Shown: positions 1-64,000 of the stretch, one piece after another
Layout of the letters: every line of letters starts with the position of its first letter
Position numbering within the stretch: position 1 is the first letter of the stretch
DNA from: Allobosea sp. CRIB-10
GTDB lineage: Bacteria; Pseudomonadota; Alphaproteobacteria; Rhizobiales; Beijerinckiaceae
Reading direction: 5' to 3'
NCBI RefSeq assembly: GCF_900112185.1
Contig: NZ_FOKP01000002.1
Coordinates: forward strand, 1 to 64,000
Length of the DNA: 64,000 nt
Translations under genes and position numbers: made by a program
Notes under the pieces: generated by a model
Told to the model about the DNA's origin: nothing
The model's input: the letters and a program-made list of their open reading frames with translations, nothing else
The model's database searches: none

Positions 1-100
1 TGCGACCATTGCTCGTCATTCAACCAAAACAAGCGGCTCATGGAACTTACCTCTCCCATGACCTGCTTGAATCACAAACTGGCCGTTGAGTTTAGACCCT

Positions 101-200
101 AGAGCATCGCGCGTCCGATCGGACGCGATAACGATGATCTATCACATTGTTATCGCATCGGATTCTTCCGAAAAGAGGATTCCACTTTTCGGTCCGATGC
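101..200. repeat. CTAGAGCA-bounded palindromic intergenic repeat
   Basis: The block starts with CTAGAGCA and holds a perfect 18-bp palindrome (CGCGTCCGATCGGACGCG, 110-127). A second inverted repeat follows, with arms GCATCGGA (155-162) and TCCGATGC (193-200) around CCGAAAAG/CTTTTCGG. It resembles the block at 10781-10890 and is probably a REP-like element typical of Hyphomicrobiales genomes; that assignment is from memory of the repeat style. Its right edge abuts the broken transposase. Nothing else is seen in bases 1-100. Confidence 0.6.
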
Positions 201-202
201 CA

Positions 203-673
203 TAGGCGCTGTCGGCGGCGAGCCTCACCGGCCAGAGGCCGAAGCGCTCCTGCGTCCGATCGAGCATGGTCCGGGCCGAGCCGACCTTAAGCCTGCCGGA
301 TGGCGCGGCTGGCCTCGACATCGACGATGACGGCGTGGTCGAGCTCGATCAGATAGTTGGTCGCATAGGCGAAGAAGGCATGGCCCGTCAGGGCTCCGGT
401 CCATTGCGCCGCCGGATCGGAGCGCGAGACGAACTTCGGCTTGGCCTCGCTCGCGGCGCCCCAGGCGGCCTCGTCGAGCGTATCGAGATGCTCGCGCACC
501 GAGCGCCGTGTCCGGGCCAGATCATCCCGGTCGATCGGCTCGGACGCGTCGGCCGAGCCTTGCTTGTTTGCGTCGGCTCGGATCAGGCCGGCATCGACCG
601 CGAAGCCTTCGCCGCCGACGAGCCCCTCCGCGGTGCAGCGCCGGAGGGTCGCCTCGAACAGCTCGCGCGGCAT
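203..673 (-). pseudogene. IS1182-family transposase remnant, truncated at both ends and frameshifted
   Basis: Reading leftwards from 673, a 128-residue frame begins PRELFEATLRRC and carries the family's conserved blocks: GEGFAVDAGLIRADANKQ, DPAAQWTG and FFAYATNYLIELDHAVIVDVEA. It ends after AIRQA at 287, but the family sequence resumes in another frame as RTMLDRTQERFGLWPVRLAAD and SAYG down to about 203. This indicates a frameshift near 285. The N-terminal part is missing because homology starts right after the tctB stop codon, and the C-terminal part is missing because the palindromic repeat at 101-200 begins there. It is a dead relic marking a past insertion at the edge of the transporter operon. 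Confidence 0.8.
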
Positions 674-679
674 GGGGTA

Positions 680-1192
680 TCAGTAGCCGAGCGCGGTCTC
701 CAGCGGCCCCTTCGGCAGCGGCACCAGGAACCAGACCTCGAACATCATGAAATTGACGATCGCAATGCCGAGCGAGACGGCCAGAGCCTTCCACACCGCG
801 AACTTGCCGAAGAACACCATGAAGGCGCCGATATAGATCGCGGCCGAAACGTAGATGCCGATATAGTTCGTCGCCAGCACGAAGACGACGGCGGGAACGA
901 AGATCGCCGCCATGCGCTTGAGGCCCGGCACGGTCGTCGCAACCTTCTCGCCCTCTGCCGTGTCCGGCAGCGCATGGGCCAGGTTGATCAGCGAGGCGAT
1001 GCCCATCGCCATGACGATGTAGAACGGGAACAGGCCGGGCTGCGGCCCCTCGTTCGGCTTCCAGGAGATGCCGAGGCGCAGGCTGTCGGTCATCACGATC
1101 GCCGCGACGATCAGGAAGAAGATCGCGACCGCGATGTCCAGCGTGCGATGGCTGACGAGCGGGCGTTCTTCGGCTTCTTCGTTGCTGCTCAT
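680..1192 (-). CDS. tctB: Tripartite tricarboxylate transporter, small membrane subunit TctB
   Basis: The 170-residue protein has four hydrophobic segments (residues about 17-37, 54-72, 89-124 and 131-158), the usual TctB topology and length. The N-terminal PQPGLFPFYI stretch is typical of the family. The start used is ATG at 1192 (MSSNEEAEE); an in-frame ATG at 1237 would add 15 basic residues with no good ribosome site. It is the last gene of tctA-tctC-tctB on the minus strand. TctB supports the large permease TctA in importing di- and tricarboxylates with the periplasmic TctC. Beside oxc/frc, oxalate or a related small dicarboxylate is a plausible substrate; that is inference. Confidence 0.88.
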   Translation of the reverse strand: MSSNEEAEERPLVSHRTLDIAVAIFFLIVAAIVMTDSLRLGISWKPNEGPQPGLFPFYIVMAMGIASLINLAHALPDTAEGEKVATTVPGLKRMAAIFVPAVVFVLATNYIGIYVSAAIYIGAFMVFFGKFAVWKALAVSLGIAIVNFMMFEVWFLVPLPKGPLETALGY

Positions 1193-1292
1193 TGTCTTGC
1201 TCCTGGCTGGCTTCCGTTTCCGGCGCGCCGGCTTCATGACGGTTGGCTGATCGGAGCGCGATCGCTGGCGCCGCGCTCCGCTGCTGTCGGGC

Positions 1293-2315
1293 TCACTGGG
1301 TCGCGAGGAAGCCGGCCTTTTTCATCAAGTCGGAATGCAGCGCCTCCGCAGTGGTCAGCCACTTTTCGAAATCGGGGCCGGTCATGAAGGTCTGGTTGAA
1401 GGCGCCCTTCTCCATGAATTCCTTCCAGTCCGGCGTCGCCATCACCTTCTTGAGCAGATCGACATAGAAGGCGACCTGCTCGGGCTTGGCATTCTTGGTG
1501 GTGAAGATGCCGCGCAGCATCTGGTATTCGACCGGCAAACCCGATTCCTTGCAGGTCGGAATGTCGCTCCAGGCTTCCTTCTCGGTGACCTTGGCGGTGT
1601 AGGTCGAGCGCTGCGCATCGAAGATGCAGAGCGGACGCAGTTGGCCAGCACGCCATTGGCCGACGGCCTCGATCGGGTTGTTCACGGTCGAGTCGACATG
1701 GTTGCCGACGAGTTGAACCGCGACCTGGCCGCCACCGGCATAGGGCACGTAGGTGAACTTCTTGCCGCCGGTCTGCTGCTCGACCGCCGCCGTGACGATC
1801 TGGTCTTCCTGCTTCGAGCCGGTGCCGCCCATCTTGAACTGGCGGTCCTCGCCGGCCTTGACCGCCTCCACATAGTCCTTCGTCGTCTTGTAGGGCTTCT
1901 CGCTGTTCGTCCACAGGATGAACTGGTCGAGCGCCAGCATCGCGACCGGCTTCATGTCCTTCCAGTTGAAGGGCGAGCCGGTGCCGAGCGGCGTCGTGAA
2001 GACGTTCGACAGGGTGATGGTGATCTTGTGCGGATCGTTGGCGCTGGCCTTCATCTCCAGGAAGCCTTCGGCGCCGGCACCGCCCGCCTTGTTGATCACG
2101 ATCAGCGGCTGCTTCATCAGGCTGTGCTTCTGGACGACGCCCTGGATGAAGCGCGCCATCTGGTCGGCACCGCCGCCGGTACCCGCCGGGATGACCAGCG
2201 TCACGGGCTTGCTCGGTTCCCATTTCTGCTGCGCCAGGGCTGGCGCGGTCAGGCAGGCGCTCGCCGCCAGCGCTATCGCAATTGTCCTTGCCTTAGACGC
2301 TCCCGTCCGGATCAT
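1293..2315 (-). CDS. tctC: Tripartite tricarboxylate transporter, periplasmic binding protein TctC
   Basis: The 340-residue protein has a signal peptide ending in PALAQQ (about residues 1-29), then the Bug/TctC fold with VTLVIPAGTGGGADQMAR and later VPYAGGGQVAVQLVGNHVD, both characteristic of the family's ligand loops. The start is ATG 2315, preceded by GGGAGGAAGCGTG. It lies 86 bases downstream of tctA and 100 bases upstream of tctB. Bug proteins bind carboxylated small molecules in the periplasm and deliver them to TctAB. The ligand cannot be read from sequence; oxalate is suggested only by the neighbours. Confidence 0.9.
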   Translation of the reverse strand: MIRTGASKARTIAIALAASACLTAPALAQQKWEPSKPVTLVIPAGTGGGADQMARFIQGVVQKHSLMKQPLIVINKAGGAGAEGFLEMKASANDPHKITITLSNVFTTPLGTGSPFNWKDMKPVAMLALDQFILWTNSEKPYKTTKDYVEAVKAGEDRQFKMGGTGSKQEDQIVTAAVEQQTGGKKFTYVPYAGGGQVAVQLVGNHVDSTVNNPIEAVGQWRAGQLRPLCIFDAQRSTYTAKVTEKEAWSDIPTCKESGLPVEYQMLRGIFTTKNAKPEQVAFYVDLLKKVMATPDWKEFMEKGAFNQTFMTGPDFEKWLTTAEALHSDLMKKAGFLATQ

Positions 2316-2401
2316 CACGCTTCCTCCCTTGAGGCGGCTTTGGTGCCGCGTTGGTAAAGTCATGAAGGCGAATAGTTTGCGGAAACCGGCCCGCGCGGGC
2401 C

Positions 2402-3916
2402 TCAGGCTGCGCGGGCGACGGCGTCGTTGCTCGAGAGTTTGGTGCGCAGCGCCTGCAGGGCCGGCCAGAACGCCATCAGCAGGCCGAGCGTCATGATCCC
2501 GCCACAGAGCCAGTTCGACCAGAACACGCCGACATTGCCCTGCGAGACCAGCATGGCCTGGCGGAAGGAGCTCTCCGCCTGGTCGCCGAGCACCAGCGCC
2601 AGCACGAGCGGCGGCAGCGGGTAGCGCAGCTTGTTGAAGAGATAGCCGAGCACACCGAAGACCAGCATCATCCAGACGTCGAACATCGCGTTGTTCACGG
2701 TGAAGGCACCGATGGCGCAGACGAAGACGATGGCCGGCGCAATGATCGAGAAGGGCACGCGCAGGATCGCGGCGAAGAAGGGCACGCAGGTCAGCACCAT
2801 GACGAGGCCGACGACGTTGCCGAGATACATCGAGGCGATCAGGCCCCAGACGAAATCCTTCTGCTCGACGAAGAGCAGCGGGCCGGGCTGCAGACCCCAG
2901 ATCAGCAGGCCGCCGAGCAGCACCGCTGCGGTCGGCGAGCCGGGGATGCCGAGCGTCAGCATCGGCAGCAGCGCGCTCGTGCCGGCGGCGTGGGCGGCGG
3001 TCTCCGGCGCGACGACGCCCTCGAGCTCGCCCTTGCCAAAATTGTCGCCGCGCTTCGAGAGGCGCTTGGCGATGCCATAGCCCATGAAGGAGGCTGGCGT
3101 CGCGCCGCCGGGAGTGATGCCCATCCAGCAGCCGACGATGCAGCTGCGGAGGAAGGTCATGCTCATCGCCGGCAGTTGCTTCCAGGTGCGGATGACCGCG
3201 TCCATGCGCAGCTTCGCAGCGGCTCCGTTGAACTTCAGCCCATCCTCCATCGAGCAGAGGATCTCGCCGATGCCGAACAGGCCGATGACGGCGACGAGGA
3301 ACTTGAAGCCGTTCAGCAGCTCGTCCTGGCCGAAGGTCATCCGGAGGGTGCCGGTCACGCCGTCGAGCCCGACGGAGGCGAGCGCGAAGCCCAGGCACAT
3401 CGAGGCGATCGTCTTGAACGGCGAGCCCCGGCCCATGCCGATGAAGCTGGCGAAGGTGAGGAACTGCACCGCGAAGAACTCGGCTGGACCGAATTTCAAG
3501 GCGAATTTAGCGACCACCGGCGCCAGGAAGGTGATCAGGCAGACGGCGAAGATGGCGCCGACGAAGGAGGCCGTGAAGGCGCCGACCAGCGCCTCGTCGG
3601 CCTTGCCGTTTTGCGCCATCGGGTGCCCATCGAAGGTCGTCGCCACCGACCAGGGCTCGCCGGGAATGTTGAACAGGATCGAGGTGATGGCGCCGCCGAA
3701 CAGCGCGCCCCAGTAGATGCTGGTCAGCAGGATGATCGCCGAGGTCGGCGGCATGGTGAAGGTCAAAGGCAGGAGAATGGCGACGCCGTTTGCACCGCCG
3801 AGCCCCGGCAGAACGCCGATGACGACGCCGAGCGTGATGCCGATGACCATGAGCAGGATGTGATAGGCGCTGAGAGCAACGGCGAATCCGCCGAACAGGG
3901 CGTTCAGTTCATCCAT
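2402..3916 (-). CDS. tctA: Tripartite tricarboxylate transporter, large permease TctA
   Basis: The 504-residue, very hydrophobic protein matches the usual TctA length. It carries the conserved GVLPGLGGANGVAILLPLTF stretch near residues 28-47, the ILFNIPGEPWSVATTFDGHP block, and a second GITPGGATPASFMGYG repeat near the middle, which are family signatures. The start is ATG 3916 (MDELNALFGG); a longer frame upstream to 4183 lacks family similarity and crosses the operator region. It heads tctA-tctC-tctB and is divergent from the GntR gene, with two operator-like repeats between them. It likely imports a dicarboxylate for the oxalate genes. Confidence 0.9.
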   Translation of the reverse strand: MDELNALFGGFAVALSAYHILLMVIGITLGVVIGVLPGLGGANGVAILLPLTFTMPPTSAIILLTSIYWGALFGGAITSILFNIPGEPWSVATTFDGHPMAQNGKADEALVGAFTASFVGAIFAVCLITFLAPVVAKFALKFGPAEFFAVQFLTFASFIGMGRGSPFKTIASMCLGFALASVGLDGVTGTLRMTFGQDELLNGFKFLVAVIGLFGIGEILCSMEDGLKFNGAAAKLRMDAVIRTWKQLPAMSMTFLRSCIVGCWMGITPGGATPASFMGYGIAKRLSKRGDNFGKGELEGVVAPETAAHAAGTSALLPMLTLGIPGSPTAAVLLGGLLIWGLQPGPLLFVEQKDFVWGLIASMYLGNVVGLVMVLTCVPFFAAILRVPFSIIAPAIVFVCAIGAFTVNNAMFDVWMMLVFGVLGYLFNKLRYPLPPLVLALVLGDQAESSFRQAMLVSQGNVGVFWSNWLCGGIMTLGLLMAFWPALQALRTKLSSNDAVARAA

Positions 3917-4014
3917 AGCGCTTCGTCCCCATAAAATGGCCTTGTTCAGGGACCGCGCAATGACCAACGCAGAGCTGACTGGCCTTGTTTGAGTTAGCCT
4001 AGGATGAAACTGCT

Positions 4015-4031
4015 TGGCATGCAATATGCCA
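4015..4031. promoter_or_regulatory. Operator-like inverted repeat TGGCAT-N5-ATGCCA, tctA/gntR promoter region
   Basis: Perfect 6-bp arms (TGGCAT, ATGCCA) are separated by GCAAT. The site lies 99 bases upstream of tctA and 152 bases upstream of the divergent gntR. The same spacing recurs at 8291, 19610 and 22749, which argues for a shared regulator, most simply one of the two FCD-type GntR proteins. Confidence 0.65.
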
Positions 4032-4099
4032 TATTTGGATGCGGCGCAGCATAATAATTGCTGGGTTTCGGCCGTTGCGCCACCATTTCTTTCATTATA

Positions 4100-4116
4100 T
4101 GGTATGCCAGAAACCA
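4100..4116. promoter_or_regulatory. Weaker second operator-like site, tctA/gntR promoter region
   Basis: TGGTAT-GCCAG-AAACCA keeps the 6-5-6 layout with three arm mismatches. It also contains the self-complementary-like core TGGTATGCCA. It lies 85 bases from the perfect site and 67 bases before the gntR start, so the two could bind cooperatively or autoregulate gntR. Confidence 0.4.
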
Positions 4117-4182
4117 CCGGGCTGGGACGCATCCTGCGTCCGGGCGAGGCTCGGGTAAGGCAGAACGGAAATCGACGTCGCA

Positions 4183-4869
4183 ATGATCAAGGCACAGCTT
4201 GAAATTCAGCCGATCGAGGAGGTGCAGAGCCTCAAGAGCCGCACCTATGAGGCGCTGAAGGCCGCGATCGGCGCGATGAAGATCTATGACGCCGGCGCCG
4301 AGCTGCGGCTCGACGAGCGCGCGCTCTCGCTCCAGTTCGGCGTCAGCCGGACGCCGCTGCGCGAGGCGCTGGCCCAGCTCGAGCAGGAAGGCCTGGTCAG
4401 GATCGCGCCCCGACGCGGCATCTTCATCGTGCGCAAGACCAAGGCCGAGATCCTCGAGATGATCACGGTCTGGGCCGCGCTCGAAAGCATGGCCGCCCGG
4501 CTCGCCACCGAAGTCGCCTCGGACGAGGAGATCGCCGGGCTGCACACCCTCGTCGACACCTTCGACAGCGACGCGCTCGAGGGGCATGTGGGCGAATACT
4601 CCGACGCCAATATCCGCTTTCACGCGGCGATCATCGCCCTCTCGGGCTGCAAGCTTATCGCGGAGATCACCAACGGCCTGTTCACGCATGTGCGCGGCAT
4701 CCGCCAGCGCACGATCTTCGAGAAGGACCGGGCCCGGCGTTCGATCGTCGATCACAAGGAGATCATCGAGGCCCTGGAGACCCGCAACGGCGAGCGCGCC
4801 GAGCGCCTCGTGCGTGAGCACACGCTCAAGCTGCGCCAGCACGTCGAACAATTCGTCCAGCTCGACTGA
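4183..4869 (+). CDS. GntR-family (FadR/FCD subfamily) regulator of the oxalate genes
   Basis: The 228-residue protein has an N-terminal winged helix (about residues 15-80) with [25 protein letters not shown], the GntR recognition-helix signature. The all-helical FCD effector domain (about 88-222) has the metal/ligand pattern D-x4-H ([10 protein letters not shown]), HVRGIR and DHKEII. It is divergent from tctA and 62 bases upstream of oxc in the same direction, so it probably senses oxalate or a CoA ester made from it. The two inverted repeats upstream suggest autoregulation. It is a close paralogue of the GntR protein at 13402. Ligand and mode of action are inferred. Confidence 0.88.
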
Positions 4870-4931
4870 GCCGGACCAAGACCAACAAAGAAGAATTATC
4901 GACAACAAACATCTATCTAGGGAGAAGCGGG

Positions 4932-6668
4932 ATGTCCGCAGTTGTACAAAGCATCTCTTCTGCCGCGCCGGAAGCTGAGCGCGAGCTGACCGACGGCTTC
5001 AACCTCATCATCGATGCGTTGAAGCTCAACGGCCTCGACACGATCTATGGCGTACCGGGCATCCCGATCACCGATTTCGGCCGCATGGCGCAGGCGGCGG
5101 GCATTCGCGTGCTGTCGTTTCGCCACGAACAGAATGCCGGCTACGCCGCCTCGATCGCCGGCTTCCTCACCAAGAAGCCCGGCATCTGCCTCACCGTATC
5201 GGCACCCGGCTTCCTCAACGGCCTGACCGCGCTCGCGCACGCCACCACGAACTGCTTCCCGATGATCCTGATCTCCGGCTCGTCGGAGCGTGAGATCGTC
5301 GACCTGCAGCAGGGCGACTATGAGGAGATGGACCAGCTCGCCGTCGCCAAGCCGCTGTGCAAGGCGGCGTTCCGCGTCCTGCACGCGCAGGATATCGGCA
5401 TCGGCCTGGCGCGCGCGATCCGGGCCGCGGTCTCCGGCCGGCCCGGCGGCGTCTATCTCGACCTGCCGGCCAAGCTGTTCGGCCAGGTGATGGGCGCCGA
5501 GGAAGGCCGCAAGTCGCTGGTCAAGGTGATCGACGCCGCGCCGGCCCAGCTGCCCGCGCCGGAGGCGGTCAAGCGCGCGCTCGACGTGCTCAAGGGCGCC
5601 AAGCGCCCGCTGATCATCCTCGGCAAGGGCGCGGCCTATGCCCAGGCCGACGACGAGATCCGCCAGTTCGTCGAAAGGAGCGGTATTCCCTTCCTGCCGA
5701 TGAGCATGGCCAAGGGCCTGCTGCCGGATCTGCATCCGCAATGCGCCGGCGCGGCGCGCTCGACGGTGCTGAAGGATTCCGACGTCGTCATGCTGATCGG
5801 CGCTCGGCTCAACTGGCTGCTGTCGCACGGCAAGGGCAAGAGCTGGGGCGATCAGCCGAAGAAGTTCATCCAGATCGACATCGAGCCGAAGGAGATGGAC
5901 TCCAATGTCGAGATCGTCGCGCCCGTGGTCGGCGATATCGGCTCCTGCGTCTCCGCGCTGCTCGCGGGCATGGGCGGCGCCTGGCCGGTGCCGCCGGCCG
6001 ACTGGACCGCGGCCGTCGCCAGGAAGCGCGACGAGAACGTCGCCAAGATGGCGCCGCGCCTGATGAACAACAACGTGCCAATGGACTATCACGGTGCGCT
6101 CGGTGTGCTGCGTACGATCATCGCGGAGCGGCCTGACGCCATCCTGATCAATGAAGGCGCCAACACGCTCGACCTCGCGCGCGGCGTCATCGACATGCAT
6201 CAGCCGCGCAAGCGTCTCGATGTCGGCACCTGGGGCGTGATGGGCATCGGCATGGGCTATGCCATCGCCGCCGCCGTCGAGACCGGCAAGCCCGTGCTCG
6301 CCGTCGAGGGCGATTCGGCCTTCGGCTTCTCCGGCATGGAGGTCGAGACGATCTGCCGGTACAACCTGCCGATCTGCGTCGTCATCTTCAACAATAACGG
6401 CATCTATCGCGGCACCGACGTCAACACGGCCGGCGACGATCCGGCCACGACCGTCTTCGTCAAGGATGCCCGCTACGACCGCATGATGGAGGCGTTCGGC
6501 GGCGTCGGCGTCAACGCGGTCTCGCCCGACGAACTGAAGCGCGCCGTCAACGCCGCGATGGACAGCGGCAAGCCCACCCTGATCAACGCGGTGATCGACC
6601 CGACCGCCGGCAGCGAAAGCGGCCGCATCGGCAATCTCAATCCGCAAAGCGCACTCAAGAAGAAGTAA
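4932..6668 (+). CDS. oxc: Oxalyl-CoA decarboxylase
   Basis: The thiamine-diphosphate enzyme converts oxalyl-CoA to formyl-CoA and CO2 in the cytoplasm. The 578 residues align throughout with Oxalobacter formigenes Oxc (568 residues) as I recall it. Shared blocks are the catalytic glutamate in [15 protein letters not shown] (E66), [17 protein letters not shown] (119-135), [20 protein letters not shown] (300-319) and the thiamine/Mg motif GDS (460-462) running to NNN (487-489). The start ATG 4932 follows AGGGAGAAGCGGG. It is followed 14 bases later by frc, the usual partner. Transcription is probably shared with gntR or starts in the 62-base gap. Confidence 0.96.
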
Positions 6669-6682
6669 GGGAGGACTCAACA

Positions 6683-7957
6683 ATGAAAGCGCTCGAAGGC
6701 GTCAAGATTCTCGACTTCACCCATGTCCAGTCAGGCCCGACCTGCACGCAGCTTCTCGCCTGGTTCGGCGCCGACGTGATCAAGGTCGAGCGTCCCGGCA
6801 GCGGCGACATCACGCGCGGCCAGCTCTGCGACGTGCCGGATGCGGACAGCCTCTATTTTACGATGCTGAACCACAACAAGCGTTCGATCACGCTCGACAC
6901 CAAGAACCCCAAGGGCATGGAAGTGCTCTGGGAGATGGTGAAGGTCTGCGACGTCCTCGTCGAGAACTTCGCCCCCGGCGTGCTCGACCGCATGGGCCTG
7001 ACCTGGGAGAAGATCCACGCCACCAATCCCCGGCTGATCGTCGCCTCGGTCAAGGGCTTCGGCCCCGGTCCCTATGAGGACTGCAAGGTCTACGAGAACG
7101 TCGCGCAATGCGCCGGCGGCGCCGCCTCGACCACCGGCTTCCGCGACGGCGTGCCGCTCGTCACCGGCGCCCAGATCGGCGACTCGGGCACCGGGCTGCA
7201 TCTGGCGCTCGGCATCGTCACGGCGCTCTATCACCGCACCCATTCCGGCCTCGGCCAGAAGGTCGATTGCGCGATGCAGGACGGCGTGCTCAATCTCTGC
7301 CGCGTCAAGCTGCGCGACCAGCAGCGCCTCGAGCACGGCCCGCTGAAGGAATACAGCCAGTTCGGCGAGGGCGTGCCCTTCGGCGACGCCGTGCCGCGCG
7401 CCGGCAATGATTCCGGCGGCGGCCAGCCCGGCCGCATTCTCAAGTGCAAGGGCTGGGAGACCGACCCCAACGCCTATATCTACTTCATCACCCAGGCGCC
7501 TGTCTGGGAGAAGATCTGCGACGTCATCGGCGAGCCGGGCTGGAAGACCGATCCGAACTACGCCAAGCCGCCGGCCCGCCTGCCTCGGCTGAACGAGATC
7601 TTCGGGCGGATCGAGCAGTGGACCATGACCAAGACCAAGTTCGAGGCCATGGACCTCCTCAACGAATACGACATCCCCTGCGGGCCGATCCTGTCGATGA
7701 AGGAGATCGCCGAGGAGAAGTCGCTGCGCGACACCGGCACCGTGGTCGAGGTCGACCATCCCAAGCGCGGCAAGTACCTCTCGGTCGGCAATCCGATCAA
7801 GCTCTCCAACAGCCCGACCGTGGTGAAGCGCTCGCCGCTGCTCGGCGAGCACACCGACGAGGTGCTGCGCGACGTTCTGAAATTCGACGAGGCACGGATC
7901 GCCGCGATCACCGAGTCCGGCGCCACCGGCGCGCTGACCCGCGAGGCGGCGGAATAG
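6683..7957 (+). CDS. frc: Formyl-CoA:oxalate CoA-transferase
   Basis: This class III CoA-transferase moves CoA from formyl-CoA to oxalate, closing the Oxc cycle and releasing formate. The 424 residues match the family length (428 in O. formigenes). The catalytic aspartate is D167 in [11 protein letters not shown]. The glycine loop [20 protein letters not shown] and the tail [12 protein letters not shown] are conserved. A strong ribosome site GGGAGG precedes ATG 6683. A hairpin with a T-run follows at 7987. The gene could also accept other donors such as succinyl-CoA, as some Frc homologues do. Confidence 0.95.
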
Positions 7958-7986
7958 CTCCCTCCGAGCCCTCGATGGCGACTATG

Positions 7987-8021
7987 GGCGGCGCTTTGGC
8001 AACGAGGTGCCGCCTCTTTTT
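7987..8021 (+). terminator. Rho-independent terminator after frc
   Basis: GGCGGC (7987-7992) pairs with GCCGCC (8009-8014), extendable by a G-T and a C-G pair, and is followed by TCTTTTT. It lies 29 bases after the frc stop. Confidence 0.6.
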
Positions 8022-8290
8022 CATGCGCGCATGGTTTCGCACCGAGAGCGAACGGTGCGGTGACCGCGCGGGAATTGACGCCTCCATCAGGGCGGCCCCC
8101 GAGGGCGCGTGGCAGAGCCTGGTGCAGCGGTCGGAATTGTTCGAGCCGAAACCGGTTCGAACCAGCTTCTGGAACAGATTGGCCTCCTCGTTCGAGCCTT
8201 GGCCGAGCCGACGCCTGCTTGCTGCGCCGTCATCCCGGCACTCGCGGCGAACCGGGAGGGGTTATTCGACAGATTTCGAGGCGCTAGCAC
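8022..8290. other. Non-coding stretch between frc terminator and ligase promoter
   Basis: About 270 bases without a convincing gene. Short open frames on both strands lack ribosome sites and family motifs. The segment may be remnant DNA; no repeat was recognised in it. Confidence 0.4.
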
Positions 8291-8307
8291 TGGCATTCAT
8301 AATGCCA
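8291..8307. promoter_or_regulatory. Operator-like inverted repeat TGGCAT-N5-ATGCCA upstream of the ADP-forming ligase
   Basis: Perfect arms are separated by TCATA, 196 bases before the ligase start. It is paired with a second site 105 bases downstream, echoing the two-site layout at tctA/gntR. Confidence 0.65.
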
Positions 8308-8395
8308 ATTGATGACACATGGCGGAATCGTTTCGCATTGTCGGGCCCAATCCGTCGCTTCTCGTCACTAATCCCCTCTTGACAGTCGCGCTAAT

Positions 8396-8412
8396 TGGCA
8401 TGCCAAATACCA
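8396..8412. promoter_or_regulatory. Second operator-like site over the putative ligase promoter
   Basis: TGGCAT-GCCAA-ATACCA has one arm mismatch and contains the palindrome TTGGCATGCCAA. A TTGACA sequence at 8379-8384 could be the -35 element, which would place the -10 region inside this site, as expected for repression. The -10 hexamer itself is poor. Confidence 0.55.
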
Positions 8413-8503
8413 AACAAGAACCTCGGCCGGGCGGAACGCACCGAAGCACACGGGCAGCCCGCCGAAGGATCAGCAAATAAGATTCCACGGGAGGAAGCGC
8501 ATC

Positions 8504-10678
8504 ATGAACCACGCAGCCCTCAAGATGAATCCGCGCGAAACAGACATCGACCAGGCAACGGTTCGCAAGGTCCTGGATGGCGTCAAGGCCGATGGCCGCA
8601 CCAGTCTGACGGCTCCCGAAGCCAAGCTGGTCTGCGACGCCTACAACATCCCGCTGCCCAAGGAAGGCCTAGCCAAATCGGCCGATGAGGCCGCCAGGCT
8701 CGCCGGCGGCATGGGCTATCCCGTCGTCATGAAGATCGTGTCCGCCGACATCCTGCACAAGACCGATGCCGGCGGCGTGATCGTCGGCGTCAAGAGCGAT
8801 GACGAGGCGCGCCGAGCCCATGACACCATCCTGGCCAATGCCAGGAAGTACAAGGCCGACGCCAAGATCGAGGGCATCCAGGTCCAACAGATGCTGCCCA
8901 CGGGCGCGACCGAGACGCTGATCGGCGCGATCACTGACCCCTCCTTCGGCAAGCTCGTCGCCTTCGGTCTCGGCGGCGTGCTCGTCGAGGTGCTGAAGGA
9001 CCTGACCTTCCGCCTGGCGCCGGTCAACGAGGCGCAGGCGCTCGACATGATCGGCTCGATCAAGGCCAAGGAGATGCTCGACGGCGTGCGCGGCGGCGAA
9101 GCCGTCGACCGCGGCGCGCTCGCCTCGATCCTCGTCCAGGTCTCGGCGCTGCTCGACGATTTCCCGGAGATCGAGGAGCTCGACCTCAACCCCGTCTTCG
9201 CGACGAAATCCGGCGCGACGGCGGTCGACGCCCGCATCGTCTGCAATTTCGAGGCGCGCAAGGAGCGCTTCCGCCCGGATCAGGATGAGATCGTCAGGGC
9301 GATGAACCGCATTTTCCACCCGAAGGCGGTGGCGGTGATCGGCGCTTCGAACGAGGCCGGCAAGATCGGCAATTCGGTGATGAAGAACCTGATCAATGGC
9401 GGCTACAAGGGCACGATCGTGCCCGTGCACCCGAAGGCCGACACGATCGAGGGCATCAAGGCCTACAAGTCGATCCTCGACTATGACGGCGAGGTCGATG
9501 TCGCGGTCTTCGCCGTGCCGGCCAAGCTTTGCAACGGCGCCATGGACGAGGTCGGCCGCAAGGGCGTGCCCGGCACGGTGATGATCCCCTCGGGCTTTGC
9601 CGAGTCAGGCGAGCCCGAGCTGCAGGAAGAGCTGCTGGCGACCGCCCGCAAGTACAATGTCCGGATCATGGGGCCGAACATCTACGGCTTCTACTATACG
9701 CCGGAGAACCTCTGCGCGACCTTCTGCACGGCCTTCGACGTCAAGGGCAAGGCGGCCCTGTCCTCGCAGTCCGGCGGCGTCGGCATGTCGATAATCGGCT
9801 TCGCCCGCTCGACCAAGATGGGCGTCTCCTCGATCGTCGGCCTGGGCAACAAGTCTGATCTCGACGAGGACGACCTGCTGACCTTCTTCGAGCAGGATCC
9901 GAACACCTCGGTGATCGCGATGCATTGCGAGGACCTGAAGGACGGCCGTGCCTTCTCCGAGGTCGCCGAGCGCGTCTCGAAGAAGAAGCCGGTGATCGTG
10001 CTCAAGGCCGGGCGCACGGCTTATGGCGCCAAGGCCGCCGCCTCGCATACCGGCGCGCTCGCCGGCAACGACAAGATCTATGACGACGTCCTCAAGGCGT
10101 CGGGCGTCATCCGCGCGCCCTCGCTGCGCGGCATGCTCGAATATGCCCGCGGCGTGCAGGTCCTGCCGGCGCCGAAGGGCGAGAACGTCCTGATCATCAC
10201 CGGCGCCGGCGGTTCCGGCGTGCTGCTCTCGGACGCCTGCTTCGACAACGGCCTGACGCTGATGAAGATGCCAGACGATCTCGACGCGGCCTTCCGCAAG
10301 TTCATCCCGCCCTTCGGCGCCGCCGGCAACCCGGTCGACATCACCGGCGGCGAGCCGCCGCTGACTTACCAGAACACGGTCCGGCTCGGCCTCAATGACG
10401 AGCGCATCCATGCGCTCATCCTCGGCTACTGGCATACGATCGTGACGCCGCCGCTGGTCTTCGCCGACAAGATGATCGAGGTCGTCACCGAGGCCCGCGC
10501 CAAGGGCATCGACAAGCCGATCGTCGCCTCGCTGGTCGGCGATGTCGAGGTCGAGAAGGCCTGCGAGAAGCTCTACGACCACGGCATCGTGGCCTATCCG
10601 TACACCACGGAGACGCCGGTCGAGGTGCTGGGCGCCAAGTACAAATGGGCGCGCGCCGCCGGCCTGATCAAGGGCTGA
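8504..10678 (+). CDS. Fused ADP-forming acyl-CoA ligase (acetate--CoA ligase family), candidate oxalate--CoA ligase
   Basis: The 724-residue single chain has an ATP-grasp domain first (about 1-250), then a CoA-binding Rossmann domain (GASNEAGKIGN, 280-290) and the two ligase domains, the beta-alpha order of the NDP-forming acyl-CoA synthetases. The phosphohistidine is H515 in AAASHTGALAGND. The usual GPNCLG motif reads GPNIYG at 390-395, losing the cysteine. The start ATG 8504 follows GGGAGGAAGCGCATC. It makes an acyl-CoA from an acid, ATP and CoA. Its promoter carries two copies of the oxalate-island operator, so oxalate or a linked acid is the likely substrate; acetate or a longer acid cannot be excluded. 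Confidence 0.85.
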   Translation: MNHAALKMNPRETDIDQATVRKVLDGVKADGRTSLTAPEAKLVCDAYNIPLPKEGLAKSADEAARLAGGMGYPVVMKIVSADILHKTDAGGVIVGVKSDDEARRAHDTILANARKYKADAKIEGIQVQQMLPTGATETLIGAITDPSFGKLVAFGLGGVLVEVLKDLTFRLAPVNEAQALDMIGSIKAKEMLDGVRGGEAVDRGALASILVQVSALLDDFPEIEELDLNPVFATKSGATAVDARIVCNFEARKERFRPDQDEIVRAMNRIFHPKAVAVIGASNEAGKIGNSVMKNLINGGYKGTIVPVHPKADTIEGIKAYKSILDYDGEVDVAVFAVPAKLCNGAMDEVGRKGVPGTVMIPSGFAESGEPELQEELLATARKYNVRIMGPNIYGFYYTPENLCATFCTAFDVKGKAALSSQSGGVGMSIIGFARSTKMGVSSIVGLGNKSDLDEDDLLTFFEQDPNTSVIAMHCEDLKDGRAFSEVAERVSKKKPVIVLKAGRTAYGAKAAASHTGALAGNDKIYDDVLKASGVIRAPSLRGMLEYARGVQVLPAPKGENVLIITGAGGSGVLLSDACFDNGLTLMKMPDDLDAAFRKFIPPFGAAGNPVDITGGEPPLTYQNTVRLGLNDERIHALILGYWHTIVTPPLVFADKMIEVVTEARAKGIDKPIVASLVGDVEVEKACEKLYDHGIVAYPYTTETPVEVLGAKYKWARAAGLIKG

Positions 10679-10750
10679 GCCGCCAGGTTCCCGATTCCCG
10701 CGACTCCCGGAGTCCGTCCAGCGTCGCAGGCTGCACGCAACGCGTGATCG

Positions 10751-10777
10751 CCGCTCCCATCCGGCAGGAGGGAGCGG
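10751..10777 (+). terminator. Hairpin after the ligase gene
   Basis: CCGCTCCC (10751-10758) pairs perfectly with GGGAGCGG (10770-10777) across an 11-base loop, 72 bases after the stop. No T-run follows, so termination strength is uncertain. Confidence 0.45.
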
Positions 10778-10780
10778 CCT

Positions 10781-10890
10781 AGAGCATGTTCCGCAAAAGT
10801 GGATACCACTTTTGCGATGAGAACAGGCTCAACATTATAGTTTTGCGCGAATTCTTTTCGTTCGACCGATGGTCGAACGGAAAGCGCGCA
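10781..10890. repeat. CTAGAGCA-type palindromic repeat between the ligase and sucC
   Basis: It begins AGAGCATGTTCC and contains a perfect 11-bp-arm palindrome CGCAAAAGTGG/CCACTTTTGCG (10792-10816). A second inverted repeat CGTTCGACC/GGTCGAACG follows at 10859-10879. It is of the same style as 101-200 and fills most of the 296-base gap before sucC, so any sucC promoter lies in or after it. Confidence 0.6.
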
Positions 10891-10974
10891 GACAAATCGT
10901 TCAAGGCTTCTGTTCCGAATGGCCGGCGCCTCGGAAGGGCCGGTCGCTCTCCCCGAACTTCGAGAGAGATCGCA

Positions 10975-12171
10975 ATGAACATCCATGAATATCAGGCGAA
11001 GGGGTTGCTGAGGGAATTCGGGGTGCCCGTCCCGGACGGCCTCCCCGTGCTGACGGCTGAGGATGCCGAGGCCGCCGCAAAGCAGCTGCGGGGTCCGGTC
11101 TGGGTCGTCAAATCGCAGATCCATGCCGGCGGCCGCGGCAAAGGCACCTTCAAGGAGGCCGAGGCCGGCGAAAAGGGCGGGGTTCGCCTGGCGAAGTCGG
11201 TCGACGAGGCCAAGGCTTTCGTCCAGCAGATGCTCGGCCACACCCTGGTCACCGTCCAGACCGGCCCGGCCGGCAAACAGGTCAATCGGCTCTATATCGA
11301 GGACGGCTCGCTGATCGACCGCGAATTCTATCTCTCGATGCTGGTCGACCGCGAGACCTCGCGGATCTCCTTCGTGGTTTCGACCGAAGGCGGCATGGAT
11401 ATCGAGGCCGTCGCGCACGATACGCCCGAGAAGATCAAGACCTTTTCGGTCGATCCGGCCACCGGGATCATGCCGCTGCATGGCCGCACCGTCGCCGAGG
11501 CGCTGAACCTCTCCGGCGACCTCGCCAAGCAGGCCGAGGACCTGACCACCAAGCTCTATGCCGCCTTCATCGCCAAGGACATGGCGATGCTCGAGATCAA
11601 CCCCCTGATCGTCACCAAGGACGGCAAGCTGCGTTGCCTCGACGCCAAGATCTCCTTCGACGACAACGCGCTTTACCGGCATCCGGACGTCTACAAGCTG
11701 CGCGACGAGACCGAGGAAGACGCCAAGGAGATCGAGGCGTCCAAGTACGACCTCGCCTATATCGCGCTCGACGGCACGATCGGCTGCATGGTCAACGGCG
11801 CCGGCCTCGCCATGGCGACGCTCGACATCATCCAGCTCTACGGCGAGAGCCCCGCCAACTTCCTCGATGTCGGCGGTGGCGCCTCCGAAGAGAAGGTCAC
11901 GGCCGCCTTCAAGATCATCACCGCCGATCCCAATGTGAAGGGCATCCTGGTCAACATCTTCGGCGGCATCATGAAATGCGACGTCATCGCCCGCGGCGTG
12001 ATCGCGGCGGTGAAGACCGTCGGGCTGGAAGTGCCGCTGGTGGTTCGCCTCGAAGGGACGAACGTCGAGGAGGGCAAGGCGATCATCCGCTCCTCCGGTC
12101 TCAACGTCATTCCCGCCGACGACCTCGACGACGCCGCCCAGAAGATCGTCACCGCCGTGCGCAAGAATTAG
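10975..12171 (+). CDS. sucC: Succinyl-CoA synthetase-type ligase, beta subunit
   Basis: The 398-residue ATP-grasp subunit has HAGGRGKG near residue 50, the intact NFLDVGGGA block and [14 protein letters not shown], all canonical for SucC. The start is ATG 10975 ([12 protein letters not shown]); a longer frame to 10786 runs through the palindromic repeat and is rejected. With the downstream SucD it would interconvert succinate (or malate) and its CoA ester using ATP or GTP. Genomes of this group usually carry a sucCD near mdh and sucA, so this is probably an extra copy serving the oxalate island, for example by supplying a CoA donor to Frc. That role is inference. Confidence 0.87.
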
Positions 12172-12186
12172 GGACGGGAAGAAAGC

Positions 12187-12205
12187 GCGGGAGCCGAGTT
12201 CCCGC
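12187..12205 (+). other. Short hairpin between sucC and sucD
   Basis: GCGGGA and TCCCGC (6-bp arms, 7-base loop) lie in the 123-base gap. It may tune mRNA stability or cause partial termination between the subunits; there is no T-run. Confidence 0.3.
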
Positions 12206-12294
12206 ACGGGCAATGCTCCAAACAACTAAAAACGATCATGCTTTTTGCGTTGAGACGAGCCCGCGCCAACGCGACGTGATCTAGGGGAAGAAAC

Positions 12295-13224
12295 ATGTCC
12301 ATCCTGATCGACAAGGCCACCAAGGTCATCTGCCAGGGTTTCACCGGCAAGAACGGCACCTTCCACTCCGAGCAGGCGATCGCCTATGGCACGCGCATGG
12401 TCGGCGGCGTCGCCCCCGGCAAGGGCGGCCAGAACCATCTGAATCTGCCCGTGTTCAACACCGTCGCCGAGGCGCGCGCGAAGACCGGCGCCACCGCCTC
12501 CGTCGTCTACGTTCCGCCGCCGGGCGCGGCCGACGCGATCTGCGAGGCGATCGACGCAGAGATGCCGCTGATCGTCTGCATCACCGAGGGCATCCCGGTG
12601 ATGGACATGATCAAGGTCAAGCGCATGCTCTCCGGCTCGAAGTCGCGGTTGATCGGGCCGAACTGCCCGGGCATCGTCACCGCCGGCGAGAGCAAGATCG
12701 GCATCATGCCAGCCAACATCTTCAAGCGCGGCTCGGTCGGCATCGTCTCGCGCTCCGGCACGCTGACCTATGAGGCGGTGTTCCAGACCAGTTGCGAGGG
12801 GCTGGGCCAGACCACGGCCGTCGGCATCGGCGGCGACCCCGTCAAGGGCACCGAGTTCATCGACATGCTGGAAATGTTCCTGGCCGACCCCGCGACCGAG
12901 TCGATCGTGATGATCGGCGAGATCGGCGGCTCGGCCGAGGAAGACGCGGCCCAGTTCATCAGGGATGAGGCCAGGCGCGGACGAGCCAAGCCGATGGTCG
13001 GCTTCATCGCCGGCCGGACGGCGCCTCCCGGCCGCCGCATGGGCCATGCGGGGGCGATCATTTCCGGCGGCAAGGGCGGTGCCGAGGACAAGATCGCGGC
13101 GATGGAAGCAGCCGGCATCCGGGTCTCGCCATCACCGGCGCGGCTTGGAAAGACGCTGGTCGAGCTGCTCAGCGGCGAGGTCGCCGTCAAGAAGCGCTGC
13201 GCCGAGATCGAATGGTCATTCTGA
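12295..13224 (+). CDS. sucD: Succinyl-CoA synthetase-type ligase, alpha subunit
   Basis: The 309-residue protein has the CoA-binding N-terminal Rossmann domain ([18 protein letters not shown], 15-32), the conserved GPNCPG (121-126), SRSGTLTYE (152-160) and the phosphohistidine H251 in GRRMGHAGA. It is slightly longer than E. coli SucD (289). The start ATG 12295 follows AGGGGAAGAAAC. It pairs with sucC 123 bases upstream. All substrate-site motifs match classic SucD, in contrast with the homologue at 20651-21532. The second GntR gene follows 177 bases downstream. Confidence 0.9.
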
Positions 13225-13401
13225 TCCCGGCTGCCAGGTCCCAGCCGACGATCAGTCGATCCGACCTTCCCCTGTGGCGCCCGTAACCATCCGGACACAG
13301 GGCCTCCATTCCGGCTGCCGCTACGGCAATCAACTTTGCCCGCCGCGTAGACGCGGCGTGCCCCCGGCGCTATGCCCTGCAGCAATGCAGGAGTAGCGAT
13401 C

Positions 13402-14127
13402 GTGAAAGCCCCCAGCGCCACCACCACACCCGCCGCCGTGACGCAGGGCCTCGAGCTCAAACGCTTCGCGCCCGAGGTGACCTTCAAGACCAAGGTCTAT
13501 GCTGCGCTGAAGCAGGCGATCATCACCATGGACATCTACGGCACACCGGAGCCGACCTGGATCGACGAGCGCCAGCTCTCGGAGCAGCTCGGCGTCAGCC
13601 GTACGCCGGTGCGCGAGGCCGTCGCGATGCTCGAGCAGGAAGGGCTGGTGAAGTCGCTGCCACGCCGTGGCATCATGGTTCTGAAGAAGACCAAGAGCGA
13701 GATCGTCGAGATGATCCAGGCCTGGGCGGCGCTGGAGAGCATGGCCGCGCGCCTCGCCGTGGAGCGTGCCAGCGATGCCGAGATCGGCAGGCTTCGCCTC
13801 TTGTTCAAGGCTTTCGACGAGGCACACAAGCCGTCCGACCATGTCGGCGAATACTCGTCGGCCAATCTTCTCTTCCATCAGACCCTGATCGGGCTGAGCA
13901 AATCGCAATTGCTCGTCGAGATGACCGACAATCTGCTGCTGCATGTACGTGGCATCCGCCAGATGACGATCGGGCGCGAGGACCGCGCCAGCCGCTCCAT
14001 CGTCGACCACCTGCAGATCATCGAGGCGCTCGAGCAGCGCGACGTCGCCCTTGCGGAGCGCCTCTCGCGCGAGCATACGCTGGGCCTCGCAGCTTTCGTC
14101 GACCAGCACGCCGACATCTTCGACTGA
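13402..14127 (+). CDS. Second GntR-family (FCD) regulator, paralogue of the one at 4183
   Basis: The 241-residue protein has a winged helix with LSEQLGVSRTPVREAVAMLEQEGLV (about residues 57-81) and an FCD domain with SANLLFHQTL, HVRGIRQMTIGREDRASRSIVDH and an E-rich last helix. Long stretches read almost the same as the first GntR ([20 protein letters not shown]), so the pair arose by duplication. The start is taken as GTG 13402 behind AGGAGTAGCGATC; ATG 13372 is an alternative adding 10 residues. It faces the FAH-family gene with 8 bases between stops. The recognition helices are similar enough that both may bind the TGGCAT repeats; effector unknown. Confidence 0.85.
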   Translation: MKAPSATTTPAAVTQGLELKRFAPEVTFKTKVYAALKQAIITMDIYGTPEPTWIDERQLSEQLGVSRTPVREAVAMLEQEGLVKSLPRRGIMVLKKTKSEIVEMIQAWAALESMAARLAVERASDAEIGRLRLLFKAFDEAHKPSDHVGEYSSANLLFHQTLIGLSKSQLLVEMTDNLLLHVRGIRQMTIGREDRASRSIVDHLQIIEALEQRDVALAERLSREHTLGLAAFVDQHADIFD

Positions 14128-14135
14128 GATACCAA

Positions 14136-14966
14136 TCAGTTGCCCTGCACGAAGGCGTTGGCCAGCGTGCCGATGCCCTCGATCGTCACCTCGACCGTGT
14201 TGAGCGACTCCTTCATGGTGCCGACGCCAAGCGAAGTGCCGCAGCAGATCAGGTCTCCCGGCAGCAGCGTCATGTCATGGGAGAGTCGGCTGACCAGCTC
14301 GTGCGGCTGGAAGATCATGTCGGCAACGGGATAGTTCTGGCGCTCCTGGCCGTTCAGCAGCGTGCGAACCGTCAGGTCGCGCGGGTCGAGGCCGGTCGCG
14401 ATCACCGGGCCGAACGGCCCGAAGCCGTCGAAGCTCTTGGCGCGTACCCATTGCGCGAAGCTTGGATCGGCGGCGATCAGATCCAGCGCCGTGATGTCGT
14501 TGACGCAGGTATAGCCGAAGATGAATTCGCCGGCCTCCTGCGGGGTGACCTTGCTGCAGCGGCGGCCGATGACGATGCCGAGCTCGCCCTCATAGACCAC
14601 CTTGCCCGCATAGGATGCCGGCCGCGCGATCGTCGCGTCCGGCCCCGCCGCGCAGGACGGCGCCTTCATCAGGTAAAGCGGCTCCGCCGGCACCGGGCTC
14701 GACAGCTTGGCGGCGAGCGCATGGAAATTGTTCCAGAGGGCGATGATCTTGGACGGGGTGGTCGGCGCCAGCAGCGTGACCTCGCCAAGCGGCACTCTTT
14801 CGCCCGTCGGCCGCGCCCCTGCGAACATATCGCCGCTGTGAATAGCGATCGCTCCACCGACAAGTGTGCCGAAGCGTTCGCGACCCGCAAAGACGAAGCG
14901 CACCCAACGCGCGCTCGCCTGGACACTTTCCGCCCGCGTTATCCGCTCGATGGTCGTGTTCAACAT
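14136..14966 (-). CDS. Fumarylacetoacetate hydrolase-family protein
   Basis: The 276-residue FAH-fold protein has the metal-binding E-x-E in YEGELGIVIGR (about 124-134), the aspartate in FIFGYTCVNDITALD and the C-terminal LLPGDLICCGTSLGVGTMK block. Relatives act on 2,4-diketo or oxaloacetate-like acids (hydrolysis, decarboxylation or tautomerisation). It is the last gene of the gcl-hyi-garR-panE-FAH operon, 16 bases after the panE-like gene. In an oxalate/glyoxylate setting it might remove an oxaloacetate-like side product, but no specific reaction can be assigned. Confidence 0.85.
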   Translation of the reverse strand: MLNTTIERITRAESVQASARWVRFVFAGRERFGTLVGGAIAIHSGDMFAGARPTGERVPLGEVTLLAPTTPSKIIALWNNFHALAAKLSSPVPAEPLYLMKAPSCAAGPDATIARPASYAGKVVYEGELGIVIGRRCSKVTPQEAGEFIFGYTCVNDITALDLIAADPSFAQWVRAKSFDGFGPFGPVIATGLDPRDLTVRTLLNGQERQNYPVADMIFQPHELVSRLSHDMTLLPGDLICCGTSLGVGTMKESLNTVEVTIEGIGTLANAFVQGN

Positions 14967-14982
14967 GGCACCGTCTCTCTCG

Positions 14983-16038
14983 TCACGAGGCCGCCAACTG
15001 GAGCGGTCGCTCCTGTGCCGGTTCGGTAGCCCCCTCCCCGGCGAGCGCCTCGGGCGGGAAGGTCGGATAGAGTCCCCTCACGCTCGCCATCTGCTGGACG
15101 AGCCCGAGCACCGCGTCGATGTAAGGCGTCGGTGTCTCGACGAGACGTCCCATCTCCTGCACGGCGCCGAGCAGGGCGTCGATCTCCAGCGGCCGGGCCT
15201 TATCCAGATCCTGCAGCATCGAGGTGCGATGGGCGCCGACGCCGGCCGCACCGTTGATCCGGCGCTCGACATCGACGCGGAAATGGACCCCGAGCTTTTC
15301 GCCGATCTGCTGCGCCTCCAGCATCATGTTGCGGGCGAGCGCCCGGGTGCCGGGATCGGTAGCGACGACATCGAGCGTCGCATGGGTCAATGCCGAGATC
15401 GGGTTGAAGCAGAGATTGCCCCAGAGCTTGAGCCAGATGTCGTCGCGGATATCGCTGAAGAGCCTCGGCTTCATGCCGCCGGCGGCGATCGCATCGGCGA
15501 AGCGCGTCAGCCGCTCGCTCTCCCGGCGGTTGGGCTCGCCGAGGCCGAACTGGTCGCCATAGATGTGCTTGATCACGCCGGGCTCGGTGATCTCGGTCGC
15601 CGGGTAGACCGTGCAGCCGATGACGCGCTCGGGGCCGATCGCGTTCCACTGCCGGTCGCCGGGGTCGACGCTACGCAGCCGCAGATCGGCATGGGGACCG
15701 TCGAGGCCATGGAAATACCACCAGGGCACGCCGTTCTGGGCGGTCACGACGGCGGTCCCAGGTCCGATGAGCGGCTTCAGCTCCTCCGCCGCCTCCCAGG
15801 CCTGGTGCGCCTTGAGCGCGATGATCACATAGTCCTGGTGGCCGAGATCGCGCGGATCGCGACTCGCCGGCATCTGCTCGGTGATCGTTTCGGTCTTGGT
15901 GACGAGGGTCAGGCCCCTGGCTTTGATCGCCTCTAGATGGGCGCCGCGCGCCACGAGCGAGACGTCGAGGCCGCCGCGCTTCAGCATCACACCCATATAG
16001 CCGCCGATCGCGCCGGCGCCGTAGATGCAGATCTTCAT
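14983..16038 (-). CDS. Ketopantoate reductase-family protein, candidate oxalyl-CoA reductase
   Basis: The 351-residue PanE/ApbA-fold protein starts with the NADP-binding GAGAIGGYMG (7-16) and has the family lysine/asparagine block DDIWLKLWGNLCFNPISALTHA (about 204-225). True PanE makes pantoate, but in Methylobacterium extorquens a homologue, PanE2, reduces oxalyl-CoA to glyoxylate in oxalate assimilation. This gene lies between garR (20 bases upstream) and the FAH gene, in the same operon as glyoxylate carboligase, and the island contains oxc and frc. Assignment as the oxalyl-CoA reductase therefore fits well but rests on context. A role in pantothenate synthesis is the alternative. Confidence 0.75.
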   Translation of the reverse strand: MKICIYGAGAIGGYMGVMLKRGGLDVSLVARGAHLEAIKARGLTLVTKTETITEQMPASRDPRDLGHQDYVIIALKAHQAWEAAEELKPLIGPGTAVVTAQNGVPWWYFHGLDGPHADLRLRSVDPGDRQWNAIGPERVIGCTVYPATEITEPGVIKHIYGDQFGLGEPNRRESERLTRFADAIAAGGMKPRLFSDIRDDIWLKLWGNLCFNPISALTHATLDVVATDPGTRALARNMMLEAQQIGEKLGVHFRVDVERRINGAAGVGAHRTSMLQDLDKARPLEIDALLGAVQEMGRLVETPTPYIDAVLGLVQQMASVRGLYPTFPPEALAGEGATEPAQERPLQLAAS

Positions 16039-16058
16039 GGGCCTCCCCTTTCTTGCTT

Positions 16059-16949
16059 CTATGAGCTCGCGACCTGGTGGTTCGCCATGATCTCCAACGC
16101 CCGCACCATGGCCGAATGGTCCCAGTCCTTGCCGCCATGGGCGACGCAGGCATTGAACAGCTCCTGGGCCGTCGCGGTGTTGGGCAGCGAGACGCCGAGA
16201 GCGCGCGCGCTTTGCAGCGCGAGGTTCAGGTCCTTCCGGTGCAGGCCGATGCGGAAACCCGGGTTGAAGGTGCGCTTGACCATGCGCTCGCCATGGATCT
16301 CGAGGATCTTCGAGGAAGCGAAGCCGCCCATCAGCGCCTGGCGGACCTTGGCGGGATCGGCGCCGGCCTTGGAAGCGAAGAGCAGGGCCTCGCCGACCGC
16401 CTCGATGGTCAGGGCCACGATGATCTGGTTGGCGACCTTGGTGGTCTGGCCGTCGCCATTGCCGCCGACCAGGGTGATGTTCTTGCCCATCAATTCGAAT
16501 AGCGGCTTGACCTTGTCGAACGCGCCTTGCGGCCCGCCGACCATGATCGTGAGCGTCGCCGCCTTGGCGCCGACCTCGCCGCCCGAAACCGGTGCGTCGA
16601 GATAGGACGAGCCGTTCGCCTCGACCCGCTTCGCGAACTCCTTCGTCGCCATCGGCGAGATCGAGCTCATCTCGACGACGATGCTGCCCTCGTTCAGGCC
16701 GAGCGCCACGCCGTTCGTGCCGAACAGCACCTCCTCGACCTGCGGCGTGTCCGGCAGCATCAGGATGACGATCTCGCTCGCCGCCGCGACCGCCTTCGGC
16801 GTCGGGTGGACCGTGATCGCCTTCGCCTGCAGCTCTGCATCGGGTGCCTTGTGATGGCTCGATATGTGCAGCGTATGCCCGCCCGTGATCAGGTGTTCCG
16901 CCATGGGGCGGCCCATGATGCCGAGGCCGATGAAACCGATATTTGCCAT
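16059..16949 (-). CDS. garR: 2-hydroxy-3-oxopropionate (tartronate semialdehyde) reductase
   Basis: It reduces tartronate semialdehyde, the Gcl product, to D-glycerate. The 296-residue beta-hydroxyacid dehydrogenase has the NAD(P) motif GFIGLGIMGRPMAEHL (5-20), the substrate loop DAPVSGGEVGA (118-128) and catalytic K171 in TKVANQIIVAL, at the same number as in E. coli GarR. It lies between hyi (43 bases) and the panE-like gene (20 bases), in the order found in many glyoxylate operons. GlxR is an equivalent name. Confidence 0.92.
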   Translation of the reverse strand: MANIGFIGLGIMGRPMAEHLITGGHTLHISSHHKAPDAELQAKAITVHPTPKAVAAASEIVILMLPDTPQVEEVLFGTNGVALGLNEGSIVVEMSSISPMATKEFAKRVEANGSSYLDAPVSGGEVGAKAATLTIMVGGPQGAFDKVKPLFELMGKNITLVGGNGDGQTTKVANQIIVALTIEAVGEALLFASKAGADPAKVRQALMGGFASSKILEIHGERMVKRTFNPGFRIGLHRKDLNLALQSARALGVSLPNTATAQELFNACVAHGGKDWDHSAMVRALEIMANHQVASS

Positions 16950-16992
16950 GAGTGCCGTATCCTCCGTTCGACGGGATCGTCGACCGTCTCCG

Positions 16993-17778
16993 TCACGCAG
17001 CCTTCGGGTGTCCCGGCAGCCAGGTCAGGCCGTCGCGGGTGCTGCGGGCAGGCTTGTATTCGCAGCCGACCCAGCCGGCGTAGCCGATGGCGTCGAGGTG
17101 CCGGTACACGAAGGGGAAGTTGATCTCGCCGGTGCCGGGCTCGTTGCGGCCGGGATTGTCGGCGATCTGGATATGGGCGATCCGGTCGAGATTGGCCTCG
17201 ATCGTGCGGGCGAGATCCCCCTCCATGACCTGCATGTGATAGACGTCGTACTGCAGGAAGACATTGCTTGAATCGACGTCGTCGAGCAGGCTCAGCGCCT
17301 GCGCCGTGCTGTTCAGGAAGAAGCCCGGCATGTCGCGCGTGTTGATCGGCTCGACCAGCAGCGCGATGCCCTCCTGCGACAGCTCATGCGCGGCAAAGCG
17401 CAGATTGTTGACCAGCGTCTCGTGCAGCCTGGCCCGCTCGACGCCCTCAGGCGCGATGCCCACGAGGCAGTTGACCTGCCTGCAGCCCAGCTTGAGGGCA
17501 TAGTCGATCGCGTCGAACACGCCGTGCTGGAACTCGGTGATCCGGTCGGGCAGGATCGCAATGCCGCGCTCCCCTGCGGCCCAGTCGCCGGCGGGTAGGT
17601 TGTGCAGCACCTGGGTCAGCTTCCAGCGCTTCAGCTGGCGAGCCAGCTCGTATTTGTCGTAGCCATAGGGGAACAGGTACTCGACACCGCTAAAGCCGGC
17701 TTCCGCCGCCGCCTGGAAGCGCTCCAGGAAGGGCAGCTCGTTGAACAGCATCGTCAGGTTGGCGGCAAAGCGAGGCAT
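16993..17778 (-). CDS. hyi: Hydroxypyruvate isomerase
   Basis: The 261-residue TIM-barrel enzyme interconverts hydroxypyruvate and tartronate semialdehyde. It has the start MPRFAANLTMLFNELPFLERF, VLHNLPAGDWAAGERG (57-72) and the metal ligand E143 in LLVEPINTRDMPGFFL, matching E. coli Hyi E143. The second glutamate is in GWVGCEYKP near the C-terminus. It lies 30 bases after gcl. In E. coli the same gcl-hyi-glxR order serves allantoin and glyoxylate use. Confidence 0.93.
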   Translation of the reverse strand: MPRFAANLTMLFNELPFLERFQAAAEAGFSGVEYLFPYGYDKYELARQLKRWKLTQVLHNLPAGDWAAGERGIAILPDRITEFQHGVFDAIDYALKLGCRQVNCLVGIAPEGVERARLHETLVNNLRFAAHELSQEGIALLVEPINTRDMPGFFLNSTAQALSLLDDVDSSNVFLQYDVYHMQVMEGDLARTIEANLDRIAHIQIADNPGRNEPGTGEINFPFVYRHLDAIGYAGWVGCEYKPARSTRDGLTWLPGHPKAA

Positions 17779-17808
17779 GGGTCTCTCCCTGGCGTAGACT
17801 GATCGGGC

Positions 17809-19581
17809 TTATTGGGCGGGCTGCAGTGCGGGCTCGGGCAGAGGCAGGTCGAGCACCTCCTCGAACTCCACGACATTGTCGATCTCGGTGCCCATGGCGA
17901 TGTTGGTGACCCGTTCGAGGATGAACTCCATCACAACCGGTACCTGATGCTCCTTGAGCCAGGCCCTGGCCTGGGCGAAGGCGGCCTTGAACTCTTTCGA
18001 GCTCTTCACCCGGATCGCCTTGCAGCCGAGCCCCTCGGCGACCGCGACATGATCGACGCCATAGCCGTCGAGATCGGGCGCGTTGATGTTCTCGAAGGCG
18101 AGCCCGACCTGGAAATCCATGTCGAAGCCGCGCTGCGCCTGGCGGATCAGGCCGAGATAGGAGTTGTTCACGACGATGTGGATGTAGGGCAGCTTGAACT
18201 GCGCCCCGACCGCCAGCTCCTCGATCAGGAACTGGAAGTCGTAATCGCCCGACAGCGCCACGATCTCGCGCTCCGGATCGGCCGCGCGGACGCCGAGTGC
18301 CGCCGGCAACGTCCAGCCCAGCGGGCCGGCCTGGCCGCAATTGATCCAGTGGCGGGGATTGTGGACGCGCAGGAACTGCGCTCCGGCGATCTGCGACAGG
18401 CCGATGGTCGAGACGTAGCAGACGTCGCGGCCGAAGGCCTCGTTCATCTCCTCATAGACCCGCTGCGGCTTCAGCGGCACAGTGTCGAAATGGCTCTTGC
18501 GCAGCATGGTGGCGCGCCGGTCGCGGCAGTCCTGCGCCCAGCCGTTGCGGTTCTTCAGCAGCCCCTTCCCTTCCCGCTCGCGCGCCACCTCGACGAAGAG
18601 CTCCAGCGCCACCTTCGCATCGGAGACGATGCCGAAATCCGGATTGAAGACCCGGCCGATCTGGGTCGGCTCGATGTCGACATGGACGAATTTTCGGCCC
18701 TTGGTGTAGGTCTCGATCGAGCCGGTATGGCGATTGGCCCAGCGGTTGCCGATGCCCAGGACGAAATCCGAGGCGAGCATCGTCGCGTTGCCGTAGCGAT
18801 GGCTGGTCTGCAAACCGACCATGCCAGCCATCAGCGGATGGTCGTCGGGAATCGCGCCCCAGCCCATCAGGGTCGGCACGACCGGCACACCGGTCAATTC
18901 GGCGAACTCGACCAGGAGCTCGCAAGCATCGGCGTTGATGATGCCGCCGCCGGCGACGATCAGCGGCCGCTCGGCGCCGTCCAGCATCGCCATCGCCTTT
19001 TCAATCTGCCGGCGCGAGGCGGCCGGCTTGTAGACCGGCAGCGGCTCATACGTCTCGTCGTCGAACTCGATCTCGGCCATCTGGACGTCGACCGGCAGGT
19101 CGATCAGCACCGGGCCCGGACGGCCCGAGCGCATGATGTGGAAAGCCTGCTGGAAGACGCGCGGCACCAGCGCCGGCTCGCGCACGGTCACCGCCCATTT
19201 GGTCACCGGCTTGGCGATGGCCTCGATGTCGACGGCCTGGAAATCCTCCTTGTAGAGCCGGGCGCGCGGCGCCTGGCCGGTGATGCACAGGATCGGGGTC
19301 GAGTCGGCGATCGCCGAATAGAGGCCGGTGATCATGTCGGTGCCGGCCGGGCCGGAGGTGCCGATGCAGACGCCGATATTGCCTGCCTTGGCGCGGGTAT
19401 AGCCCTCCGCCATATGCGAGGCGCCCTCGACATGGCGCGCCAGGATGTGATGGATCGACTCGCGCCTCTTCAGCGCGGCATAGAACGGGTTGATCGCCGC
19501 ACCCGGCACTCCGAAGGCCTGGGTCACGCCCTCACGCTCCAGAACCCTGACCGCCGCCTCGACAGCTCGCATTTTCGGCAT
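17809..19581 (-). CDS. gcl: Glyoxylate carboligase (tartronate-semialdehyde synthase)
   Basis: The thiamine-diphosphate enzyme joins two glyoxylates into tartronate semialdehyde plus CO2. The 590 residues match E. coli Gcl (593) almost throughout. The hallmark is V51 in [18 protein letters not shown], where other family members have a catalytic glutamate. The thiamine block runs from [21 protein letters not shown] to [19 protein letters not shown]. The start ATG 19581 follows GGGAGAACGGGC; a 21-residue extension to 19644 would run over the operator. It is the first of five co-directional genes. A TGGCAT-N5-ATGCCA site lies 28 bases upstream, and AT-rich repeats before the divergent iclR gene suggest dual control. 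Confidence 0.96.
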
Positions 19582-19609
19582 GCCCGTTCTCCCGCAAGAA
19601 AACCATGAT

Positions 19610-19626
19610 TGGCATACCAGATGCCA
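19610..19626. promoter_or_regulatory. Operator-like inverted repeat TGGCAT-N5-ATGCCA upstream of gcl
   Basis: Perfect arms are separated by ACCAG and end 28 bases before the gcl start codon, a position suited to blocking transcription. Fourth promoter of the shared-motif set. Confidence 0.65.
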
Positions 19627-19675
19627 TCTAATGACCTTGGTCAATTTATTTCAGAAATATTTTTCACGGCGCGAT

Positions 19676-19691
19676 TGAAAATAATTTTTCA
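19676..19691. promoter_or_regulatory. AT-rich inverted repeat in the gcl/iclR intergenic region
   Basis: TGAAAA-TAAT-TTTTCA is a perfect 6-bp-arm repeat. A related but imperfect TCAGAAATATTTTTCA lies at 19652-19667. The AT-rich palindrome style fits IclR-family operators, so the divergent AllR-like protein is the likely binder. Confidence 0.5.
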
Positions 19692-19740
19692 TTTTAAATC
19701 AAATAATTACCTTTATCCAATCTGGCATTTCTTGGATCAT

Positions 19741-19757
19741 GCGAAAATTATTTTCGC
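19741..19757. promoter_or_regulatory. AT-rich palindrome upstream of the iclR gene
   Basis: GCGAAAATTATTTTCGC is nearly self-complementary (8-bp arms) and lies 67 bases before the iclR start. It shares the GAAAA/TTTTC core with the repeat at 19676 and may serve autoregulation. Confidence 0.5.
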
Positions 19758-19823
19758 TGCGAATTGCCCACAGCGCACCATCCGTGTTCTGCTACGCTCC
19801 GAACGATCGTCACGGAGGGTGCC

Positions 19824-20654
19824 ATGAGCCTGGTCGAGCACCGCAAAGGGCGTGGGCGGCCGCGCTCGCTGAAGCCGGCGATCGCCGGCGGAGCCGTGCA
19901 GGCGCTCGATCGCGGGCTGGCCTTGCTTGAAATCCTGGCCGAAGAGGACGGCTTGACGCTGAGCGAACTCGGCCGGCGCTCTGGCGTCTCGGCTTCCACG
20001 GCACATCGCATTTTGCTGACGCTTGAGAGCCGCGCTTACGTCCAGCACGATATGGAGCGCGGCATCTGGCTCGTCGGTGTCGGCGCCTTCAAGACCGGCT
20101 CGGCTTTCCTGCGCAACCGCCGCGTCGCGAGCATGGGGCGCGCCACCATGCATGCACTGATGGAAGCCAGCGGCGAGACGGTCAATCTCGGCATCGAGGA
20201 CAATGGCGAGGTGGTGTTCATCTCGCAGGTCGAGAGCCACGATACGCTGCGCGCCTTCTTCCGGGCCGGCAGCCGCGGCGCGATGCATGCCTCCGGCGTG
20301 GGCAAGGCGTTGCTGGCCGAGCTCCCCGAGCATCGCGTGCGCCAGATCTGCGCCTTGCGGCGCCTTGAGCGCTTCACGGATCATACGATCACCGATCTCG
20401 GCCGCTTCCTCCGCGAGCTGGCGGAGGGCCGCCGGCGCGGCTGGGCGCTCGACGACGAGGAACGCTCGCTGGGCATGCGCTGCGTCGCCGCCCCGATCTT
20501 CAACGAGCATGCCGAGGCGATCGCTGGCGTCTCCATCTCCGGCCCGTCGGTCCGCGTGACCCAGCGCAAGCTCGACGAATACGGGCCGATGGTGCGGCGC
20601 GCCGCCGACGAGATCACCCTCTCGATCGGCGGAAGGCTGCCGCAACGCGACTAA
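19824..20654 (+). CDS. IclR-family regulator, AllR-like, controlling glyoxylate genes
   Basis: The 276-residue protein has an N-terminal winged helix (about 24-85: GAVQALDRGLALLEIL, LSELGRRSGVSASTAHRILLTLE) and a C-terminal GAF-like effector domain with SGETVNLGIEDNGEVVFISQVES, GSRGAMHASGVGKALLAELPE and the closing AGVSISGPSVR. It follows E. coli AllR, the glyoxylate-responsive repressor of gcl, along its length. The start ATG 19824 follows GGAGGGTGCC; an earlier ATG at 19764 is disfavoured. It is divergent from gcl, and its stop overlaps that of the convergent ligase gene by 4 bases. Glyoxylate as effector is inferred from AllR. Confidence 0.88.
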   Translation: MSLVEHRKGRGRPRSLKPAIAGGAVQALDRGLALLEILAEEDGLTLSELGRRSGVSASTAHRILLTLESRAYVQHDMERGIWLVGVGAFKTGSAFLRNRRVASMGRATMHALMEASGETVNLGIEDNGEVVFISQVESHDTLRAFFRAGSRGAMHASGVGKALLAELPEHRVRQICALRRLERFTDHTITDLGRFLRELAEGRRRGWALDDEERSLGMRCVAAPIFNEHAEAIAGVSISGPSVRVTQRKLDEYGPMVRRAADEITLSIGGRLPQRD

Positions 20655-21532
20655 CTCCCCTCGGCGAGCGCCTGCCGGACGGTCTCGCCGACCAGATGGG
20701 CACTCGGCGCGATCCGCACGCCGGCAGCCTCCAGCGCCCTGATCTTGCCGGCAGCATCGCCCTTTCCGCTCAAAGCGAGCGCACCGGCATGGCCCATGCG
20801 GCGATCGAGCGGCGCCTCCAGGCCGACGATCAGCGCGATGACGGGCTTCGACATGCGGACGCCGGCCAGATACTCGGCCGCCTCCTCCTCCTCCGTGCCG
20901 CCGATCTCGCCGATCAACACCACACATTCGGTATCGGCATCCTCCAGCAGGAGTTCGAGGCATTCGCGCATACCGATGCCATGGATCGGATCGCCGCCGA
21001 CGCCGATCGTCGTAGACTGGCCGAGCCCTGCCGCGGTGACCTGCGCCACGACCTCACTCGTCAACGAGGCGGACCGGGAGATGATGCCGACGCCGCCCGG
21101 GCGCTCGCTACCGGTGGCCATCACGCCGAGCTTGCCGACGCCCGGCACCAGGATTCCCTGCGAATTGGCGCCGACCAATGTGGTGCGCCCACCCTTCAGC
21201 GCCGAGCGCACCCGCACCATGTCTAGGGTCGGAATGCGCTCGGTGACGGTGACGACCAGCGGCATCTCGGCCTCGATCGCCTCGATCATGGCGGCAGCGG
21301 CGTTGGCCGGCGGCACGAAGACGATGCTGGCATTGGCCCCGGTCTCGCGCCGCGCGTCCGCCACGCGCTCATAGACCGGAAGGTTCAGATGCGAGCGGCC
21401 GCCCTTGCCCGGCGTCACGCCGCCGACGACCTGGGTGCCATATTCCATCATCCGCGCCACATGGTACGTGCCGGCCCAGCCGGTCATGCCCTGGCAGAGC
21501 ACGCGGGTCTCGCGGTTCAGAAAGACGGCCAT
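20651..21532 (-). CDS. Divergent SucD-like acyl-CoA ligase alpha subunit, substrate unknown
   Basis: The 293-residue protein keeps the SucD fold: CQGMTGWAGTYHVARMMEYG (13-32), VGGVTPGKGGRSHLNLPV and the phosphohistidine H248 in [11 protein letters not shown]. It departs at the substrate/CoA site. GPNCPG of the family reads GANSQG (121-126), SRSGTLTYE reads SRSASLTSE (152-160), TEGIP reads TERIP, and the GGDP loop continues IHGIGMRE. The malate thiokinase MtkB keeps GPNC as I recall it, so this is neither typical SucD nor MtkB. Its beta partner lies 3 bases upstream. A shared operator precedes the pair. A role in activating oxalate, glycolate or another C2-C4 acid is speculation from context. 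Confidence 0.8.
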   Translation of the reverse strand: MAVFLNRETRVLCQGMTGWAGTYHVARMMEYGTQVVGGVTPGKGGRSHLNLPVYERVADARRETGANASIVFVPPANAAAAMIEAIEAEMPLVVTVTERIPTLDMVRVRSALKGGRTTLVGANSQGILVPGVGKLGVMATGSERPGGVGIISRSASLTSEVVAQVTAAGLGQSTTIGVGGDPIHGIGMRECLELLLEDADTECVVLIGEIGGTEEEEAAEYLAGVRMSKPVIALIVGLEAPLDRRMGHAGALALSGKGDAAGKIRALEAAGVRIAPSAHLVGETVRQALAEGS

Positions 21533-21535
21533 GGC

Positions 21536-22705
21536 TCAGGCTCCCTTCTGCGACAGCGCGACCGCCTGCGAGGCGGCGGTCCACATGTCCGGACAATCGA
21601 TCACCGCGCAGCCGAAATTGCGCAGGCGCGAGCGGGCGAAATCGGCGTTGTTGCCGGCCAGCCGCACCACCAGCGGCAACGACCGGCCGCTGCGCCGCAG
21701 GGCGATGCCGAGCCCCTCGGCGATGGTGTCGCAGGGCTGCATGCCGCCGCCATGGACGTTGACCAGGATTGCGCGCGTCGCCGGGTTGTCGAGCAGCAGG
21801 CGGAAGCCCTGTGCGATGTCGAGGCTGTTCGCGGTGGTCCTGATGTCCATGAAGTTGGCCGGCCGCCCCTTGGCCGCAACCAGCATGTCGAGGGTGGCGA
21901 GGCCGAGCCCGGCGCCATTCGCGACGATGCCGATATTGCCGTCGAGCTGGACGTAGTTGAGCTGGTGGCGCTGCGCCTGCAATTCGGCAGCGCTGGTATC
22001 GTCCTCGTCGCGCAGCGCCGCCAGTTCCGGATGCCGGAACAACGCGTTGTCGTCGAGCATCATCTTGACGTCGAGCGCGACGAGGGAGTCTGTCGCAGTG
22101 ACGGCCAGCGGGTTGATCTCGATCAGGCTGGCGTCGAGCTCGACGAAGGCGCGCCGGAGACTATCGATCAGCGCACAGCCCTGCTCGTGCAGCGCACCCT
22201 CGAGCCCGAGCGCCGTGGCGAAGGCCGCCACCTCCTGCGACCGCGCCTCGCTGCCGGAGCCGAGACCGAGCCGGTTGAGCCGGATATCGCCGCGCGCCGC
22301 CTGCTCCTCGATATCCACGCCGCCTCTGGCGCTGCCGATCAGCGTCAGCTCGCCCGAAGAGGCATCGATCAGCAAGGCGAGATGCAGCTCGCGCATCGCG
22401 GCAATCGCGGTTTCGACGAGGACGCGCCTGACCTTCTGGCCGGTTGGCCCGGTCTGCGCGGTCACCAGCGACGTGCCGAGCAAATCGCCAGCAACAGCTG
22501 CAGCGGCAGCAGGATCGCCGGCCGGCTGAACGCCACCGGCGCGCTGGCGCCCGCCGGCATGGATCTGCGCCTTGACCAGCACCGGACCACCGAGACGCCG
22601 GGCGACCTGGCCGGCCTCGCCAGCCTCGATCGCGACGCCGCCCGCCGGCACCTGCAGGCCGTAACGAGCGAGGAGCTGCTTCGCCTGGAATTCATGGATT
22701 CTCAC
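21536..22705 (-). CDS. Divergent SucC-like acyl-CoA ligase beta subunit, substrate unknown
   Basis: The 389-residue ATP-grasp subunit starts at GTG 22705 (M/VRIHEFQAKQLL) behind GGAGG at 22713-22717. The nucleotide loop reads HAGGRQRAGGV instead of HAGGRGKAGGV. The conserved NFLDVGGGA is NFMDIRTTA (284-292), and the NIFGGIxRCD block is NVHGGGMQPCD (316-326), so the phosphate/power-helix region is remodelled. IEINPL and LDDNALFRHPE are retained, arguing for an active ATP-dependent enzyme. The stop is 3 bases from the alpha-subunit start, so the two are translated together. A 33-bp palindrome containing the shared operator lies 36 bases upstream of the start. Confidence 0.82.
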   Translation of the reverse strand: MRIHEFQAKQLLARYGLQVPAGGVAIEAGEAGQVARRLGGPVLVKAQIHAGGRQRAGGVQPAGDPAAAAAVAGDLLGTSLVTAQTGPTGQKVRRVLVETAIAAMRELHLALLIDASSGELTLIGSARGGVDIEEQAARGDIRLNRLGLGSGSEARSQEVAAFATALGLEGALHEQGCALIDSLRRAFVELDASLIEINPLAVTATDSLVALDVKMMLDDNALFRHPELAALRDEDDTSAAELQAQRHQLNYVQLDGNIGIVANGAGLGLATLDMLVAAKGRPANFMDIRTTANSLDIAQGFRLLLDNPATRAILVNVHGGGMQPCDTIAEGLGIALRRSGRSLPLVVRLAGNNADFARSRLRNFGCAVIDCPDMWTAASQAVALSQKGA

Positions 22706-22740
22706 GATCCGATCCTCCGCGAGCACACGGCAGCAGCACG

Positions 22741-22773
22741 CATCTGTCTGGCATACATTATGCCAGACAGATG
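22741..22773. promoter_or_regulatory. 33-bp near-complete palindrome with the TGGCAT-N5-ATGCCA core, before the divergent ligase pair
   Basis: Arms CATCTGTCTGGCAT and ATGCCAGACAGATG (14 bp, perfect) flank ACATT. The core at 22749-22765 is the same as at 4015, 8291 and 19610, and this is the longest version. It lies 36 bases before the GTG start, so it should overlap the promoter or leader. Confidence 0.7.
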
Positions 22774-22800
22774 CGTATGGCAATGGGATTTGACTTTTGA

Positions 22801-23325
22801 CACCAGGACGGAACCGGTGGGCATGCGGCCGGTGTCCTCTCCGGCTGCGAATGCTTCACCGAGGCCTGCCGCGCGCTGGTGGAGACGCATGCTCCCCATG
22901 TCGCCCAGCCGGCCCTGCGCGGCGGCGTCCATATCCTGCTCTGGGCCCTGCGCGAGAACATCACCGAAGCGCAGAAGCGTGCCGGCCCGAGCTTCAGCCA
23001 CGACGTCTCGACGCCGATCAGCGCGATCCCCGGCTTCGTTGCGCGCAGCCTTGCTGCCCTGCAGGCGCTCGATGCCGGTCAACGTCCTGGTGCCGGCAGA
23101 GCTCGATCCAGGCCGCCGCCAAACACTGCAGAACGGGTCGAGACCGTGCTCTACGAGCTGGTCGACGGCTGCAAGGGCAGCATCAGCGCCGAGCACGGGC
23201 TGGGCGAACTGAGGCGCGACCTGATCCAGCGCTATAGGCCGGCCATGACCTCGGAGCTGATGCGCGCCGTCAAGCGACAGTTCGCCCCTGCGAACCTGAT
23301 GAACCCGGGCAAGGCGGTTTTAGGG
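22801..23325 (+). pseudogene. FAD-linked oxidase (glycolate/D-lactate dehydrogenase type) remnant
   Basis: The frame from 22801 reads the C-terminal half of a GlcD-like protein: ALRENITEAQKRAGPSFSHD, then VSTPISAIPGFVARSLAALQ. It then jumps near 23065 to another frame, VNVLVPAELDPGRRQTLQ, and returns near 23125 as ERVETVLYELVDGCKGSISA and EHGLGELRRDLIQRYRP, ending NLMNPGKAV. The expected PFGHxGDGNIHF segment is deleted, the FAD-binding N-terminal half is absent and no stop follows the normal end. An intact relative sits at 33653-35071. The remaining 23326-23500 holds nothing recognisable. Confidence 0.75.
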
Positions 23326-23500
23326 CCGCGAGCAAAGCCTGGCTTCTGGCCCCGTATGCTCTCACCCATGGGGGCAGAAGTGCTTCAATCTTTCGCGTTC
23401 ACCGTCGGTTTCGGCATCGTAGAGAGACTTCCCGACCCTCTTCACTGGGCGATAGGGGCGACCGAGCCATGGATAGCTTGGAACCTGGGCAATCCTTCAC

Positions 23501-24055
23501 TCACCCTCGGAGAAGTAGTTCGACGAGAGCCTGGGTGTTCTTGGCGTTGTATTTCCGGAGCAAACGGGCCCGGTAGATGTCCACCGTGCGCGGACTGATA
23601 TCGAGCGCCTTCGCCACCTCCTTTCCCGTCTTTCCGTCAATGAGGAGGGTGGCGATATCCCGCTCCCTGGGGGTCAGGGTCGTCCTCAACGACGGACTTG
23701 ATGGCTGGGCCCTATTGAGTTCGGAGAAGACCCAAAGAGTATGTGCATGAGCATGCTCCGGAGTGTAGGTGAAACCGCTGACCCGAACCCAGAAGAGATC
23801 GCCGTCGAGCCGGCGCATGACGCGGTCATCGGTGTAGCTGCGCTCGCTGGCTAAACGCTCGCCAACCCGAGCGCCTGTCTCCTCATAATCCGTCTGGGTC
23901 GGGTAGAGCCGCTCGAAGCTCTCGCCGATCATAGCGGCGATCGAGCCTCGAAAGATCCTGGCGAACTCGTGGTTCCCGGCCACGATCATCCGGTTCCTGC
24001 CGACCGCCAGGCCGACCGGCGCATTCTCGAATGCCTCCCGATAATCCACGTCCAT
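23501..24055 (-). CDS. PAS domain LuxR-type regulator
   Basis: The 184-residue protein has a PAS/PAC domain (about 1-108: YREAFENAPVGLAVGRNRMI, then a VMRRLDGDLFWVRVSG strand) and a C-terminal LuxR helix-turn-helix (about 121-184) with LTPRERDIATLLIDGKTGKEVAKALDISP-type spacing, TVDIYR and a final ALVELLL helix. It lacks a receiver or autoinducer domain, so it likely senses a small ligand or redox cue through PAS. The start is ATG 24055; GTG 24058 is also in frame. It is divergent from the Liv-type importer, and two strong inverted repeats lie in the 192-base gap. Confidence 0.85.
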   Translation of the reverse strand: MDVDYREAFENAPVGLAVGRNRMIVAGNHEFARIFRGSIAAMIGESFERLYPTQTDYEETGARVGERLASERSYTDDRVMRRLDGDLFWVRVSGFTYTPEHAHAHTLWVFSELNRAQPSSPSLRTTLTPRERDIATLLIDGKTGKEVAKALDISPRTVDIYRARLLRKYNAKNTQALVELLLRG

Positions 24056-24098
24056 CACAACGCCCTCCGCGCGGGTGATCCGAGCCGGAACGCCGCTC

Positions 24099-24114
24099 GA
24101 ACACTTAAGTGTTC
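24099..24114. promoter_or_regulatory. Perfect 16-bp palindrome, luxR/livG intergenic region
   Basis: GAACACTTAAGTGTTC is fully self-complementary. It lies 44 bases upstream of the PAS-LuxR start and is a likely binding site for that regulator. Confidence 0.55.
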
Positions 24115-24115
24115 A

Positions 24116-24143
24116 ACACCTATAGCATTAAGTGTATAGGTGT
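24116..24143. promoter_or_regulatory. Inverted repeat ACACCTATA-N10-TATAGGTGT
   Basis: Perfect 9-bp arms with a 10-base spacer containing ATTAAGTG, which echoes the TTAAGTG of the adjacent palindrome. It may be a second operator or overlap the livG promoter. Confidence 0.5.
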
Positions 24144-24247
24144 CATAGCGTCCCTCTCGATAAGAGCCGAGCCGCATGCGGCTTCGAGCGGATGAAGGGT
24201 CGATGAGTTTCGTCGAAGCCCTCGGGGAAACGCGACATTGGACAGCC

Positions 24248-25018
24248 ATGACACACGCGCAGTTGGAGATCGCTGATCTCTCGATCCGCTTCGGAGGCAT
24301 CCGCGCGCTCGACGGAGCCTCCTTCGCAATCCAGCCGGGCATCACCACCGGCCTGATCGGCCCCAACGGCGCCGGCAAGACGACCTTGTTCAATTGCATT
24401 TCGGGGCTGACGCCGGGGGCGACCGGTCAGGTCCGTTTTTGCGGACGCGACATCTCGCGGGCGGAACCTCAGGAGATTTCGCGCGCGGGCCTGGTCCGCT
24501 CGTTTCAGCTCGCACGTGGCTGCGAGAACATGACGGTTTTCGAACACCTCATGCTCTATGGCCCGCGTCAGCGCGGAGAAGGCCTCATCGTCGCTATCCT
24601 CGGCAATCCCGAGGCCCGCAGGCAAGAGGAGGCGCTTCGCGAGGAGGCGCTCGACATGGCGCGACGGCTCAAGCTCGCGCATGTCCTCGACAATCTCGTG
24701 ACGCGCCTGTCCGGCGGCCAGAAGAAGCTGCTGGAGATCGGCCGGGCTCTGCTCGCGAAGCCGAAGATGATCCTGCTCGACGAGCCGATGGCGGGCGTGA
24801 ACCCGACGCTCGTCCAGGACATCGCCGACCATCTCGTCGAGATCAGGAAGAGCGGGATCTCGATCGTCCTGATCGAGCACGAAATGGAGCTGATCGAGCG
24901 TCTCTGCGACGAGGTCATCGTCATGGCGGGTGGACGCTTCCTGACGCGCGGCAGCTTCTCCGACATCGCCGGGAACCGCGACGTCCAGGAAAGCTATCTC
25001 GGGATCCGTCGCCAATGA
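24248..25018 (+). CDS. livG: Branched-chain-type ABC transporter, ATPase LivG
   Basis: The 256-residue ATPase has Walker A GPNGAGKTTL (about 40-49), the Q-loop in SFQLARGCENMTVFEH, signature LSGGQKKLLEIGRALL, Walker B MILLDEPMAGVNP and the H-loop LIEHEMELIE. The inserted region and C-terminal GSFSDIAGN are LivG-like. The start is taken as ATG 24248 (MTHAQLEIADLSIRFGG); ATG 24203 with an AAGGG upstream is possible. It overlaps livF by 4 bases. With LivF it powers import through LivH/LivM. Substrate is not evident; the amidohydrolase downstream hints at a cyclic amide or N-acyl compound. Confidence 0.88.
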   Translation: MTHAQLEIADLSIRFGGIRALDGASFAIQPGITTGLIGPNGAGKTTLFNCISGLTPGATGQVRFCGRDISRAEPQEISRAGLVRSFQLARGCENMTVFEHLMLYGPRQRGEGLIVAILGNPEARRQEEALREEALDMARRLKLAHVLDNLVTRLSGGQKKLLEIGRALLAKPKMILLDEPMAGVNPTLVQDIADHLVEIRKSGISIVLIEHEMELIERLCDEVIVMAGGRFLTRGSFSDIAGNRDVQESYLGIRRQ

Positions 25019-25782
25019 CCGACCTTACCGTCCGTGGACTCCGAGGCGGCTACCCCAACGCCGAGGACATCGTCAAAGGCATCGATCTGGATGTCCGAGC
25101 CGGTGATCTGACCGTCATCATCGGCCCCAACGGGGCTGGAAAATCGACATTCCTGAAGCTCGTCGCCGGGTTGCTGACGCCGACATCGGGCGAGATCAGC
25201 CTGCAGGGAAAGGCCCTTCAACCCGGGAATGCGCAGGCGGCTTGCAAGAGCGGAATGAGCTTCGTTCCGCAAGAACGGAACGTCTTCGCCAGCCTGACGA
25301 TCCGCGAAAATCTGGAGATGGGCGGCTATCTCCACCGCAGGGGATTGAAGGATCGCGTCGACGAGCAGCTCTCGCGCTTCCCGCTCCTGAAGACCAAGCT
25401 GCGCGACAAGGCCGGGAACCTTTCGGGTGGCCAGCGCCAGGTGCTCGCCATGGGCGTCGCGCTCATGACCAGCCCGAGCGTCCTGCTCCTAGACGAGCCC
25501 ACAGCCGGGCTTTCGCCAGCGGCCGCCGACGAAGTCTTCGAACTCGTTCGCGACCTGGCGAAGTCGGGTCTCGCGGTGCTGATGGTCGAGCAGAACGCAC
25601 TTCTGGCTCTCGAATACGGAACCAAGGGCCTTGCCCTGGTCGCTGGGCGCAAAGCCCGCGAAGGCACCGCCTCGTCGCTGCTTGCGGACGACGAGGTGCG
25701 TCACCTGTTCCTTGGCCGCCGCGACCATGGCCAGGGCGCAACGCAAAAAACAGAACAAGGGGATCGTCATGAGCAAGTTTGA
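25015..25782 (+). CDS. livF: Branched-chain-type ABC transporter, ATPase LivF
   Basis: The 255-residue ATPase has Walker A GPNGAGKSTF, FVPQERNVFASLTIRENLEMGG, signature LSGGQRQVLAMGVALM, Walker B VLLLDEPTAGLSP and LMVEQNALLALE, typical of LivF. The C-terminal tail (about 240-255) is polar and unusual, and its coding sequence overlaps the start of the binding-protein gene by 14 bases. Translation is coupled to livG by ATGA. Confidence 0.9.
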   Translation: MTDLTVRGLRGGYPNAEDIVKGIDLDVRAGDLTVIIGPNGAGKSTFLKLVAGLLTPTSGEISLQGKALQPGNAQAACKSGMSFVPQERNVFASLTIRENLEMGGYLHRRGLKDRVDEQLSRFPLLKTKLRDKAGNLSGGQRQVLAMGVALMTSPSVLLLDEPTAGLSPAAADEVFELVRDLAKSGLAVLMVEQNALLALEYGTKGLALVAGRKAREGTASSLLADDEVRHLFLGRRDHGQGATQKTEQGDRHEQV

Positions 25783-26980
25783 CCGTCGTGATTTCCTGGT
25801 CGGCGCCGCGGGCGTCGGCTCCCTCGCGACCTTTTGGCCACGGGCTTTGCTGGCCCAGGGCGCGCAGCCGATCAAGATCGGGATCGTCATCCCCTTGACC
25901 GGAGCGACCAGCCAGTTCGGAGCGACGATGAGCGCCGCGGCGAAGATCGCGGTGAGCGACATCAATGCCGCCGGAGGTGTGGCGGGCCGTCCGATCGAGG
26001 TTCTGATCGAGGACGACCAGAGCAACCCCGAAGCTGCCGTCCGCGCTGCGCGTAAGCTGATCGACGTCGACAAGGTCGTCTCGATCGGCGGCTCCTATGC
26101 TTCGGCCGTAACCTCGGCGATCGCGCCCCTGTGCTATGAAAGCAAGACGGCGCTCTTCACGTCTTCCGGCGCGGACAGCATCACCAAGACGCCGCATAAC
26201 GGCTACATCTTCCGCACCTCTCCCACCGTGACGCTGCAAGGCACGCGGGTCGGTCAGTACGCGCTGGAACTCGGCGCCAGGAAGATGTTCTTCCTCGGGC
26301 CGCAGACGCCATTTGCGCAGTCCTACATCGACATCATCTCGAAGCTGTTCAAGGATGCCGGCGGAGCCGGACAGGGGCTGATCTACGAGGACAAGCGCGC
26401 CAGCTATCGCACCGAGGTCGACCAGGCTCTGCGCACGAACCCCGATATCATCGTGCTCGGCGGCTACGTGCCCGATACCTCCGTCGTGCTCAAGGACCTG
26501 TATCGTGCCGGCTTCGGCGGCAAGAAGATCGGATTCTCCTTCGGGGTGAATCAGGTTCTGGCCGAGGGTGTTCCTCACGAGGTGTCGGACGGGACCGCGT
26601 CGCTCGTGCCATCGGCATCCGAGGATTCAACGGCCTACAAGACGCTCATCGGCAAGATGGGACGGCCAGCCCTCGATAGCTATTCCTGCCAGGTCTACGA
26701 CCATGTCGTGCTGACCGCCTTGGCGCTGGCTCAGGCCGCGGTCGCATCGCCGAGCGGCACGGCAGTGCGCGACGCCGTCAGGGCGATCTCGCAGGATCCG
26801 AAGGGAGAAAAGGTCAGCGACGTCGCCCGGGGTCTGAAGCTCATCGCAGACAAGAAGCCGATCAACTATGACGGCCCGAGCGGCCCGCTCGAATTCGCAG
26901 CGAACGGCGACGTCGAAGGCGTCTTCTTCCGGTACGAGCAGGTTCAGAAGGGGAAGATGGCCCTTCTGAAGGTTGCCTGA
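25769..26980 (+). CDS. Branched-chain-type ABC transporter, periplasmic binding protein LivK-like
   Basis: The 403-residue protein has a twin-arginine-like N-terminus (DRRDFLVGAAGVGSLATF) ending ALLAQG, suggesting Tat export. The type I periplasmic fold follows: IKIGIVIPLTGATSQFGATM, AGRPIEVLIEDDQSNPEAAV and ALFTSSGADSITKTP. Family members bind amino acids, amides or aromatic acids. The start ATG 25769 follows AAGGGGATCGTC. The binding protein sits between the ATPase and permease genes. Confidence 0.88.
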   Translation: MSKFDRRDFLVGAAGVGSLATFWPRALLAQGAQPIKIGIVIPLTGATSQFGATMSAAAKIAVSDINAAGGVAGRPIEVLIEDDQSNPEAAVRAARKLIDVDKVVSIGGSYASAVTSAIAPLCYESKTALFTSSGADSITKTPHNGYIFRTSPTVTLQGTRVGQYALELGARKMFFLGPQTPFAQSYIDIISKLFKDAGGAGQGLIYEDKRASYRTEVDQALRTNPDIIVLGGYVPDTSVVLKDLYRAGFGGKKIGFSFGVNQVLAEGVPHEVSDGTASLVPSASEDSTAYKTLIGKMGRPALDSYSCQVYDHVVLTALALAQAAVASPSGTAVRDAVRAISQDPKGEKVSDVARGLKLIADKKPINYDGPSGPLEFAANGDVEGVFFRYEQVQKGKMALLKVA

Positions 26981-27001
26981 GCGCATTCGGGCGAGCGAGC
27001 C

Positions 27002-27889
27002 GTGTTCACCGAAATCGCACAATATGTGCTGAACGGCCTCGTGCTGGGAGCGCTGATCGCGCTTCCGGCGCTCGGCCTGACCTTGATCTTCTCCGTGCAG
27101 GGGTTCGTCAATTTCAGCGTCGCCGCGCAGATGACAGTCGGCGCCTATGCCGCCTGGTACGCAGGCGCCCATCTGGGGTGGTCGCCGGTCCTGATGCTGG
27201 TTTTTGCATTCGCGGTCCCGGGCATGCTGGGCATTGCGGCCGACCGTCTCGCGCTCGCGCCCGTTCGGCGCCAGTCAGGAGCCCATACCGCCCTGATGCT
27301 CGCGGTCGTCTCGATCGCGCTCAACCTTGCGATCGAGAATGCGCTCCGCTTCCTCTTCGGGAGCGATCTCAACAGCTTCGATCTTCCGATCGAACGCAAT
27401 GTCCGGGTTTGGGGGCTGAGCGTCGGCCCCCAGCAGCTCCGCAATCTCATCACCGCGCTCGTCATCGCCATCGCGCTCGCCGCATTCTTCTCGCTCACCC
27501 GCTGGGGCAAGGCGATGCGGGCCGTCGCCGACAACACCGACCTCGCCAGATTGAAGGGCATCGAGCCGCGCAACCTGTCGAACCTCGCGACGTTCATCGG
27601 CATGGGGCTGGCCGGCATCGGCGGTTCCCTGCTGGCGATCGATACGAGCGTCGATCCCTCGACCGGCTCGCGGCTGATCCTCGTCATCTTCGCGGCGAGC
27701 GTCCTCGGCGGGTTGACCAGCCTTTACGGGGCGGTCCTCGGGGCCCTGATCATCGGTGTCGCGGGCGAGGTCGCGATGATCGCCATGCCCCCGGTCTACC
27801 AATCCCTCACGGCCTTCCTTGCCATCCTCTTCATCCTTCTGGTGAAGCCGACAGGCCTCTTCGCCGGCGCGGCAGGAGTCAGGAAATGA
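27002..27889 (+). CDS. livH: Branched-chain-type ABC transporter, permease LivH
   Basis: The 295-residue membrane protein starts at GTG 27002, 21 bases after the binding-protein stop. It has about eight hydrophobic segments and LivH markers: LPALGLTLIFSVQGFVNFSV (about 20-39), MRAVADNTDLARLKGIEPR, and ASVLGGLTSLYGAVLGALIIG. It overlaps livM by 4 bases (ATGA). Confidence 0.9.
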   Translation: MFTEIAQYVLNGLVLGALIALPALGLTLIFSVQGFVNFSVAAQMTVGAYAAWYAGAHLGWSPVLMLVFAFAVPGMLGIAADRLALAPVRRQSGAHTALMLAVVSIALNLAIENALRFLFGSDLNSFDLPIERNVRVWGLSVGPQQLRNLITALVIAIALAAFFSLTRWGKAMRAVADNTDLARLKGIEPRNLSNLATFIGMGLAGIGGSLLAIDTSVDPSTGSRLILVIFAASVLGGLTSLYGAVLGALIIGVAGEVAMIAMPPVYQSLTAFLAILFILLVKPTGLFAGAAGVRK

Positions 27890-28830
27890 CCTCCTATCTT
27901 CTGTTCATCGGAACCATCACGGCGATCTATGCCCTGCTCTCCCTCGGCCTCGTCGTGAGCTGGGGCCAAGCCGGCATGGTCAATCTCGGCCTGGTCGGCT
28001 TCTTCGGCCTCGGAGCCTATTGTTCCGCGCTGCTGACCAAGCTGGGAGCGCCGATCGGCCTTGGCTGGGTCGCAGGCGCGGCTCTCTCGGCTGTGATCGG
28101 CGTGGGGTTCTGCCTGCTGACCCGAACGCTTCGGGGCGACTATCTCGCCATCGTGACGCTTGGCTTCGGCGAGGGCCTGCGTCTCGTCGAGCTCAACGAG
28201 CGCTGGCTCACGGGCGGCAGCGACGGCATTTCGGGTATCCGGGCGCCGTTCAAGGACGCCCTCGGCGAACTCTATCCCTGGTTCTATTTCGCCTTGGCCT
28301 GGACCCTCGTCGCGCTGGTCGCCTGGATGCTCGCCCGCGTCCTCGGCAGCCCCTTCGGCCGGGCGCTGCGTGCGGTTCGTGACGACGAGAAGGTGGCCGC
28401 CGTCGCCGGCAAGAACGTGTTGCGGCTGAAATGCCAGGCCTTCGGCATCGGGGCCGCGCTGTTCGGCCTTGCCGGTGGCCTTTATGCCCACTTCACCAGC
28501 TACATCTCGCCCGACAACTTCGTCGTGCAGCTCACCATCTACATCTTCCTCGCGGTGACGGCGGGCGGCTACAGCAGGCTGATCGGCGCCGTCTTCGGCT
28601 CGCTCGCGGTGATGACGATCCTGGAATCCTCGCGCTTTGCGGCCGAGTTCATCCCGGGCCTGAGCGCGGTGCAGATCGCCTCGCTCAGGGAGTTCGCCAT
28701 CGCCGTCGCGCTGATCGTGATCATGCAGCTCCGGCCCCAGGGCGTCTTCGGCCTCCGGAACGAGCGCGCAGGTTCGGCCCGCGCCGATGCGGCAGCACCT
28801 GCGGCAGCCATTCCGGCCCCGTCGAAGTGA
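27886..28830 (+). CDS. livM: Branched-chain-type ABC transporter, permease LivM
   Basis: The 314-residue protein has many membrane segments and the LivM signatures GQAGMVNLGLVGFFGLGAY (about 27-45), LRGDYLAIVTLGFGEGLRLV and ALRAVRDDEKVAAVAGKNV, with SYISPDNFVV in a periplasmic loop. An alanine-rich tail ends APAAAIPAPSK. The amidohydrolase gene starts 10 bases later, so one transcript is likely. Confidence 0.9.
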   Translation: MTSYLLFIGTITAIYALLSLGLVVSWGQAGMVNLGLVGFFGLGAYCSALLTKLGAPIGLGWVAGAALSAVIGVGFCLLTRTLRGDYLAIVTLGFGEGLRLVELNERWLTGGSDGISGIRAPFKDALGELYPWFYFALAWTLVALVAWMLARVLGSPFGRALRAVRDDEKVAAVAGKNVLRLKCQAFGIGAALFGLAGGLYAHFTSYISPDNFVVQLTIYIFLAVTAGGYSRLIGAVFGSLAVMTILESSRFAAEFIPGLSAVQIASLREFAIAVALIVIMQLRPQGVFGLRNERAGSARADAAAPAAAIPAPSK

Positions 28831-28840
28831 GAATGCCATC

Positions 28841-30415
28841 ATGACGACTACACCGACTGCCGGCGCACCGGGAGACGAGTTCGCGACGATGTTCGCGGCG
28901 TCGGGCATGCCCGGATTGGCCGCGGCGACCGAAGGGACCCGGGGCCGTGAACCTCGTCGCTATCTCAAGCTCACCGGCGCGCGCGTGATCGACGGAACCG
29001 GGGCTCCGCCCTGGGGGCCGGTCGACCTGATCGTCGAGAACGGCCGGATCGTGGCCCTGGCCAAGACGGGCAAGGCGAAGCTGCCCGAGGACACGCGCGC
29101 CGAAGATGTCTTGGACATCGACTGCTCCGGCAAGTTCCTCACGCCGGGCTTCATCGACTGCCATGCCCATATCGGCGCTCCGTTCCATGCCAAGAACGGA
29201 CCGCAGCCGTCTGCCGACTACATCTACAAGCTCTGGCTCGGGCATGGGGTCACCACCGTCCGCGAGACCGGATGCTTCAACGGGCTGTCCTGGACATTGC
29301 GGCAGAAGGCAGCCGCCGAGGAGCATCGGATCGATGCGCCTCGAATCATGGCCTATGCCCCGTTCCCGGCGACGACCGACTACGTCAAGAGCTTGCATAC
29401 GCCGGAACAGGCGGCCGCCTGGGTCGATGGCGTGAAGGCTGCCGGTGCCGACGGCGTCAAGTTCTTCGGGGCTCCGCCCGCCCTCATGAAGGCAGCGCTC
29501 GAAGCGTGTGCCAGGCATGAGCTGGGGAGCTGCTGCCACCACGCGCAGCTCGCCGTCGGCCGGATGAACCCGCTCCAGACGGCCAGCTGGGGTCTGAGCA
29601 GCACCGAGCATTCCTACGGCATCCCCGAGACGCTGCTCGAAAACCAGACGCTGCAAGCCTTTCCGCCAGACTACGACTACGGCGACGAATATCTGCGCTT
29701 CTCGGCAGCGGGCCAGACCTTCATGCAGGCCGCTCGCCCGGGCTCGCCAAAATGGGAAGCGGTTCTCGGCCGGTTCCTGGAGGCGCGCCACAGCTTCGTG
29801 CCAACCTTCAACGTCTACGACGCCAACCGCGACCTGATGCGCACGCGGCGGGCCGACTGGCACGAGCGCTTCACCGATCCGACGCTCTGGGCCTATTTCC
29901 AGCCCCAGCGCGGGGGGCACGGCGCCTATTGGTATCGCTGGTCGACGACGAACGAGATCGAGTGGCGCGAAACATTCCGTCTCTGGATGCGCTTCGTCAA
30001 CGACTACAAGAACCTTGGCGGGCGCATCGCAGTCGGCAGCGATTCCGGCTTCATGTTCCAGACCTACGGCTTCGGCTATGTCCGGGAGCTGGAACTCTTG
30101 CAGGAGGCCGGGTTCACGCCGCTCGAAGTTCTGCGCTCCGCCACGGCCTGCGGCGCCGAATTGCTGGGCATCGACCAGGATACCGGGACGCTCGAGATCG
30201 GGAAGCGTGCCGACATCCTGATCCACCGCAGCAACCCGCTGAACGATTTCAAGCTGCTCTACGGCACCGGCACGATGCGTCTGAACGATGCGACGAAGTC
30301 GGTCGATTGGGAGCGCAGCCTCGAGACCGTGATCAAGGGCGGCCTGCTCTATGACCCGGCCGAACTCCTCGGGGATGTCGAGGCGATGGTTGCGGCAGCC
30401 AGGCAGGAGGCGTGA
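28841..30415 (+). CDS. Amidohydrolase-superfamily metal-dependent hydrolase
   Basis: The 524-residue protein has a composite beta-sandwich and TIM barrel. Metal ligands visible are H108 and H110 in GFIDCHAHIG, a lysine in DGVKFFGAP (likely carboxylated bridging residue), histidines in SCCHHAQLA and STEHSYG, and the aspartate in VGSDSG. The C-terminal GTLEIGKRADILIH is the family's closing strand. It hydrolyses a C-N or related bond, probably in the cytoplasm because no signal peptide is seen. It follows the Liv-type importer by 10 bases and overlaps the CobW-type gene by one base, suggesting import, hydrolysis and metal supply in one unit. Substrate unknown. Confidence 0.87.
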   Translation: MTTTPTAGAPGDEFATMFAASGMPGLAAATEGTRGREPRRYLKLTGARVIDGTGAPPWGPVDLIVENGRIVALAKTGKAKLPEDTRAEDVLDIDCSGKFLTPGFIDCHAHIGAPFHAKNGPQPSADYIYKLWLGHGVTTVRETGCFNGLSWTLRQKAAAEEHRIDAPRIMAYAPFPATTDYVKSLHTPEQAAAWVDGVKAAGADGVKFFGAPPALMKAALEACARHELGSCCHHAQLAVGRMNPLQTASWGLSSTEHSYGIPETLLENQTLQAFPPDYDYGDEYLRFSAAGQTFMQAARPGSPKWEAVLGRFLEARHSFVPTFNVYDANRDLMRTRRADWHERFTDPTLWAYFQPQRGGHGAYWYRWSTTNEIEWRETFRLWMRFVNDYKNLGGRIAVGSDSGFMFQTYGFGYVRELELLQEAGFTPLEVLRSATACGAELLGIDQDTGTLEIGKRADILIHRSNPLNDFKLLYGTGTMRLNDATKSVDWERSLETVIKGGLLYDPAELLGDVEAMVAAARQEA

Positions 30416-31401
30416 TGGATCGCCCTGCCCCGATGACGGACCGGCCGGAGTTCATCGTGCTGACGGGCCCCTTGGGCTCGGGCAAGACGACGCTGCTCTC
30501 GGACCATCTCTCCTTCGCGGACACATCCGACACGGGCGTCCTCGTCAACGATGCCGGCGAGGTCAACATCGATGGGGCCGTCATCGGTGCCGACCATCGA
30601 AACCTTGCGCTCGCCACGCTCGACGGCGGCTGCATCTGCTGTTCCCTCGGCAATGATCTGCAGGAGGGGATCGATGCCTTGCTGCTGTCCCGGGCGGAAC
30701 GGCAGCTGGGACCACCGCGGCGGATCATTCTGGAAACCAGCGGCCTCGCCGAACCCGCCCCGATCGTTCGTTCCCTGCGCGCGATCCGGCAGGTCGCGTT
30801 CGATGTCCGCATCGTCGCCACCCTCGACGCGTCGGCCCCATTCGTCGGCGACAATTTCCTTCCGCACTACGCAGCGCAGCTCGCGGCTGCGCAGACGATC
30901 GTGATGACCAAGCTGGATCGACTCTCTCCGCAGGACTGGAATCGCTGCACCGCCGAAGCGCAAGGCTTCAATCCCCTGGCGGCGCAGGTGGTGACGGATC
31001 AGCCGCGCGAGCGGGCCCTTTCAGCGTTCTCCGCGCATGGCGATCGATCCGCCCCGGGAACAGCCCGCTTCTCGGCGATTGCGGCCTCGGCCTCGCGCAT
31101 CACGGTGGCCTTCGCGGAATGGAAACCGAATGCATCCTGGGCCGCGATCTCCGAATGGATCGAGAACCTGGCCGGTTTCTTCGGAAGCCGTCTCCTGCGC
31201 CTGAAGGGCCTCGTCAGGCCCGATGGTCAGCCGGACCCCGTGCTCATCAATGGCGTCGGCGATGCGTTCTCCCCGCCCCGCCGGATGCGGCTGGACGACG
31301 ATGTCGGCCTCGGCCTGACGCTGATCCTGCGCGACGTTGCAGTCGACGAACTCTTCCAGCCCTTCTGCGGCGAGAACCAGCCGGTGGTGAGGGTGCGATG
31401 A
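30415..31401 (+). CDS. CobW/COG0523-family GTPase, putative metal chaperone
   Basis: The 328-residue protein has Walker A GPLGSGKTTLL (18-28), VNDAGEVNIDG (45-54) in place of the NExG switch, the metal-binding CxCC in GGCICCSLGN (C73, C75, C76), and ETSGLAEPAPI. The C-terminal domain is short on histidines, and the usual HxHxH-rich segment is absent. COG0523 proteins deliver zinc or cobalt to client enzymes. Its ATG overlaps the amidohydrolase stop, so that enzyme is the obvious client; this is inference. Confidence 0.87.
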   Translation: MDRPAPMTDRPEFIVLTGPLGSGKTTLLSDHLSFADTSDTGVLVNDAGEVNIDGAVIGADHRNLALATLDGGCICCSLGNDLQEGIDALLLSRAERQLGPPRRIILETSGLAEPAPIVRSLRAIRQVAFDVRIVATLDASAPFVGDNFLPHYAAQLAAAQTIVMTKLDRLSPQDWNRCTAEAQGFNPLAAQVVTDQPRERALSAFSAHGDRSAPGTARFSAIAASASRITVAFAEWKPNASWAAISEWIENLAGFFGSRLLRLKGLVRPDGQPDPVLINGVGDAFSPPRRMRLDDDVGLGLTLILRDVAVDELFQPFCGENQPVVRVR

Positions 31402-31877
31402 TCGCACAGGACGTCCAGGACTTTCTCGACGTGGTGACGAAAGCGACGACCGAGACAGCCATCTTTTCCGCGCTGGAAGAGCATTCCGCGCGTCTTCACG
31501 ACCATCTGCTCTTCACCTGCCTGCGCTTCGACTATGACGGCCTGGTCATGTCCCGTCTCTACTCGAACCGGGAGGACGTCAGCCCAACCGGCGGCTCGAA
31601 GCCGCTACCGAGTAGCGCCTGGGCCGATCGGCTCATCCTGGAAGGCAGAAGCTATGTTGGCCGGAGCCGCCAAGACCTGAAGGACGTCTTCTTCGACCAC
31701 GAGGCGCTGTGGGCGATCGGCTGCGAGAGCGTGATGAACATCCCGGTGCGATGGCTGGATCGAACGGTCGGCACGATCAATATTCTCGGCCGGGCGGCGC
31801 AGTTCGAGGAGGAAACGGCGTCGCGATTTTCCGTCTGCGCGCAATTGGCCGTGCCCCTCTTCCTCAAGACGGCTTGA
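31398..31877 (+). CDS. GAF-domain protein
   Basis: The 159-residue protein begins at an ATG overlapping the upstream stop (ATGA). It is a single GAF-type sensor domain: LLFTCLRFDYDGLVMSRLYS (about 36-55), SYVGRSRQDLKDVFFDHEAL, CESVMNIPVRWLDRTVGTIN and a closing AQLAVPLFL helix. It has no output domain. It might bind the transported compound or product and act with a partner such as the PAS-LuxR protein; this is a guess. It ends the operon. Confidence 0.75.
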   Translation: MIAQDVQDFLDVVTKATTETAIFSALEEHSARLHDHLLFTCLRFDYDGLVMSRLYSNREDVSPTGGSKPLPSSAWADRLILEGRSYVGRSRQDLKDVFFDHEALWAIGCESVMNIPVRWLDRTVGTINILGRAAQFEEETASRFSVCAQLAVPLFLKTA

Positions 31878-32274
31878 CCGGAATGCCCTCATCTCCAGCT
31901 CAAACGCATAGCGATCACGTTGACGACGCCGGACCGGCACATCGTGCTGTGTTGCCGCGGCGTCGTCTCGCTCGTCGGCGGGGGACGCACGCCATCGGTC
32001 GGGCCAAACAATTGCACCGGCTCATGAATTCGAATTCCGCAGCGGCCCGCCCCGACTATGCGGGAGCGGCAGATGTCGCTGTTTCACCGATCGCATTCGG
32101 CAAGAGCTGCGGATTGCGGTTGCGGGTTTTCCCGCAATTGCGGCGGGCGGCGCGGCAGAGTGAGAGCACGCACGGGATGCCGACCGGAGCCGCCGGCGAG
32201 ATGTCGTCGATCGTCATGCGGGCGCGCTCACCCGCCGACCAATGTTTGGCCAACGCGAAGACAGGACAAGACCG
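31878..32274. other. 397-base intergenic region
   Basis: No gene is supported. A short hairpin GCGGG-TTTT-CCCGC (about 32126-32139) is the only structure seen. The right half should hold the promoter of the HAD gene, but no clear -35/-10 pair was found. Confidence 0.35.
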
Positions 32275-32997
32275 ATGAAACTGACGGACTTCAAAGCTCT
32301 GACGTTCGACTGCTACGGAACGCTGGTCGACTGGGAAACGGGCATGTTCGAGGGGCTGAAGCCGCTCACCGGCCGGCTCGCGACGCCGCTCACGCGCGAT
32401 CAGGTGCTGGAAGCGCATGCTCGCCACGAATCGTCGCAGCAGCTGCAGACGCCGGCGAAGAGTTATCGCGATCTCCTGCCGATCGTTTACAAGCGGCTGG
32501 CCGAGGAGTGGGGCCTGACCGTGACATGGGGCGAATGCGTTGCCTATGGGCAATCGGTCAAGAACTGGCCGGCATTCACCGACTCCGCCGGCGCTCTCCA
32601 GTATCTCAAGCGGCATTACAAGCTCGTGATCCTGTCGAATGTCGACAATGAAAGCTTCGCCGCCAGCAACGCGAAGCTCCAGGTCGAATTCGACGCGATC
32701 TACACGGCCGAGGATATCGGCTCCTACAAGCCGTCCGACCGCAACTTCGAGTACATGCTCAAGAGGCTGGAGACGCTCGGTATCCAGAAGCACGAGATCC
32801 TGCACACCGCCGAGAGCCTGTTCCACGACCACGGTCCGGCGAACAGGCATGGCCTGGCGTCCTGCTGGATCTATCGCCGCTACGACCAGGGCGGGTTCGG
32901 CGCGACGATGCATCCGGGCGACATGCCGAAATATGATTTCCGCTTCAACAGCATGGCCGATCTGGCGAAGGCGCATCAGGAAGCGCTTCGCGGCTGA
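32275..32997 (+). CDS. HAD-superfamily hydrolase, haloacid dehalogenase type II-like
   Basis: The 240-residue protein has the nucleophile D12 in LTFDCYGTLVDWE, motif II serine in KLVILSNVDNES, lysine in DIGSYKPSDRNF and motif III in ESLFHDHGPANRHGL. These are the pattern of L-2-haloacid dehalogenase relatives, though many such proteins with FDCYGTLVDWE are phosphatases or of unknown use. The start ATG 32275 is followed closely by an Lrp-type gene (22 bases after the stop). A link to the amino-acid genes is possible, but the substrate is not known. Confidence 0.8.
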   Translation: MKLTDFKALTFDCYGTLVDWETGMFEGLKPLTGRLATPLTRDQVLEAHARHESSQQLQTPAKSYRDLLPIVYKRLAEEWGLTVTWGECVAYGQSVKNWPAFTDSAGALQYLKRHYKLVILSNVDNESFAASNAKLQVEFDAIYTAEDIGSYKPSDRNFEYMLKRLETLGIQKHEILHTAESLFHDHGPANRHGLASCWIYRRYDQGGFGATMHPGDMPKYDFRFNSMADLAKAHQEALRG

Positions 32998-33019
32998 TCA
33001 CGAGGGGAGAGACGCGGGA

Positions 33020-33505
33020 ATGGCGGGCGCACTGAGACTTGATCGCATCGACATCAACATTCTCGCGCAGCTCCAGCAGAACGCCAGGTTGACCAATGTC
33101 GACCTGGCGGACGCGGTGGGGCTGTCCCCGAGCCCCTGTCTTGCCCGGCTGCGCCGTCTGGAGGACGCGGGCTATGTCGTCAGCTACAATGCCCGCATCC
33201 AACTGTCGAAGCTCGTCGACCACATCACCGTCTTCACCGAAGTGACGCTCAATGATCATCGCCGCGAGGACTTCATAAAGTTCGAGGTCGAGATCAGGCG
33301 CTATGAGGCCCTCCAGGAGTGCCATCTGGTGAGCGGAGGGTACGATTATCTGCTGAAGTTCGTGACCAAGAACGTCGCGCGCTACCAGGAACTCATGGAA
33401 GGCATCCTGGAGCGCAACATCGGCGTGGAGAAATACTTCAGCTACATCGTGATCAAGACGATCCTCGACAAGGGGCACGTCCCGGTGAAGTACATTCTCG
33501 ACTGA
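33020..33505 (+). CDS. Lrp/AsnC-family regulator
   Basis: The 161-residue protein has an N-terminal helix-turn-helix (about 8-60: LDRIDINILAQLQQNARLTN, LADAVGLSPSPCLARLRRLE) and a C-terminal RAM/AsnC ligand domain with ECHLVSGGYDYLLKFV, the effector-binding GGYDY loop. Such proteins form octamers and respond to amino acids. It lies between the HAD gene and the FAD-linked dehydrogenase and near gabT, gabD and an amine oxidase, so it probably senses the amino acid degraded here. Confidence 0.9.
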   Translation: MAGALRLDRIDINILAQLQQNARLTNVDLADAVGLSPSPCLARLRRLEDAGYVVSYNARIQLSKLVDHITVFTEVTLNDHRREDFIKFEVEIRRYEALQECHLVSGGYDYLLKFVTKNVARYQELMEGILERNIGVEKYFSYIVIKTILDKGHVPVKYILD

Positions 33506-33652
33506 CCGGATCGCCGGTCCTCCAGCGATCAGATTCCGTCACGCTATCTCTGGGGTCGCGGACGGTTCAAGACGTGCGGCTCCAGCCAACCGATGTCGCT
33601 TGCTGGGTCCCGGCACGGCTCCGAAACGCAACCTCAGGAAGAACATCGCCTC

Positions 33653-35071
33653 ATGGACGCCATCGCTCGGGTGCTCTCCAGGCTGCCGCAGGACATCGTG
33701 ACCTGCGACCAGGACATCATCGCCGCCTACGCGACCGATTTCCGCAAGCTCTATTCCGGCAAGACCCGGGCCTTGCTGCGGCCACGGGATACCGCGGGGG
33801 TCCAGGCGATCGTCCGTATTTGTGCGGAGGAGCAGGTTCCGCTCGTTCCCCAAGGCGGTAACACGAGCTACTGCACCGCGGCCACTCCAAGCCGCAACGG
33901 CAACGAACTCGTCGTCAGCCTCGAACGCATGAACAAGGTGCGCGACCTCGACCCCGGCAACCTTTCGGTGACGGTGGATGCAGGAATCGTCCTCAGCGAG
34001 CTTCAGCGCGCCGCCGACGATGCCGGCCTGTTGCTCCCCCTTTCGCTCGGCTCGCAGCAGTCCTGCCGGATCGGCGGCAACCTGTCGACGAATGCGGGCG
34101 GCGTTTCGGTTCTGCGCTACGGCATGGCCAGGGACCTGGTTCTCGGGCTCGAAGTCGTGCTCCCCGATGGCGCGCTCTACAGCGAGCTCAGCCCGCTGCG
34201 AAAGAACAACTCGGGTTACGACGTGAAGCAGCTCTTCATCGGCGCGGAGGGCACGCTCGGCATCATCACGGGCGCTTCGCTCAAACTGACGCGGAAACCG
34301 CGGCAGACGATCACCGCGTTCCTCGCCATCAGGCGCATCGAAGACCTGGCCGGGATACTCGACGCTGCCCAGCGCGAAACTGGCGAAGCGATCACCTCCT
34401 TCGAATATGTCTCGGAGGCGTCGTTGCAGCTTCTGCTGGCGTCACGGCCCGATTTTCGTCGCCCCCTCGCCGACCCGGCCGATCACTACGTCCTGATGGA
34501 GGCTTCGACGTCGTCGTCGGTGCTCAACCTCGAAGAGGCGAGCACGCAGCTGCTCGCGGAATTGATGGAAAGCGGCCTCGTCACCGATGGAGCCATGGCC
34601 GCGAGCGGGCAGCAGGCCGCGGGCTTCTGGCAATTGCGGGAGAACATCCCGGAGGCCGAGGTCCATCACGGAGGCTCGGTCAAGCATGACGTCGCCGTTC
34701 GCACATCCCGTCTCGCGGCGTTCATTCAAGCCGCTTCGAACATCGTGAACGAGAACCGTCCCGGGGCGATCCTCTCCGTCTACGGCCATGTCGGTGACGG
34801 CAACGTCCATTTCAACGTCGTCGCGCCGAAGGGCGTTTCCGTGCCCGAATTCAAGGCAGGGTTCGAGGAGCAGGTCTCGCCGAAGATCTACGAGCTCGCT
34901 TTCGACATGGGCGGGACCTTCAGCGCCGAATACGGGATCGGACGCGTGAAGCTCGACCTGCTCGCCCGGTTCGGGGCCGCGTCGAAGGTCGACATCATGC
35001 GCCTCGTCAAGCGAGCCCTGGACCCGCAGGAGCTGATGAACCCGGGAAAAGTGATACCGAATGTCGACTGA
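33653..35071 (+). CDS. FAD-linked 2-hydroxyacid dehydrogenase (GlcD/D-2-hydroxyglutarate dehydrogenase type)
   Basis: The 472-residue protein has the PCMH-type FAD domain (VPLVPQGGNTSYCTAATPS near 64-82, GSQQSCRIGGNLSTNAGG near 139-156, IGAEGTLGIITGASL) and the C-terminal oxidase domain with SVYGHVGDGNVHFNV, SAEYGIGRVKLDLL and the closing LMNPGKV. Relatives oxidise D-2-hydroxyglutarate, D-lactate or glycolate. With GabT and GabD nearby, D-2-hydroxyglutarate is attractive but unproven. The start is ATG 33653; a 20-residue extension is possible. It converges on gabT across a hairpin. Confidence 0.85.
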   Translation: MDAIARVLSRLPQDIVTCDQDIIAAYATDFRKLYSGKTRALLRPRDTAGVQAIVRICAEEQVPLVPQGGNTSYCTAATPSRNGNELVVSLERMNKVRDLDPGNLSVTVDAGIVLSELQRAADDAGLLLPLSLGSQQSCRIGGNLSTNAGGVSVLRYGMARDLVLGLEVVLPDGALYSELSPLRKNNSGYDVKQLFIGAEGTLGIITGASLKLTRKPRQTITAFLAIRRIEDLAGILDAAQRETGEAITSFEYVSEASLQLLLASRPDFRRPLADPADHYVLMEASTSSSVLNLEEASTQLLAELMESGLVTDGAMAASGQQAAGFWQLRENIPEAEVHHGGSVKHDVAVRTSRLAAFIQAASNIVNENRPGAILSVYGHVGDGNVHFNVVAPKGVSVPEFKAGFEEQVSPKIYELAFDMGGTFSAEYGIGRVKLDLLARFGAASKVDIMRLVKRALDPQELMNPGKVIPNVD

Positions 35072-35129
35072 GGCCGTCGGGCGCTTCACAATCAAGTTCG
35101 CGCTCGCACCCAGGCTCACTCCCCTGAAA

Positions 35130-35156
35130 CCCCGGTGAACGCGAAGCTCACCGGGG
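35130..35156. terminator. Bidirectional hairpin between the FAD dehydrogenase and gabT
   Basis: CCCCGGTGA (35130-35138) and TCACCGGGG (35148-35156) form a perfect 9-bp stem with a 9-base loop, midway between two convergent stops. No long T-run is present on either side. Confidence 0.6.
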
Positions 35157-35169
35157 CAACTGGATTGCC

Positions 35170-36474
35170 TTAAGCCGCCTTGGCCGCCTCCGTGGCAGCC
35201 AGCACCTCGCCGAGGATGCCCATCGCCTCGTCGAGATCCGCGTCCGAGATGACGATCGGAGCAAGGAAGCGGACGATATTGCGGTGAACGCCGCACTTAA
35301 TCACCAAGAGGCCCTGTTCGCGGGCGCGTTCCATGACCTGATGGGCCCGGTCCGCATCCGGCGCCTTGCTCTCGGCGTCGGTCACGAACTCGAGCGCGCG
35401 CATGAAGCCGAGGCCACGCACCACGCCGATGTCGGGATGCTTCGCCTTGAGCGCATCGAGGGCGGCCGACAGCTTCCCGCCGAGGACCGCGGCGCGCTCG
35501 ACGAGGCCGTCCTTCTCGAAGGCGTCGAGCACAGCGAGCGCCGCAGCGCAGGCGACGGCGTTGCCGCCATAGGTTCCGCCGAGGCCTCCCGGAGCCGGCG
35601 CGTCCATGATCTCGGCCTTGCCGACGACACCGGAGATCGGGAAGCCGCCGGCCAGACTTTTTGCGACCGTGACGAGATCGGGCTGGATTCCGGAGTGCTC
35701 GAAGCCGAAGAGCTTGCCGGTCCGGCCGAAGCCCGTCTGGATCTCGTCGGCGATCAGCACGATGCCGTGGCGCTGGGTGATTTCCCGAAGCGCCTTCATG
35801 AACGCGGCGGGCGCCGCGAGGAACCCGCCATCGCCCTGGACGGGCTCGATGATGATCGCAGCGACGCGATCCGGCGCGATTTCGGTGGCGAACAGTCCCT
35901 CCAGGCCAGCAATCGCATCCTGCGAGGATACGCCGCGATAGCTGTCCGGATAGGCGGTATGGTAGACCTCGCCGGCGAAGGGGCCGAAGTTCTGCTTATA
36001 GGGCTGGGCAAAGCCGGTGAGCGTCACTCCAAGCAAGGTGCGGCCGTGGAAGCCGCCGCGGAAGGAGATGATACCCGGACGATTGGTATAGCCGCGGGCG
36101 ATCTTGACCGCATTCTCGACCGCCTCCGCGCCGGTGGTGAGGAAAATGCTCTTATACCGGGCACCCTTGCCGACCAGCCTGTTGAGACATTCGGCCAGAG
36201 CGATGTAGGGCTCATAGGCCGCGACCTGGAAAGCAGTATGCGTGACGCGCCTGAGCTGTTCCTGGACGGCGGCCACGACGCGCGGATGGTTGTGTCCGAC
36301 ATTGATGACGCCGATGCCGCCGACGAAATCGAGATAGCGCCGGCCGGCCTTGTCCCAGAGATAGCCGCCCTCGGCGCGATCGATGACGATCGGATGGGCG
36401 GTCAAGATGCCGCGCGGAATGTTGTCGGCGCGCGCCGCCAGAAGCTGTTCGGAGGTCCGCTGATCGACAGACAT
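35170..36474 (-). CDS. gabT: 4-aminobutyrate (omega-amino acid) aminotransferase
   Basis: The 434-residue class III PLP aminotransferase has the cofactor lysine K272 in TVAKSLAGGFP, the aspartate in LIADEIQTGFGRTGK, TTGAEAVENAVKIAR and FRGGFHGRTLLGVTLTG. It fits GabT/DavT in length and motifs, converting 4-aminobutyrate or 5-aminovalerate and 2-oxoglutarate to the semialdehyde and glutamate. The semialdehyde dehydrogenase at 38202 is the expected next step. It lies 35 bases after the amine-oxidase gene on the same strand. Confidence 0.9.
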   Translation of the reverse strand: MSVDQRTSEQLLAARADNIPRGILTAHPIVIDRAEGGYLWDKAGRRYLDFVGGIGVINVGHNHPRVVAAVQEQLRRVTHTAFQVAAYEPYIALAECLNRLVGKGARYKSIFLTTGAEAVENAVKIARGYTNRPGIISFRGGFHGRTLLGVTLTGFAQPYKQNFGPFAGEVYHTAYPDSYRGVSSQDAIAGLEGLFATEIAPDRVAAIIIEPVQGDGGFLAAPAAFMKALREITQRHGIVLIADEIQTGFGRTGKLFGFEHSGIQPDLVTVAKSLAGGFPISGVVGKAEIMDAPAPGGLGGTYGGNAVACAAALAVLDAFEKDGLVERAAVLGGKLSAALDALKAKHPDIGVVRGLGFMRALEFVTDAESKAPDADRAHQVMERAREQGLLVIKCGVHRNIVRFLAPIVISDADLDEAMGILGEVLAATEAAKAA

Positions 36475-36509
36475 GGGTTTTCCTTTCTGTTGGAACGAAG
36501 CGAGTTTCG

Positions 36510-37688
36510 TCAGGCGAAGTCTTCCAGCGTGCCGACGACCGGCGCTGCGGCGCCGGGATCGACCACGCAGGCACGCCCTGGCGAGACGTTCTCGGCGGTG
36601 ATGCCGAGGGCCACGAGATCGGCCGGGATCGCAGTGTCGAGCGCGAAGCTCGCGGCGAGGCGCGCAGCCGCCGCGCCAGCCATCACGCCGTTGCCGCCCT
36701 GCCCGGCCAGCCAGATGAAACCGGGTTGCTCCGGGTCTCGCCCGATCACCGGTTCATGATCCGGCGCAAAGGTGCGCAGCCCACCCCATTTATGGACGAC
36801 CGTCCTGACCTCCATCGTCGTGCAGCGATGGATCCGGTCGATCGCCACGGCGACTTCCAATTCGTCGGCCTGGGCATCGCAGGGAGCGGATGGCGCCATG
36901 TCGACGGGCGACACCATGATCCGGCCCGCCTCGGGCTTGAAGTAGAAGGTCTCGGCGACGTCGAAGGTCATCGGCCAGCTTTGGATCGCGCTGCCTGCGG
37001 GCGGATCGAAGACGACGGCGGTTCTCCGGAAGGGGACGACGTTCCGGAAAGAGAGGCCGGCGAGTTCGGCGATCTCATGAACCCAGCCGCCGGCGGCATT
37101 GACGACGACCGGAGCCTCGAAGCTGCCCCGAGAGCTCAAGGCCCGCCATGTCCCGCCCGCGAGCTGGAGCGACTGAACCCGCGCGCCGGCGATGAATGTC
37201 CCGCCGTGTCTCCGGAGCGCCCTCAGATAGCCCGTGAGGAGAGCGTTCGTGTCGATGTCCTTGCAGTCGGGCTCGTACAGCGCCGATACGAATTCGCTGT
37301 CTCGGACGACCGGGCAAAACCTCAGAGCCTCCGTGGCCGTCGTCATGTCGATGGTCGCGCCACGGCGGAGCATGTCGTCCGCCTGGCCTTGGAGCTGCGC
37401 CTGCTCTCCATCCCGGGCAAGGAAGAGCGCGCCGCGGGGTGTCACCAGCGGAACATCGGTGAAGCCATCCGGAGGCGTCTCCAGAAAGGCTCGCGACGCC
37501 GTCACGAGCCTGCTCCACAAGGCCGGGCCATAATTCTCGGACATCACGGCAGCCGACCGGCCCGTCGAGTGGTAGCCGGCAGAGGCTTCCATCTCCAGCA
37601 CGACGACTCTGCCGTGGCGGCTCAGCTCGTAGCCGACCGACGCACCGGCGATGCCCCCGCCAATGACGATGAAATCCGCGGTTTCCAT
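36510..37688 (-). CDS. FAD-dependent amine/D-amino-acid oxidoreductase (DAO family)
   Basis: The 392-residue protein has the N-terminal dinucleotide motif FIVIGGGIAGASVGYELSRHG (about 6-26), STGRSAAVMSENYG, VVNAAGGWVHEIAELAG and the C-terminal GLRTFAPDHEPVIGRDP and WLAGQGGNGVMAGAA, typical of the glycine oxidase/D-amino-acid dehydrogenase/sarcosine oxidase group. It oxidises an amine or N-methyl/D-amino acid. It is encoded between the CsaA-like gene and gabT, so it may make the amino acid that GabT uses. The exact substrate is not readable. Confidence 0.85.
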   Translation of the reverse strand: METADFIVIGGGIAGASVGYELSRHGRVVVLEMEASAGYHSTGRSAAVMSENYGPALWSRLVTASRAFLETPPDGFTDVPLVTPRGALFLARDGEQAQLQGQADDMLRRGATIDMTTATEALRFCPVVRDSEFVSALYEPDCKDIDTNALLTGYLRALRRHGGTFIAGARVQSLQLAGGTWRALSSRGSFEAPVVVNAAGGWVHEIAELAGLSFRNVVPFRRTAVVFDPPAGSAIQSWPMTFDVAETFYFKPEAGRIMVSPVDMAPSAPCDAQADELEVAVAIDRIHRCTTMEVRTVVHKWGGLRTFAPDHEPVIGRDPEQPGFIWLAGQGGNGVMAGAAAARLAASFALDTAIPADLVALGITAENVSPGRACVVDPGAAAPVVGTLEDFA

Positions 37689-37700
37689 GATTTCGGTCCC

Positions 37701-38039
37701 TCAGAAGACCTGCTCGCCGAGCCCGACCTCGTCGGTCGGCGAGAGCAGCTTCACATTGCCGGCAGCGTCACGCGCGCCGAGGATCAGGATGTCCGATTGG
37801 AAGCCGGCGATGTTCCGAGGCGGCATGTTGATGACGCAGGAGACCAGGCGGCCGACCAGCTCGTCAGCGGCGTAGCTGGTGATCTGGGCGCTCGACCATT
37901 TCTTGCCGAACGCCGCAAAATCGACCTCGACCTTGTAGGCGGGATTTCGAGCGCGCTCGAACGGCAGTACCTGCACGATGCGGCCGATCCGAATGTCGAT
38001 CTTCGAAAAGTCGTCGTAGACGATCTGATCCTTGGTCAT
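37701..38039 (-). CDS. tRNA-binding domain protein, CsaA-like
   Basis: The 112-residue single-domain OB-fold protein has KIDIRIGRIVQVLPFERARNPAYKVEVDF and ITSYAADELVGRLVSCVINMPPRNIAGFQSDILILGA, the core of the CsaA/Trbp111 family that binds tRNA outside corners and was proposed as an export chaperone. It is first in a minus-strand set with the amine oxidase (12 bases) and gabT. Homologues often sit beside amino-acid catabolic genes without a known functional link. Confidence 0.85.
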   Translation of the reverse strand: MTKDQIVYDDFSKIDIRIGRIVQVLPFERARNPAYKVEVDFAAFGKKWSSAQITSYAADELVGRLVSCVINMPPRNIAGFQSDILILGARDAAGNVKLLSPTDEVGLGEQVF

Positions 38040-38201
38040 GTTCCAGCCTCGCGTCCTCGCCTTGCAGAGTGCACGGCTTGCACGGCGGGATCGGCAAGAA
38101 GCGCAGCCGCATTCGCGCTTTGCGATCGATGTCGGTGCTCCTTTCAGCAGATCGTGCCGCGGCTCGCGAAGCATGATCCCGACAACCGTCGGAGGTCTGG
38201 C

Positions 38202-39659
38202 ATGACGATCGCTACCCAGTTGAAAGATCCCTCGCTCTTCAGCGAGCTCTGCTACGTCGATGGGGAATGGCTGGGCGCGGATGACGCCTCGACCTTTGCC
38301 GTCGACAATCCTGCGAGCGGAGAGATCATCGGCAACGTTCCTCGGTGCGGAGCCCCGGAAACGGAGGCAGCCATCGCGGCTGCCGAGCGCGCCTTCCACT
38401 CCTGGAAGACACGGACCGCTGCCGACAGGGCAGGCCTCCTGGAGCGCTGGTACGGCCTCATGATCGAGCACAGCGACGATCTCGCGCGCATCATGACGCT
38501 CGAGCAGGGCAAGCCGCTGTCCGAGGCGCGCGGTGAGATCGTCTACGGCGCCTCCTTCGTGAAGTGGTTCGCGGAAGAGGCGCGCCGCGTCTACGGCGAG
38601 ACCATTCCTGCCGCGACGACCGACGGCCGCATCATCGTCCAGAAGCATCCGATCGGTGTCGTCGCCGCGATCACGCCCTGGAACTTTCCGAACGCGATGA
38701 TCACGCGAAAGGCCGCGCCCGCCCTTGCCGCCGGCTGCACCATCGTGATCAAGCCCGCCGAAGCCACCCCCTTCTCGGCACTCGCACTCGGCGTGCTCGC
38801 CGAGCGTGCGGGGATTCCGAAGGGGGTGATCAACATCCTGACGGGGCAGCCCGCCGAGATCGGCGAGGCCCTGACGCGCAGCCCGCTCGTGCGGAAGCTG
38901 ACCTTCACCGGCTCGACCCGCGTCGGCAAGATCCTGATGGAGCAATGCGCTGCCACGGTGAAGCGCGTCGGCCTCGAACTGGGCGGAAACGCTCCCTTCG
39001 TGATCTTCGACGACGCCGATCTCGATGCCGCGATCTCGGGCGTCATGGCCAGCAAGTTCCGCAATGGCGGTCAGACCTGCGTTTGCGCCAACCGCATCTT
39101 CGTCCAGGACGGCGTCTACGACGCCTTCGCGGAAAAGCTCGCGGCGGCGGCGGCCAATCTCGTCCTCGGCGATGGAATGGCGGACGGCACGACGATCGGC
39201 CCCATGATCAACCGGGCGGCGATCGACAAGATCCAGCAGCATGTCGATGACGCGACCTCTCGCGGGGCCTCGGTCACCCTCGGTGGTAGGGTCCGTTCCG
39301 GGTTGTTCTACGAGCCGACCGTGCTGACGGGAGCGACGGTGGAGATGAAGATCGCCCGCGAGGAGACCTTCGGCCCGGTGGCTCCGCTGTTCCGCTTCTC
39401 TACGGAGGCTGAGGTCATCAGCCAAGCGAACGACACTCCGTTCGGCCTGGCGTCATATCTCTATACCCGGGACATTTCCCGAGCATTCCGGGTGGCGGAG
39501 GCCCTGGAATTCGGGATGGTCGGCATCAATGCCGGGTCGGTTTCGACGACGACCGCTCCCTTCGGCGGCATCAAGGAATCCGGTCTCGGCCGCGAAGGCT
39601 CCCACCATGGCATCGAGGAATTCCTGGAAATGAAGACGCTTCATCTCGGCGGAATCTGA
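38202..39659 (+). CDS. gabD: Succinate-/glutarate-semialdehyde dehydrogenase
   Basis: The 485-residue aldehyde dehydrogenase has the catalytic C293 in FRNGGQTCVCANR, general base E259 in GLELGGNAPF, the cofactor loop TFTGSTRVGK and PWNFPNAMITRK. The double cysteine QTCVC is the redox-sensitive pair of GabD-type enzymes. It oxidises succinate or glutarate semialdehyde with NAD(P). The start ATG 38202 follows GGAGGTCTGGC; the very long open frame upstream is antisense to the oxidase and is not part of it. It is divergent from the CsaA-like gene. Confidence 0.92.
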   Translation: MTIATQLKDPSLFSELCYVDGEWLGADDASTFAVDNPASGEIIGNVPRCGAPETEAAIAAAERAFHSWKTRTAADRAGLLERWYGLMIEHSDDLARIMTLEQGKPLSEARGEIVYGASFVKWFAEEARRVYGETIPAATTDGRIIVQKHPIGVVAAITPWNFPNAMITRKAAPALAAGCTIVIKPAEATPFSALALGVLAERAGIPKGVINILTGQPAEIGEALTRSPLVRKLTFTGSTRVGKILMEQCAATVKRVGLELGGNAPFVIFDDADLDAAISGVMASKFRNGGQTCVCANRIFVQDGVYDAFAEKLAAAAANLVLGDGMADGTTIGPMINRAAIDKIQQHVDDATSRGASVTLGGRVRSGLFYEPTVLTGATVEMKIAREETFGPVAPLFRFSTEAEVISQANDTPFGLASYLYTRDISRAFRVAEALEFGMVGINAGSVSTTTAPFGGIKESGLGREGSHHGIEEFLEMKTLHLGGI

Positions 39660-39709
39660 GAGATCGAGCCGTGGAGCATTTCCGCGACTGGCTGCAACGC
39701 TGAAATGCG

Positions 39710-39815
39710 CTAGAGCAATTCCGCAATTATTCGAAGCGCGGAAATGTTCTAGGTCCTTGTTTTATCGCATTTTCTTCACGCGAACCGGTGTCCACTTCGC
39801 TCGAAGATGCCCTAG
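39710..39815 (+). repeat. 106-bp intergenic repeat, copy 1
   Basis: The block from CTAGAGCAATT to CCTAGAGC matches 52245-52351 at most positions, including the shared GGTCCTTGTTT, ATCGCATTTTCTTCACGCGA and TCCACTTCGCTCGAA stretches, in the same orientation. Internal inverted repeats include the CTAGAGCA/TGTTCTAG edges. The family recalls the palindromic elements at 101 and 10781. Confidence 0.75.
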
Positions 39816-39939
39816 AGCGCGAACAGACGGCGGCTGCGTTCGGCCAGGTGGGAGGCCGGCATCGCCCCCAAGGCTCGCGGCCTCGTATCCAGTCGATGTG
39901 CATCCATGCTGCGCCGCGCTCCGGACAGGTCGCTTGACA

Positions 39940-39979
39940 TGTTTAGCGATAAAAGCTTCACTAAACAAATCGCTAAACA
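39940..39979. promoter_or_regulatory. Operator-like inverted repeat at the promoter of the ABC/Dha operon
   Basis: TGTTTAGCGAT (39940-39950) and ATCGCTAAACA (39969-39979) are perfect 11-bp arms with an 18-base spacer that holds a third, degenerate half (TTCACTAAACA). A TTGACA -35 element lies immediately upstream at 39934-39939, so the arms cover the -10 region. It lies 108 bases before the binding-protein start. The HTH protein encoded at 48754 in the same operon is the obvious candidate ligand. Confidence 0.65.
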
Positions 39980-40087
39980 GAGCATGCGACTCTGAACGGC
40001 GACCGGCGCTGGGTTCTTCGCTTCCGGCGAGGGCTCTGCCGAACGGTTCGAGGAAACGGTTCAGCTCTTCTGTCCAAGGAGGACATC

Positions 40088-41416
40088 ATGACATCCCTGA
40101 GGTCGCTGGCATTCGCCGGCGCCGCCGCCGCGTCGTATCTGCTGGCCGGAACCGGCGCCCAGGCCCAATCCAAGACGATCACGCTCTGCTGGGCGGCCTG
40201 GGACCCGGCCAATGCCCTGGTCGAACTGTCCAAGGACTTCACAGCCAAGACCGGCACGCAGATGAAATTCGAGTTCGTGCCCTGGCCGAACTTCGCCGAC
40301 CGGATGCTCAACGAGCTTAACGCGAAGGGCCGACTCTGCGACCTGATGATCGGCGACAGCCAGTGGGTCGGCGGCTCGGCCGAGAACGGCCATTACGTCA
40401 AGCTCAACGATTTCTTCGCCAAGGAAGGAATCAAGATGAGCGATTTCTCGCCGGCGACGGTCGAAGGCTATTCGACTTGGCCGAAGGGGACGCAGAACTA
40501 TTGGGCACTGCCGGCCATGGGCGACGCCGTCGGCTGGACCTATCGCAAGGACTGGTTCGCGCGCCCTGACCTCCAGGCCGCGTTCAAGGCGAAGCACGGG
40601 CGCGACCTCGCCCCGCCGAAGACGCAGACGGAGCTCAAGCAGATCGCGGAGTTCTTCCAGAATCGCGAGATCGACGGCAAGAAGGTCTACGGCGCCTCGA
40701 TCTACACCGAGCGCGGCTCGGAAGGCATCACCATGGGCGTGACCAATGCGCTCTACCCGTTCGGCTTCCAGTATCAGGACCCGAAGAAGCCCTATGCCAT
40801 GGACGGCTTCGTCAACTCGCCCGACGCTGTCGCCGGTCTCGAATTCTACAAATCGCTTTACAAGTGCTGCACGCCGCCCGGCGCCTCGAACGGCTACATG
40901 CAGGAGGGGCTCGACGCCTTCAAGTCCGGGCAAGTGGCGATGCAGATGAACTTCTTCGCCTTCTTCCCGGGCCTCTACAAGGATCCGAATGTCGGCGGCG
41001 ACAAGATCGGCTTCTTCGTCAATCCCAGCGAGAAGACCTCCGGATCCCAGCTCGGTGGCCAGGGCATCTCGGTGGTGAGCTATTCGCAGAACCGCAACGA
41101 GGCGCTCGCCTACATCAAGTGGTTCGCCGATCCCGAGATCCAGAAGCGCTGGTGGGCGCTGGGCGGCTATTCCTGCCACAAGGCGGTGCTCGACGATCCG
41201 AACTTCGCCAAGACGGCGCCGTTCGCGGCCGACTTCCTCACCGCCATGGGCCAGGTTCGCGATTTCTGGCAGGAGCCCGCCTACGCCCAGCTGCTCCAGG
41301 CGACGCAGCGGCGCGTCCACGACTACGTCGTCGCCGACCAGGGCACGGCCAAGCAGGCGCTCGACCTGCTGATTCAGGACTGGACGAAGGTCTTCAAGGA
41401 AGACGGCAAGCTCTGA
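40088..41416 (+). CDS. Sugar/polyol ABC transporter, solute-binding protein (family 1)
   Basis: The 442-residue protein has a signal peptide (about 1-26, ending GAQAQ) and the family 1 binding fold: DFTAKTGTQMKFEFVPWPNF, ALPAMGDAVGWTYRKDWF and GGQGISVVSYSQNRNEALAYIKWF. It contains a CC pair in LYKCCTPPGASNGYM that could form a disulphide. The start ATG 40088 follows AAGGAGGACATC. It heads an operon that ends with dihydroxyacetone-type kinases, so a small ketose or polyol is a sensible ligand guess. Confidence 0.88.
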   Translation: MTSLRSLAFAGAAAASYLLAGTGAQAQSKTITLCWAAWDPANALVELSKDFTAKTGTQMKFEFVPWPNFADRMLNELNAKGRLCDLMIGDSQWVGGSAENGHYVKLNDFFAKEGIKMSDFSPATVEGYSTWPKGTQNYWALPAMGDAVGWTYRKDWFARPDLQAAFKAKHGRDLAPPKTQTELKQIAEFFQNREIDGKKVYGASIYTERGSEGITMGVTNALYPFGFQYQDPKKPYAMDGFVNSPDAVAGLEFYKSLYKCCTPPGASNGYMQEGLDAFKSGQVAMQMNFFAFFPGLYKDPNVGGDKIGFFVNPSEKTSGSQLGGQGISVVSYSQNRNEALAYIKWFADPEIQKRWWALGGYSCHKAVLDDPNFAKTAPFAADFLTAMGQVRDFWQEPAYAQLLQATQRRVHDYVVADQGTAKQALDLLIQDWTKVFKEDGKL

Positions 41417-41518
41417 GCCCTCGCAAGGGACTTGGGGCCGGCGCGAGCATGCGCCGCCCCAAACCCCTCTCTTCCCGCCGACGGCCGATCGACAGCGGCC
41501 CGCGGAGATCGTGATCCG

Positions 41519-42481
41519 ATGAATCAGATGCCCTCGTTCGACAGCATCAGTACGAGAGCGGCTGCGGCCACCCCGGTCCGCATCGCAGCCCGCGTGCGGG
41601 GGCTTTCCGACACTGCCATCGCCTGGCTCTTCATCACCCCGACGATGCTGCTTCTGCTGGCGATCAACCTGTTCCCGCTGATCTGGACGATCCAGCTGTC
41701 GTTCACAAATTACCGCGCCAACCGGCCGAACGCACCGGTGCGCAATGTCGGTCTGGAGCACTACCAGACCATCCTGACCGATCCTGACATCTGGGCGCGG
41801 ATGCAGGCGACGGCGCATTTCGTGTTCTGGACCATCCTGCTCCAGACCGTGATCGGCTTTGCGCTCGCTTACCTGATCGACCGCAAGTTCCGCGGCCACG
41901 GCTTCTGGACCACCTTGATCCTGATCCCGATGATGCTCTCGCCGGCGGTCGTCGGGAACTTCTGGACCTTCCTCTACCAGCCGCAGATCGGCCTGTTCAA
42001 TTATCTGGTCTCCTTCGTGTCGGGGGTCGAGCCGGCCTCGTTCCAGATGCTTGGCGACGTCTCCTTGAGCCCCTGGGCGATCATCATCGTCGATACCTGG
42101 ATGTGGACGCCCTATGTCATGCTGATCTGCCTGGCGGGCCTGCGCTCCATCCCCGATTACATCTACGAGGCCGCCGAGGTCGACCGCGCCTCCAACTGGC
42201 GCCAGTTCGTCTCGATCACGCTGCCGATGTGCCTGCCCTTCATCATGCTGGCCGTGCTGTTCCGCGGCATCGAGAACTTCAAGATGTTCGATCTCGTCAA
42301 CCTGCTGACCGCCGGCGGGCCGGGCTCGACCACCGAACTGGCCTCGATCACGCTTAAGCGCGCGGCCTTCGAGGCCTGGCGCACCGGGTATTCGTCCGCC
42401 TTCGCGGTGATCATGTTCGTCATGATCTTCGGACTGGCGAACATCTACGTGAAGGCCCTCAACCAGGTGAAAGCCCGATGA
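41519..42481 (+). CDS. Sugar/polyol ABC transporter, permease (UgpA/MalF type)
   Basis: The 320-residue protein has six predicted membrane segments starting at about residue 33 (IAWLFITPTMLLLLAINLFPL) and the cytoplasmic EAA loop YEAAEVDRASNWRQFVSITLPM that docks the ATPases. GGPGSTTELASITLKRAAF is usual for this permease class. The start is ATG 41519. It overlaps the second permease gene by 4 bases. Confidence 0.9.
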   Translation: MNQMPSFDSISTRAAAATPVRIAARVRGLSDTAIAWLFITPTMLLLLAINLFPLIWTIQLSFTNYRANRPNAPVRNVGLEHYQTILTDPDIWARMQATAHFVFWTILLQTVIGFALAYLIDRKFRGHGFWTTLILIPMMLSPAVVGNFWTFLYQPQIGLFNYLVSFVSGVEPASFQMLGDVSLSPWAIIIVDTWMWTPYVMLICLAGLRSIPDYIYEAAEVDRASNWRQFVSITLPMCLPFIMLAVLFRGIENFKMFDLVNLLTAGGPGSTTELASITLKRAAFEAWRTGYSSAFAVIMFVMIFGLANIYVKALNQVKAR

Positions 42482-43437
42482 GCGCGAACGCCCACTCCGT
42501 CGTCGAACCCTCGGCCGGTGCCAAGCTCGCCGCCAGCGTGCTCGTCATCCTCTATGCCTGCGTCGCCCTGATCCCGCTGCTCTGGATCGGCCTGACCAGC
42601 ATCAAGTCGCCGCCGGACTCGATCGCCTATCCGCCGAAGGTCGTCCCCTTCGTGCATTTCACGCCGACGGCCGAAGGCTTCTGCAACCTCTTCACCACCC
42701 GCTCGCGCCAGACGCCCGACTACATTGCGGGCCTGCCGCCGAGCACTGGCGGCTGCGACGAGGTGGCGCGCTCGCGCAACATGGTGGTGGTCGGCGCCTC
42801 CAATTATGTGCCGCGCTTCGTCAACTCGCTGATCATCGCCTTCGGATCGACGGCGCTGTCGATCGTGCTGGGCACAGCGGCCGCCTACGCCTTCTCGCGC
42901 TTCCGCGTGCCGCTAAAGGACGATCTCATGTTCTTCATCCTGTCGACGCGGATGATGCCGCCGATCGCCGTCGCGATCCCGGTCTTCCTGATGTACCGCG
43001 AACTCGGCCTCTCCGACACCAGGCTCGGCATGATCCTGCTCTACACCTCGGTGAACGTCTCGCTCGCCGTCTGGCTGCTGAAGGGCTTCATCGACGAGAT
43101 CCCGCGCGAATACGAGGAGGCGGCGATGATCGACGGCTATACGCGCCTCCAGGCGTTCTGGAAGGTCGTGCTGCCGCAGGCGACGACCGGCATCGTCGCC
43201 ACCGCGATCTTCTGCCTGATCTTCGCCTGGAACGAGTACGCCTTCGCAGTGCTCCTCACCTCCGGCGCGGCGCAGACCGCCCCGCCCTTCATCCCGATCA
43301 TCATCGGCGAAGGCGGGCAGGACTGGCCCGCCGTGGCCGCCGGAACCGCGCTCTTCCTCCTGCCGATCCTCGTCTTCACCGTCCTGCTCAGGAAGCATCT
43401 CCTGCGCGGCATCACCTTCGGAGCGGTGCGCAAATGA
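42478..43437 (+). CDS. Sugar/polyol ABC transporter, permease (UgpE/MalG type)
   Basis: The 319-residue protein has six membrane segments and the EAA loop YEEAAMIDGYTRLQAFWKVVLPQ. Between segments 1 and 2 it has a long periplasmic loop (about 50-115) with two cysteines (GFCNLF and GGCDEV), longer than in most MalG-type proteins. It overlaps the following small gene by 4 bases. Confidence 0.9.
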   Translation: MSANAHSVVEPSAGAKLAASVLVILYACVALIPLLWIGLTSIKSPPDSIAYPPKVVPFVHFTPTAEGFCNLFTTRSRQTPDYIAGLPPSTGGCDEVARSRNMVVVGASNYVPRFVNSLIIAFGSTALSIVLGTAAAYAFSRFRVPLKDDLMFFILSTRMMPPIAVAIPVFLMYRELGLSDTRLGMILLYTSVNVSLAVWLLKGFIDEIPREYEEAAMIDGYTRLQAFWKVVLPQATTGIVATAIFCLIFAWNEYAFAVLLTSGAAQTAPPFIPIIIGEGGQDWPAVAAGTALFLLPILVFTVLLRKHLLRGITFGAVRK

Positions 43438-43649
43438 CCACCGTCAATCCCAACAGCTCGCTCCCGCGCCGGTCGCGTTGGCCAGCAGCGCTGCGCCGGC
43501 GGCCGATGGAAGCGCTCGCGACCGTGCTCATCGCGGCCGGCGTCCTGATGCTGCTGCAGCCCTTCGCCCTGGTGCTCTACACCTATTCCTTCGCGACCAC
43601 GCTCCTGGGCGTCGCCATGTTCACGCTCGTCTCGAAATTCCCGGAGTGA
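43434..43649 (+). CDS. Small two-helix membrane protein in the ABC operon
   Basis: The 71-residue protein begins at an ATG overlapping the permease stop and ends 3 bases before the first ATPase gene. An arginine-rich N-terminus (about 1-25) is followed by a hydrophobic stretch (26-66) long enough for two helices: ALATVLIAAGVLMLLQ, then FALVLYTYSFATTLLG. The position, between permeases and two ATPases, recalls the small protein in rhizobial glycerol (Glp) ABC operons. It probably belongs to the transport complex; function unknown. Confidence 0.75.
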   Translation: MTTVNPNSSLPRRSRWPAALRRRPMEALATVLIAAGVLMLLQPFALVLYTYSFATTLLGVAMFTLVSKFPE

Positions 43650-43652
43650 GCC

Positions 43653-44804
43653 ATGGCCGAGATCAGGGTTGAGAATCTCCTGAAGCAGTTCGGCTCGTTC
43701 ACCGCGGTGAGGGACACGAGCTTCACCGTGCAGGACGGCGACTTCTTCTGCCTGCTGGGGCCCTCGGGCTGCGGCAAGACCACGACGCTGAGGATGGTGG
43801 CCGGGCTCGAACTGCCCAGCTCCGGCAGCATCCGGCTCGATGGCGAGGACGTCACCTTCAAGCGGGCGCGCGAGCGCGACATCGCGATGGTGTTCCAGCT
43901 GTTCGCGCTCTATCCGCATATGAACGTGCGTCGCAACATCGCCTTCCCGCTCGTCTCGGTCGGCACGCCGAAGCCGGAGATCCGGCGCCGGGTCGAAGAA
44001 GCTGCGCGCATGCTGCGCATCGAGCATCTGCTCGACAAGCCCGTATCCGGCCTGTCGGGAGGCGACCGCCAGCGGGTCGCACTCGGCCGCGCGCTCGTTC
44101 GCCAGCCCAAGGCCTTCATGATGGACGAGCCGCTCGGCGCGCTCGATGCCGAGTTCCGCCACATCATGTGCGGCGAGCTTCGCGCCATGCACGACCGCCT
44201 CAAGGCCACGACCGTCTACGTCACCCATGACCAGCTCGAGGCCATGTCGATGGCCAATGTCATCGCCGTGATGAATGGCGGGGTTGTCGAGCAGCTGGGC
44301 TCGCCCCAGGACATCTATGACCGCCCGGCCTCGATCTTCGTCGCCGAGTTCATCGGCTCGCCGGCCATGAACTTGCTGAGATTCGAAGGCGCAGTCGAAC
44401 CAAACGCCAGCGAGCTCGGGCTCGGCGGCGTCCCGGTAGCGATCCCGGCCTCGCGCGAGGGGCGCGCCTCCGGCCCGCTTGCCCTCGGCGTCCGGCCCGA
44501 GCATGTCGCGCTCGTCAGCGAAGGCGGAATCCGCGGCAAGGTGGTCGGCACCGAATATCTCGGCACCACCCAGATCGTCACGGTCGGCACCGCCTATGGC
44601 GCGGTGAAGGCGCGCGTGTCCTCAGCCCAGACCCTATCCCCCGACGAACTCGTCGGGCTCCAGCTGAGATCGGCGAAGCTGTCCCTGTTCGCGGGTGACA
44701 CCGGCAAGGTCATCCGCTCCACCTTGCACGAGGCGCCGCATGCCGCCTCCCGGCATCGCAAGACGATGAATTCCCCTCACGCGCCGGGAGCCGCCCATGT
44801 CTGA
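43653..44804 (+). CDS. Sugar/polyol ABC transporter, ATPase 1 (UgpC/MalK type)
   Basis: The 383-residue ATPase has Walker A GPSGCGKTTT (about 36-45), Q-loop FQLFALYPHMNVRRNIAFP, signature LSGGDRQRVALGRAL with aspartate instead of the usual glutamine, Walker B FMMDEPLGALDAE, and a C-terminal TOBE/OB domain with LGVRPEHVALV. It overlaps the second ATPase gene by 8 bases. Two distinct ATPases imply a heterodimeric motor. Confidence 0.9.
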   Translation: MAEIRVENLLKQFGSFTAVRDTSFTVQDGDFFCLLGPSGCGKTTTLRMVAGLELPSSGSIRLDGEDVTFKRARERDIAMVFQLFALYPHMNVRRNIAFPLVSVGTPKPEIRRRVEEAARMLRIEHLLDKPVSGLSGGDRQRVALGRALVRQPKAFMMDEPLGALDAEFRHIMCGELRAMHDRLKATTVYVTHDQLEAMSMANVIAVMNGGVVEQLGSPQDIYDRPASIFVAEFIGSPAMNLLRFEGAVEPNASELGLGGVPVAIPASREGRASGPLALGVRPEHVALVSEGGIRGKVVGTEYLGTTQIVTVGTAYGAVKARVSSAQTLSPDELVGLQLRSAKLSLFAGDTGKVIRSTLHEAPHAASRHRKTMNSPHAPGAAHV

Positions 44805-45822
44805 GGTCGCCTTGAAAGGCCTGATGAAGCGCTTCGGCGCGACGAGCGCGATCGAAGACGTATCGCTGACGATCGGCGACGGCGAGTTCGTCGTCCTGCT
44901 GGGTCCGACCGGCGCCGGCAAGACCACTCTGCTGCGGCTCGCCGCCGGGCTCGACCATCCCGATGCCGGCCGGGTCCTGATCGACGGACACGACGTCACC
45001 CAAGAGCCGCCGGCGGCCCGCGACGTGACCTTCGTCTTCCAGCAGTACTCGCTCTATCCGCATCTCTCGGTCTACGACAATCTCGCCTTCCCGCTGCGCT
45101 CGCCGCTGCGGCGCACGCCCGAAGCCGAGATCCGGCGCATCGTCCACGACGTCGCCGACCTCCTCAGGATCGCCGACAAGCTGCAGAACCGCGCCACGCA
45201 TCTGTCGGGCGGCCAGATGCAGCGCGTCGCGATCGGCCGCGCCTTGGTGCGCCGCCCGGCGATCGCGCTGATGGACGAGCCGCTCTCCTCGCTCGACGCC
45301 AAGCTGCGCGCCGATCTGCGGATCGAGCTCAAGCGCATCCAGCAGGAGCTCGGCGCGACCTTGCTCTACGTGACCCACGACCAGACCGAGGCGATGACCT
45401 TGGCGACGCGCGTCGGCGTGCTGCGGGAGGGCCGGCTCGTTCAGCTCGGCACGCCGCGCGAAATCTACGAGAGCCCGGCCGACGCCTATGTCGCCGGCCG
45501 TCTCGGCCATCCACCGATCAACCTGTTGTCGCGGCGGCTCTTTCCGGATCTCGCGGCGCCCGGCGCCACTGCAACGATCGGGGTCAGGACGGAGCATCTG
45601 GAGATCGCGCGGGCGAGCGACGGCCCGCGCGCCGGGCCGGTCGGCACGGTGAGCTGGATCGAGCATCTGGGCGACCAGAATCATATCCACGTCGCGATAG
45701 AGAACGAGAAGACCGTTAGCCTCGTCGATCCGGACACCCCGCTTGCAGTCGGCGATCTGGTGAGCATCGGCCTGCGCGCGCCGCTCTTCTTCGACGGCAA
45801 GGGCGCGCGCGTGCAAGCATGA
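44797..45822 (+). CDS. Sugar/polyol ABC transporter, ATPase 2 (UgpC/MalK type)
   Basis: The 341-residue ATPase has Walker A GPTGAGKTTL, FQQYSLYPHLSVYDNLAFP, signature LSGGQMQRVAIGRAL, Walker B IALMDEPLSSLDAKLR and a shorter regulatory domain with GVRTEHLEIAR. It differs enough from ATPase 1 to be its partner rather than a recent duplicate. The downstream dhaL start lies 32 bases after its stop. Confidence 0.9.
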   Translation: MSEVALKGLMKRFGATSAIEDVSLTIGDGEFVVLLGPTGAGKTTLLRLAAGLDHPDAGRVLIDGHDVTQEPPAARDVTFVFQQYSLYPHLSVYDNLAFPLRSPLRRTPEAEIRRIVHDVADLLRIADKLQNRATHLSGGQMQRVAIGRALVRRPAIALMDEPLSSLDAKLRADLRIELKRIQQELGATLLYVTHDQTEAMTLATRVGVLREGRLVQLGTPREIYESPADAYVAGRLGHPPINLLSRRLFPDLAAPGATATIGVRTEHLEIARASDGPRAGPVGTVSWIEHLGDQNHIHVAIENEKTVSLVDPDTPLAVGDLVSIGLRAPLFFDGKGARVQA

Positions 45823-45854
45823 TGGGGTCGATTCCGCGCAATGGAGGCATATCG

Positions 45855-46466
45855 ATGAGACCTGCCACCCAGCATGCCCTGATCGCAGCGATGGCGACGA
45901 CCATCATCGCCCATGCCGACGAGCTGACCGCGCTTGATCAGGCCATCGGCGACGGCGATCACGGTCTCAACATGCGCCGCGGCTTCGAGGCCGTCCTCTC
46001 CGATGTCGACGCGCTCGCCGGCCAGCCCCTTCGCGATGCTCTCATGAATCTCGGCACGATCTTGATCATGAAGGTCGGCGGCGCTTCCGGGCCGCTGTAC
46101 GGAACGCTGTTCATGACCCTCGCCAAGGAATTGCCGGCGGAGCCGACCGTGACCGAAGCCGCGACCGCTCTCGACAAGGCGATCACGGCGGTGCAGGCGC
46201 GCGGCAAGTCGGAGCCCGGACAGAAGACGATGCTGGACGTCCTCATCCCTGTGCAGCAGGTGCTCGCCCGTGGCGGCTCCGATCTGCTCCGGCGCCTGCC
46301 GCTCGTCGCAGAGGAAGCCGCGCAGGCGACAGTCCCGATGCACGCGATCAGGGGCCGCGCCTCGTTTCTCGGCGCGCGCTCGGTCGGACATATGGATCCC
46401 GGCGCCCGCTCGTCGGCTGTTCTCGTTGCAGCGGCCTGCAGCGCCTTGGAGGGAGCCTGCCTGTGA
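45855..46466 (+). CDS. dhaL: PTS-type dihydroxyacetone kinase, ADP-binding subunit DhaL
   Basis: The 203-residue all-helical protein has the Mg-ADP aspartates D28, D33 and D35 in LDQAIGDGDHGLNM, the GDxDHG form found in PTS-type DhaL, plus KVGGASGPLYGTLF and a C-terminal DPGARSSAVL. In this class ADP stays bound and is rephosphorylated by DhaM. The start is ATG 45855 behind a clear GGAGG; ATG 45822 is also in frame. It overlaps dhaM by 4 bases. Confidence 0.9.
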   Translation: MRPATQHALIAAMATTIIAHADELTALDQAIGDGDHGLNMRRGFEAVLSDVDALAGQPLRDALMNLGTILIMKVGGASGPLYGTLFMTLAKELPAEPTVTEAATALDKAITAVQARGKSEPGQKTMLDVLIPVQQVLARGGSDLLRRLPLVAEEAAQATVPMHAIRGRASFLGARSVGHMDPGARSSAVLVAAACSALEGACL

Positions 46467-46855
46467 CGCAGAACGTCGGAATCGTGATCGTCTCCCATTC
46501 TCTCAAAGTCGCCGAGGGAGCGGCCGACATGGCGCGCCAGATGGTCGGCAACAGCGTCTCGATCGCCTATGCCGGCGGCAATGCCGAAGGCGGTATCGGT
46601 ACGGACGTCGCCTCGATCATCGCGGCCATCGAGACGGCCTGGTCGGACGCCGGCGTCGCCATCCTCGTCGATCTCGGCGGCGCCGAGACCAATAGCGAGA
46701 TGGCGATCGAGATGATGCAGGAAGACCGAAGGGATCGCGTCGTCATCTGCAACGCTCCGATCGTCGAGGGCGCGGTGATGGCGGCGACGGAAGCCTCCGG
46801 AGGTTCCAATCTCGCCAAGGTCAAGGCCACGGCCGAGGAGTTGATGGCGCAATGA
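46463..46855 (+). CDS. dhaM: Phosphotransfer subunit DhaM (EIIA-Man domain)
   Basis: The 130-residue EIIA-mannose-fold protein has the phosphorylated H12 in VGIVIVSHSLKVAEG, AYAGGNAEGGIGTDV and VDLGGAETNSEMAIEM. Unlike E. coli DhaM (about 470 residues, fused to HPr and partial EI) it is the single domain, with HPr and EI encoded separately just downstream. It receives phosphate from HPr and gives it to DhaL-ADP. Confidence 0.92.
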   Translation: MTQNVGIVIVSHSLKVAEGAADMARQMVGNSVSIAYAGGNAEGGIGTDVASIIAAIETAWSDAGVAILVDLGGAETNSEMAIEMMQEDRRDRVVICNAPIVEGAVMAATEASGGSNLAKVKATAEELMAQ

Positions 46856-47154
46856 AGCCTGAATCCGAGGCCATGACGCTCGACCTCAAGGCATCCGTTC
46901 GTCTCACCAACGAAGTCGGCCTGCATGCCCGTCCTTCGGTCAAGCTGACGCAGTCCGCCAAGCGCTTTCGGGCGCGTGTCGAGGTCGCCACGGCCGCCGA
47001 CGGTCCCTGGGTCGATGCGAAGAGCCCGGTCAAGATCATGCGCGTGAAGGCCCTCAAGGGCGAGACCCTGCATTTCCGGGCTTCGGGAACCGATGCCTCC
47101 CAGGCCCTCGACGCGCTCGTCGACCTCGTCCAGCGCAAGTTCGGCGAGGAGTGA
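46852..47154 (+). CDS. HPr phosphocarrier protein dedicated to the Dha system
   Basis: The 100-residue HPr fold has the phosphohistidine H25 in VGLHARPSVKLTQ and the serine region DAKSPVKIMRVKALKGETL. An ATG at residue 8 would give a more standard length and an H18 position. The second start overlaps nothing, while the first overlaps the dhaM stop (ATGA). It passes phosphate from the adjacent enzyme I to DhaM. Confidence 0.9.
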   Translation: MKPESEAMTLDLKASVRLTNEVGLHARPSVKLTQSAKRFRARVEVATAADGPWVDAKSPVKIMRVKALKGETLHFRASGTDASQALDALVDLVQRKFGEE

Positions 47155-47159
47155 CGGCG

Positions 47160-48764
47160 ATGGAGCGGGCCATATCAGGGCTTGGCGCAGCCGCGGGTGT
47201 CGCGGTCGGCGCCGCCTGGCCGATCCATCCGCTTTCAGCCGTCGCGCGCACCGCCGGATCGCCGGGAAACGAGCGCACCGCCCTGACCGATGCGATCCAG
47301 GCCGCCGCCGCCGCGATCAACGCATTGGCTGCCGCGCAAGCGGGCGAGGCCGCGGAGATGCTCGGCTTCCAGGTGGCGATGCTGGAGGACGAGGCGCTTG
47401 CAGAGGGCGCCTTCGCCGCAATCGCCGCGGGCATGCCCGCGCACCAGGCCTGGGCTGCGGCGCTCGATGCCGAAATCGCGGGCTATCTCGCGGCCGACGA
47501 TCCGCATTTCCGGGCCCGTTCGAGCGATCTCGCCGATATCCGCGATCGCGTCCTGCGTCATCTGTTCGGCCTTGGCGCCGTCGCGATCCGGTCAGGCGAC
47601 GTCATCGTCGCTGAGGACCTGCAGCCATCGCAGTTTCTCGCCGTCGACTGGTCGAAGGGCGGCGGGGTCGCGCTCGGTGCCGGCAGCCCGACGAGCCATG
47701 TCGCCACCCTCGCGCGCGCCCGGTCCGTGCCGATGGTCGTCGGTCTCGGGCCGTCCTGGACGACGCTGTCGGGCATCGTCGCGGTGGACGGCGATGCCGG
47801 GCGGGTGATCATCGCTCCCTCTGCCGCAACCTTGGCCGAGACGGAGCAGCGCTCGGCCGCTCGCAAGACTGCAACGCGACAGGCCGAACACCGTCGGCTT
47901 GAGCCGGCGGTCACCCGCGACGGCACCCGGATCGCGGTCTCGATCAATGTCAGCGGTGTCGAGGACATCGCCGGTTTCGCGGCTGAATCCTGCGACGGGA
48001 TCGGCCTGGCCCGAACCGAATTCCTCGCCGGAGACGCCCTCGACGACGAGGAGCGCCAGTTCGGCCTCTACCGCGCGCTGGTGCGCTGGGCGGACGGCCG
48101 GCCGGTCACCATCCGCACGCTCGATGCCGGCGGCGACAAGCCGATCCCGGGCTATACCGTCGAGGATGAGAGCAATCCGTTCCTGGGACTGCGTGGCATC
48201 CGCCTCTCGCTGCGACACCCCGATCGCTTCGGCGTGCAATTGCGCGCGCTCGCCCGCGCTGCAGCCGACGGGCCGGTGCGGATCATGCTGCCGATGGTCA
48301 CGCGCCAGGACGAGATCGATGCCGCAGGCCGACTGCTCGACCAGGCGACGGCGGAGCTCCAGGCGGCCGGCCTCGCGCATGCGCGGCCTCCGCTCGGGAT
48401 CATGGTCGAGGTTCCCGCGCTCGCCTTCGCCATCGGCGATATCCGCGCCGATTTCCTCTCGATCGGCTCGAACGATCTCACCCAGTACGCGGCAGCCGCG
48501 GCTCGCGACAATCCGGCGGTGTCCGCCTATGCGGACACCCTTCATCCCGGCGTTCTCGGCCTGATCGCCCATGTCGCGCGCCATGGCTCGGCCGGAGGCC
48601 GGTCGGTCAGCCTGTGCGGCGACGCCGGAGCCGACCCGCGATCGATCCCGGCCTTGCTGCGTGCCGGCTTGCGGAGCCTCTCGGTCCCGCCTGGTCTCGT
48701 CGCGGCGACGAAGGAAGCGATACGGGCGGTTGACCTGTCCGAGGAGCGCGGCCATGAGCCCTGA
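47160..48764 (+). CDS. PTS enzyme I (phosphoenolpyruvate-protein phosphotransferase)
   Basis: The 534-residue protein has the N-terminal HPr-binding helices, the swivelling phosphohistidine H180 in GAGSPTSHVATLARA, and the PEP-binding barrel with GLARTEFLAGD, RTLDAGGDKPIPGY, FLGLRGIRLSL, SIGSNDLTQYAAAA and the active cysteine in LCGDAGADP. It lacks the GAF domain of the nitrogen-PTS enzyme PtsP, so it is a sugar-type EI serving this operon. The start is taken as ATG 47160; GTG 47151 overlaps the HPr stop. It overlaps the regulator gene by 11 bases. Confidence 0.9.
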   Translation: MERAISGLGAAAGVAVGAAWPIHPLSAVARTAGSPGNERTALTDAIQAAAAAINALAAAQAGEAAEMLGFQVAMLEDEALAEGAFAAIAAGMPAHQAWAAALDAEIAGYLAADDPHFRARSSDLADIRDRVLRHLFGLGAVAIRSGDVIVAEDLQPSQFLAVDWSKGGGVALGAGSPTSHVATLARARSVPMVVGLGPSWTTLSGIVAVDGDAGRVIIAPSAATLAETEQRSAARKTATRQAEHRRLEPAVTRDGTRIAVSINVSGVEDIAGFAAESCDGIGLARTEFLAGDALDDEERQFGLYRALVRWADGRPVTIRTLDAGGDKPIPGYTVEDESNPFLGLRGIRLSLRHPDRFGVQLRALARAAADGPVRIMLPMVTRQDEIDAAGRLLDQATAELQAAGLAHARPPLGIMVEVPALAFAIGDIRADFLSIGSNDLTQYAAAAARDNPAVSAYADTLHPGVLGLIAHVARHGSAGGRSVSLCGDAGADPRSIPALLRAGLRSLSVPPGLVAATKEAIRAVDLSEERGHEP

Positions 48765-49197
48765 GATCCCCCAGCCGGGCGCTACGGAGGCCCTCTCCCC
48801 GCTCGCGCGCTACAAGACCATCCTGCGCCAGGTTCTGGACAACAGGCCGTCGGGAACCCGGCAGCGGCTGGCCGAGGCGCTCGGCAAGAACCGCAGCTTC
48901 ATCTCGCAGATCGTCAATCCGACCTACATCACGCCGATTCCGGCGCAGCATCTCGATACGATCTTCCAGATCTGCCACGTCACGCCGACCGAACGCGAGG
49001 CGTTCCTCGATGCCTATCGGCAGGCCCATCCCGGCCGCCTCGACGTCGCCAGCGGCCCACGCGCCTTGCGTCAGATCACGGTCTCCGTCCCGGACCTCGG
49101 CGACCCCGCTCTGAACGCCCGCGCGGACGCGCTGATCCGCACGCTGGCGACCGGCATTGCCGGCCTGCTGCCGGCCGACGACGAAGATGCTGAATGA
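48754..49197 (+). CDS. Small helix-turn-helix regulator within the Dha operon
   Basis: The 147-residue protein has an XRE-like helix-turn-helix (about 25-80: RQRLAEALGKNRSFISQIVN, PAQHLDTIFQICHVTPTERE) and a C-terminal part of about 60 residues without recognised motif. It is translated from an ATG 11 bases inside the enzyme I gene. It probably controls the operon from the TTTAGCGA repeat at 39940, either in response to a ligand or to the phosphorylation state of a PTS partner. Neither is shown by sequence. Confidence 0.75.
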   Translation: MSPEIPQPGATEALSPLARYKTILRQVLDNRPSGTRQRLAEALGKNRSFISQIVNPTYITPIPAQHLDTIFQICHVTPTEREAFLDAYRQAHPGRLDVASGPRALRQITVSVPDLGDPALNARADALIRTLATGIAGLLPADDEDAE

Positions 49198-49237
49198 CCC
49201 CGAAGAGGGCCGATATCGACGAGCGAGGGGAAACGCC

Positions 49238-50251
49238 GTGAAGAAGTTGATCAACACTGTCGACACGGTCCTGAGCGAGAGCCTTCGCGGGCTGGTGGCG
49301 ACGCATGGCGACATCCTGGCCCTTGCCGATGACGGCAAGTTCGTGCGCCGCAGGGACGTTCGTCGCGACAAGGTCGCGCTGATCTCCGGCGGCGGCTCCG
49401 GGCACGAGCCGCTGCATGTCGGCTTCGTCGGCCGCGGCATGCTCGATGCCGCCTGTCCCGGCCAGGTCTTCACCTCGCCGACCCCCGACCAGATGGTCGC
49501 GGCCGTCGCCGCGGTCTCCGGCGCGCCTGGAACCTTGTTCATCGTCAAGAACTACGAAGGCGACGTGATGAACTTCGAGATGGCGGCCGAGATGGTCGCC
49601 GGCCCCGTCGCCAGCATCGTCATCGACGACGACGTCGCGGTGAAGCCGTCGGCCCATTCGACCGGGCGACGGGGCGTCGCCGGCACGCTCGCGGTCGAGC
49701 GCATCGTCGGCGCCGCAGCCGAACAGGGGCGCGATCTCCAATCCCTGGCGGCGCTCGGGCGCTCGATCAATGGGCGCACCCGTTCGATGGGCGTCGCCCT
49801 CACCTCCTGCACCGTTCCGGGGGCCGGCCGACCCACCTTTTCCCTCGCGGAGGACGAGATGGAGCTGGGCGTCGGCATCCATGGCGAGCCGGGCTGCCGA
49901 CGTGTCGCGCTGGCCGGCGCCGACGAGATCGCCGAGGCGCTCCTCGCCCCGATCCTGAGCGAGCTGGCGCCGCGGCCAGGCGATCCTCTCCTGCTGATCG
50001 TCAACGGTTTCGGCGGTACGCCGACGATGGAGCTCTACCTGATGGCGAACAGCGCCAGGCGCATCCTCGCCGGTCGCGGGCTGGCACCTGCGCGCAGTCT
50101 CGTCGGATCCTACGTCACTTCGCTCGACATGGCCGGCTGCTCGTTGACGGTGACCACGATGGACGACGACGCGCTCATGCTCTGGGACGCGCCGGTCCAC
50201 ACGGCAGCCCTTCGATGGGGCATGCAGAACCCTGTGCCGAGCTCCGCCTAA
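49238..50251 (+). CDS. dhaK: PTS-type dihydroxyacetone kinase, substrate-binding subunit DhaK
   Basis: The 337-residue protein starts at GTG 49238 behind GAGGGGAAACGCC. It has H56 in GGGSGHEPLH, D109 in KNYEGDVMNF and the covalent-hemiaminal H215 in GVGIHGEPG, close to E. coli DhaK H56, D109 and H218. It binds a short ketose and, with DhaL and DhaM, phosphorylates it from PEP. The subunit order here (L, M, HPr, EI, regulator, K) is unusual. Erythrulose or another C3-C4 ketose is as plausible as dihydroxyacetone. Confidence 0.9.
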   Translation: MKKLINTVDTVLSESLRGLVATHGDILALADDGKFVRRRDVRRDKVALISGGGSGHEPLHVGFVGRGMLDAACPGQVFTSPTPDQMVAAVAAVSGAPGTLFIVKNYEGDVMNFEMAAEMVAGPVASIVIDDDVAVKPSAHSTGRRGVAGTLAVERIVGAAAEQGRDLQSLAALGRSINGRTRSMGVALTSCTVPGAGRPTFSLAEDEMELGVGIHGEPGCRRVALAGADEIAEALLAPILSELAPRPGDPLLLIVNGFGGTPTMELYLMANSARRILAGRGLAPARSLVGSYVTSLDMAGCSLTVTTMDDDALMLWDAPVHTAALRWGMQNPVPSSA

Positions 50252-50313
50252 TTCTCCGTATCCCATCCAGGCCGACAGGCGCCTTTACCGCCCACTTCAC
50301 AGCAGGACTTCGC

Positions 50314-51951
50314 ATGCGACATTTCATCAACAGCAGCGATGCGATCGTGACCGAGGCCCTCGACGGGCTGCTCCTCGCCTCGGCCGATAGCGGTCTCGCC
50401 CGCCTGGACGGCTATCCGGAGATCAAGGTCGTCCTCCGCACCAACCGCAATCCGGATCATGTCGCCGTCATCTCCGGCGGCGGCTCCGGCCATGAGCCCG
50501 CCCATGCCGGCTTCGTCGGCGAAGGTCTCCTCGACGCGGCCGTCTGCGGCGACATCTTCGCCTCGCCGACCGTCGATGCCGTCCTCGCGGCCATCCTCGC
50601 CGTGACGGGGCCAGCCGGATGCCTGCTGGTCGTCAAGAATTATGTCGGCGACCGCCTGAATTTCGGCCTTGCCGCCGAAAAGGCCCGCGCGCTCGGCCGC
50701 AAGGTCGAGATGGTCATCGTCGCCGACGATGTCGCGATCCCGGACAATCCCCGGCCGCGTGGGATCGCGGGCACCATCTTCGTTCACAAGGCAGCGGGCT
50801 TCGCCGCGCGCGCCGGCCTACCCCTGGCGGAGGTTCGGGCTGCCGCCGAAGAGGTTGCCCGCTCGGTCCGCTCGCTCGGCGTCACCACCACGAGCTGCAC
50901 GATCCCCGGGCGCGCTCACGAGGATCGGATCGGAGACGGCGAAGCCGAGCTCGGGCTCGGCATCCACGGCGAACCCGGCTCGGCGCGCATTCCGCTACCG
51001 CCGGTCTCCGAGCTGGTCGCCAGGATGCTGGCGCAGTTCGGCCCGGACATTCAGGCGGCGCCGCAGCTGGCGCTGCTGGTCAACAATCTCGGCGGCGTGC
51101 CGGCGCTCGAAATGGCGCTCGTCACCCGGGCGGTCCTCGTAAACCCGCTCGGAGCCCGCATCACCTGGGTCCTTGGACAGGCGGCGGCCGTCACGGCGCT
51201 CGACATGCGTGGTTTCTCGCTGTCGCTGATGCCGGTCGACGATGCGAAGGTCGCCATGTTGAGGGCTCCCGTCGCCTCGCCGGCATGGCCCGCCGCCCGC
51301 CGCGCGGCGCAGGCGGTTCCGACGCTCGCCGTGCCGGCAGAGCTATCGCAGTCGCCGGCCAAGGCCACGGCAAACCCGGCCGCTCGCGCCCTTCTTGAAA
51401 AGATCTGCTCGACGCTGATCGACGCACAGTCCGAGCTCGATGGCCTCGACGCGCGTGTCGGCGACGGCGACACCGGCTCGACCTTCGCCGCCGCGGCCCG
51501 CCGCGTTCGCGAGGACCTTGACGACTTGCCGCTCGCGGAGTCGGGAGCGCTTTGTCGCGCGCTGGCCGAACGCCTGTCCCGCGTCATGGGCGGTTCGAGC
51601 GGCGTGCTCTTGTCCATCTTCGTCGCCGCGGTCGGGGTGGCCCTCACGGAAGGCGCGGAGATGCCGAAGGCGCTCCAGGCCGGCGTCGAGCGCATGCAGC
51701 ACTATGGCGGGGCACGGACGGGCGATCGCACGATGCTCGACGCGCTCGTGCCGGCCATCGAAGCTCTCGCGGCCGGGCTCGGCCTCGCCTCGGCGGCGAC
51801 GGCCGCTCGGGCCGGTGCTGACCAGACCGCGAGCATGCCCGCAGCGCGGGCCGGACGCTCGAGCTATGTCGGCAGCAAGGACCTGCTCGGCGTCGTCGAT
51901 CCCGGCGCCGAAGCCGTCGCCCGGGTCTTCAGCGCCGTTGCGGGGACCTAG
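50314..51951 (+). CDS. ATP-type fused DhaK-DhaL ketose kinase
   Basis: The 545-residue single chain joins a DhaK domain (1-330: H60 in GGGSGHEPAH, H218 in LGIHGEPG) to a DhaL domain (about 355-545). The latter has aspartates D379, D384 and D386 in LDARVGDGDTGST, the GDGDTG form of ATP-dependent enzymes such as the Citrobacter freundii kinase (552 residues). It needs no PTS partner. It follows the PTS-type dhaK by 62 bases. Homologues include D- and L-erythrulose kinases, so the two kinases may handle different ketoses or stereoisomers. Confidence 0.9.
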   Translation: MRHFINSSDAIVTEALDGLLLASADSGLARLDGYPEIKVVLRTNRNPDHVAVISGGGSGHEPAHAGFVGEGLLDAAVCGDIFASPTVDAVLAAILAVTGPAGCLLVVKNYVGDRLNFGLAAEKARALGRKVEMVIVADDVAIPDNPRPRGIAGTIFVHKAAGFAARAGLPLAEVRAAAEEVARSVRSLGVTTTSCTIPGRAHEDRIGDGEAELGLGIHGEPGSARIPLPPVSELVARMLAQFGPDIQAAPQLALLVNNLGGVPALEMALVTRAVLVNPLGARITWVLGQAAAVTALDMRGFSLSLMPVDDAKVAMLRAPVASPAWPAARRAAQAVPTLAVPAELSQSPAKATANPAARALLEKICSTLIDAQSELDGLDARVGDGDTGSTFAAAARRVREDLDDLPLAESGALCRALAERLSRVMGGSSGVLLSIFVAAVGVALTEGAEMPKALQAGVERMQHYGGARTGDRTMLDALVPAIEALAAGLGLASAATAARAGADQTASMPAARAGRSSYVGSKDLLGVVDPGAEAVARVFSAVAGT

Positions 51952-52211
51952 AGGCTGTTAGTGACCATGCGAGCGATTTGACGCTGGCGATTCTGCGCGG
52001 ATGCAAGGAGTTCGAGGACGCACGCCTTCCGGCTTGCTACTAAGAATGACACGGCAGTCGCGCAAAAGCGCCGCGCCCTGCGGGTGAGGTGAAAACCGCA
52101 GATCTGCAGCGTCGCCCCGCTTGCCGATACGGATGTATCGGTGGCGCGATACTCCTCCCATCTCTGCGGTTTTGACCTCACCAAATCGCTCGCATGGTCA
52201 CCAACAGCCTC
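51951..52211. mobile_element. 261-bp MITE-like element with 29-bp terminal inverted repeats
   Basis: The ends GAGGCTGTTAGTGACC (51951-51966, continuing to 51979) and its complement at 52183-52211 match in 28 of 29 positions. Both flanks carry TA, the duplication expected for IS630/Tc1-mariner insertion. No transposase is encoded. A nested inverted repeat, GGTGAGGT and AAAACCGCAG at 52083-52101, pairs with 52164-52182 (one mismatch). It lies directly after the stop of the fused kinase gene. Confidence 0.75.
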
Positions 52212-52244
52212 TAAGCGGATCATCCTTGAGATAGGTGGACGAAC

Positions 52245-52351
52245 CTAGAGCATTTCCGCAATTCTTCGAATCGCGAAATTGCTCTAGGTCCTTGTTTGAT
52301 CGCATTTTCTTCACGCGAACCGGTATCCACTTCGCTCGAAAATGCTCTAGG
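52245..52351 (+). repeat. 107-bp intergenic repeat, copy 2
   Basis: Same family and orientation as 39710-39815, starting CTAGAGCATTTCCGC and ending AATGCTCTAG, with a stem between the two CTAGAGCA/TGCTCTAG edges. It lies 33 bases right of the MITE. Confidence 0.75.
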
Positions 52352-52467
52352 CCAGGCCAGCCCTGATGTCCGCTCTTTACGGCGCCTGACGGTCTGCGAA
52401 CGGCGCCGAACATTTGCCGCCGACTACGGAAGCTGCGCAGCGTCGGCGGGTTCATCGCCTCTTTTTA

Positions 52468-52484
52468 ATTGACAGTATCTCAAT
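52468..52484. promoter_or_regulatory. TetR-type operator candidate ATTGA-N7-TCAAT before the aryl-CoA ligase
   Basis: Perfect 5-bp arms flank CAGTATC, 36 bases before the ligase start codon. The same layout occurs at 55212 between the VOC and tetR genes, and with one mismatch at 63142. Confidence 0.6.
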
Positions 52485-52520
52485 TAATGCGAGAATGGAG
52501 GAAAATCGGGAGGAGAGAGA

Positions 52521-54128
52521 ATGGCGAGGATCGGGCAGGAGCCGCGTCAGAGGGTACCGCGAACCGCATTAGAAGCGCTCGCGTCCTCCGTCGAGCGCAA
52601 TTCCGACAAGACGGCCCTGGTCGGTAGCGGCGCGCGGATGACCTTCCGGGAGCTGCAGAGCCGGTCGGACAATCTCGCGTCGGGCCTGCTGGCCGCCGGG
52701 CTTCGTCCGGGCGATACGGCTCTGTTCCAGATGGGAACCATTCCCGATACCGTCGTCGCACTCTTCGGCTGTCTCAAGGCCGGGATCGTTCCGGTCTGCA
52801 CGCTGCCGCAGCATCGTGGCCACGAGATCCGCGCGATCAGCGCCATCACCAAGCCGCGCCTCCACATCGTCCAGGCAGACTATCCGTCGAGCTTCGACCT
52901 CGTTGGGTTCGCCCGGGAGATGCGGGAGGAGATCGCGACGCTCAGCCATACCATGGTGGTGCACGGCACCGCTGCCGAGGGCGAACTCGATTTCGCGCGA
53001 ATGGTCGAGATGCCTCGCGATGCCGCCATCGACGCGATACGGCCCGGTCCGCACGATGTGCTGATGCTGCAGCTCTCGGGCGGGTCGACCGGCCTGCCCA
53101 AGGTCATTCCGCGATTGCACGGCGAGTACATGAGCTACGTCGCCTCCTGGGAGCACCTGCTGGGGCTCGGCCCGGACGATGTCCATCTCTGGTCCCTGCC
53201 GCTCATCCACAATGCGGCGATGATCTACCACCTGTTTCCGGCGATCAGCGGCGGGCGAAAGCTCGTGCTGATGCAGCGCTTCGACGCGCGGGAGTTCTTC
53301 ACTCTGATCGAAACCGAGCGTGTCACCTATTCGGGCAGCATCGGCCCGGTCGCCAGCGGCATCCTGGCTTATGATCGCATCGCCGACCACGACATCTCGT
53401 CATTGCGCTTCCTGACCACGCTCAGCGGCGCGGACCGGATCGAGGCCCATGTCGGCGTCCCGGTGATGAACGCCTACGGCATCACGGAGGGATTGCTGAC
53501 CTGCGCACGGCCGACGGCATCCCTCCATGCCCGGCATATGACGGTCGGCATTCCGGCCTCGCCGCTCGACGAGATTCGCCTGCTCGATCCATCCGGCAAC
53601 GAAGTTCCGCTTGGAGAAAGCGGCGAACTCTGTTTTCGCGGTCCCTCGCTCTTCGCCGCCTATATGGGCGGTGCCGAGCAGATGGATGGGAAGCTCACCC
53701 CGGACGGCTTCTTCCGGACGGGCGACCTGATGCGCGCCCACCTGATCGACGGCGAGCGTCACTACTCCTTCGAAGGGCGCCTGAAGGACAATATCGATCG
53801 CGGCGGCGAGAAATTCGGAACGGAAGACATCGAAGCGCTGATCAACCAGCATCCAGCCGTCGCCGATTCCAAAGTCGTCGCCATGCCCGACCCGCAATAT
53901 GGCGAGAAGGCCTGCGCCTATCTCATCGCCGCCCCCGGTGCGGCCCTGCCCGATGTCAGGGAGCTCGGAGCATTCCTGAGCGCGCGCGGTCTGGCGAACT
54001 TCAAGCGACCCGAGCGGATCGAAGCGATCGACGCCTTTCCAACCACCCGGGTCGGCAAGCTCGACCGGCAGGCCCTGCGCGACCTGATCGCAGCCAAACT
54101 TCGGGACGAGTTGGGCCATCTCTCCTAG
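52521..54128 (+). CDS. Aryl-acid adenylating enzyme / aryl-CoA ligase (EntE/DhbE-like)
   Basis: The 535-residue ANL-family protein has the P-loop SGGSTGLPK (186-194), ITEGLLTCARPT, the hinge FEGRLKDNIDRGGEKF and the catalytic lysine K513 in TTRVGKLDRQALRD. The substrate pocket reads LPLIHNAAMIYH, close to the HN motif of EntE and DhbE, which bind 2-hydroxylated benzoates. No siderophore genes are near, whereas a flavin monooxygenase, thioesterase and VOC protein are. It therefore probably makes salicyl-CoA or a similar thioester for catabolism. It ends at a strong terminator. Confidence 0.83.
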   Translation: MARIGQEPRQRVPRTALEALASSVERNSDKTALVGSGARMTFRELQSRSDNLASGLLAAGLRPGDTALFQMGTIPDTVVALFGCLKAGIVPVCTLPQHRGHEIRAISAITKPRLHIVQADYPSSFDLVGFAREMREEIATLSHTMVVHGTAAEGELDFARMVEMPRDAAIDAIRPGPHDVLMLQLSGGSTGLPKVIPRLHGEYMSYVASWEHLLGLGPDDVHLWSLPLIHNAAMIYHLFPAISGGRKLVLMQRFDAREFFTLIETERVTYSGSIGPVASGILAYDRIADHDISSLRFLTTLSGADRIEAHVGVPVMNAYGITEGLLTCARPTASLHARHMTVGIPASPLDEIRLLDPSGNEVPLGESGELCFRGPSLFAAYMGGAEQMDGKLTPDGFFRTGDLMRAHLIDGERHYSFEGRLKDNIDRGGEKFGTEDIEALINQHPAVADSKVVAMPDPQYGEKACAYLIAAPGAALPDVRELGAFLSARGLANFKRPERIEAIDAFPTTRVGKLDRQALRDLIAAKLRDELGHLS

Positions 54129-54141
54129 AATCGATCAGAAG

Positions 54142-54179
54142 AAACCGGCCGGACGCGAACTGCGCCCGGCCGGTTTTTT
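54142..54179 (+). terminator. Strong rho-independent terminator after the aryl-CoA ligase
   Basis: AAACCGGCCGG (54142-54152) and CCGGCCGGTTT (54166-54176) form a perfect 11-bp stem followed by a run of six T. It can serve both this gene and, through its AAA side, the convergent 86-residue gene. Confidence 0.85.
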
Positions 54180-54195
54180 GTGTCTGTCTTGCGCG

Positions 54196-54456
54196 TCAGA
54201 GCGGCTTGTTCGTCCCGACGACTCGGACCTCGTCACGGCCCCAATCGGCGATCTCGCCATTGAGGCCACCGGTGAAGATGCCGTACCAGACGGCCGGCTT
54301 CATCTTCATGGCCTTGCGATTGAAGCGCAGTTCCGTCGACGCCTCGATCGTCCAATAGCCCTTGACCGGACCGGAGACCGTGACCCCGTCCTGCCCCTCG
54401 GCGGTTTCGACCATCGGCCGAAACTCCGGGACGTCGACCACATAGACGGTGATCAT
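54196..54456 (-). CDS. 86-residue protein coupled to the VOC protein
   Basis: The short protein starts MITVYVVDVPEFRPMVETAE and ends GRDEVRVVGTNKPL. Its ATG overlaps the VOC stop by 4 bases. It has predicted beta strands and no membrane segment, signal or metal-binding cluster. I do not recognise the family. Tight coupling suggests it works with the VOC protein as subunit or accessory protein. Confidence 0.7.
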   Translation of the reverse strand: MITVYVVDVPEFRPMVETAEGQDGVTVSGPVKGYWTIEASTELRFNRKAMKMKPAVWYGIFTGGLNGEIADWGRDEVRVVGTNKPL

Positions 54457-55166
54457 GCCGGCGCTCCCTTGTAGGCGTCGACGAGCTTGGCCTTGCGGCG
54501 CCAGATGGTGTCGATATCGGCGAGCAATCTGTTCTCGGCACGCGCTTCGGCTTCGGTCTCCATGGCGGCCTGGATCGTCAGCCTGGCGTCGACCTCGTCG
54601 ATCACCTCGGTCTCGCGCAGGCGCAACGTGACCTCGACGGGGTAGCCGTTGGGATCGGTGAAATAGATCGATTCCAGGATCTCGTGCTTGGTGTAGGGCG
54701 AGACCTTGATGCCCCTGGCCTCCAGGGTTTCCTTCCATTGGATGAGTTGCGCTTCCGTCTCCACCGCCCAGGCGGTGTGGGTGGCGAAATAGAAGTGGTG
54801 CTCCTCGGGCACGTATTTCTCGGGGCGCTGCGAGCCGATGTAATAGAAGAAGGCGATCGTCGCGCCTTTGCCGGCATCGAAGAAAAAATGCAGGAAATCG
54901 TGGTGGCCGGGCGGCCCCCAGCCGCGGGCGCTGATCGCATGCACCAGCGGCAGGCCGAGGATGTCCCGATAGAACTCCACGGTCTCGTTCAGCTTCCAGG
55001 TCGGCCGCGCCGTGTGGTCGACGCCGTTCAGCGACAGTTGCACGCCGTCGAGGCTCGCATGCCTGAGGCCGGCCACGGCGCCGTCGCTGATGCCGTAAGC
55101 CTCATTGAACGTCTTGGCGGACGAGGCATCCTCGCGCGTGCCGAGCCGGTCTGTCGTGTCGGTCAT
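54453..55166 (-). CDS. VOC-superfamily (glyoxalase/extradiol dioxygenase-type) protein
   Basis: The 237-residue protein has paired beta-alpha-beta-beta-beta modules with candidate metal ligands in GVDHTARPTWKLNETVEFYR, the HHFYFATHTAW strand and PNGYPVEVTLRL. A helical tail (about 180-237) is rich in E, A and R. Such proteins open rings or isomerise acids. Here it may cleave a dihydroxylated aromatic product, but isomerase or lyase function is possible. It is transcribed away from tetR with an ATTGA-N7-TCAAT site in the gap. Confidence 0.8.
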   Translation of the reverse strand: MTDTTDRLGTREDASSAKTFNEAYGISDGAVAGLRHASLDGVQLSLNGVDHTARPTWKLNETVEFYRDILGLPLVHAISARGWGPPGHHDFLHFFFDAGKGATIAFFYYIGSQRPEKYVPEEHHFYFATHTAWAVETEAQLIQWKETLEARGIKVSPYTKHEILESIYFTDPNGYPVEVTLRLRETEVIDEVDARLTIQAAMETEAEARAENRLLADIDTIWRRKAKLVDAYKGAPA

Positions 55167-55211
55167 CTCGCTACTCCCTTGCCATCATTTGCATCTGGAA
55201 CATAGTCAATA

Positions 55212-55228
55212 ATTGAGACTATATCAAT
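55212..55228. promoter_or_regulatory. TetR-type operator candidate ATTGA-N7-TCAAT, VOC/tetR intergenic region
   Basis: Perfect arms flank GACTATA, 45 bases before the VOC start and 48 before tetR. This placement suits simultaneous repression and autoregulation. Confidence 0.6.
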
Positions 55229-55275
55229 ATTTGTTTCCTGCTGGCTCCGCAATTCATGCCATGTCAATATCGGGC

Positions 55276-56010
55276 ATGGACGCAGAGAAGGTGAAGATTC
55301 CCCGCGGGCGCGGCCGCCCGCGGCTCGATGGGCAGAACGATGCCGGGGTCGTCAACCGCGAGGTTGTCGTCGACCTCGCCTATGATCAGGCAAAGCAACA
55401 ATCCCTGGGCGATATTTCGTTTGTCGGCCTGGCGAAAGAACTGGGCGTGGCTCCGGGCGCCCTGCACTATCATCTCGGCACGAAGGACGATTTGATATCT
55501 GCGATCCTGAACCGCTTCTACAAGGAGCTGCTGGCCAGGCTCGCCAAGCTTCCCGCAGGCTCCGACTGGCGCGACCGGATCGGCAACTTCGCGACTGCGC
55601 TGCGGGATGCCTATGGCGCCCATCGTGGCGCGGCGGAGCACATTCTCATGCATGCGAAGTTTCGCGTGTTTCAGAAGGTCCGCGAGGGAGAGACCGACTA
55701 CGGCGCGCTCTACCTCGACAAGGTCTTTTCGATGTTCAGGGAAGCGGGCTTCGACGCCACGCAGACGGCGCAGTTCTATCACGCTTTGGCGCTGCACTGC
55801 CTGACCGCGGCCGGTTCGGAAGCCTCGCGGCTCGCGCCGGTCGAGCATGAGGCTTTCCTGCTCAAGAAGGCCGACAGCTACCCGAACGGCACGATGCCCG
55901 GGCTGAAATACGCCCTGCGCCAGTTCGCGCATGTCAACGCGAAGGAAACCTTCCGGATCGGGCTGGAGGCCTTGCTCGATCGCTTCGCCGTGGAGCGGGC
56001 CAAAGCGTAG
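55276..56010 (+). CDS. TetR-family regulator of the aromatic-CoA genes
   Basis: The 244-residue protein has a basic arm (KIPRGRGRPRLDGQ), a helix-turn-helix (about 22-70) with ISFVGLAKELGVAPGALHYHLGTKDDLISAIL and a helical ligand domain. The HYHLGTKDDL turn is the TetR recognition-helix signature. The start could be ATG 55276 or 55261; neither has a strong ribosome site. It is divergent from the VOC gene. By analogy it would release DNA on binding an aromatic acid or its CoA thioester; inferred. Confidence 0.85.
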   Translation: MDAEKVKIPRGRGRPRLDGQNDAGVVNREVVVDLAYDQAKQQSLGDISFVGLAKELGVAPGALHYHLGTKDDLISAILNRFYKELLARLAKLPAGSDWRDRIGNFATALRDAYGAHRGAAEHILMHAKFRVFQKVREGETDYGALYLDKVFSMFREAGFDATQTAQFYHALALHCLTAAGSEASRLAPVEHEAFLLKKADSYPNGTMPGLKYALRQFAHVNAKETFRIGLEALLDRFAVERAKA

Positions 56011-56060
56011 TCGATCGGAACCTCGGCCCGCATTTCCATCCCGACCGCAGTCAACGGCGC

Positions 56061-56747
56061 CTACACACCGAGATAGCGGTCGAGGATCTCGTGGGTCAGC
56101 GTCGCGCTCGTTCCTTGATGCACCGTCCTGCCTTTTTCCAGGATGAAGCAGCGGTCGACGGTCGGCAGCAGTTCGGACAGGGTCTTGTCGACGACGAGAA
56201 TGGACTGCCCGTTGGCCTTCAGCTTGCGGATCACCGACCAGATGTCCTGACGGATGATCGGCGCGAGCCCTTCCGTCGCCTCATCGACCACGAGCAAGCG
56301 CGGATTGGTCATCAGCGCCCGTCCCACGGCCAGCATCTGCTGCTCGCCGCCCGACAGCGAGCGGGCATATTGGTTGCGGCGCTCGCCGAGGCGCGGAAAG
56401 AGCTCGACGACGCGGTGCTCGCTCCAGAGGCCGGGCCGGGCTGCGGCGACGAGGTTTTCGTGGACGGTGAGGTTGGAGAAACAGCGCCGCCCCTCCGGCA
56501 CCAGCCCGATGCCGAGGCGCGCGATATGGTGGGCGCCCATGCCGGCGACTTCGCGGCCATCGAAGCGCACACGACCGCCGCGCGGCCGCGACAATCCCAT
56601 GATCGAGCGGATCGTGGTGGTCTTGCCCATGCCGTTGCGCCCCATCAGGGCGACGACCTCCCCTTCCCCGACATCGAGCTCGATGCCGAACAGCGCCTGC
56701 GATGCGCCATAGAAGGTTTCGAGCCCGGAAACTGAGAGCAGGCTCAT
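56061..56747 (-). CDS. livF: Second Liv-type ABC transporter, ATPase LivF
   Basis: The 228-residue ATPase has Walker A GRNGMGKTTT, VPEGRRCFSNLTVHENL, signature LSGGEQQMLAVGRALM, Walker B LLVVDEATEGLAP (DEA instead of DEP) and VDKTLSELLPTVDR where the usual EQN histidine-loop region stands. Its start overlaps the livG stop by 4 bases. Last gene of livH-livM-livG-livF in transcription order. Confidence 0.9.
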   Translation of the reverse strand: MSLLSVSGLETFYGASQALFGIELDVGEGEVVALMGRNGMGKTTTIRSIMGLSRPRGGRVRFDGREVAGMGAHHIARLGIGLVPEGRRCFSNLTVHENLVAAARPGLWSEHRVVELFPRLGERRNQYARSLSGGEQQMLAVGRALMTNPRLLVVDEATEGLAPIIRQDIWSVIRKLKANGQSILVVDKTLSELLPTVDRCFILEKGRTVHQGTSATLTHEILDRYLGV

Positions 56748-57493
56748 GGCGTATCTCCCAGATAGGCGCTGCGTACATCCGCATTGCGGCGGATCTCCTC
56801 GACCGTTCCTGTGGCGATGACGCTGCCATAGACGAGCACCGATATCCGGTCGGCCAGCGCGAAGACGGCGTCCATGTCGTGCTCGATCAGAAGGACCGGG
56901 GCTTCTCGCCTGAGCCGGTCGAGAAAGGTCGTCAGCGTCTTCGCGCTCTCCGGCCCCATGCCGGCCATCGGCTCGTCGAAGAGGAAAGCCTTCGCGCCGA
57001 GCGCCAGGGCCATCGCGATCTCGAGCTGGCGTCGCTCGCCATGCGAGAGCTCGGCGGCCGGAATCCGCGCGCGTGCTGCGAGCCCGGCCCGTTCGAGCGC
57101 CGCCATGGCGGGCTCGATCAGCGAGGCGTCGTTGCGCACGGGACGAATGAAGCGGAAGCTCGACCCCTGCCGCGCCTGCACCGCGAGCATCACATTGCGC
57201 AGCGCCGAGAAATCCGGGGCGAGCGAGGAAATCTGGAAGGTGCGCCCGAGCCCGAGACGGGCGCGGCCGGCCATGTCGATACCGGAGACGTCTTGCCCGT
57301 CGAAGAGGATCGATCCGGAATCCGGCTTCAGAAAGCCGGAGATCAGATGCATCAAGGTGCTTTTTCCGGCGCCATTGGGGCCGATCAGCGCATGGACCTC
57401 GCCAGGCCTCAGATCGATGCTGACGTCGTTCGTCGCCTTCAGCGCACCGAAGCTCTTCGTGAGATTGCGGATCTGGAGCAGCGGCTCAGCCAT
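56744..57493 (-). CDS. livG: Second Liv-type ABC transporter, ATPase LivG
   Basis: The 249-residue ATPase has Walker A GPNGAGKSTL, LGRTFQISSLAPDFSALRNVMLA, signature LSHGERRQLEIAMALALG (H in place of the second G), Walker B AFLFDEPMAGMGPES and LIEHDMDAVFALADR. It overlaps livM by 8 bases. Part of a likely aromatic-acid importer. Confidence 0.9.
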   Translation of the reverse strand: MAEPLLQIRNLTKSFGALKATNDVSIDLRPGEVHALIGPNGAGKSTLMHLISGFLKPDSGSILFDGQDVSGIDMAGRARLGLGRTFQISSLAPDFSALRNVMLAVQARQGSSFRFIRPVRNDASLIEPAMAALERAGLAARARIPAAELSHGERRQLEIAMALALGAKAFLFDEPMAGMGPESAKTLTTFLDRLRREAPVLLIEHDMDAVFALADRISVLVYGSVIATGTVEEIRRNADVRSAYLGDTP

Positions 57494-58466
57494 GACGAAG
57501 CCTCCCCGCCAGCATGCCGATCAGCCCGCCGCGCGCGAACAACACCACGCCGAGCAGGATCAGCCCGAGGAAGAGCTGCCAGCGCTCGGTCAACCCGCCG
57601 AGCGCGAATTCGAGGAAGACATAGAGCATCGCGCCGGCGACCGGGCCGAACAGCCGGCCGACGCCGCCGAGGATCACCAGGACGATCAGCACGCCCGACA
57701 TGTGCCATGACAGCATCGAGGGGCTGACGAACTTGTTGAGGTCGGCATAGAGGGCGCCGGCCAATCCGGTGAGCCCGGCCGAGAGGGCAAAGGCGACGAG
57801 GCGCACACGGAGAGGCGCAACGCCGACCGCGGCGAGCCTGATCTCGTTCTGCCGGGCGGCTTCGAGCGCCGTGCCGAAGCGCGAATTGCGCAGGACGGCG
57901 AAGGCGGCGAGCCCCGCCATCAGCATGGCATAGCAGATGAGGAAGAAGGTCAGCGACTCCGCCGTATCGAGCCCCGGCAGCGTGTTGCGCACCGACAGCG
58001 CCAGCCCGTCCTCGCCGCCATAGGCCGGCCAGGAAATCGCGAAATAATAGACCATCTGAGCGAAGGCCAAGGTGATCATGATGAAGTAGACGCCGCTGGT
58101 GCGCAGACTGATCGCGCCGATCGGCAGGGCGAGGAGCGCAGCGAGGCCCATCGCCACGATCCAGATCACCGGCATGAGATCGCTGGCGGACAGCGTGAAG
58201 GGCACGGCGAAGATCGGCTCCGCATTGAAGGCATGGGTCGCCATGACGCCGGCGACATAGCCACCGATGCCGAAGAAGGCGGCATGGCCGAACGACACCA
58301 GTCCGCCGACGCCGAGCGCCAGGTTGAGGCCGGTCGCCGCGAGGCCGAGCACGGCCATGCGTGTCGCAAGATCGATGTAGAAGGGCTCGTCGAGTGCGAA
58401 GGCGACGAAGGGCAGTGCCAGCAGGAGGAGCGCCAGCGCGGCGTTGAGAATGCTCTCGCGGCTCAT
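57486..58466 (-). CDS. livM: Second Liv-type ABC transporter, permease LivM
   Basis: The 326-residue membrane protein has GVGGLVSFGHAAFFGIGGYVAGV (about 52-74), SLRTSGVYFIMITLAFAQMVYY, ALEAARQNEIRLAAVGV and LYADLNKFVSPSMLSWHMSG, all LivM hallmarks. The start is ATG 58466, 2 bases after the livH stop. Confidence 0.9.
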   Translation of the reverse strand: MSRESILNAALALLLLALPFVAFALDEPFYIDLATRMAVLGLAATGLNLALGVGGLVSFGHAAFFGIGGYVAGVMATHAFNAEPIFAVPFTLSASDLMPVIWIVAMGLAALLALPIGAISLRTSGVYFIMITLAFAQMVYYFAISWPAYGGEDGLALSVRNTLPGLDTAESLTFFLICYAMLMAGLAAFAVLRNSRFGTALEAARQNEIRLAAVGVAPLRVRLVAFALSAGLTGLAGALYADLNKFVSPSMLSWHMSGVLIVLVILGGVGRLFGPVAGAMLYVFLEFALGGLTERWQLFLGLILLGVVLFARGGLIGMLAGRLRHG

Positions 58467-58468
58467 GG

Positions 58469-59389
58469 TCAGGCGCTCCCCGTGAACAGGCCGCGCGGCT
58501 TGAAGGCGAGGACCAGCGCCATCACCACATAGATAAGCATGGCCGCGACCGCCCCGCCGACCAGCGCGCCCTGAGCCGGTCCGAGGACGGCGCCGAACAG
58601 CTGGGGCAACAGGATTCGGCCGAGCGTATCGACGACGCCGACGATGAGCGCGCCGACCAGCGCGCCTTCGATCGAGCCGATGCCACCGATGACGATGACG
58701 ACGAAGGCGAGGATCAGGACCGGCTCGCCCATGCCGACCCGGACCGACTGCAACGCGCCGATCATGGCGCCGGCGAGCCCGGCCAGGGCGGCCCCGAGCG
58801 CGAAGACGATCGTGTAGAGCCCGTTGATGTCGACACCGAGCGCGCCGATCATTTCGCGGTCGTTCTCGCCGGCGCGGATGCGCATGCCGAGCCGCGTCTT
58901 CGAGATCAGGAGCCAGAGCCCGAGCGCCACCGCGATGCCGACGACGATGATCGCGAGGCGATAGACCGGATATTGGCCGCCGCCCGGCAGGGCGATCGAG
59001 CCGGACAGGACGGGCGGCGCGTTGAGATAGAGCGGGACGGAGCCGAACAGCCAGCGCGTCGCCTCGGAGAAGATCAGGATCAATGCGAAGGTCGCCAGCA
59101 CCTGGTCGAGATGGTCGCGGCCGTAGAGCCGCCGGATCACCAGGACCTCGACCAGCGTGCCCGCCGCAGCGGCCGCAGCGAGACTGGCGACGAGGCCGAG
59201 CCAGAAGGAGCCGGTGGCGGCCGCGACCGCGGCACAGGCGAAGGCCCCGATCATGTAGAGGGAACCATGGGCGAGATTGATCAGCCCCATGACCCCGAAG
59301 ACCAGGGTCAGCCCGGCCGCCATGAGGAAGAGCATGACGCCGAACTGGAGACCGTTCAGAGTCTGTTCGACGAGAAGTGCGCTGGACAC
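58469..59389 (-). CDS. livH: Second Liv-type ABC transporter, permease LivH
   Basis: The 306-residue membrane protein starts at GTG 59389 (SSALLVEQTLNGLQFGVMLFL), with AAAGG upstream; 24 more in-frame residues to 59461 are polar and unlikely. It has GLTLVFGVMGLINLAHGSLYMIGAF, MRIRAGENDREMIGALGV and IGGIGSIEGALVGALIVG, typical of LivH. It lies 144 bases after the binding-protein gene. Confidence 0.87.
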   Translation of the reverse strand: MSSALLVEQTLNGLQFGVMLFLMAAGLTLVFGVMGLINLAHGSLYMIGAFACAAVAAATGSFWLGLVASLAAAAAAGTLVEVLVIRRLYGRDHLDQVLATFALILIFSEATRWLFGSVPLYLNAPPVLSGSIALPGGGQYPVYRLAIIVVGIAVALGLWLLISKTRLGMRIRAGENDREMIGALGVDINGLYTIVFALGAALAGLAGAMIGALQSVRVGMGEPVLILAFVVIVIGGIGSIEGALVGALIVGVVDTLGRILLPQLFGAVLGPAQGALVGGAVAAMLIYVVMALVLAFKPRGLFTGSA

Positions 59390-59533
59390 GGCGGGCCTTT
59401 CCGCAAAAGACCGGAGGATTGGTGTCAGGAGGGCCGCTCGCTGTCGGACGCCACGCGGCATGCGTGACGGCTGCCGGCCTTCGTCTGACGATGGGGCCGG
59501 CCCGCAAATGCTCGAGCCCTCGGCGTGGCTACG

Positions 59534-60673
59534 TCACATCTTGCAGTCTTTGACGTAGGCATCCTGGTGAGCGGTGAAGGTCTTGCTGACGAGCTTGTTG
59601 GTCAGCGCGCCGTCGACCTTGACCACGTCGCGGACATAAACGTCCTGGATCGGGTGGTGGTTAAGGCCGAAGCGGAAGCTTCCCCGGACAGACTTGAAAT
59701 CGGCCGCCTCTAGGGCGGCGCGGAAGGCGGCGGCGTCCTTCACGCTCGCCTTCGCGACCGCCGAGAGCAGCAGGTTGGCGGTGTCGTAGCCCTGGCTCGC
59801 ATAGATCGACGGCCGGCGCTTGTACTCCGCCTTGAACCCTTCGACGAAGGCCTTGTTGGCCGGGTTGTCGAGATCCTCGGACCATTGCGAGGTGTTCTTC
59901 ACGCCGAGCGCGATGTCGCCCATGGCGCCGAGGACGTCCTGGTCAAGCGAAAAGCCCGGACCGGTGATCGGGAGCTTCACCCCGGCCTGCGCATATTGCT
60001 TCATGAAGGCGATGCTCATGTCGCCCGGCAGGAAGAAATAGACGGCATCAGCGCCGGAAGCACGGATCTGCGCGATCTCCGCCGCGTAGTCGGTCTGTCC
60101 AAGCTTGGTGTAGAGCTCGCCGGCCAGCTCGCCCTTGTAGTAGCGCTTGAAGCCCCTCAGCGCATCCGTGCCGGCCGGATAGTTCGGCGCAAGAATGAAC
60201 ATCTTCTTGTAGCCGGCCTCATTGGAATAATTGCCCATGGCCTCGTGCATCGCGTCGTTCTGCCAGGAGACGTTGAAGTAGAACGGGCTGCACTTCGCCC
60301 CCGCCAGCGGCGAAGGGCCGGCATTCGGCGACAGATAGAACTTCTTCTGGCCGACGACACCGGGCACCACCGCCATGGCGAGGTTGGAATAGAGGATGCC
60401 GGTCAGCACATCGACCTTGTCGGCCTTGATCACCTTCTCGGCGAGCTGAACCGCCCTCGCCGGCTCGCCATTATCGTCCTCGATGACGAGCTGGACGTCC
60501 TTGTTGCCGGACTGCTTCAGCGCCAGCAGAAAGCCGTCCCGCACCTCGATGCCAAGCCCGGCGAGCCCGCCGGACAAGGTCGTGATCATCCCCACCTTGA
60601 CGGGCTCGGCGAGAGCGGCGGTCGCCACGCTCGCGGACAGCGCCAGGATCCCGACGGCCAACATTCTGGACAT
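59534..60673 (-). CDS. Second Liv-type ABC transporter, periplasmic binding protein LivK-like
   Basis: The 379-residue protein has a signal peptide (MSRMLAVGILALSASVATAALA) and the type I binding fold: VKVGMITTLSGGLAGLGIEV, FYLSPNAGPSPLAGAKCSPF and ASQGYDTANLLLSAV. The start ATG 60673 follows GGGGAGAAACACA. It is first of the five transporter genes and follows the maleate-isomerase gene by 58 bases. Relatives import benzoate-like acids, which suits this cluster. Confidence 0.87.
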   Translation of the reverse strand: MSRMLAVGILALSASVATAALAEPVKVGMITTLSGGLAGLGIEVRDGFLLALKQSGNKDVQLVIEDDNGEPARAVQLAEKVIKADKVDVLTGILYSNLAMAVVPGVVGQKKFYLSPNAGPSPLAGAKCSPFYFNVSWQNDAMHEAMGNYSNEAGYKKMFILAPNYPAGTDALRGFKRYYKGELAGELYTKLGQTDYAAEIAQIRASGADAVYFFLPGDMSIAFMKQYAQAGVKLPITGPGFSLDQDVLGAMGDIALGVKNTSQWSEDLDNPANKAFVEGFKAEYKRRPSIYASQGYDTANLLLSAVAKASVKDAAAFRAALEAADFKSVRGSFRFGLNHHPIQDVYVRDVVKVDGALTNKLVSKTFTAHQDAYVKDCKM

Positions 60674-60731
60674 TGTGTTTCTCCCCATGAGTTTTCTTGG
60701 TTTGCGGCGGCGTTGGCGCGGCTTGCAGGCT

Positions 60732-61493
60732 TCAGGCGGCGACGGCCAGTCCCGGGGCGAGCGCAGCTCCGGCGCCGGGGGCAACCGGTTCGAGGGCCAC
60801 GGATTTGAGCATCGCCCGGACGGTGCAGGCCGCGGCCGAGATGACGGGAATGCCGAGAGCGGCCTCGACCGGTGCCAGCGCCGCCAGCGAGGGCATCTGC
60901 ACGCAGGCCGACAGGACGACGACATCGACGCCGCGCGTATCCAGGCGCTTGACGTCCTCGATCAGCGCCCTGGGATCGCGGGCGGCGACGGCGAGATTGT
61001 CCTCGATCTCCAGCGCCAGGCTGTCATGGACCGTGAAGCCTTCGTTCTCGATATAGGCCGTCACCTTCGCGGCCAGCGGCTTCATGTAGGGCATCAGCAG
61101 GCTGACGCGCCTGGCGCCCATCTCCTTCAGCCCGTCGACCAGGGCTCCGGCCGAGGAGACGACCGGGATAGCCTTGCCTTCCCCGGCAACGGCGCCTTCG
61201 AGGTTCGTCTTCGAGACGCGGTGATAGCCGAGCCCCTGGCTCATGATCGCGACGAGGCAGGCATAGCCCATCACATCGACATCGGCGTCGGCGAGCTCGC
61301 GTGCACAGCGCAGGCTGTCGCGATCCATGGCGGCGAGCTCTTCAGCCGTGACCTTCTTCATGCGCATGCGGCTGGAATGGAAGGTGAAGCGCTCCGGCCG
61401 GATCGTCTCCCGGGCGCGCAGCATCGCCGGGATCTCGGTCTCCATCGTGATGTTCGAGCTCGGGACGATCTGTCCGATCCGATAGGTCTTCAT
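60732..61493 (-). CDS. Maleate cis-trans isomerase
   Basis: The 253-residue Asp/Glu-racemase-superfamily protein starts MKTYRIGQIVPSSNITMETE, as in NicF-type maleate isomerases. The two catalytic cysteines are C79 in GYACLVAIMSQG and C197 in VLSACVQMPSL. It converts maleate to fumarate for the TCA cycle. Maleate arises in gentisate/maleylpyruvate hydrolysis and in pyridine (nicotinate) degradation, so this gene narrows the end of the pathway. Its start overlaps the thioesterase stop by 4 bases. Confidence 0.88.
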   Translation of the reverse strand: MKTYRIGQIVPSSNITMETEIPAMLRARETIRPERFTFHSSRMRMKKVTAEELAAMDRDSLRCARELADADVDVMGYACLVAIMSQGLGYHRVSKTNLEGAVAGEGKAIPVVSSAGALVDGLKEMGARRVSLLMPYMKPLAAKVTAYIENEGFTVHDSLALEIEDNLAVAARDPRALIEDVKRLDTRGVDVVVLSACVQMPSLAALAPVEAALGIPVISAAACTVRAMLKSVALEPVAPGAGAALAPGLAVAA

Positions 61494-61999
61494 GCCTTGT
61501 CCTCCGGCTGATGGGGATGGGCCGCCGCATAGGCTTCGAGCCGCTCCCGCAGCGCCTGCGGCAGCACCACGCCGGCCTTGCTGACGCGATCGATGGTGAT
61601 CGGGGAGATGCGGGCGACGAAAGCGACCGGCCCTTGCCGCTTGCCTTCCGCCGCGACCAGCCGCGCGGTGATGTGCAAATCGAAGGTGCGGGAGCGGATC
61701 GCGCCGACCCACACCGCCATGTCGAACTGGCTGTCGAGCGGCAGGCGGCTGCGGAAATCGATCTCGACGCCGCGGATCGGAAAGTCGACGCCGGCGGCGG
61801 CTTTCATGGTGTGGATCGGGCCGCCGAGCATTAGGCTGATGAAGGCTTCGTGCGCCGATACGACATAGTCGAGGAAGCGCGGCGTATAGGCGATGCCGGC
61901 CGGATCACAGTCGCCCCAGCGGACGACGCGGCGGATCACCAGGGGCTCGTCGGAGATGATCTCCTCCGTCGCCGGGAAGAAGGCATAGGGCATCGTCAT
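61490..61999 (-). CDS. 4-hydroxybenzoyl-CoA thioesterase-family hotdog protein
   Basis: The 169-residue protein has the catalytic VRWGDCDPAGIAYTPRFLDY block (D32) of 4HBT enzymes, then a single hotdog fold. It should release an aromatic acid from its CoA ester. Its ATG overlaps the monooxygenase stop, giving the order monooxygenase, thioesterase, maleate isomerase. ATG 61993 is an alternative start. Together with the CoA ligase this suggests hydroxylation at the CoA-thioester level followed by release. Confidence 0.87.
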   Translation of the reverse strand: MTMPYAFFPATEEIISDEPLVIRRVVRWGDCDPAGIAYTPRFLDYVVSAHEAFISLMLGGPIHTMKAAAGVDFPIRGVEIDFRSRLPLDSQFDMAVWVGAIRSRTFDLHITARLVAAEGKRQGPVAFVARISPITIDRVSKAGVVLPQALRERLEAYAAAHPHQPEDKA

Positions 62000-63147
62000 C
62001 GCACGGCCCCTCCGGTCGCGGCGGCGCAGGCCGTCATGAATTGCGGGTAATCTGCGGCGACCCTGGCCGCATCGACGCGGCTGGTGCGCGTCAGGTAGCC
62101 GAAGGCGAAGTCGTAAGGGCCGTTCGCCGCCGCCATGTGCCGGCCCATATCCTCGTACCAGGTGTAGCTTTCGCGGGCGGCGCCGATCAGGATGTCGGCG
62201 GCGGGCTTGCGGCTGGCGACATAGGCGGCGAGCGCGGCCGGAATGTCGCGCGTCTGTTCGAGCGCGCTCACCAGCGCGATCGAATCCTCCATCGCGATCC
62301 TGGTACCCGAGCCGATCGAGAAATGCGCCCGCCGCACCGCGTCGCCGATCAGCACGCGATGGCCATGGGTCCAGCGCTCGTTCCAGACCGGCTGGAAATT
62401 GCGCCATTCCGACTTGTTCGAGATCAGTGGCCGGCCGTGAAGGTCGTCAGCGTAGAGCTGCTCGACGAAGGCCTTTCGCTCGTCGTCGGTCATCGTGCCG
62501 AAACCGCAGCCTTCCCAGGCGGCGCGGTCGCACTCCATCACGAAGGTGCACATGCGATCGGTGTAGGGGTAGTAGTGCGCGCAGAAGGCGCCGCCGCCAG
62601 CGCTCCGGAAGCTGAGCGTCGGCCGGTCGTGGCGCCGCTCCGCCCCGTACCAGGCGAAGGCATTGGACAATTCGCTGCCATGCGTACCGAAAGCGGCCGA
62701 ACTCATGGCGCGCAAGGTCGAGTTGGCGCCGTCCGCGCCGATGACCAGATCCGCATCGTCGAGGGCGGCGGTATCGCGGATGTCATCATGATGCGTGACG
62801 GTGACGCCGACCTCGGCGCAAAGCTCGTTCAAGAGCATCAGCAGCCGCAGCCGTTCGACCGCACCGCCATAGGCCTGCCCTTCAATCGAGACGGCCCGGC
62901 CGTTGAGGATGATCTCCTGATTGCCGAGCGGCTTGGTGATCCCCTTCAGACGCTCGAAGCTGTCGGCATCGGCGGCCGCCAGCTTGGCGAGCCCCGCTCC
63001 GGCGAGCACGACGCCGAAGCCGAAGGTCGCGTCGGGAGCGTTGCGCTCGTGAACATGGACCTCCACGCCAGGCAGGCGCTTGCGGGCGAGATAGGCGAAG
63101 TAGAGTCCCGATGGGCCGCCGCCGATGATGCTGATCTTCATATTCAT
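61996..63147 (-). CDS. FAD-dependent aromatic (acyl-CoA-type) monooxygenase
   Basis: The 383-residue class A flavoprotein has the FAD motif ISIIGGGPSGLYFAYLARK (5-23), a DLVIGADGANSTLR dinucleotide segment and RVLIGDAVRRAHFSIGSGTRIAMEDSIALV. The N-terminal GGGPSGLYFA with VHERN and the HYYPYTDRMCTFVMEC strand resemble the monooxygenase domain of salicylyl-CoA 5-hydroxylase and 2-aminobenzoyl-CoA monooxygenase rather than salicylate hydroxylase. ATG 63141 is an alternative start. An imperfect TetR-type site overlaps the start region. Substrate assignment is inferred from the ligase and thioesterase partners. Confidence 0.8.
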   Translation of the reverse strand: MNMKISIIGGGPSGLYFAYLARKRLPGVEVHVHERNAPDATFGFGVVLAGAGLAKLAAADADSFERLKGITKPLGNQEIILNGRAVSIEGQAYGGAVERLRLLMLLNELCAEVGVTVTHHDDIRDTAALDDADLVIGADGANSTLRAMSSAAFGTHGSELSNAFAWYGAERRHDRPTLSFRSAGGGAFCAHYYPYTDRMCTFVMECDRAAWEGCGFGTMTDDERKAFVEQLYADDLHGRPLISNKSEWRNFQPVWNERWTHGHRVLIGDAVRRAHFSIGSGTRIAMEDSIALVSALEQTRDIPAALAAYVASRKPAADILIGAARESYTWYEDMGRHMAAANGPYDFAFGYLTRTSRVDAARVAADYPQFMTACAAATGGAVR

Positions 63148-63158
63148 ACTGCCTCAAT
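63142..63158. promoter_or_regulatory. Imperfect TetR-type operator ATTCA-N7-TCAAT at the monooxygenase start
   Basis: One mismatch from the ATTGA-N7-TCAAT pattern of 52468 and 55212. It overlaps the first possible ATG (63147) and lies just upstream of the second (63141), which favours the shorter protein or leaderless control. Confidence 0.4.
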
Positions 63159-63192
63159 TTTAAGCCGCGATCGCCCCGCCGAAATGGAGCGA

Positions 63193-64000
63193 TCAGGTCA
63201 CGAGCTTGTCCTCGAGCCATTTGCGGATCGCCTGGCCGGCAAGGGCTTGCCCGCTGGGCTCCCCCGCCAGAACGGGCTGGCCATGATGGTTTCCGCGGAT
63301 GACCGCGATCCCCTTGTCCTTGGTCCCGAGCGCTTTCCAGATCGCGTCGAGGTCCCGCGGGAAGACGCAGGCGTCGGCCGTGTAGCGGATGACGAAGGTC
63401 GGCTGCGCGATCGCTGGGGCACAGCGCAGGACACTCGCCCGCGAGGACAGCCCCGACCAGGTCGAGAGCCAGCTCTCGGGGGTGCAGGCGCGGCCGAAGC
63501 CGACGCCGTTCATATTGGTCTTGAACGGATCGGTGCCCCAGAGGGAGCCGACGAGCCGGTCCGTCGGATCGAGGCTCAAATCCCAGTTGCGCAGATCGGC
63601 ATCGGTGCGCGCCACCTCGAAGAGATGCTGCCAGCCGGCGGTGAGCTTCTGCGCATCGCTGCTGGCGTCGGTGAGGCCCTTCCGGGCCGCCATGCGCAGC
63701 CGCAGCATCTCGCGCGCCTTGGCATCGATGGTCTCGACGCGCCGGCGCTGCGCATCACGGTAGCGTTCAACGAACTCTGGCGCATAGCTCGCCCCGGTCG
63801 GTTTGAAGCCGTTTGCGAGGCTGAACGGGAACAGGACCGGGTCGATCGACACCGGATCGCGTTCGTCGACGATGGACGGATCGAGCGAATTCATCAGCAG
63901 GATGCCTTGCCCGGGATGCGGGGCGACCATGACGACGATGTCCGGCCGAACCATCGGCGCCTCGGCCAGCCGCACGGGGCGCCCCGCGGGCGTGCGCGTC
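63193..64000 (-). CDS. Alpha/beta hydrolase-family protein, N-terminus beyond the window
   Basis: The frame is open to the window edge, so at least 268 C-terminal residues are seen, ending at 63193. Visible blocks are VVMVAPHPGQGILLMNSLDPSIVDERDP, PAIAQPTFVIRYTADACVFPRDL (a TADACVFP strand where the acid aspartate is expected) and IRGNHHGQPV near the end, where the catalytic histidine should be. The nucleophile elbow lies upstream, outside the window. It is codirectional with the monooxygenase (45 bases to its start) and may hydrolyse an ester or ring-cleavage product; not assignable further. Confidence 0.7.
   Translation of the reverse strand, partial: TRTPAGRPVRLAEAPMVRPDIVVMVAPHPGQGILLMNSLDPSIVDERDPVSIDPVLFPFSLANGFKPTGASYAPEFVERYRDAQRRRVETIDAKAREMLRLRMAARKGLTDASSDAQKLTAGWQHLFEVARTDADLRNWDLSLDPTDRLVGSLWGTDPFKTNMNGVGFGRACTPESWLSTWSGLSSRASVLRCAPAIAQPTFVIRYTADACVFPRDLDAIWKALGTKDKGIAVIRGNHHGQPVLAGEPSGQALAGQAIRKWLEDKLVT

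Follow-up and report, generated by a model that had tools for sequence, protein, structure and literature searches.

The sdg genes of Streptomyces belong to a CoA-dependent route from salicylate to gentisate. Salicylate-gentisate gene clusters of the ceh type carry an aryl-acid ligase, a stand-alone flavin salicylyl-CoA hydroxylase, uptake genes and, in many cases, a thioesterase. In the ceh-type plasmid loci the ligase is devoid of the His-Asn (HN) pair, a relative of the cupin gentisate dioxygenase is present in 8 of 9, and genes for an FAH hydrolase and a maleylpyruvate or maleylacetoacetate isomerase are mostly found as well. Maleate cis-trans isomerase is used in nicotinate catabolism of Pseudomonas. 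MmoB/DmpM effectors have so far, to our knowledge, been tied to di-iron monooxygenases. For Massilia, a CoA-mediated salicylate-gentisate route with sdgC has been described in passages that mention no VOC enzyme (PMC13215587). VOC dioxygenases of unknown function, one of them from Acinetobacter baylyi, are mentioned in another paper (PMC7118221). Our literature search recognised no paper on the cluster described below or on a VOC gentisate dioxygenase; this is a weak negative, as subscription journals are mostly outside its coverage.

The cluster analysed here resembles the ceh type in having an aryl-acid ligase, a related flavin hydroxylase, a thioesterase and uptake genes, but differs from it in its EntE-class ligase, a VOC protein with a small partner (SMALL), an alpha/beta hydrolase (ABH) and a maleate isomerase (ISO). 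We somewhat favour the view that it serves the CoA-dependent breakdown of an ortho-hydroxy aromatic acid, with salicylate as the likeliest one, and that VOC and SMALL would cleave the ring. The cluster is shared by many plant-associated, soil and marine bacteria.

Results

Gene content of the locus

The window, a stretch of 64,000 nucleotides, corresponds to positions 1-64,000 of contig NZ_FOKP01000002.1 of Allobosea sp. CRIB-10 (GCF_900112185.1). The ligase, flavin hydroxylase, thioesterase, maleate isomerase, VOC protein and 86-residue ORF that an earlier note on this DNA had reported were all located where it had placed them, and the maleate isomerase assignment agrees with the structural match and cysteine pair given below. 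A seventh core gene, ABH, was absent from that note and would encode the maleate-making enzyme. It lies on the minus strand and is cut by the window edge (63193..64000 in the window; 63193-64431 on the contig).

A TetR-type regulator, assigned by its ORF and a family match, is divergent from VOC (55213..56010, plus strand); a relative of it is present in 19 of the 80 loci that were retained as the best of 372. The uptake genes are all on the minus strand, and their families were judged from the sequences of the ORFs: LivF-like and LivG-like ABC ATPases (56061..56747 and 56744..57493), LivM-like and LivH-like permeases (57486..58475, start approximate, and 58469..59461) and the substrate-binding protein of an ABC importer (59534..60688, start approximate).

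The upper module

The ligase (LIG; 52521..54128, plus strand) is an EntE/DhbE-like aryl-acid AMP/CoA ligase of the AMP-binding family, identified from its ORF and family match. Its closest curated model is DHB_AMP_lig (319 bits against a cut-off of 723.55), and it carries the HN pair as His230-Asn231. This pair was observed in 88 of 88 scored ligases of VOC loci, whereas it was missing in 14 of 15 ligases from loci that have the flavin hydroxylase (FMO) without VOC. The sole HN-bearing ligase among these comes from L114, a contig of 3.6 kb that carries FMO and the ligase only.

FMO (61996..63147, minus strand) is a putative stand-alone flavin aryl-CoA hydroxylase. Its top match is PRK08255, salicylyl-CoA 5-hydroxylase/oxidoreductase, at 306 bits, below the cut-off of 1078; this model is bifunctional with 768 positions, and FMO matches positions 1-370 alone, that is, the N-terminal half. 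In a FastTree phylogeny with long branches, the FMO lineages of VOC and non-VOC loci were nearly separate (3 changes, compared to 17.7 by shuffling). L114, which has no context, was scored as non-VOC both in this tree and in the ligase count, and stands outside the 18-locus comparison below. The separate ligase class and the nearly separate FMO lineages both fit a different substrate. The thioesterase (TE; 61490..61999, minus strand) matches the Pfam family 4HBT_2, and its gene overlaps those of FMO and ISO by 4 bases each.

VOC as a candidate dioxygenase, and the proposed maleate enzymes

VOC (54453..55166, minus strand) is a candidate single-module dioxygenase of the Glyoxalase family (E 5e-14). 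Its proposed metal triad, H51/H130/E178, and the residues H88, H93, H161 and Y168 are each present in 94 of 94 scored VOC sequences. The closest solved sequence is PDB 9u42 (E 7e-17 with the single sequence and 7e-21 with a profile), which is also the first Foldseek row. This entry is titled 'Homogentisate 1,2-Dioxygenase from Acinetobacter'; no paper for it was found in the literature search, and the function is that of the depositors' title. Both proteins are single VOC chains, and H51, H93, H130, H161, Y168 and E178 of VOC align with identical residues of 9u42, so that the second-shell residues H93, H161 and Y168 are common to VOC and the solved VOC homogentisate dioxygenase along with the proposed metal ligands. 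They differ in that identity is 26 percent (Foldseek alignment), in that the 9u42 chain has 182 residues with no SMALL part aligned, and in that homogentisate has one carbon more than the gentisate-type substrate proposed for VOC.

A His-His-Glu triad and a VOC fold were thus found, as judged from sequence and a predicted model. In the predicted model of a fused VOC-SMALL relative, the VOC part matches the extradiol dioxygenases 5znh (Z 12.6, rmsd 2.9, 121 aligned) and 1han (Z 11.3). 9u42 superposes poorly on the whole model (TM 0.25, rmsd 17) and is missing among the best 50 rows of the fused-model fold comparison; the link between VOC and 9u42 is therefore one of sequence. In Z, methylmalonyl-CoA epimerases are on a par with the dioxygenases (6bu2, Z 12.4), and FosB rows also appear among the structure matches. 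Epimerases and thiol transferases share the fold and score near the dioxygenases, and ring-opening flavin hydroxylases exist, so VOC and SMALL might instead catalyse an isomerase or lyase step, with the ring opened by another enzyme, for example FMO itself or a dioxygenase elsewhere in the genome. We regard this as improbable, as the proposed triad and the second-shell His/Tyr residues agree with the solved homogentisate dioxygenase and no other ring-cleavage candidate was recognised among the ORFs of the cluster. Ring cleavage by VOC remains our preferred reading.

ISO (60732..61493, minus strand) belongs to the Amdase family, and its closest solved structures are maleate cis-trans isomerases. 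The match to 4fq7 is nearly full-length (residues 1-246 of 253, E 1.7e-86), and both Cys 79 and Cys 197, which we take to be the catalytic pair of maleate isomerase, are kept in 69 of 70 sequences. Unlike the maleate isomerase of nicotinate catabolism, ISO has salicylate-type aryl-CoA enzymes as its cluster partners. ABH is a proposed C-C hydrolase with a proposed S123-D353-H382 triad; a PDB search gave no close solved relative, and its fold rows consist of esterases, lipases and peptidases.

The 86-residue partner

SMALL (54196..54456, minus strand), the constant partner of VOC, gave no Pfam or NCBIfam match at E 0.1 for the window copy, which on its own matched only two cytochrome c chains in the PDB (E 0.34 and 0.95). 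When 38 SMALL proteins were compared with PF02406 (MmoB/DmpM), 11 matched with E values of 1 or below, the best being 0.0019; none reached the gathering score, and the window copy was without any match. NCBIfam gave no effector match for these 38. A DmpM profile was also searched against 18,475 ORFs, 50 of them labelled SMALL and 11 labelled DmpM. The first 11 non-DmpM ORFs were all SMALL, at E 0.055 and up; four SMALL ORFs that the label had missed (L116, L117, L089 and L017) were discounted.

The SMALL collection comprised all but one of 88 (L017, with a stop in the extended ORF). In a control test on 55 non-redundant members, 16 scored above 5 bits, compared to none of the 55 reversed controls and 4 of the 1100 shuffled ones, the median of the 55 being only 2.3 bits. 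Alignment of SMALL with DmpM by hhalign had a probability of 14.6 percent over 79 columns, and its score of 21.5 compares with maxima of 12.25 among 200 column-shuffled controls and 8.3 among 33 real decoys. These results suggest that SMALL is remotely similar to MmoB/DmpM beyond the controls, the similarity being weak but reciprocal. SMALL also resembles these effectors (T4moD) in its length of about 85-90 residues; in contrast, its neighbour and fusion mate is a VOC protein and not a di-iron hydroxylase. PF02332 had no match in a search of the window's genome, in which the positive control gave no match either. T4moD is not among the fold rows listed, which barely cover the SMALL part of the fused model.

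Distribution and linkage of the gene set

The gene set was found in Alpha-, Beta- and Gammaproteobacteria and in Actinomycetota. We kept the best 80 of 372 relative loci, counting hits that cover at least 40 percent of the query, and the counts therefore describe the nearest relatives; the loci are partly dependent, as some genomes yield 2-3 of them and L015 and L042 are one Tistrella plasmid region. Among these 80, VOC and SMALL were each present in 79, ABH in 77, the ligase in 75, FMO in 74, the thioesterase in 60 and the isomerase in 57; in the locus DNA available, ISO was not found in 23 and TE not in 20. VOC, SMALL and ABH occur together in 9 of 9 plasmid loci, and the gene order around VOC, SMALL, ABH, LIG and FMO varies among loci. 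The plasmid loci and the recurrence in 80 loci indicate that the association of these genes is more than chance.

A tblastn search placed SMALL behind VOC in 88 of 89 loci. The exception is L089, where an ORF of 84 residues stands behind VOC near the contig end and matches the SMALL profile (E 3e-17). In 46 of the 88 loci the two are fused, and in the other 42 they are split.

The flanking genes were surveyed in 78 loci (excluding L035 and L089). A gene resembling aromatic-acid symporters was observed in 23 of them; the one member scored had 366 bits against a cut-off of 418.55. Some loci are flanked by ring-dehydrogenase-like, aldehyde dehydrogenase and GMC genes.

Gentisate dioxygenases and the choice of substrate

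Across all 6.33 Mb of the assembly, the gentisate 1,2-dioxygenase model TIGR02272 gave no match at E 0.001. The earlier note, to which no cupin gentisate dioxygenase was visible, had named such an enzyme just outside the window as a refutation of its reading; this genome-wide search found none. The same genome has 26 Cupin_2 matches, counted at family level only. Neither an FAH hydrolase nor a maleylpyruvate isomerase was recognised among the window-side ORFs. In 89 VOC loci, a number that excludes the window's own locus, we found one gentisate-type cupin, three FAH matches and no GST-type isomerase. At E 1e-10, the 18 FMO loci without VOC contained none of VOC, SMALL, ABH and ISO, and a cupin gentisate dioxygenase relative was present in 9 of them, a module swap that speaks for the proposed pathway; 7 were without a lower module of either kind by the queries used, L103 had FAH only and L119 the isomerase only.

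Host genomes were surveyed for 50 of the 80 loci, the left-out 30 being isolates and MAGs, some from included genomes. In 30 of 50 a gentisate dioxygenase exceeded the curated cut-off, and 41 of 50 had a match of any strength. Rhizobiales bacterium 2SD, the nearest relative, has one full-length match of 315 bits, under the cut-off. A complementary distribution of VOC and gentisate dioxygenase, as expected from simple replacement, was therefore not observed, since 30 of 50 hosts own both, and a second gentisate enzyme would be redundant in these hosts.

Two rival readings bear on this result. If the pathway ended at gentisate, the hosts' own dioxygenases could accompany it, and VOC, SMALL and ABH would be unrelated chance neighbours; this is very improbable, as the three genes are linked to LIG and FMO in varied orders and the genome of the window gave no match to the gentisate dioxygenase model. 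The second, that the same chemistry acts on another acid in which positions 3 and 4 are free (a 6-substituted salicylate, for example, or 3-hydroxypicolinate), is less likely than the salicylate reading but has a fair probability. The 2,5-dihydroxy product would then be one that ordinary gentisate dioxygenase refuses, and the products would still be maleate and a different 2-oxo acid (for the pyridine, an oxalyl amide product); the choice of these maleate-yielding acids is chemical reasoning. The dioxygenases in 30 hosts together with a ligase class unlike that of ceh clusters suggest that the substrate could be a compound related to salicylate, and the nearly separate FMO lineages, the linkage, in most of the 80 loci, of the VOC module with an upper module of its own, and the dehydrogenase and GMC genes flanking some of them point the same way. 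Against this, the candidate acids are much rarer in the rhizosphere than salicylate, no amidase, which a pyridine route might need, was annotated among the recurring flanking genes, and the window's genome itself lacks a TIGR02272 match. Salicylate stays our preferred substrate.

Other substrates were also considered. Anthranilate is less likely, as contig C39 of the window's genome bears an FMO-OYE gene apart from this cluster, next to genes of the acyl-CoA type and probably itself of the anthraniloyl-CoA type, and as cleavage of 5-hydroxyanthranilate would be expected to yield an amide and so require an amidase. Homogentisate is less likely in view of a cupin HmgA match elsewhere in the genome, on C43. 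For a hydroxypyridine route, hinted at by the maleate isomerase, no amidohydrolase was annotated among the recurring flanking genes.

Discussion

From the gene content, its conservation and its linkage, we infer the following reactions. LIG would make the CoA thioester of the acid, and FMO would hydroxylate it para to the hydroxyl group, converting salicylyl-CoA to gentisyl-CoA. TE would then free the 2,5-dihydroxy acid from CoA. VOC, as an iron dioxygenase, with SMALL as an effector-like subunit, may cut the ring beside the carboxyl-bearing carbon. ABH could split the maleylpyruvate-like product into maleate and pyruvate, and ISO would convert maleate to fumarate. The lower half would thereby swap out all three textbook parts, namely the cupin dioxygenase, the maleylpyruvate isomerase and the FAH hydrolase.

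This order of chemical roles (activation, hydroxylation, release, ring cleavage and maleate disposal) is probable. It had been put forward in the earlier note and is still the best reading, in view of the HN pair in all 88 ligases, ISO and the VOC residues; the suggestion that VOC and its 86-residue partner may cleave the ring likewise agrees with the extradiol-type residues and the kinship to 9u42, both at the level of sequence. The same note's salicyl-CoA/gentisate route is supported for the chemical roles but less so for the identity of the compounds, given the 30 of 50 hosts with their own dioxygenase; that salicylate and gentisate are the actual compounds we hold with a little less than even confidence. 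Tentatively, and with rather more reserve, we propose that a mononuclear VOC-fold ring-cleavage dioxygenase needs an MmoB/DmpM-type effector, as a subunit or fused, in a wholly rebuilt gentisate-like lower pathway.

If this is true, a route hidden from cupin-based annotation would consume salicylate, which acts as a defence hormone in plants, or a close relative of it. It would explain how the pathway is completed in a genome with a salicylyl-CoA-like upper module and without a gentisate dioxygenase, and would give a function to an unnamed family of 86-residue proteins and to an unnamed hydrolase family. Control by effector proteins would then reach beyond the di-iron monooxygenases and include mononuclear iron dioxygenases.

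Gene layout and spread of the cluster

The genes described in the earlier note are all present as open reading frames at their places in the window, which opens the 461-kb contig C45 of a 6.33-Mb assembly (reported completeness 100 percent). The flavin aryl-CoA hydroxylase (FMO; 61996-63147, minus strand), the 4HBT_2-type thioesterase and the maleate isomerase, each with four-base overlaps, lie downstream of a gene for an alpha/beta hydrolase (ABH) that starts on the same strand at contig position 64431, past the window's edge; the four are probably one transcript. A Liv-type ABC importer sits between the FMO, thioesterase and isomerase group and a TetR gene. The dioxygenase candidate VOC (54453-55166, minus strand) and its 86-residue partner, SMALL (54196-54456, minus strand), are divergent from the TetR gene, and the EntE/DhbE-like aryl-acid ligase (52521-54128, plus strand) faces SMALL from the opposite side. 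Adjoining the cluster are a MarR regulator, a flavin reductase and an HpaB-like oxygenase (C45 64557-67218; L009 4557-7218); behind them come a second importer of Liv-like type and a pair of molybdenum-hydroxylase-like genes (about 72.6-75.4 kb). These neighbours may supply the pathway or have no connection with it. Ahead of the cluster, two adjacent genes (49157-51951) appear to be dihydroxyacetone-kinase-like.

VOC relatives numbered 372 in a search of 84,980 species genomes, and the best 80 of these were kept. In the locus DNA examined for these best 80 of 372, VOC and SMALL were each found in 79, ABH in 77, the ligase in 75, FMO in 74, the thioesterase in 60 and the isomerase in 57. The nearest named relative by VOC among them is Rhizobiales bacterium 2SD (97 percent), and the hosts include Mesorhizobium, Nitratireductor, Bradyrhizobium, Paracoccus, Azospirillum, many Burkholderiales, Halomonas and Pseudomonas. 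All nine VOC-bearing plasmid loci, whose hosts include Rhodococcus, Streptomyces, Tsukamurella and Mycobacterium, have VOC, SMALL and ABH; the ligase, the isomerase and FMO (whole or in part) were each present in eight, not always the same eight. The constancy of the gene set while its order varies argues for a single pathway. Among 297 searched genomes of its order, the window's own was the sole one in which SMALL was found; the cluster is therefore patchy and may be mobile. On the Pseudosulfitobacter plasmid CP069018 (L014), the set is flanked by conjugative transfer genes.

Next to the L014 cluster there is also a gene set for an intradiol dioxygenase and a maleylacetate reductase. Three Pseudomonas loci (L050, L052, L055) and three of Paraburkholderia (L069, L072, L078) are flanked by varying sets of ketosteroid-dehydrogenase-like, GMC, SDR, SnoaL-like and aldehyde dehydrogenase genes, which may point to a precursor of alicyclic or aryl-alcohol type. 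On the Mycobacterium avium plasmid pP7a (L017 16307-18286), the gene that contains the FMO relative carries the annotation heme-binding protein and looks like a fusion.

VOC and its small partner

SMALL lies behind VOC in 88 of 89 loci (tblastn); 46 of these have the two as a single open frame, and in 42 they are split. Residues H51, H88, H93, H130, H161, Y168 and E178 of VOC are invariant in all 94 sequences scored. The nearest solved sequence, also first in Foldseek, is 9u42 (E 7e-17 with the single sequence, 7e-21 with the profile), titled Homogentisate 1,2-Dioxygenase from Acinetobacter; all seven residues except H88 are identical in the alignment. As 9u42 superposes poorly on the full model (TM 0.25, rmsd 17), this link comes from sequence. 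In the model of a fused VOC-SMALL relative (L056; mean pLDDT 89), the VOC part matches catechol and biphenyldiol dioxygenases and, at tied Z, methylmalonyl-CoA epimerases, so the reaction cannot be read from the fold alone.

The window's SMALL matched nothing in Pfam or NCBIfam, and nothing meaningful in the PDB. Among 38 SMALLs, 11 matched the MmoB/DmpM effector family PF02406 weakly (best E 0.0019) and every other family at most two; NCBIfam added nothing on effector likeness. A SMALL profile against PDB, with E up to 10, retrieved T4moD chains only (E 0.24 to 0.31). When 18,475 ORFs were searched, SMALLs filled the first 11 non-DmpM ranks of a DmpM profile, and DmpM proteins took five of the first six ranks after the SMALLs with the SMALL profile, both at E 0.05 or worse. 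More than 5 bits with the DmpM profile were reached by 16/55 SMALLs versus 0/55 reversed and 4/1100 shuffled sequences; in the same test the SMALL profile passed 8/13 DmpM proteins versus 1/1300 shuffled. The hhalign comparison pointed in the same direction, at a probability of only 14.6 percent. We take the likeness of SMALL to MmoB/DmpM effectors as probable remote homology rather than family membership. Neither PF02406 nor PF02332 was matched in this genome or the control genomes; PF02406 was found in 8 of 142 genomes searched.

The other enzymes

The solved structures closest to the ligase are 2,3-dihydroxybenzoate and salicylate AMP ligases, and its His230-Asn231 pair, of the kind that senses an ortho-hydroxy carboxylate, is retained in 88 of 88 ligases scored. 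FMO is similar to the salicylyl-CoA 5-hydroxylase/oxidoreductase model over the N-terminal half of that model, and the isomerase to solved maleate isomerases. No solved relative of ABH was found by sequence; its Ser-Asp-His set is conserved in 89 or 90 of 90, and the fold neighbours of a model made from the L023 relative (mean pLDDT 90) are esterase-like. We infer a role as C-C hydrolase from its gene position and the pathway's requirement for a maleate-forming step.

Comparison with non-VOC clusters and the substrate

Nine plasmid loci of the ceh type (CoA-dependent salicylate-gentisate clusters with related FMOs) have a cupin gentisate dioxygenase relative in eight and lack VOC, SMALL, ABH and isomerase altogether. 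Nine further non-VOC loci, one of which is this genome's own second FMO locus (L128), have the cupin in one and none of these four. The cupin occurs in one of 89 VOC loci, that of Streptomyces chartreusis, beside a gentisate cluster. Thus, the two lower modules hardly mix. The FMO of L128 is a fused protein of 783 aa (C39 about 138497-140848; L128 8498-10849). Nearby are putative acyl-CoA-dehydrogenase-like, crotonase-like, MarR-like, ligase and MhqO-like two-domain VOC genes, and the cluster is probably of anthraniloyl-CoA type.

The earlier note had proposed a salicyl-CoA/gentisate-like route with VOC and its partner in place of the cupin gentisate dioxygenase; this reading is partly supported and is extended here. 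A gentisate dioxygenase scored over the cut-off elsewhere in 30 of 50 host genomes searched, the ligase class of VOC clusters differs from that of ceh-type clusters, and the FMO lineages of VOC and non-VOC loci are nearly separate in a FastTree tree with long branches. These findings argue against a simple replacement; we favour salicylate as the substrate, with an acid related to it as second choice. The wide spread of the cluster, a partner protein named by no family library and its direct testability make it more notable than an ordinary pathway variant.
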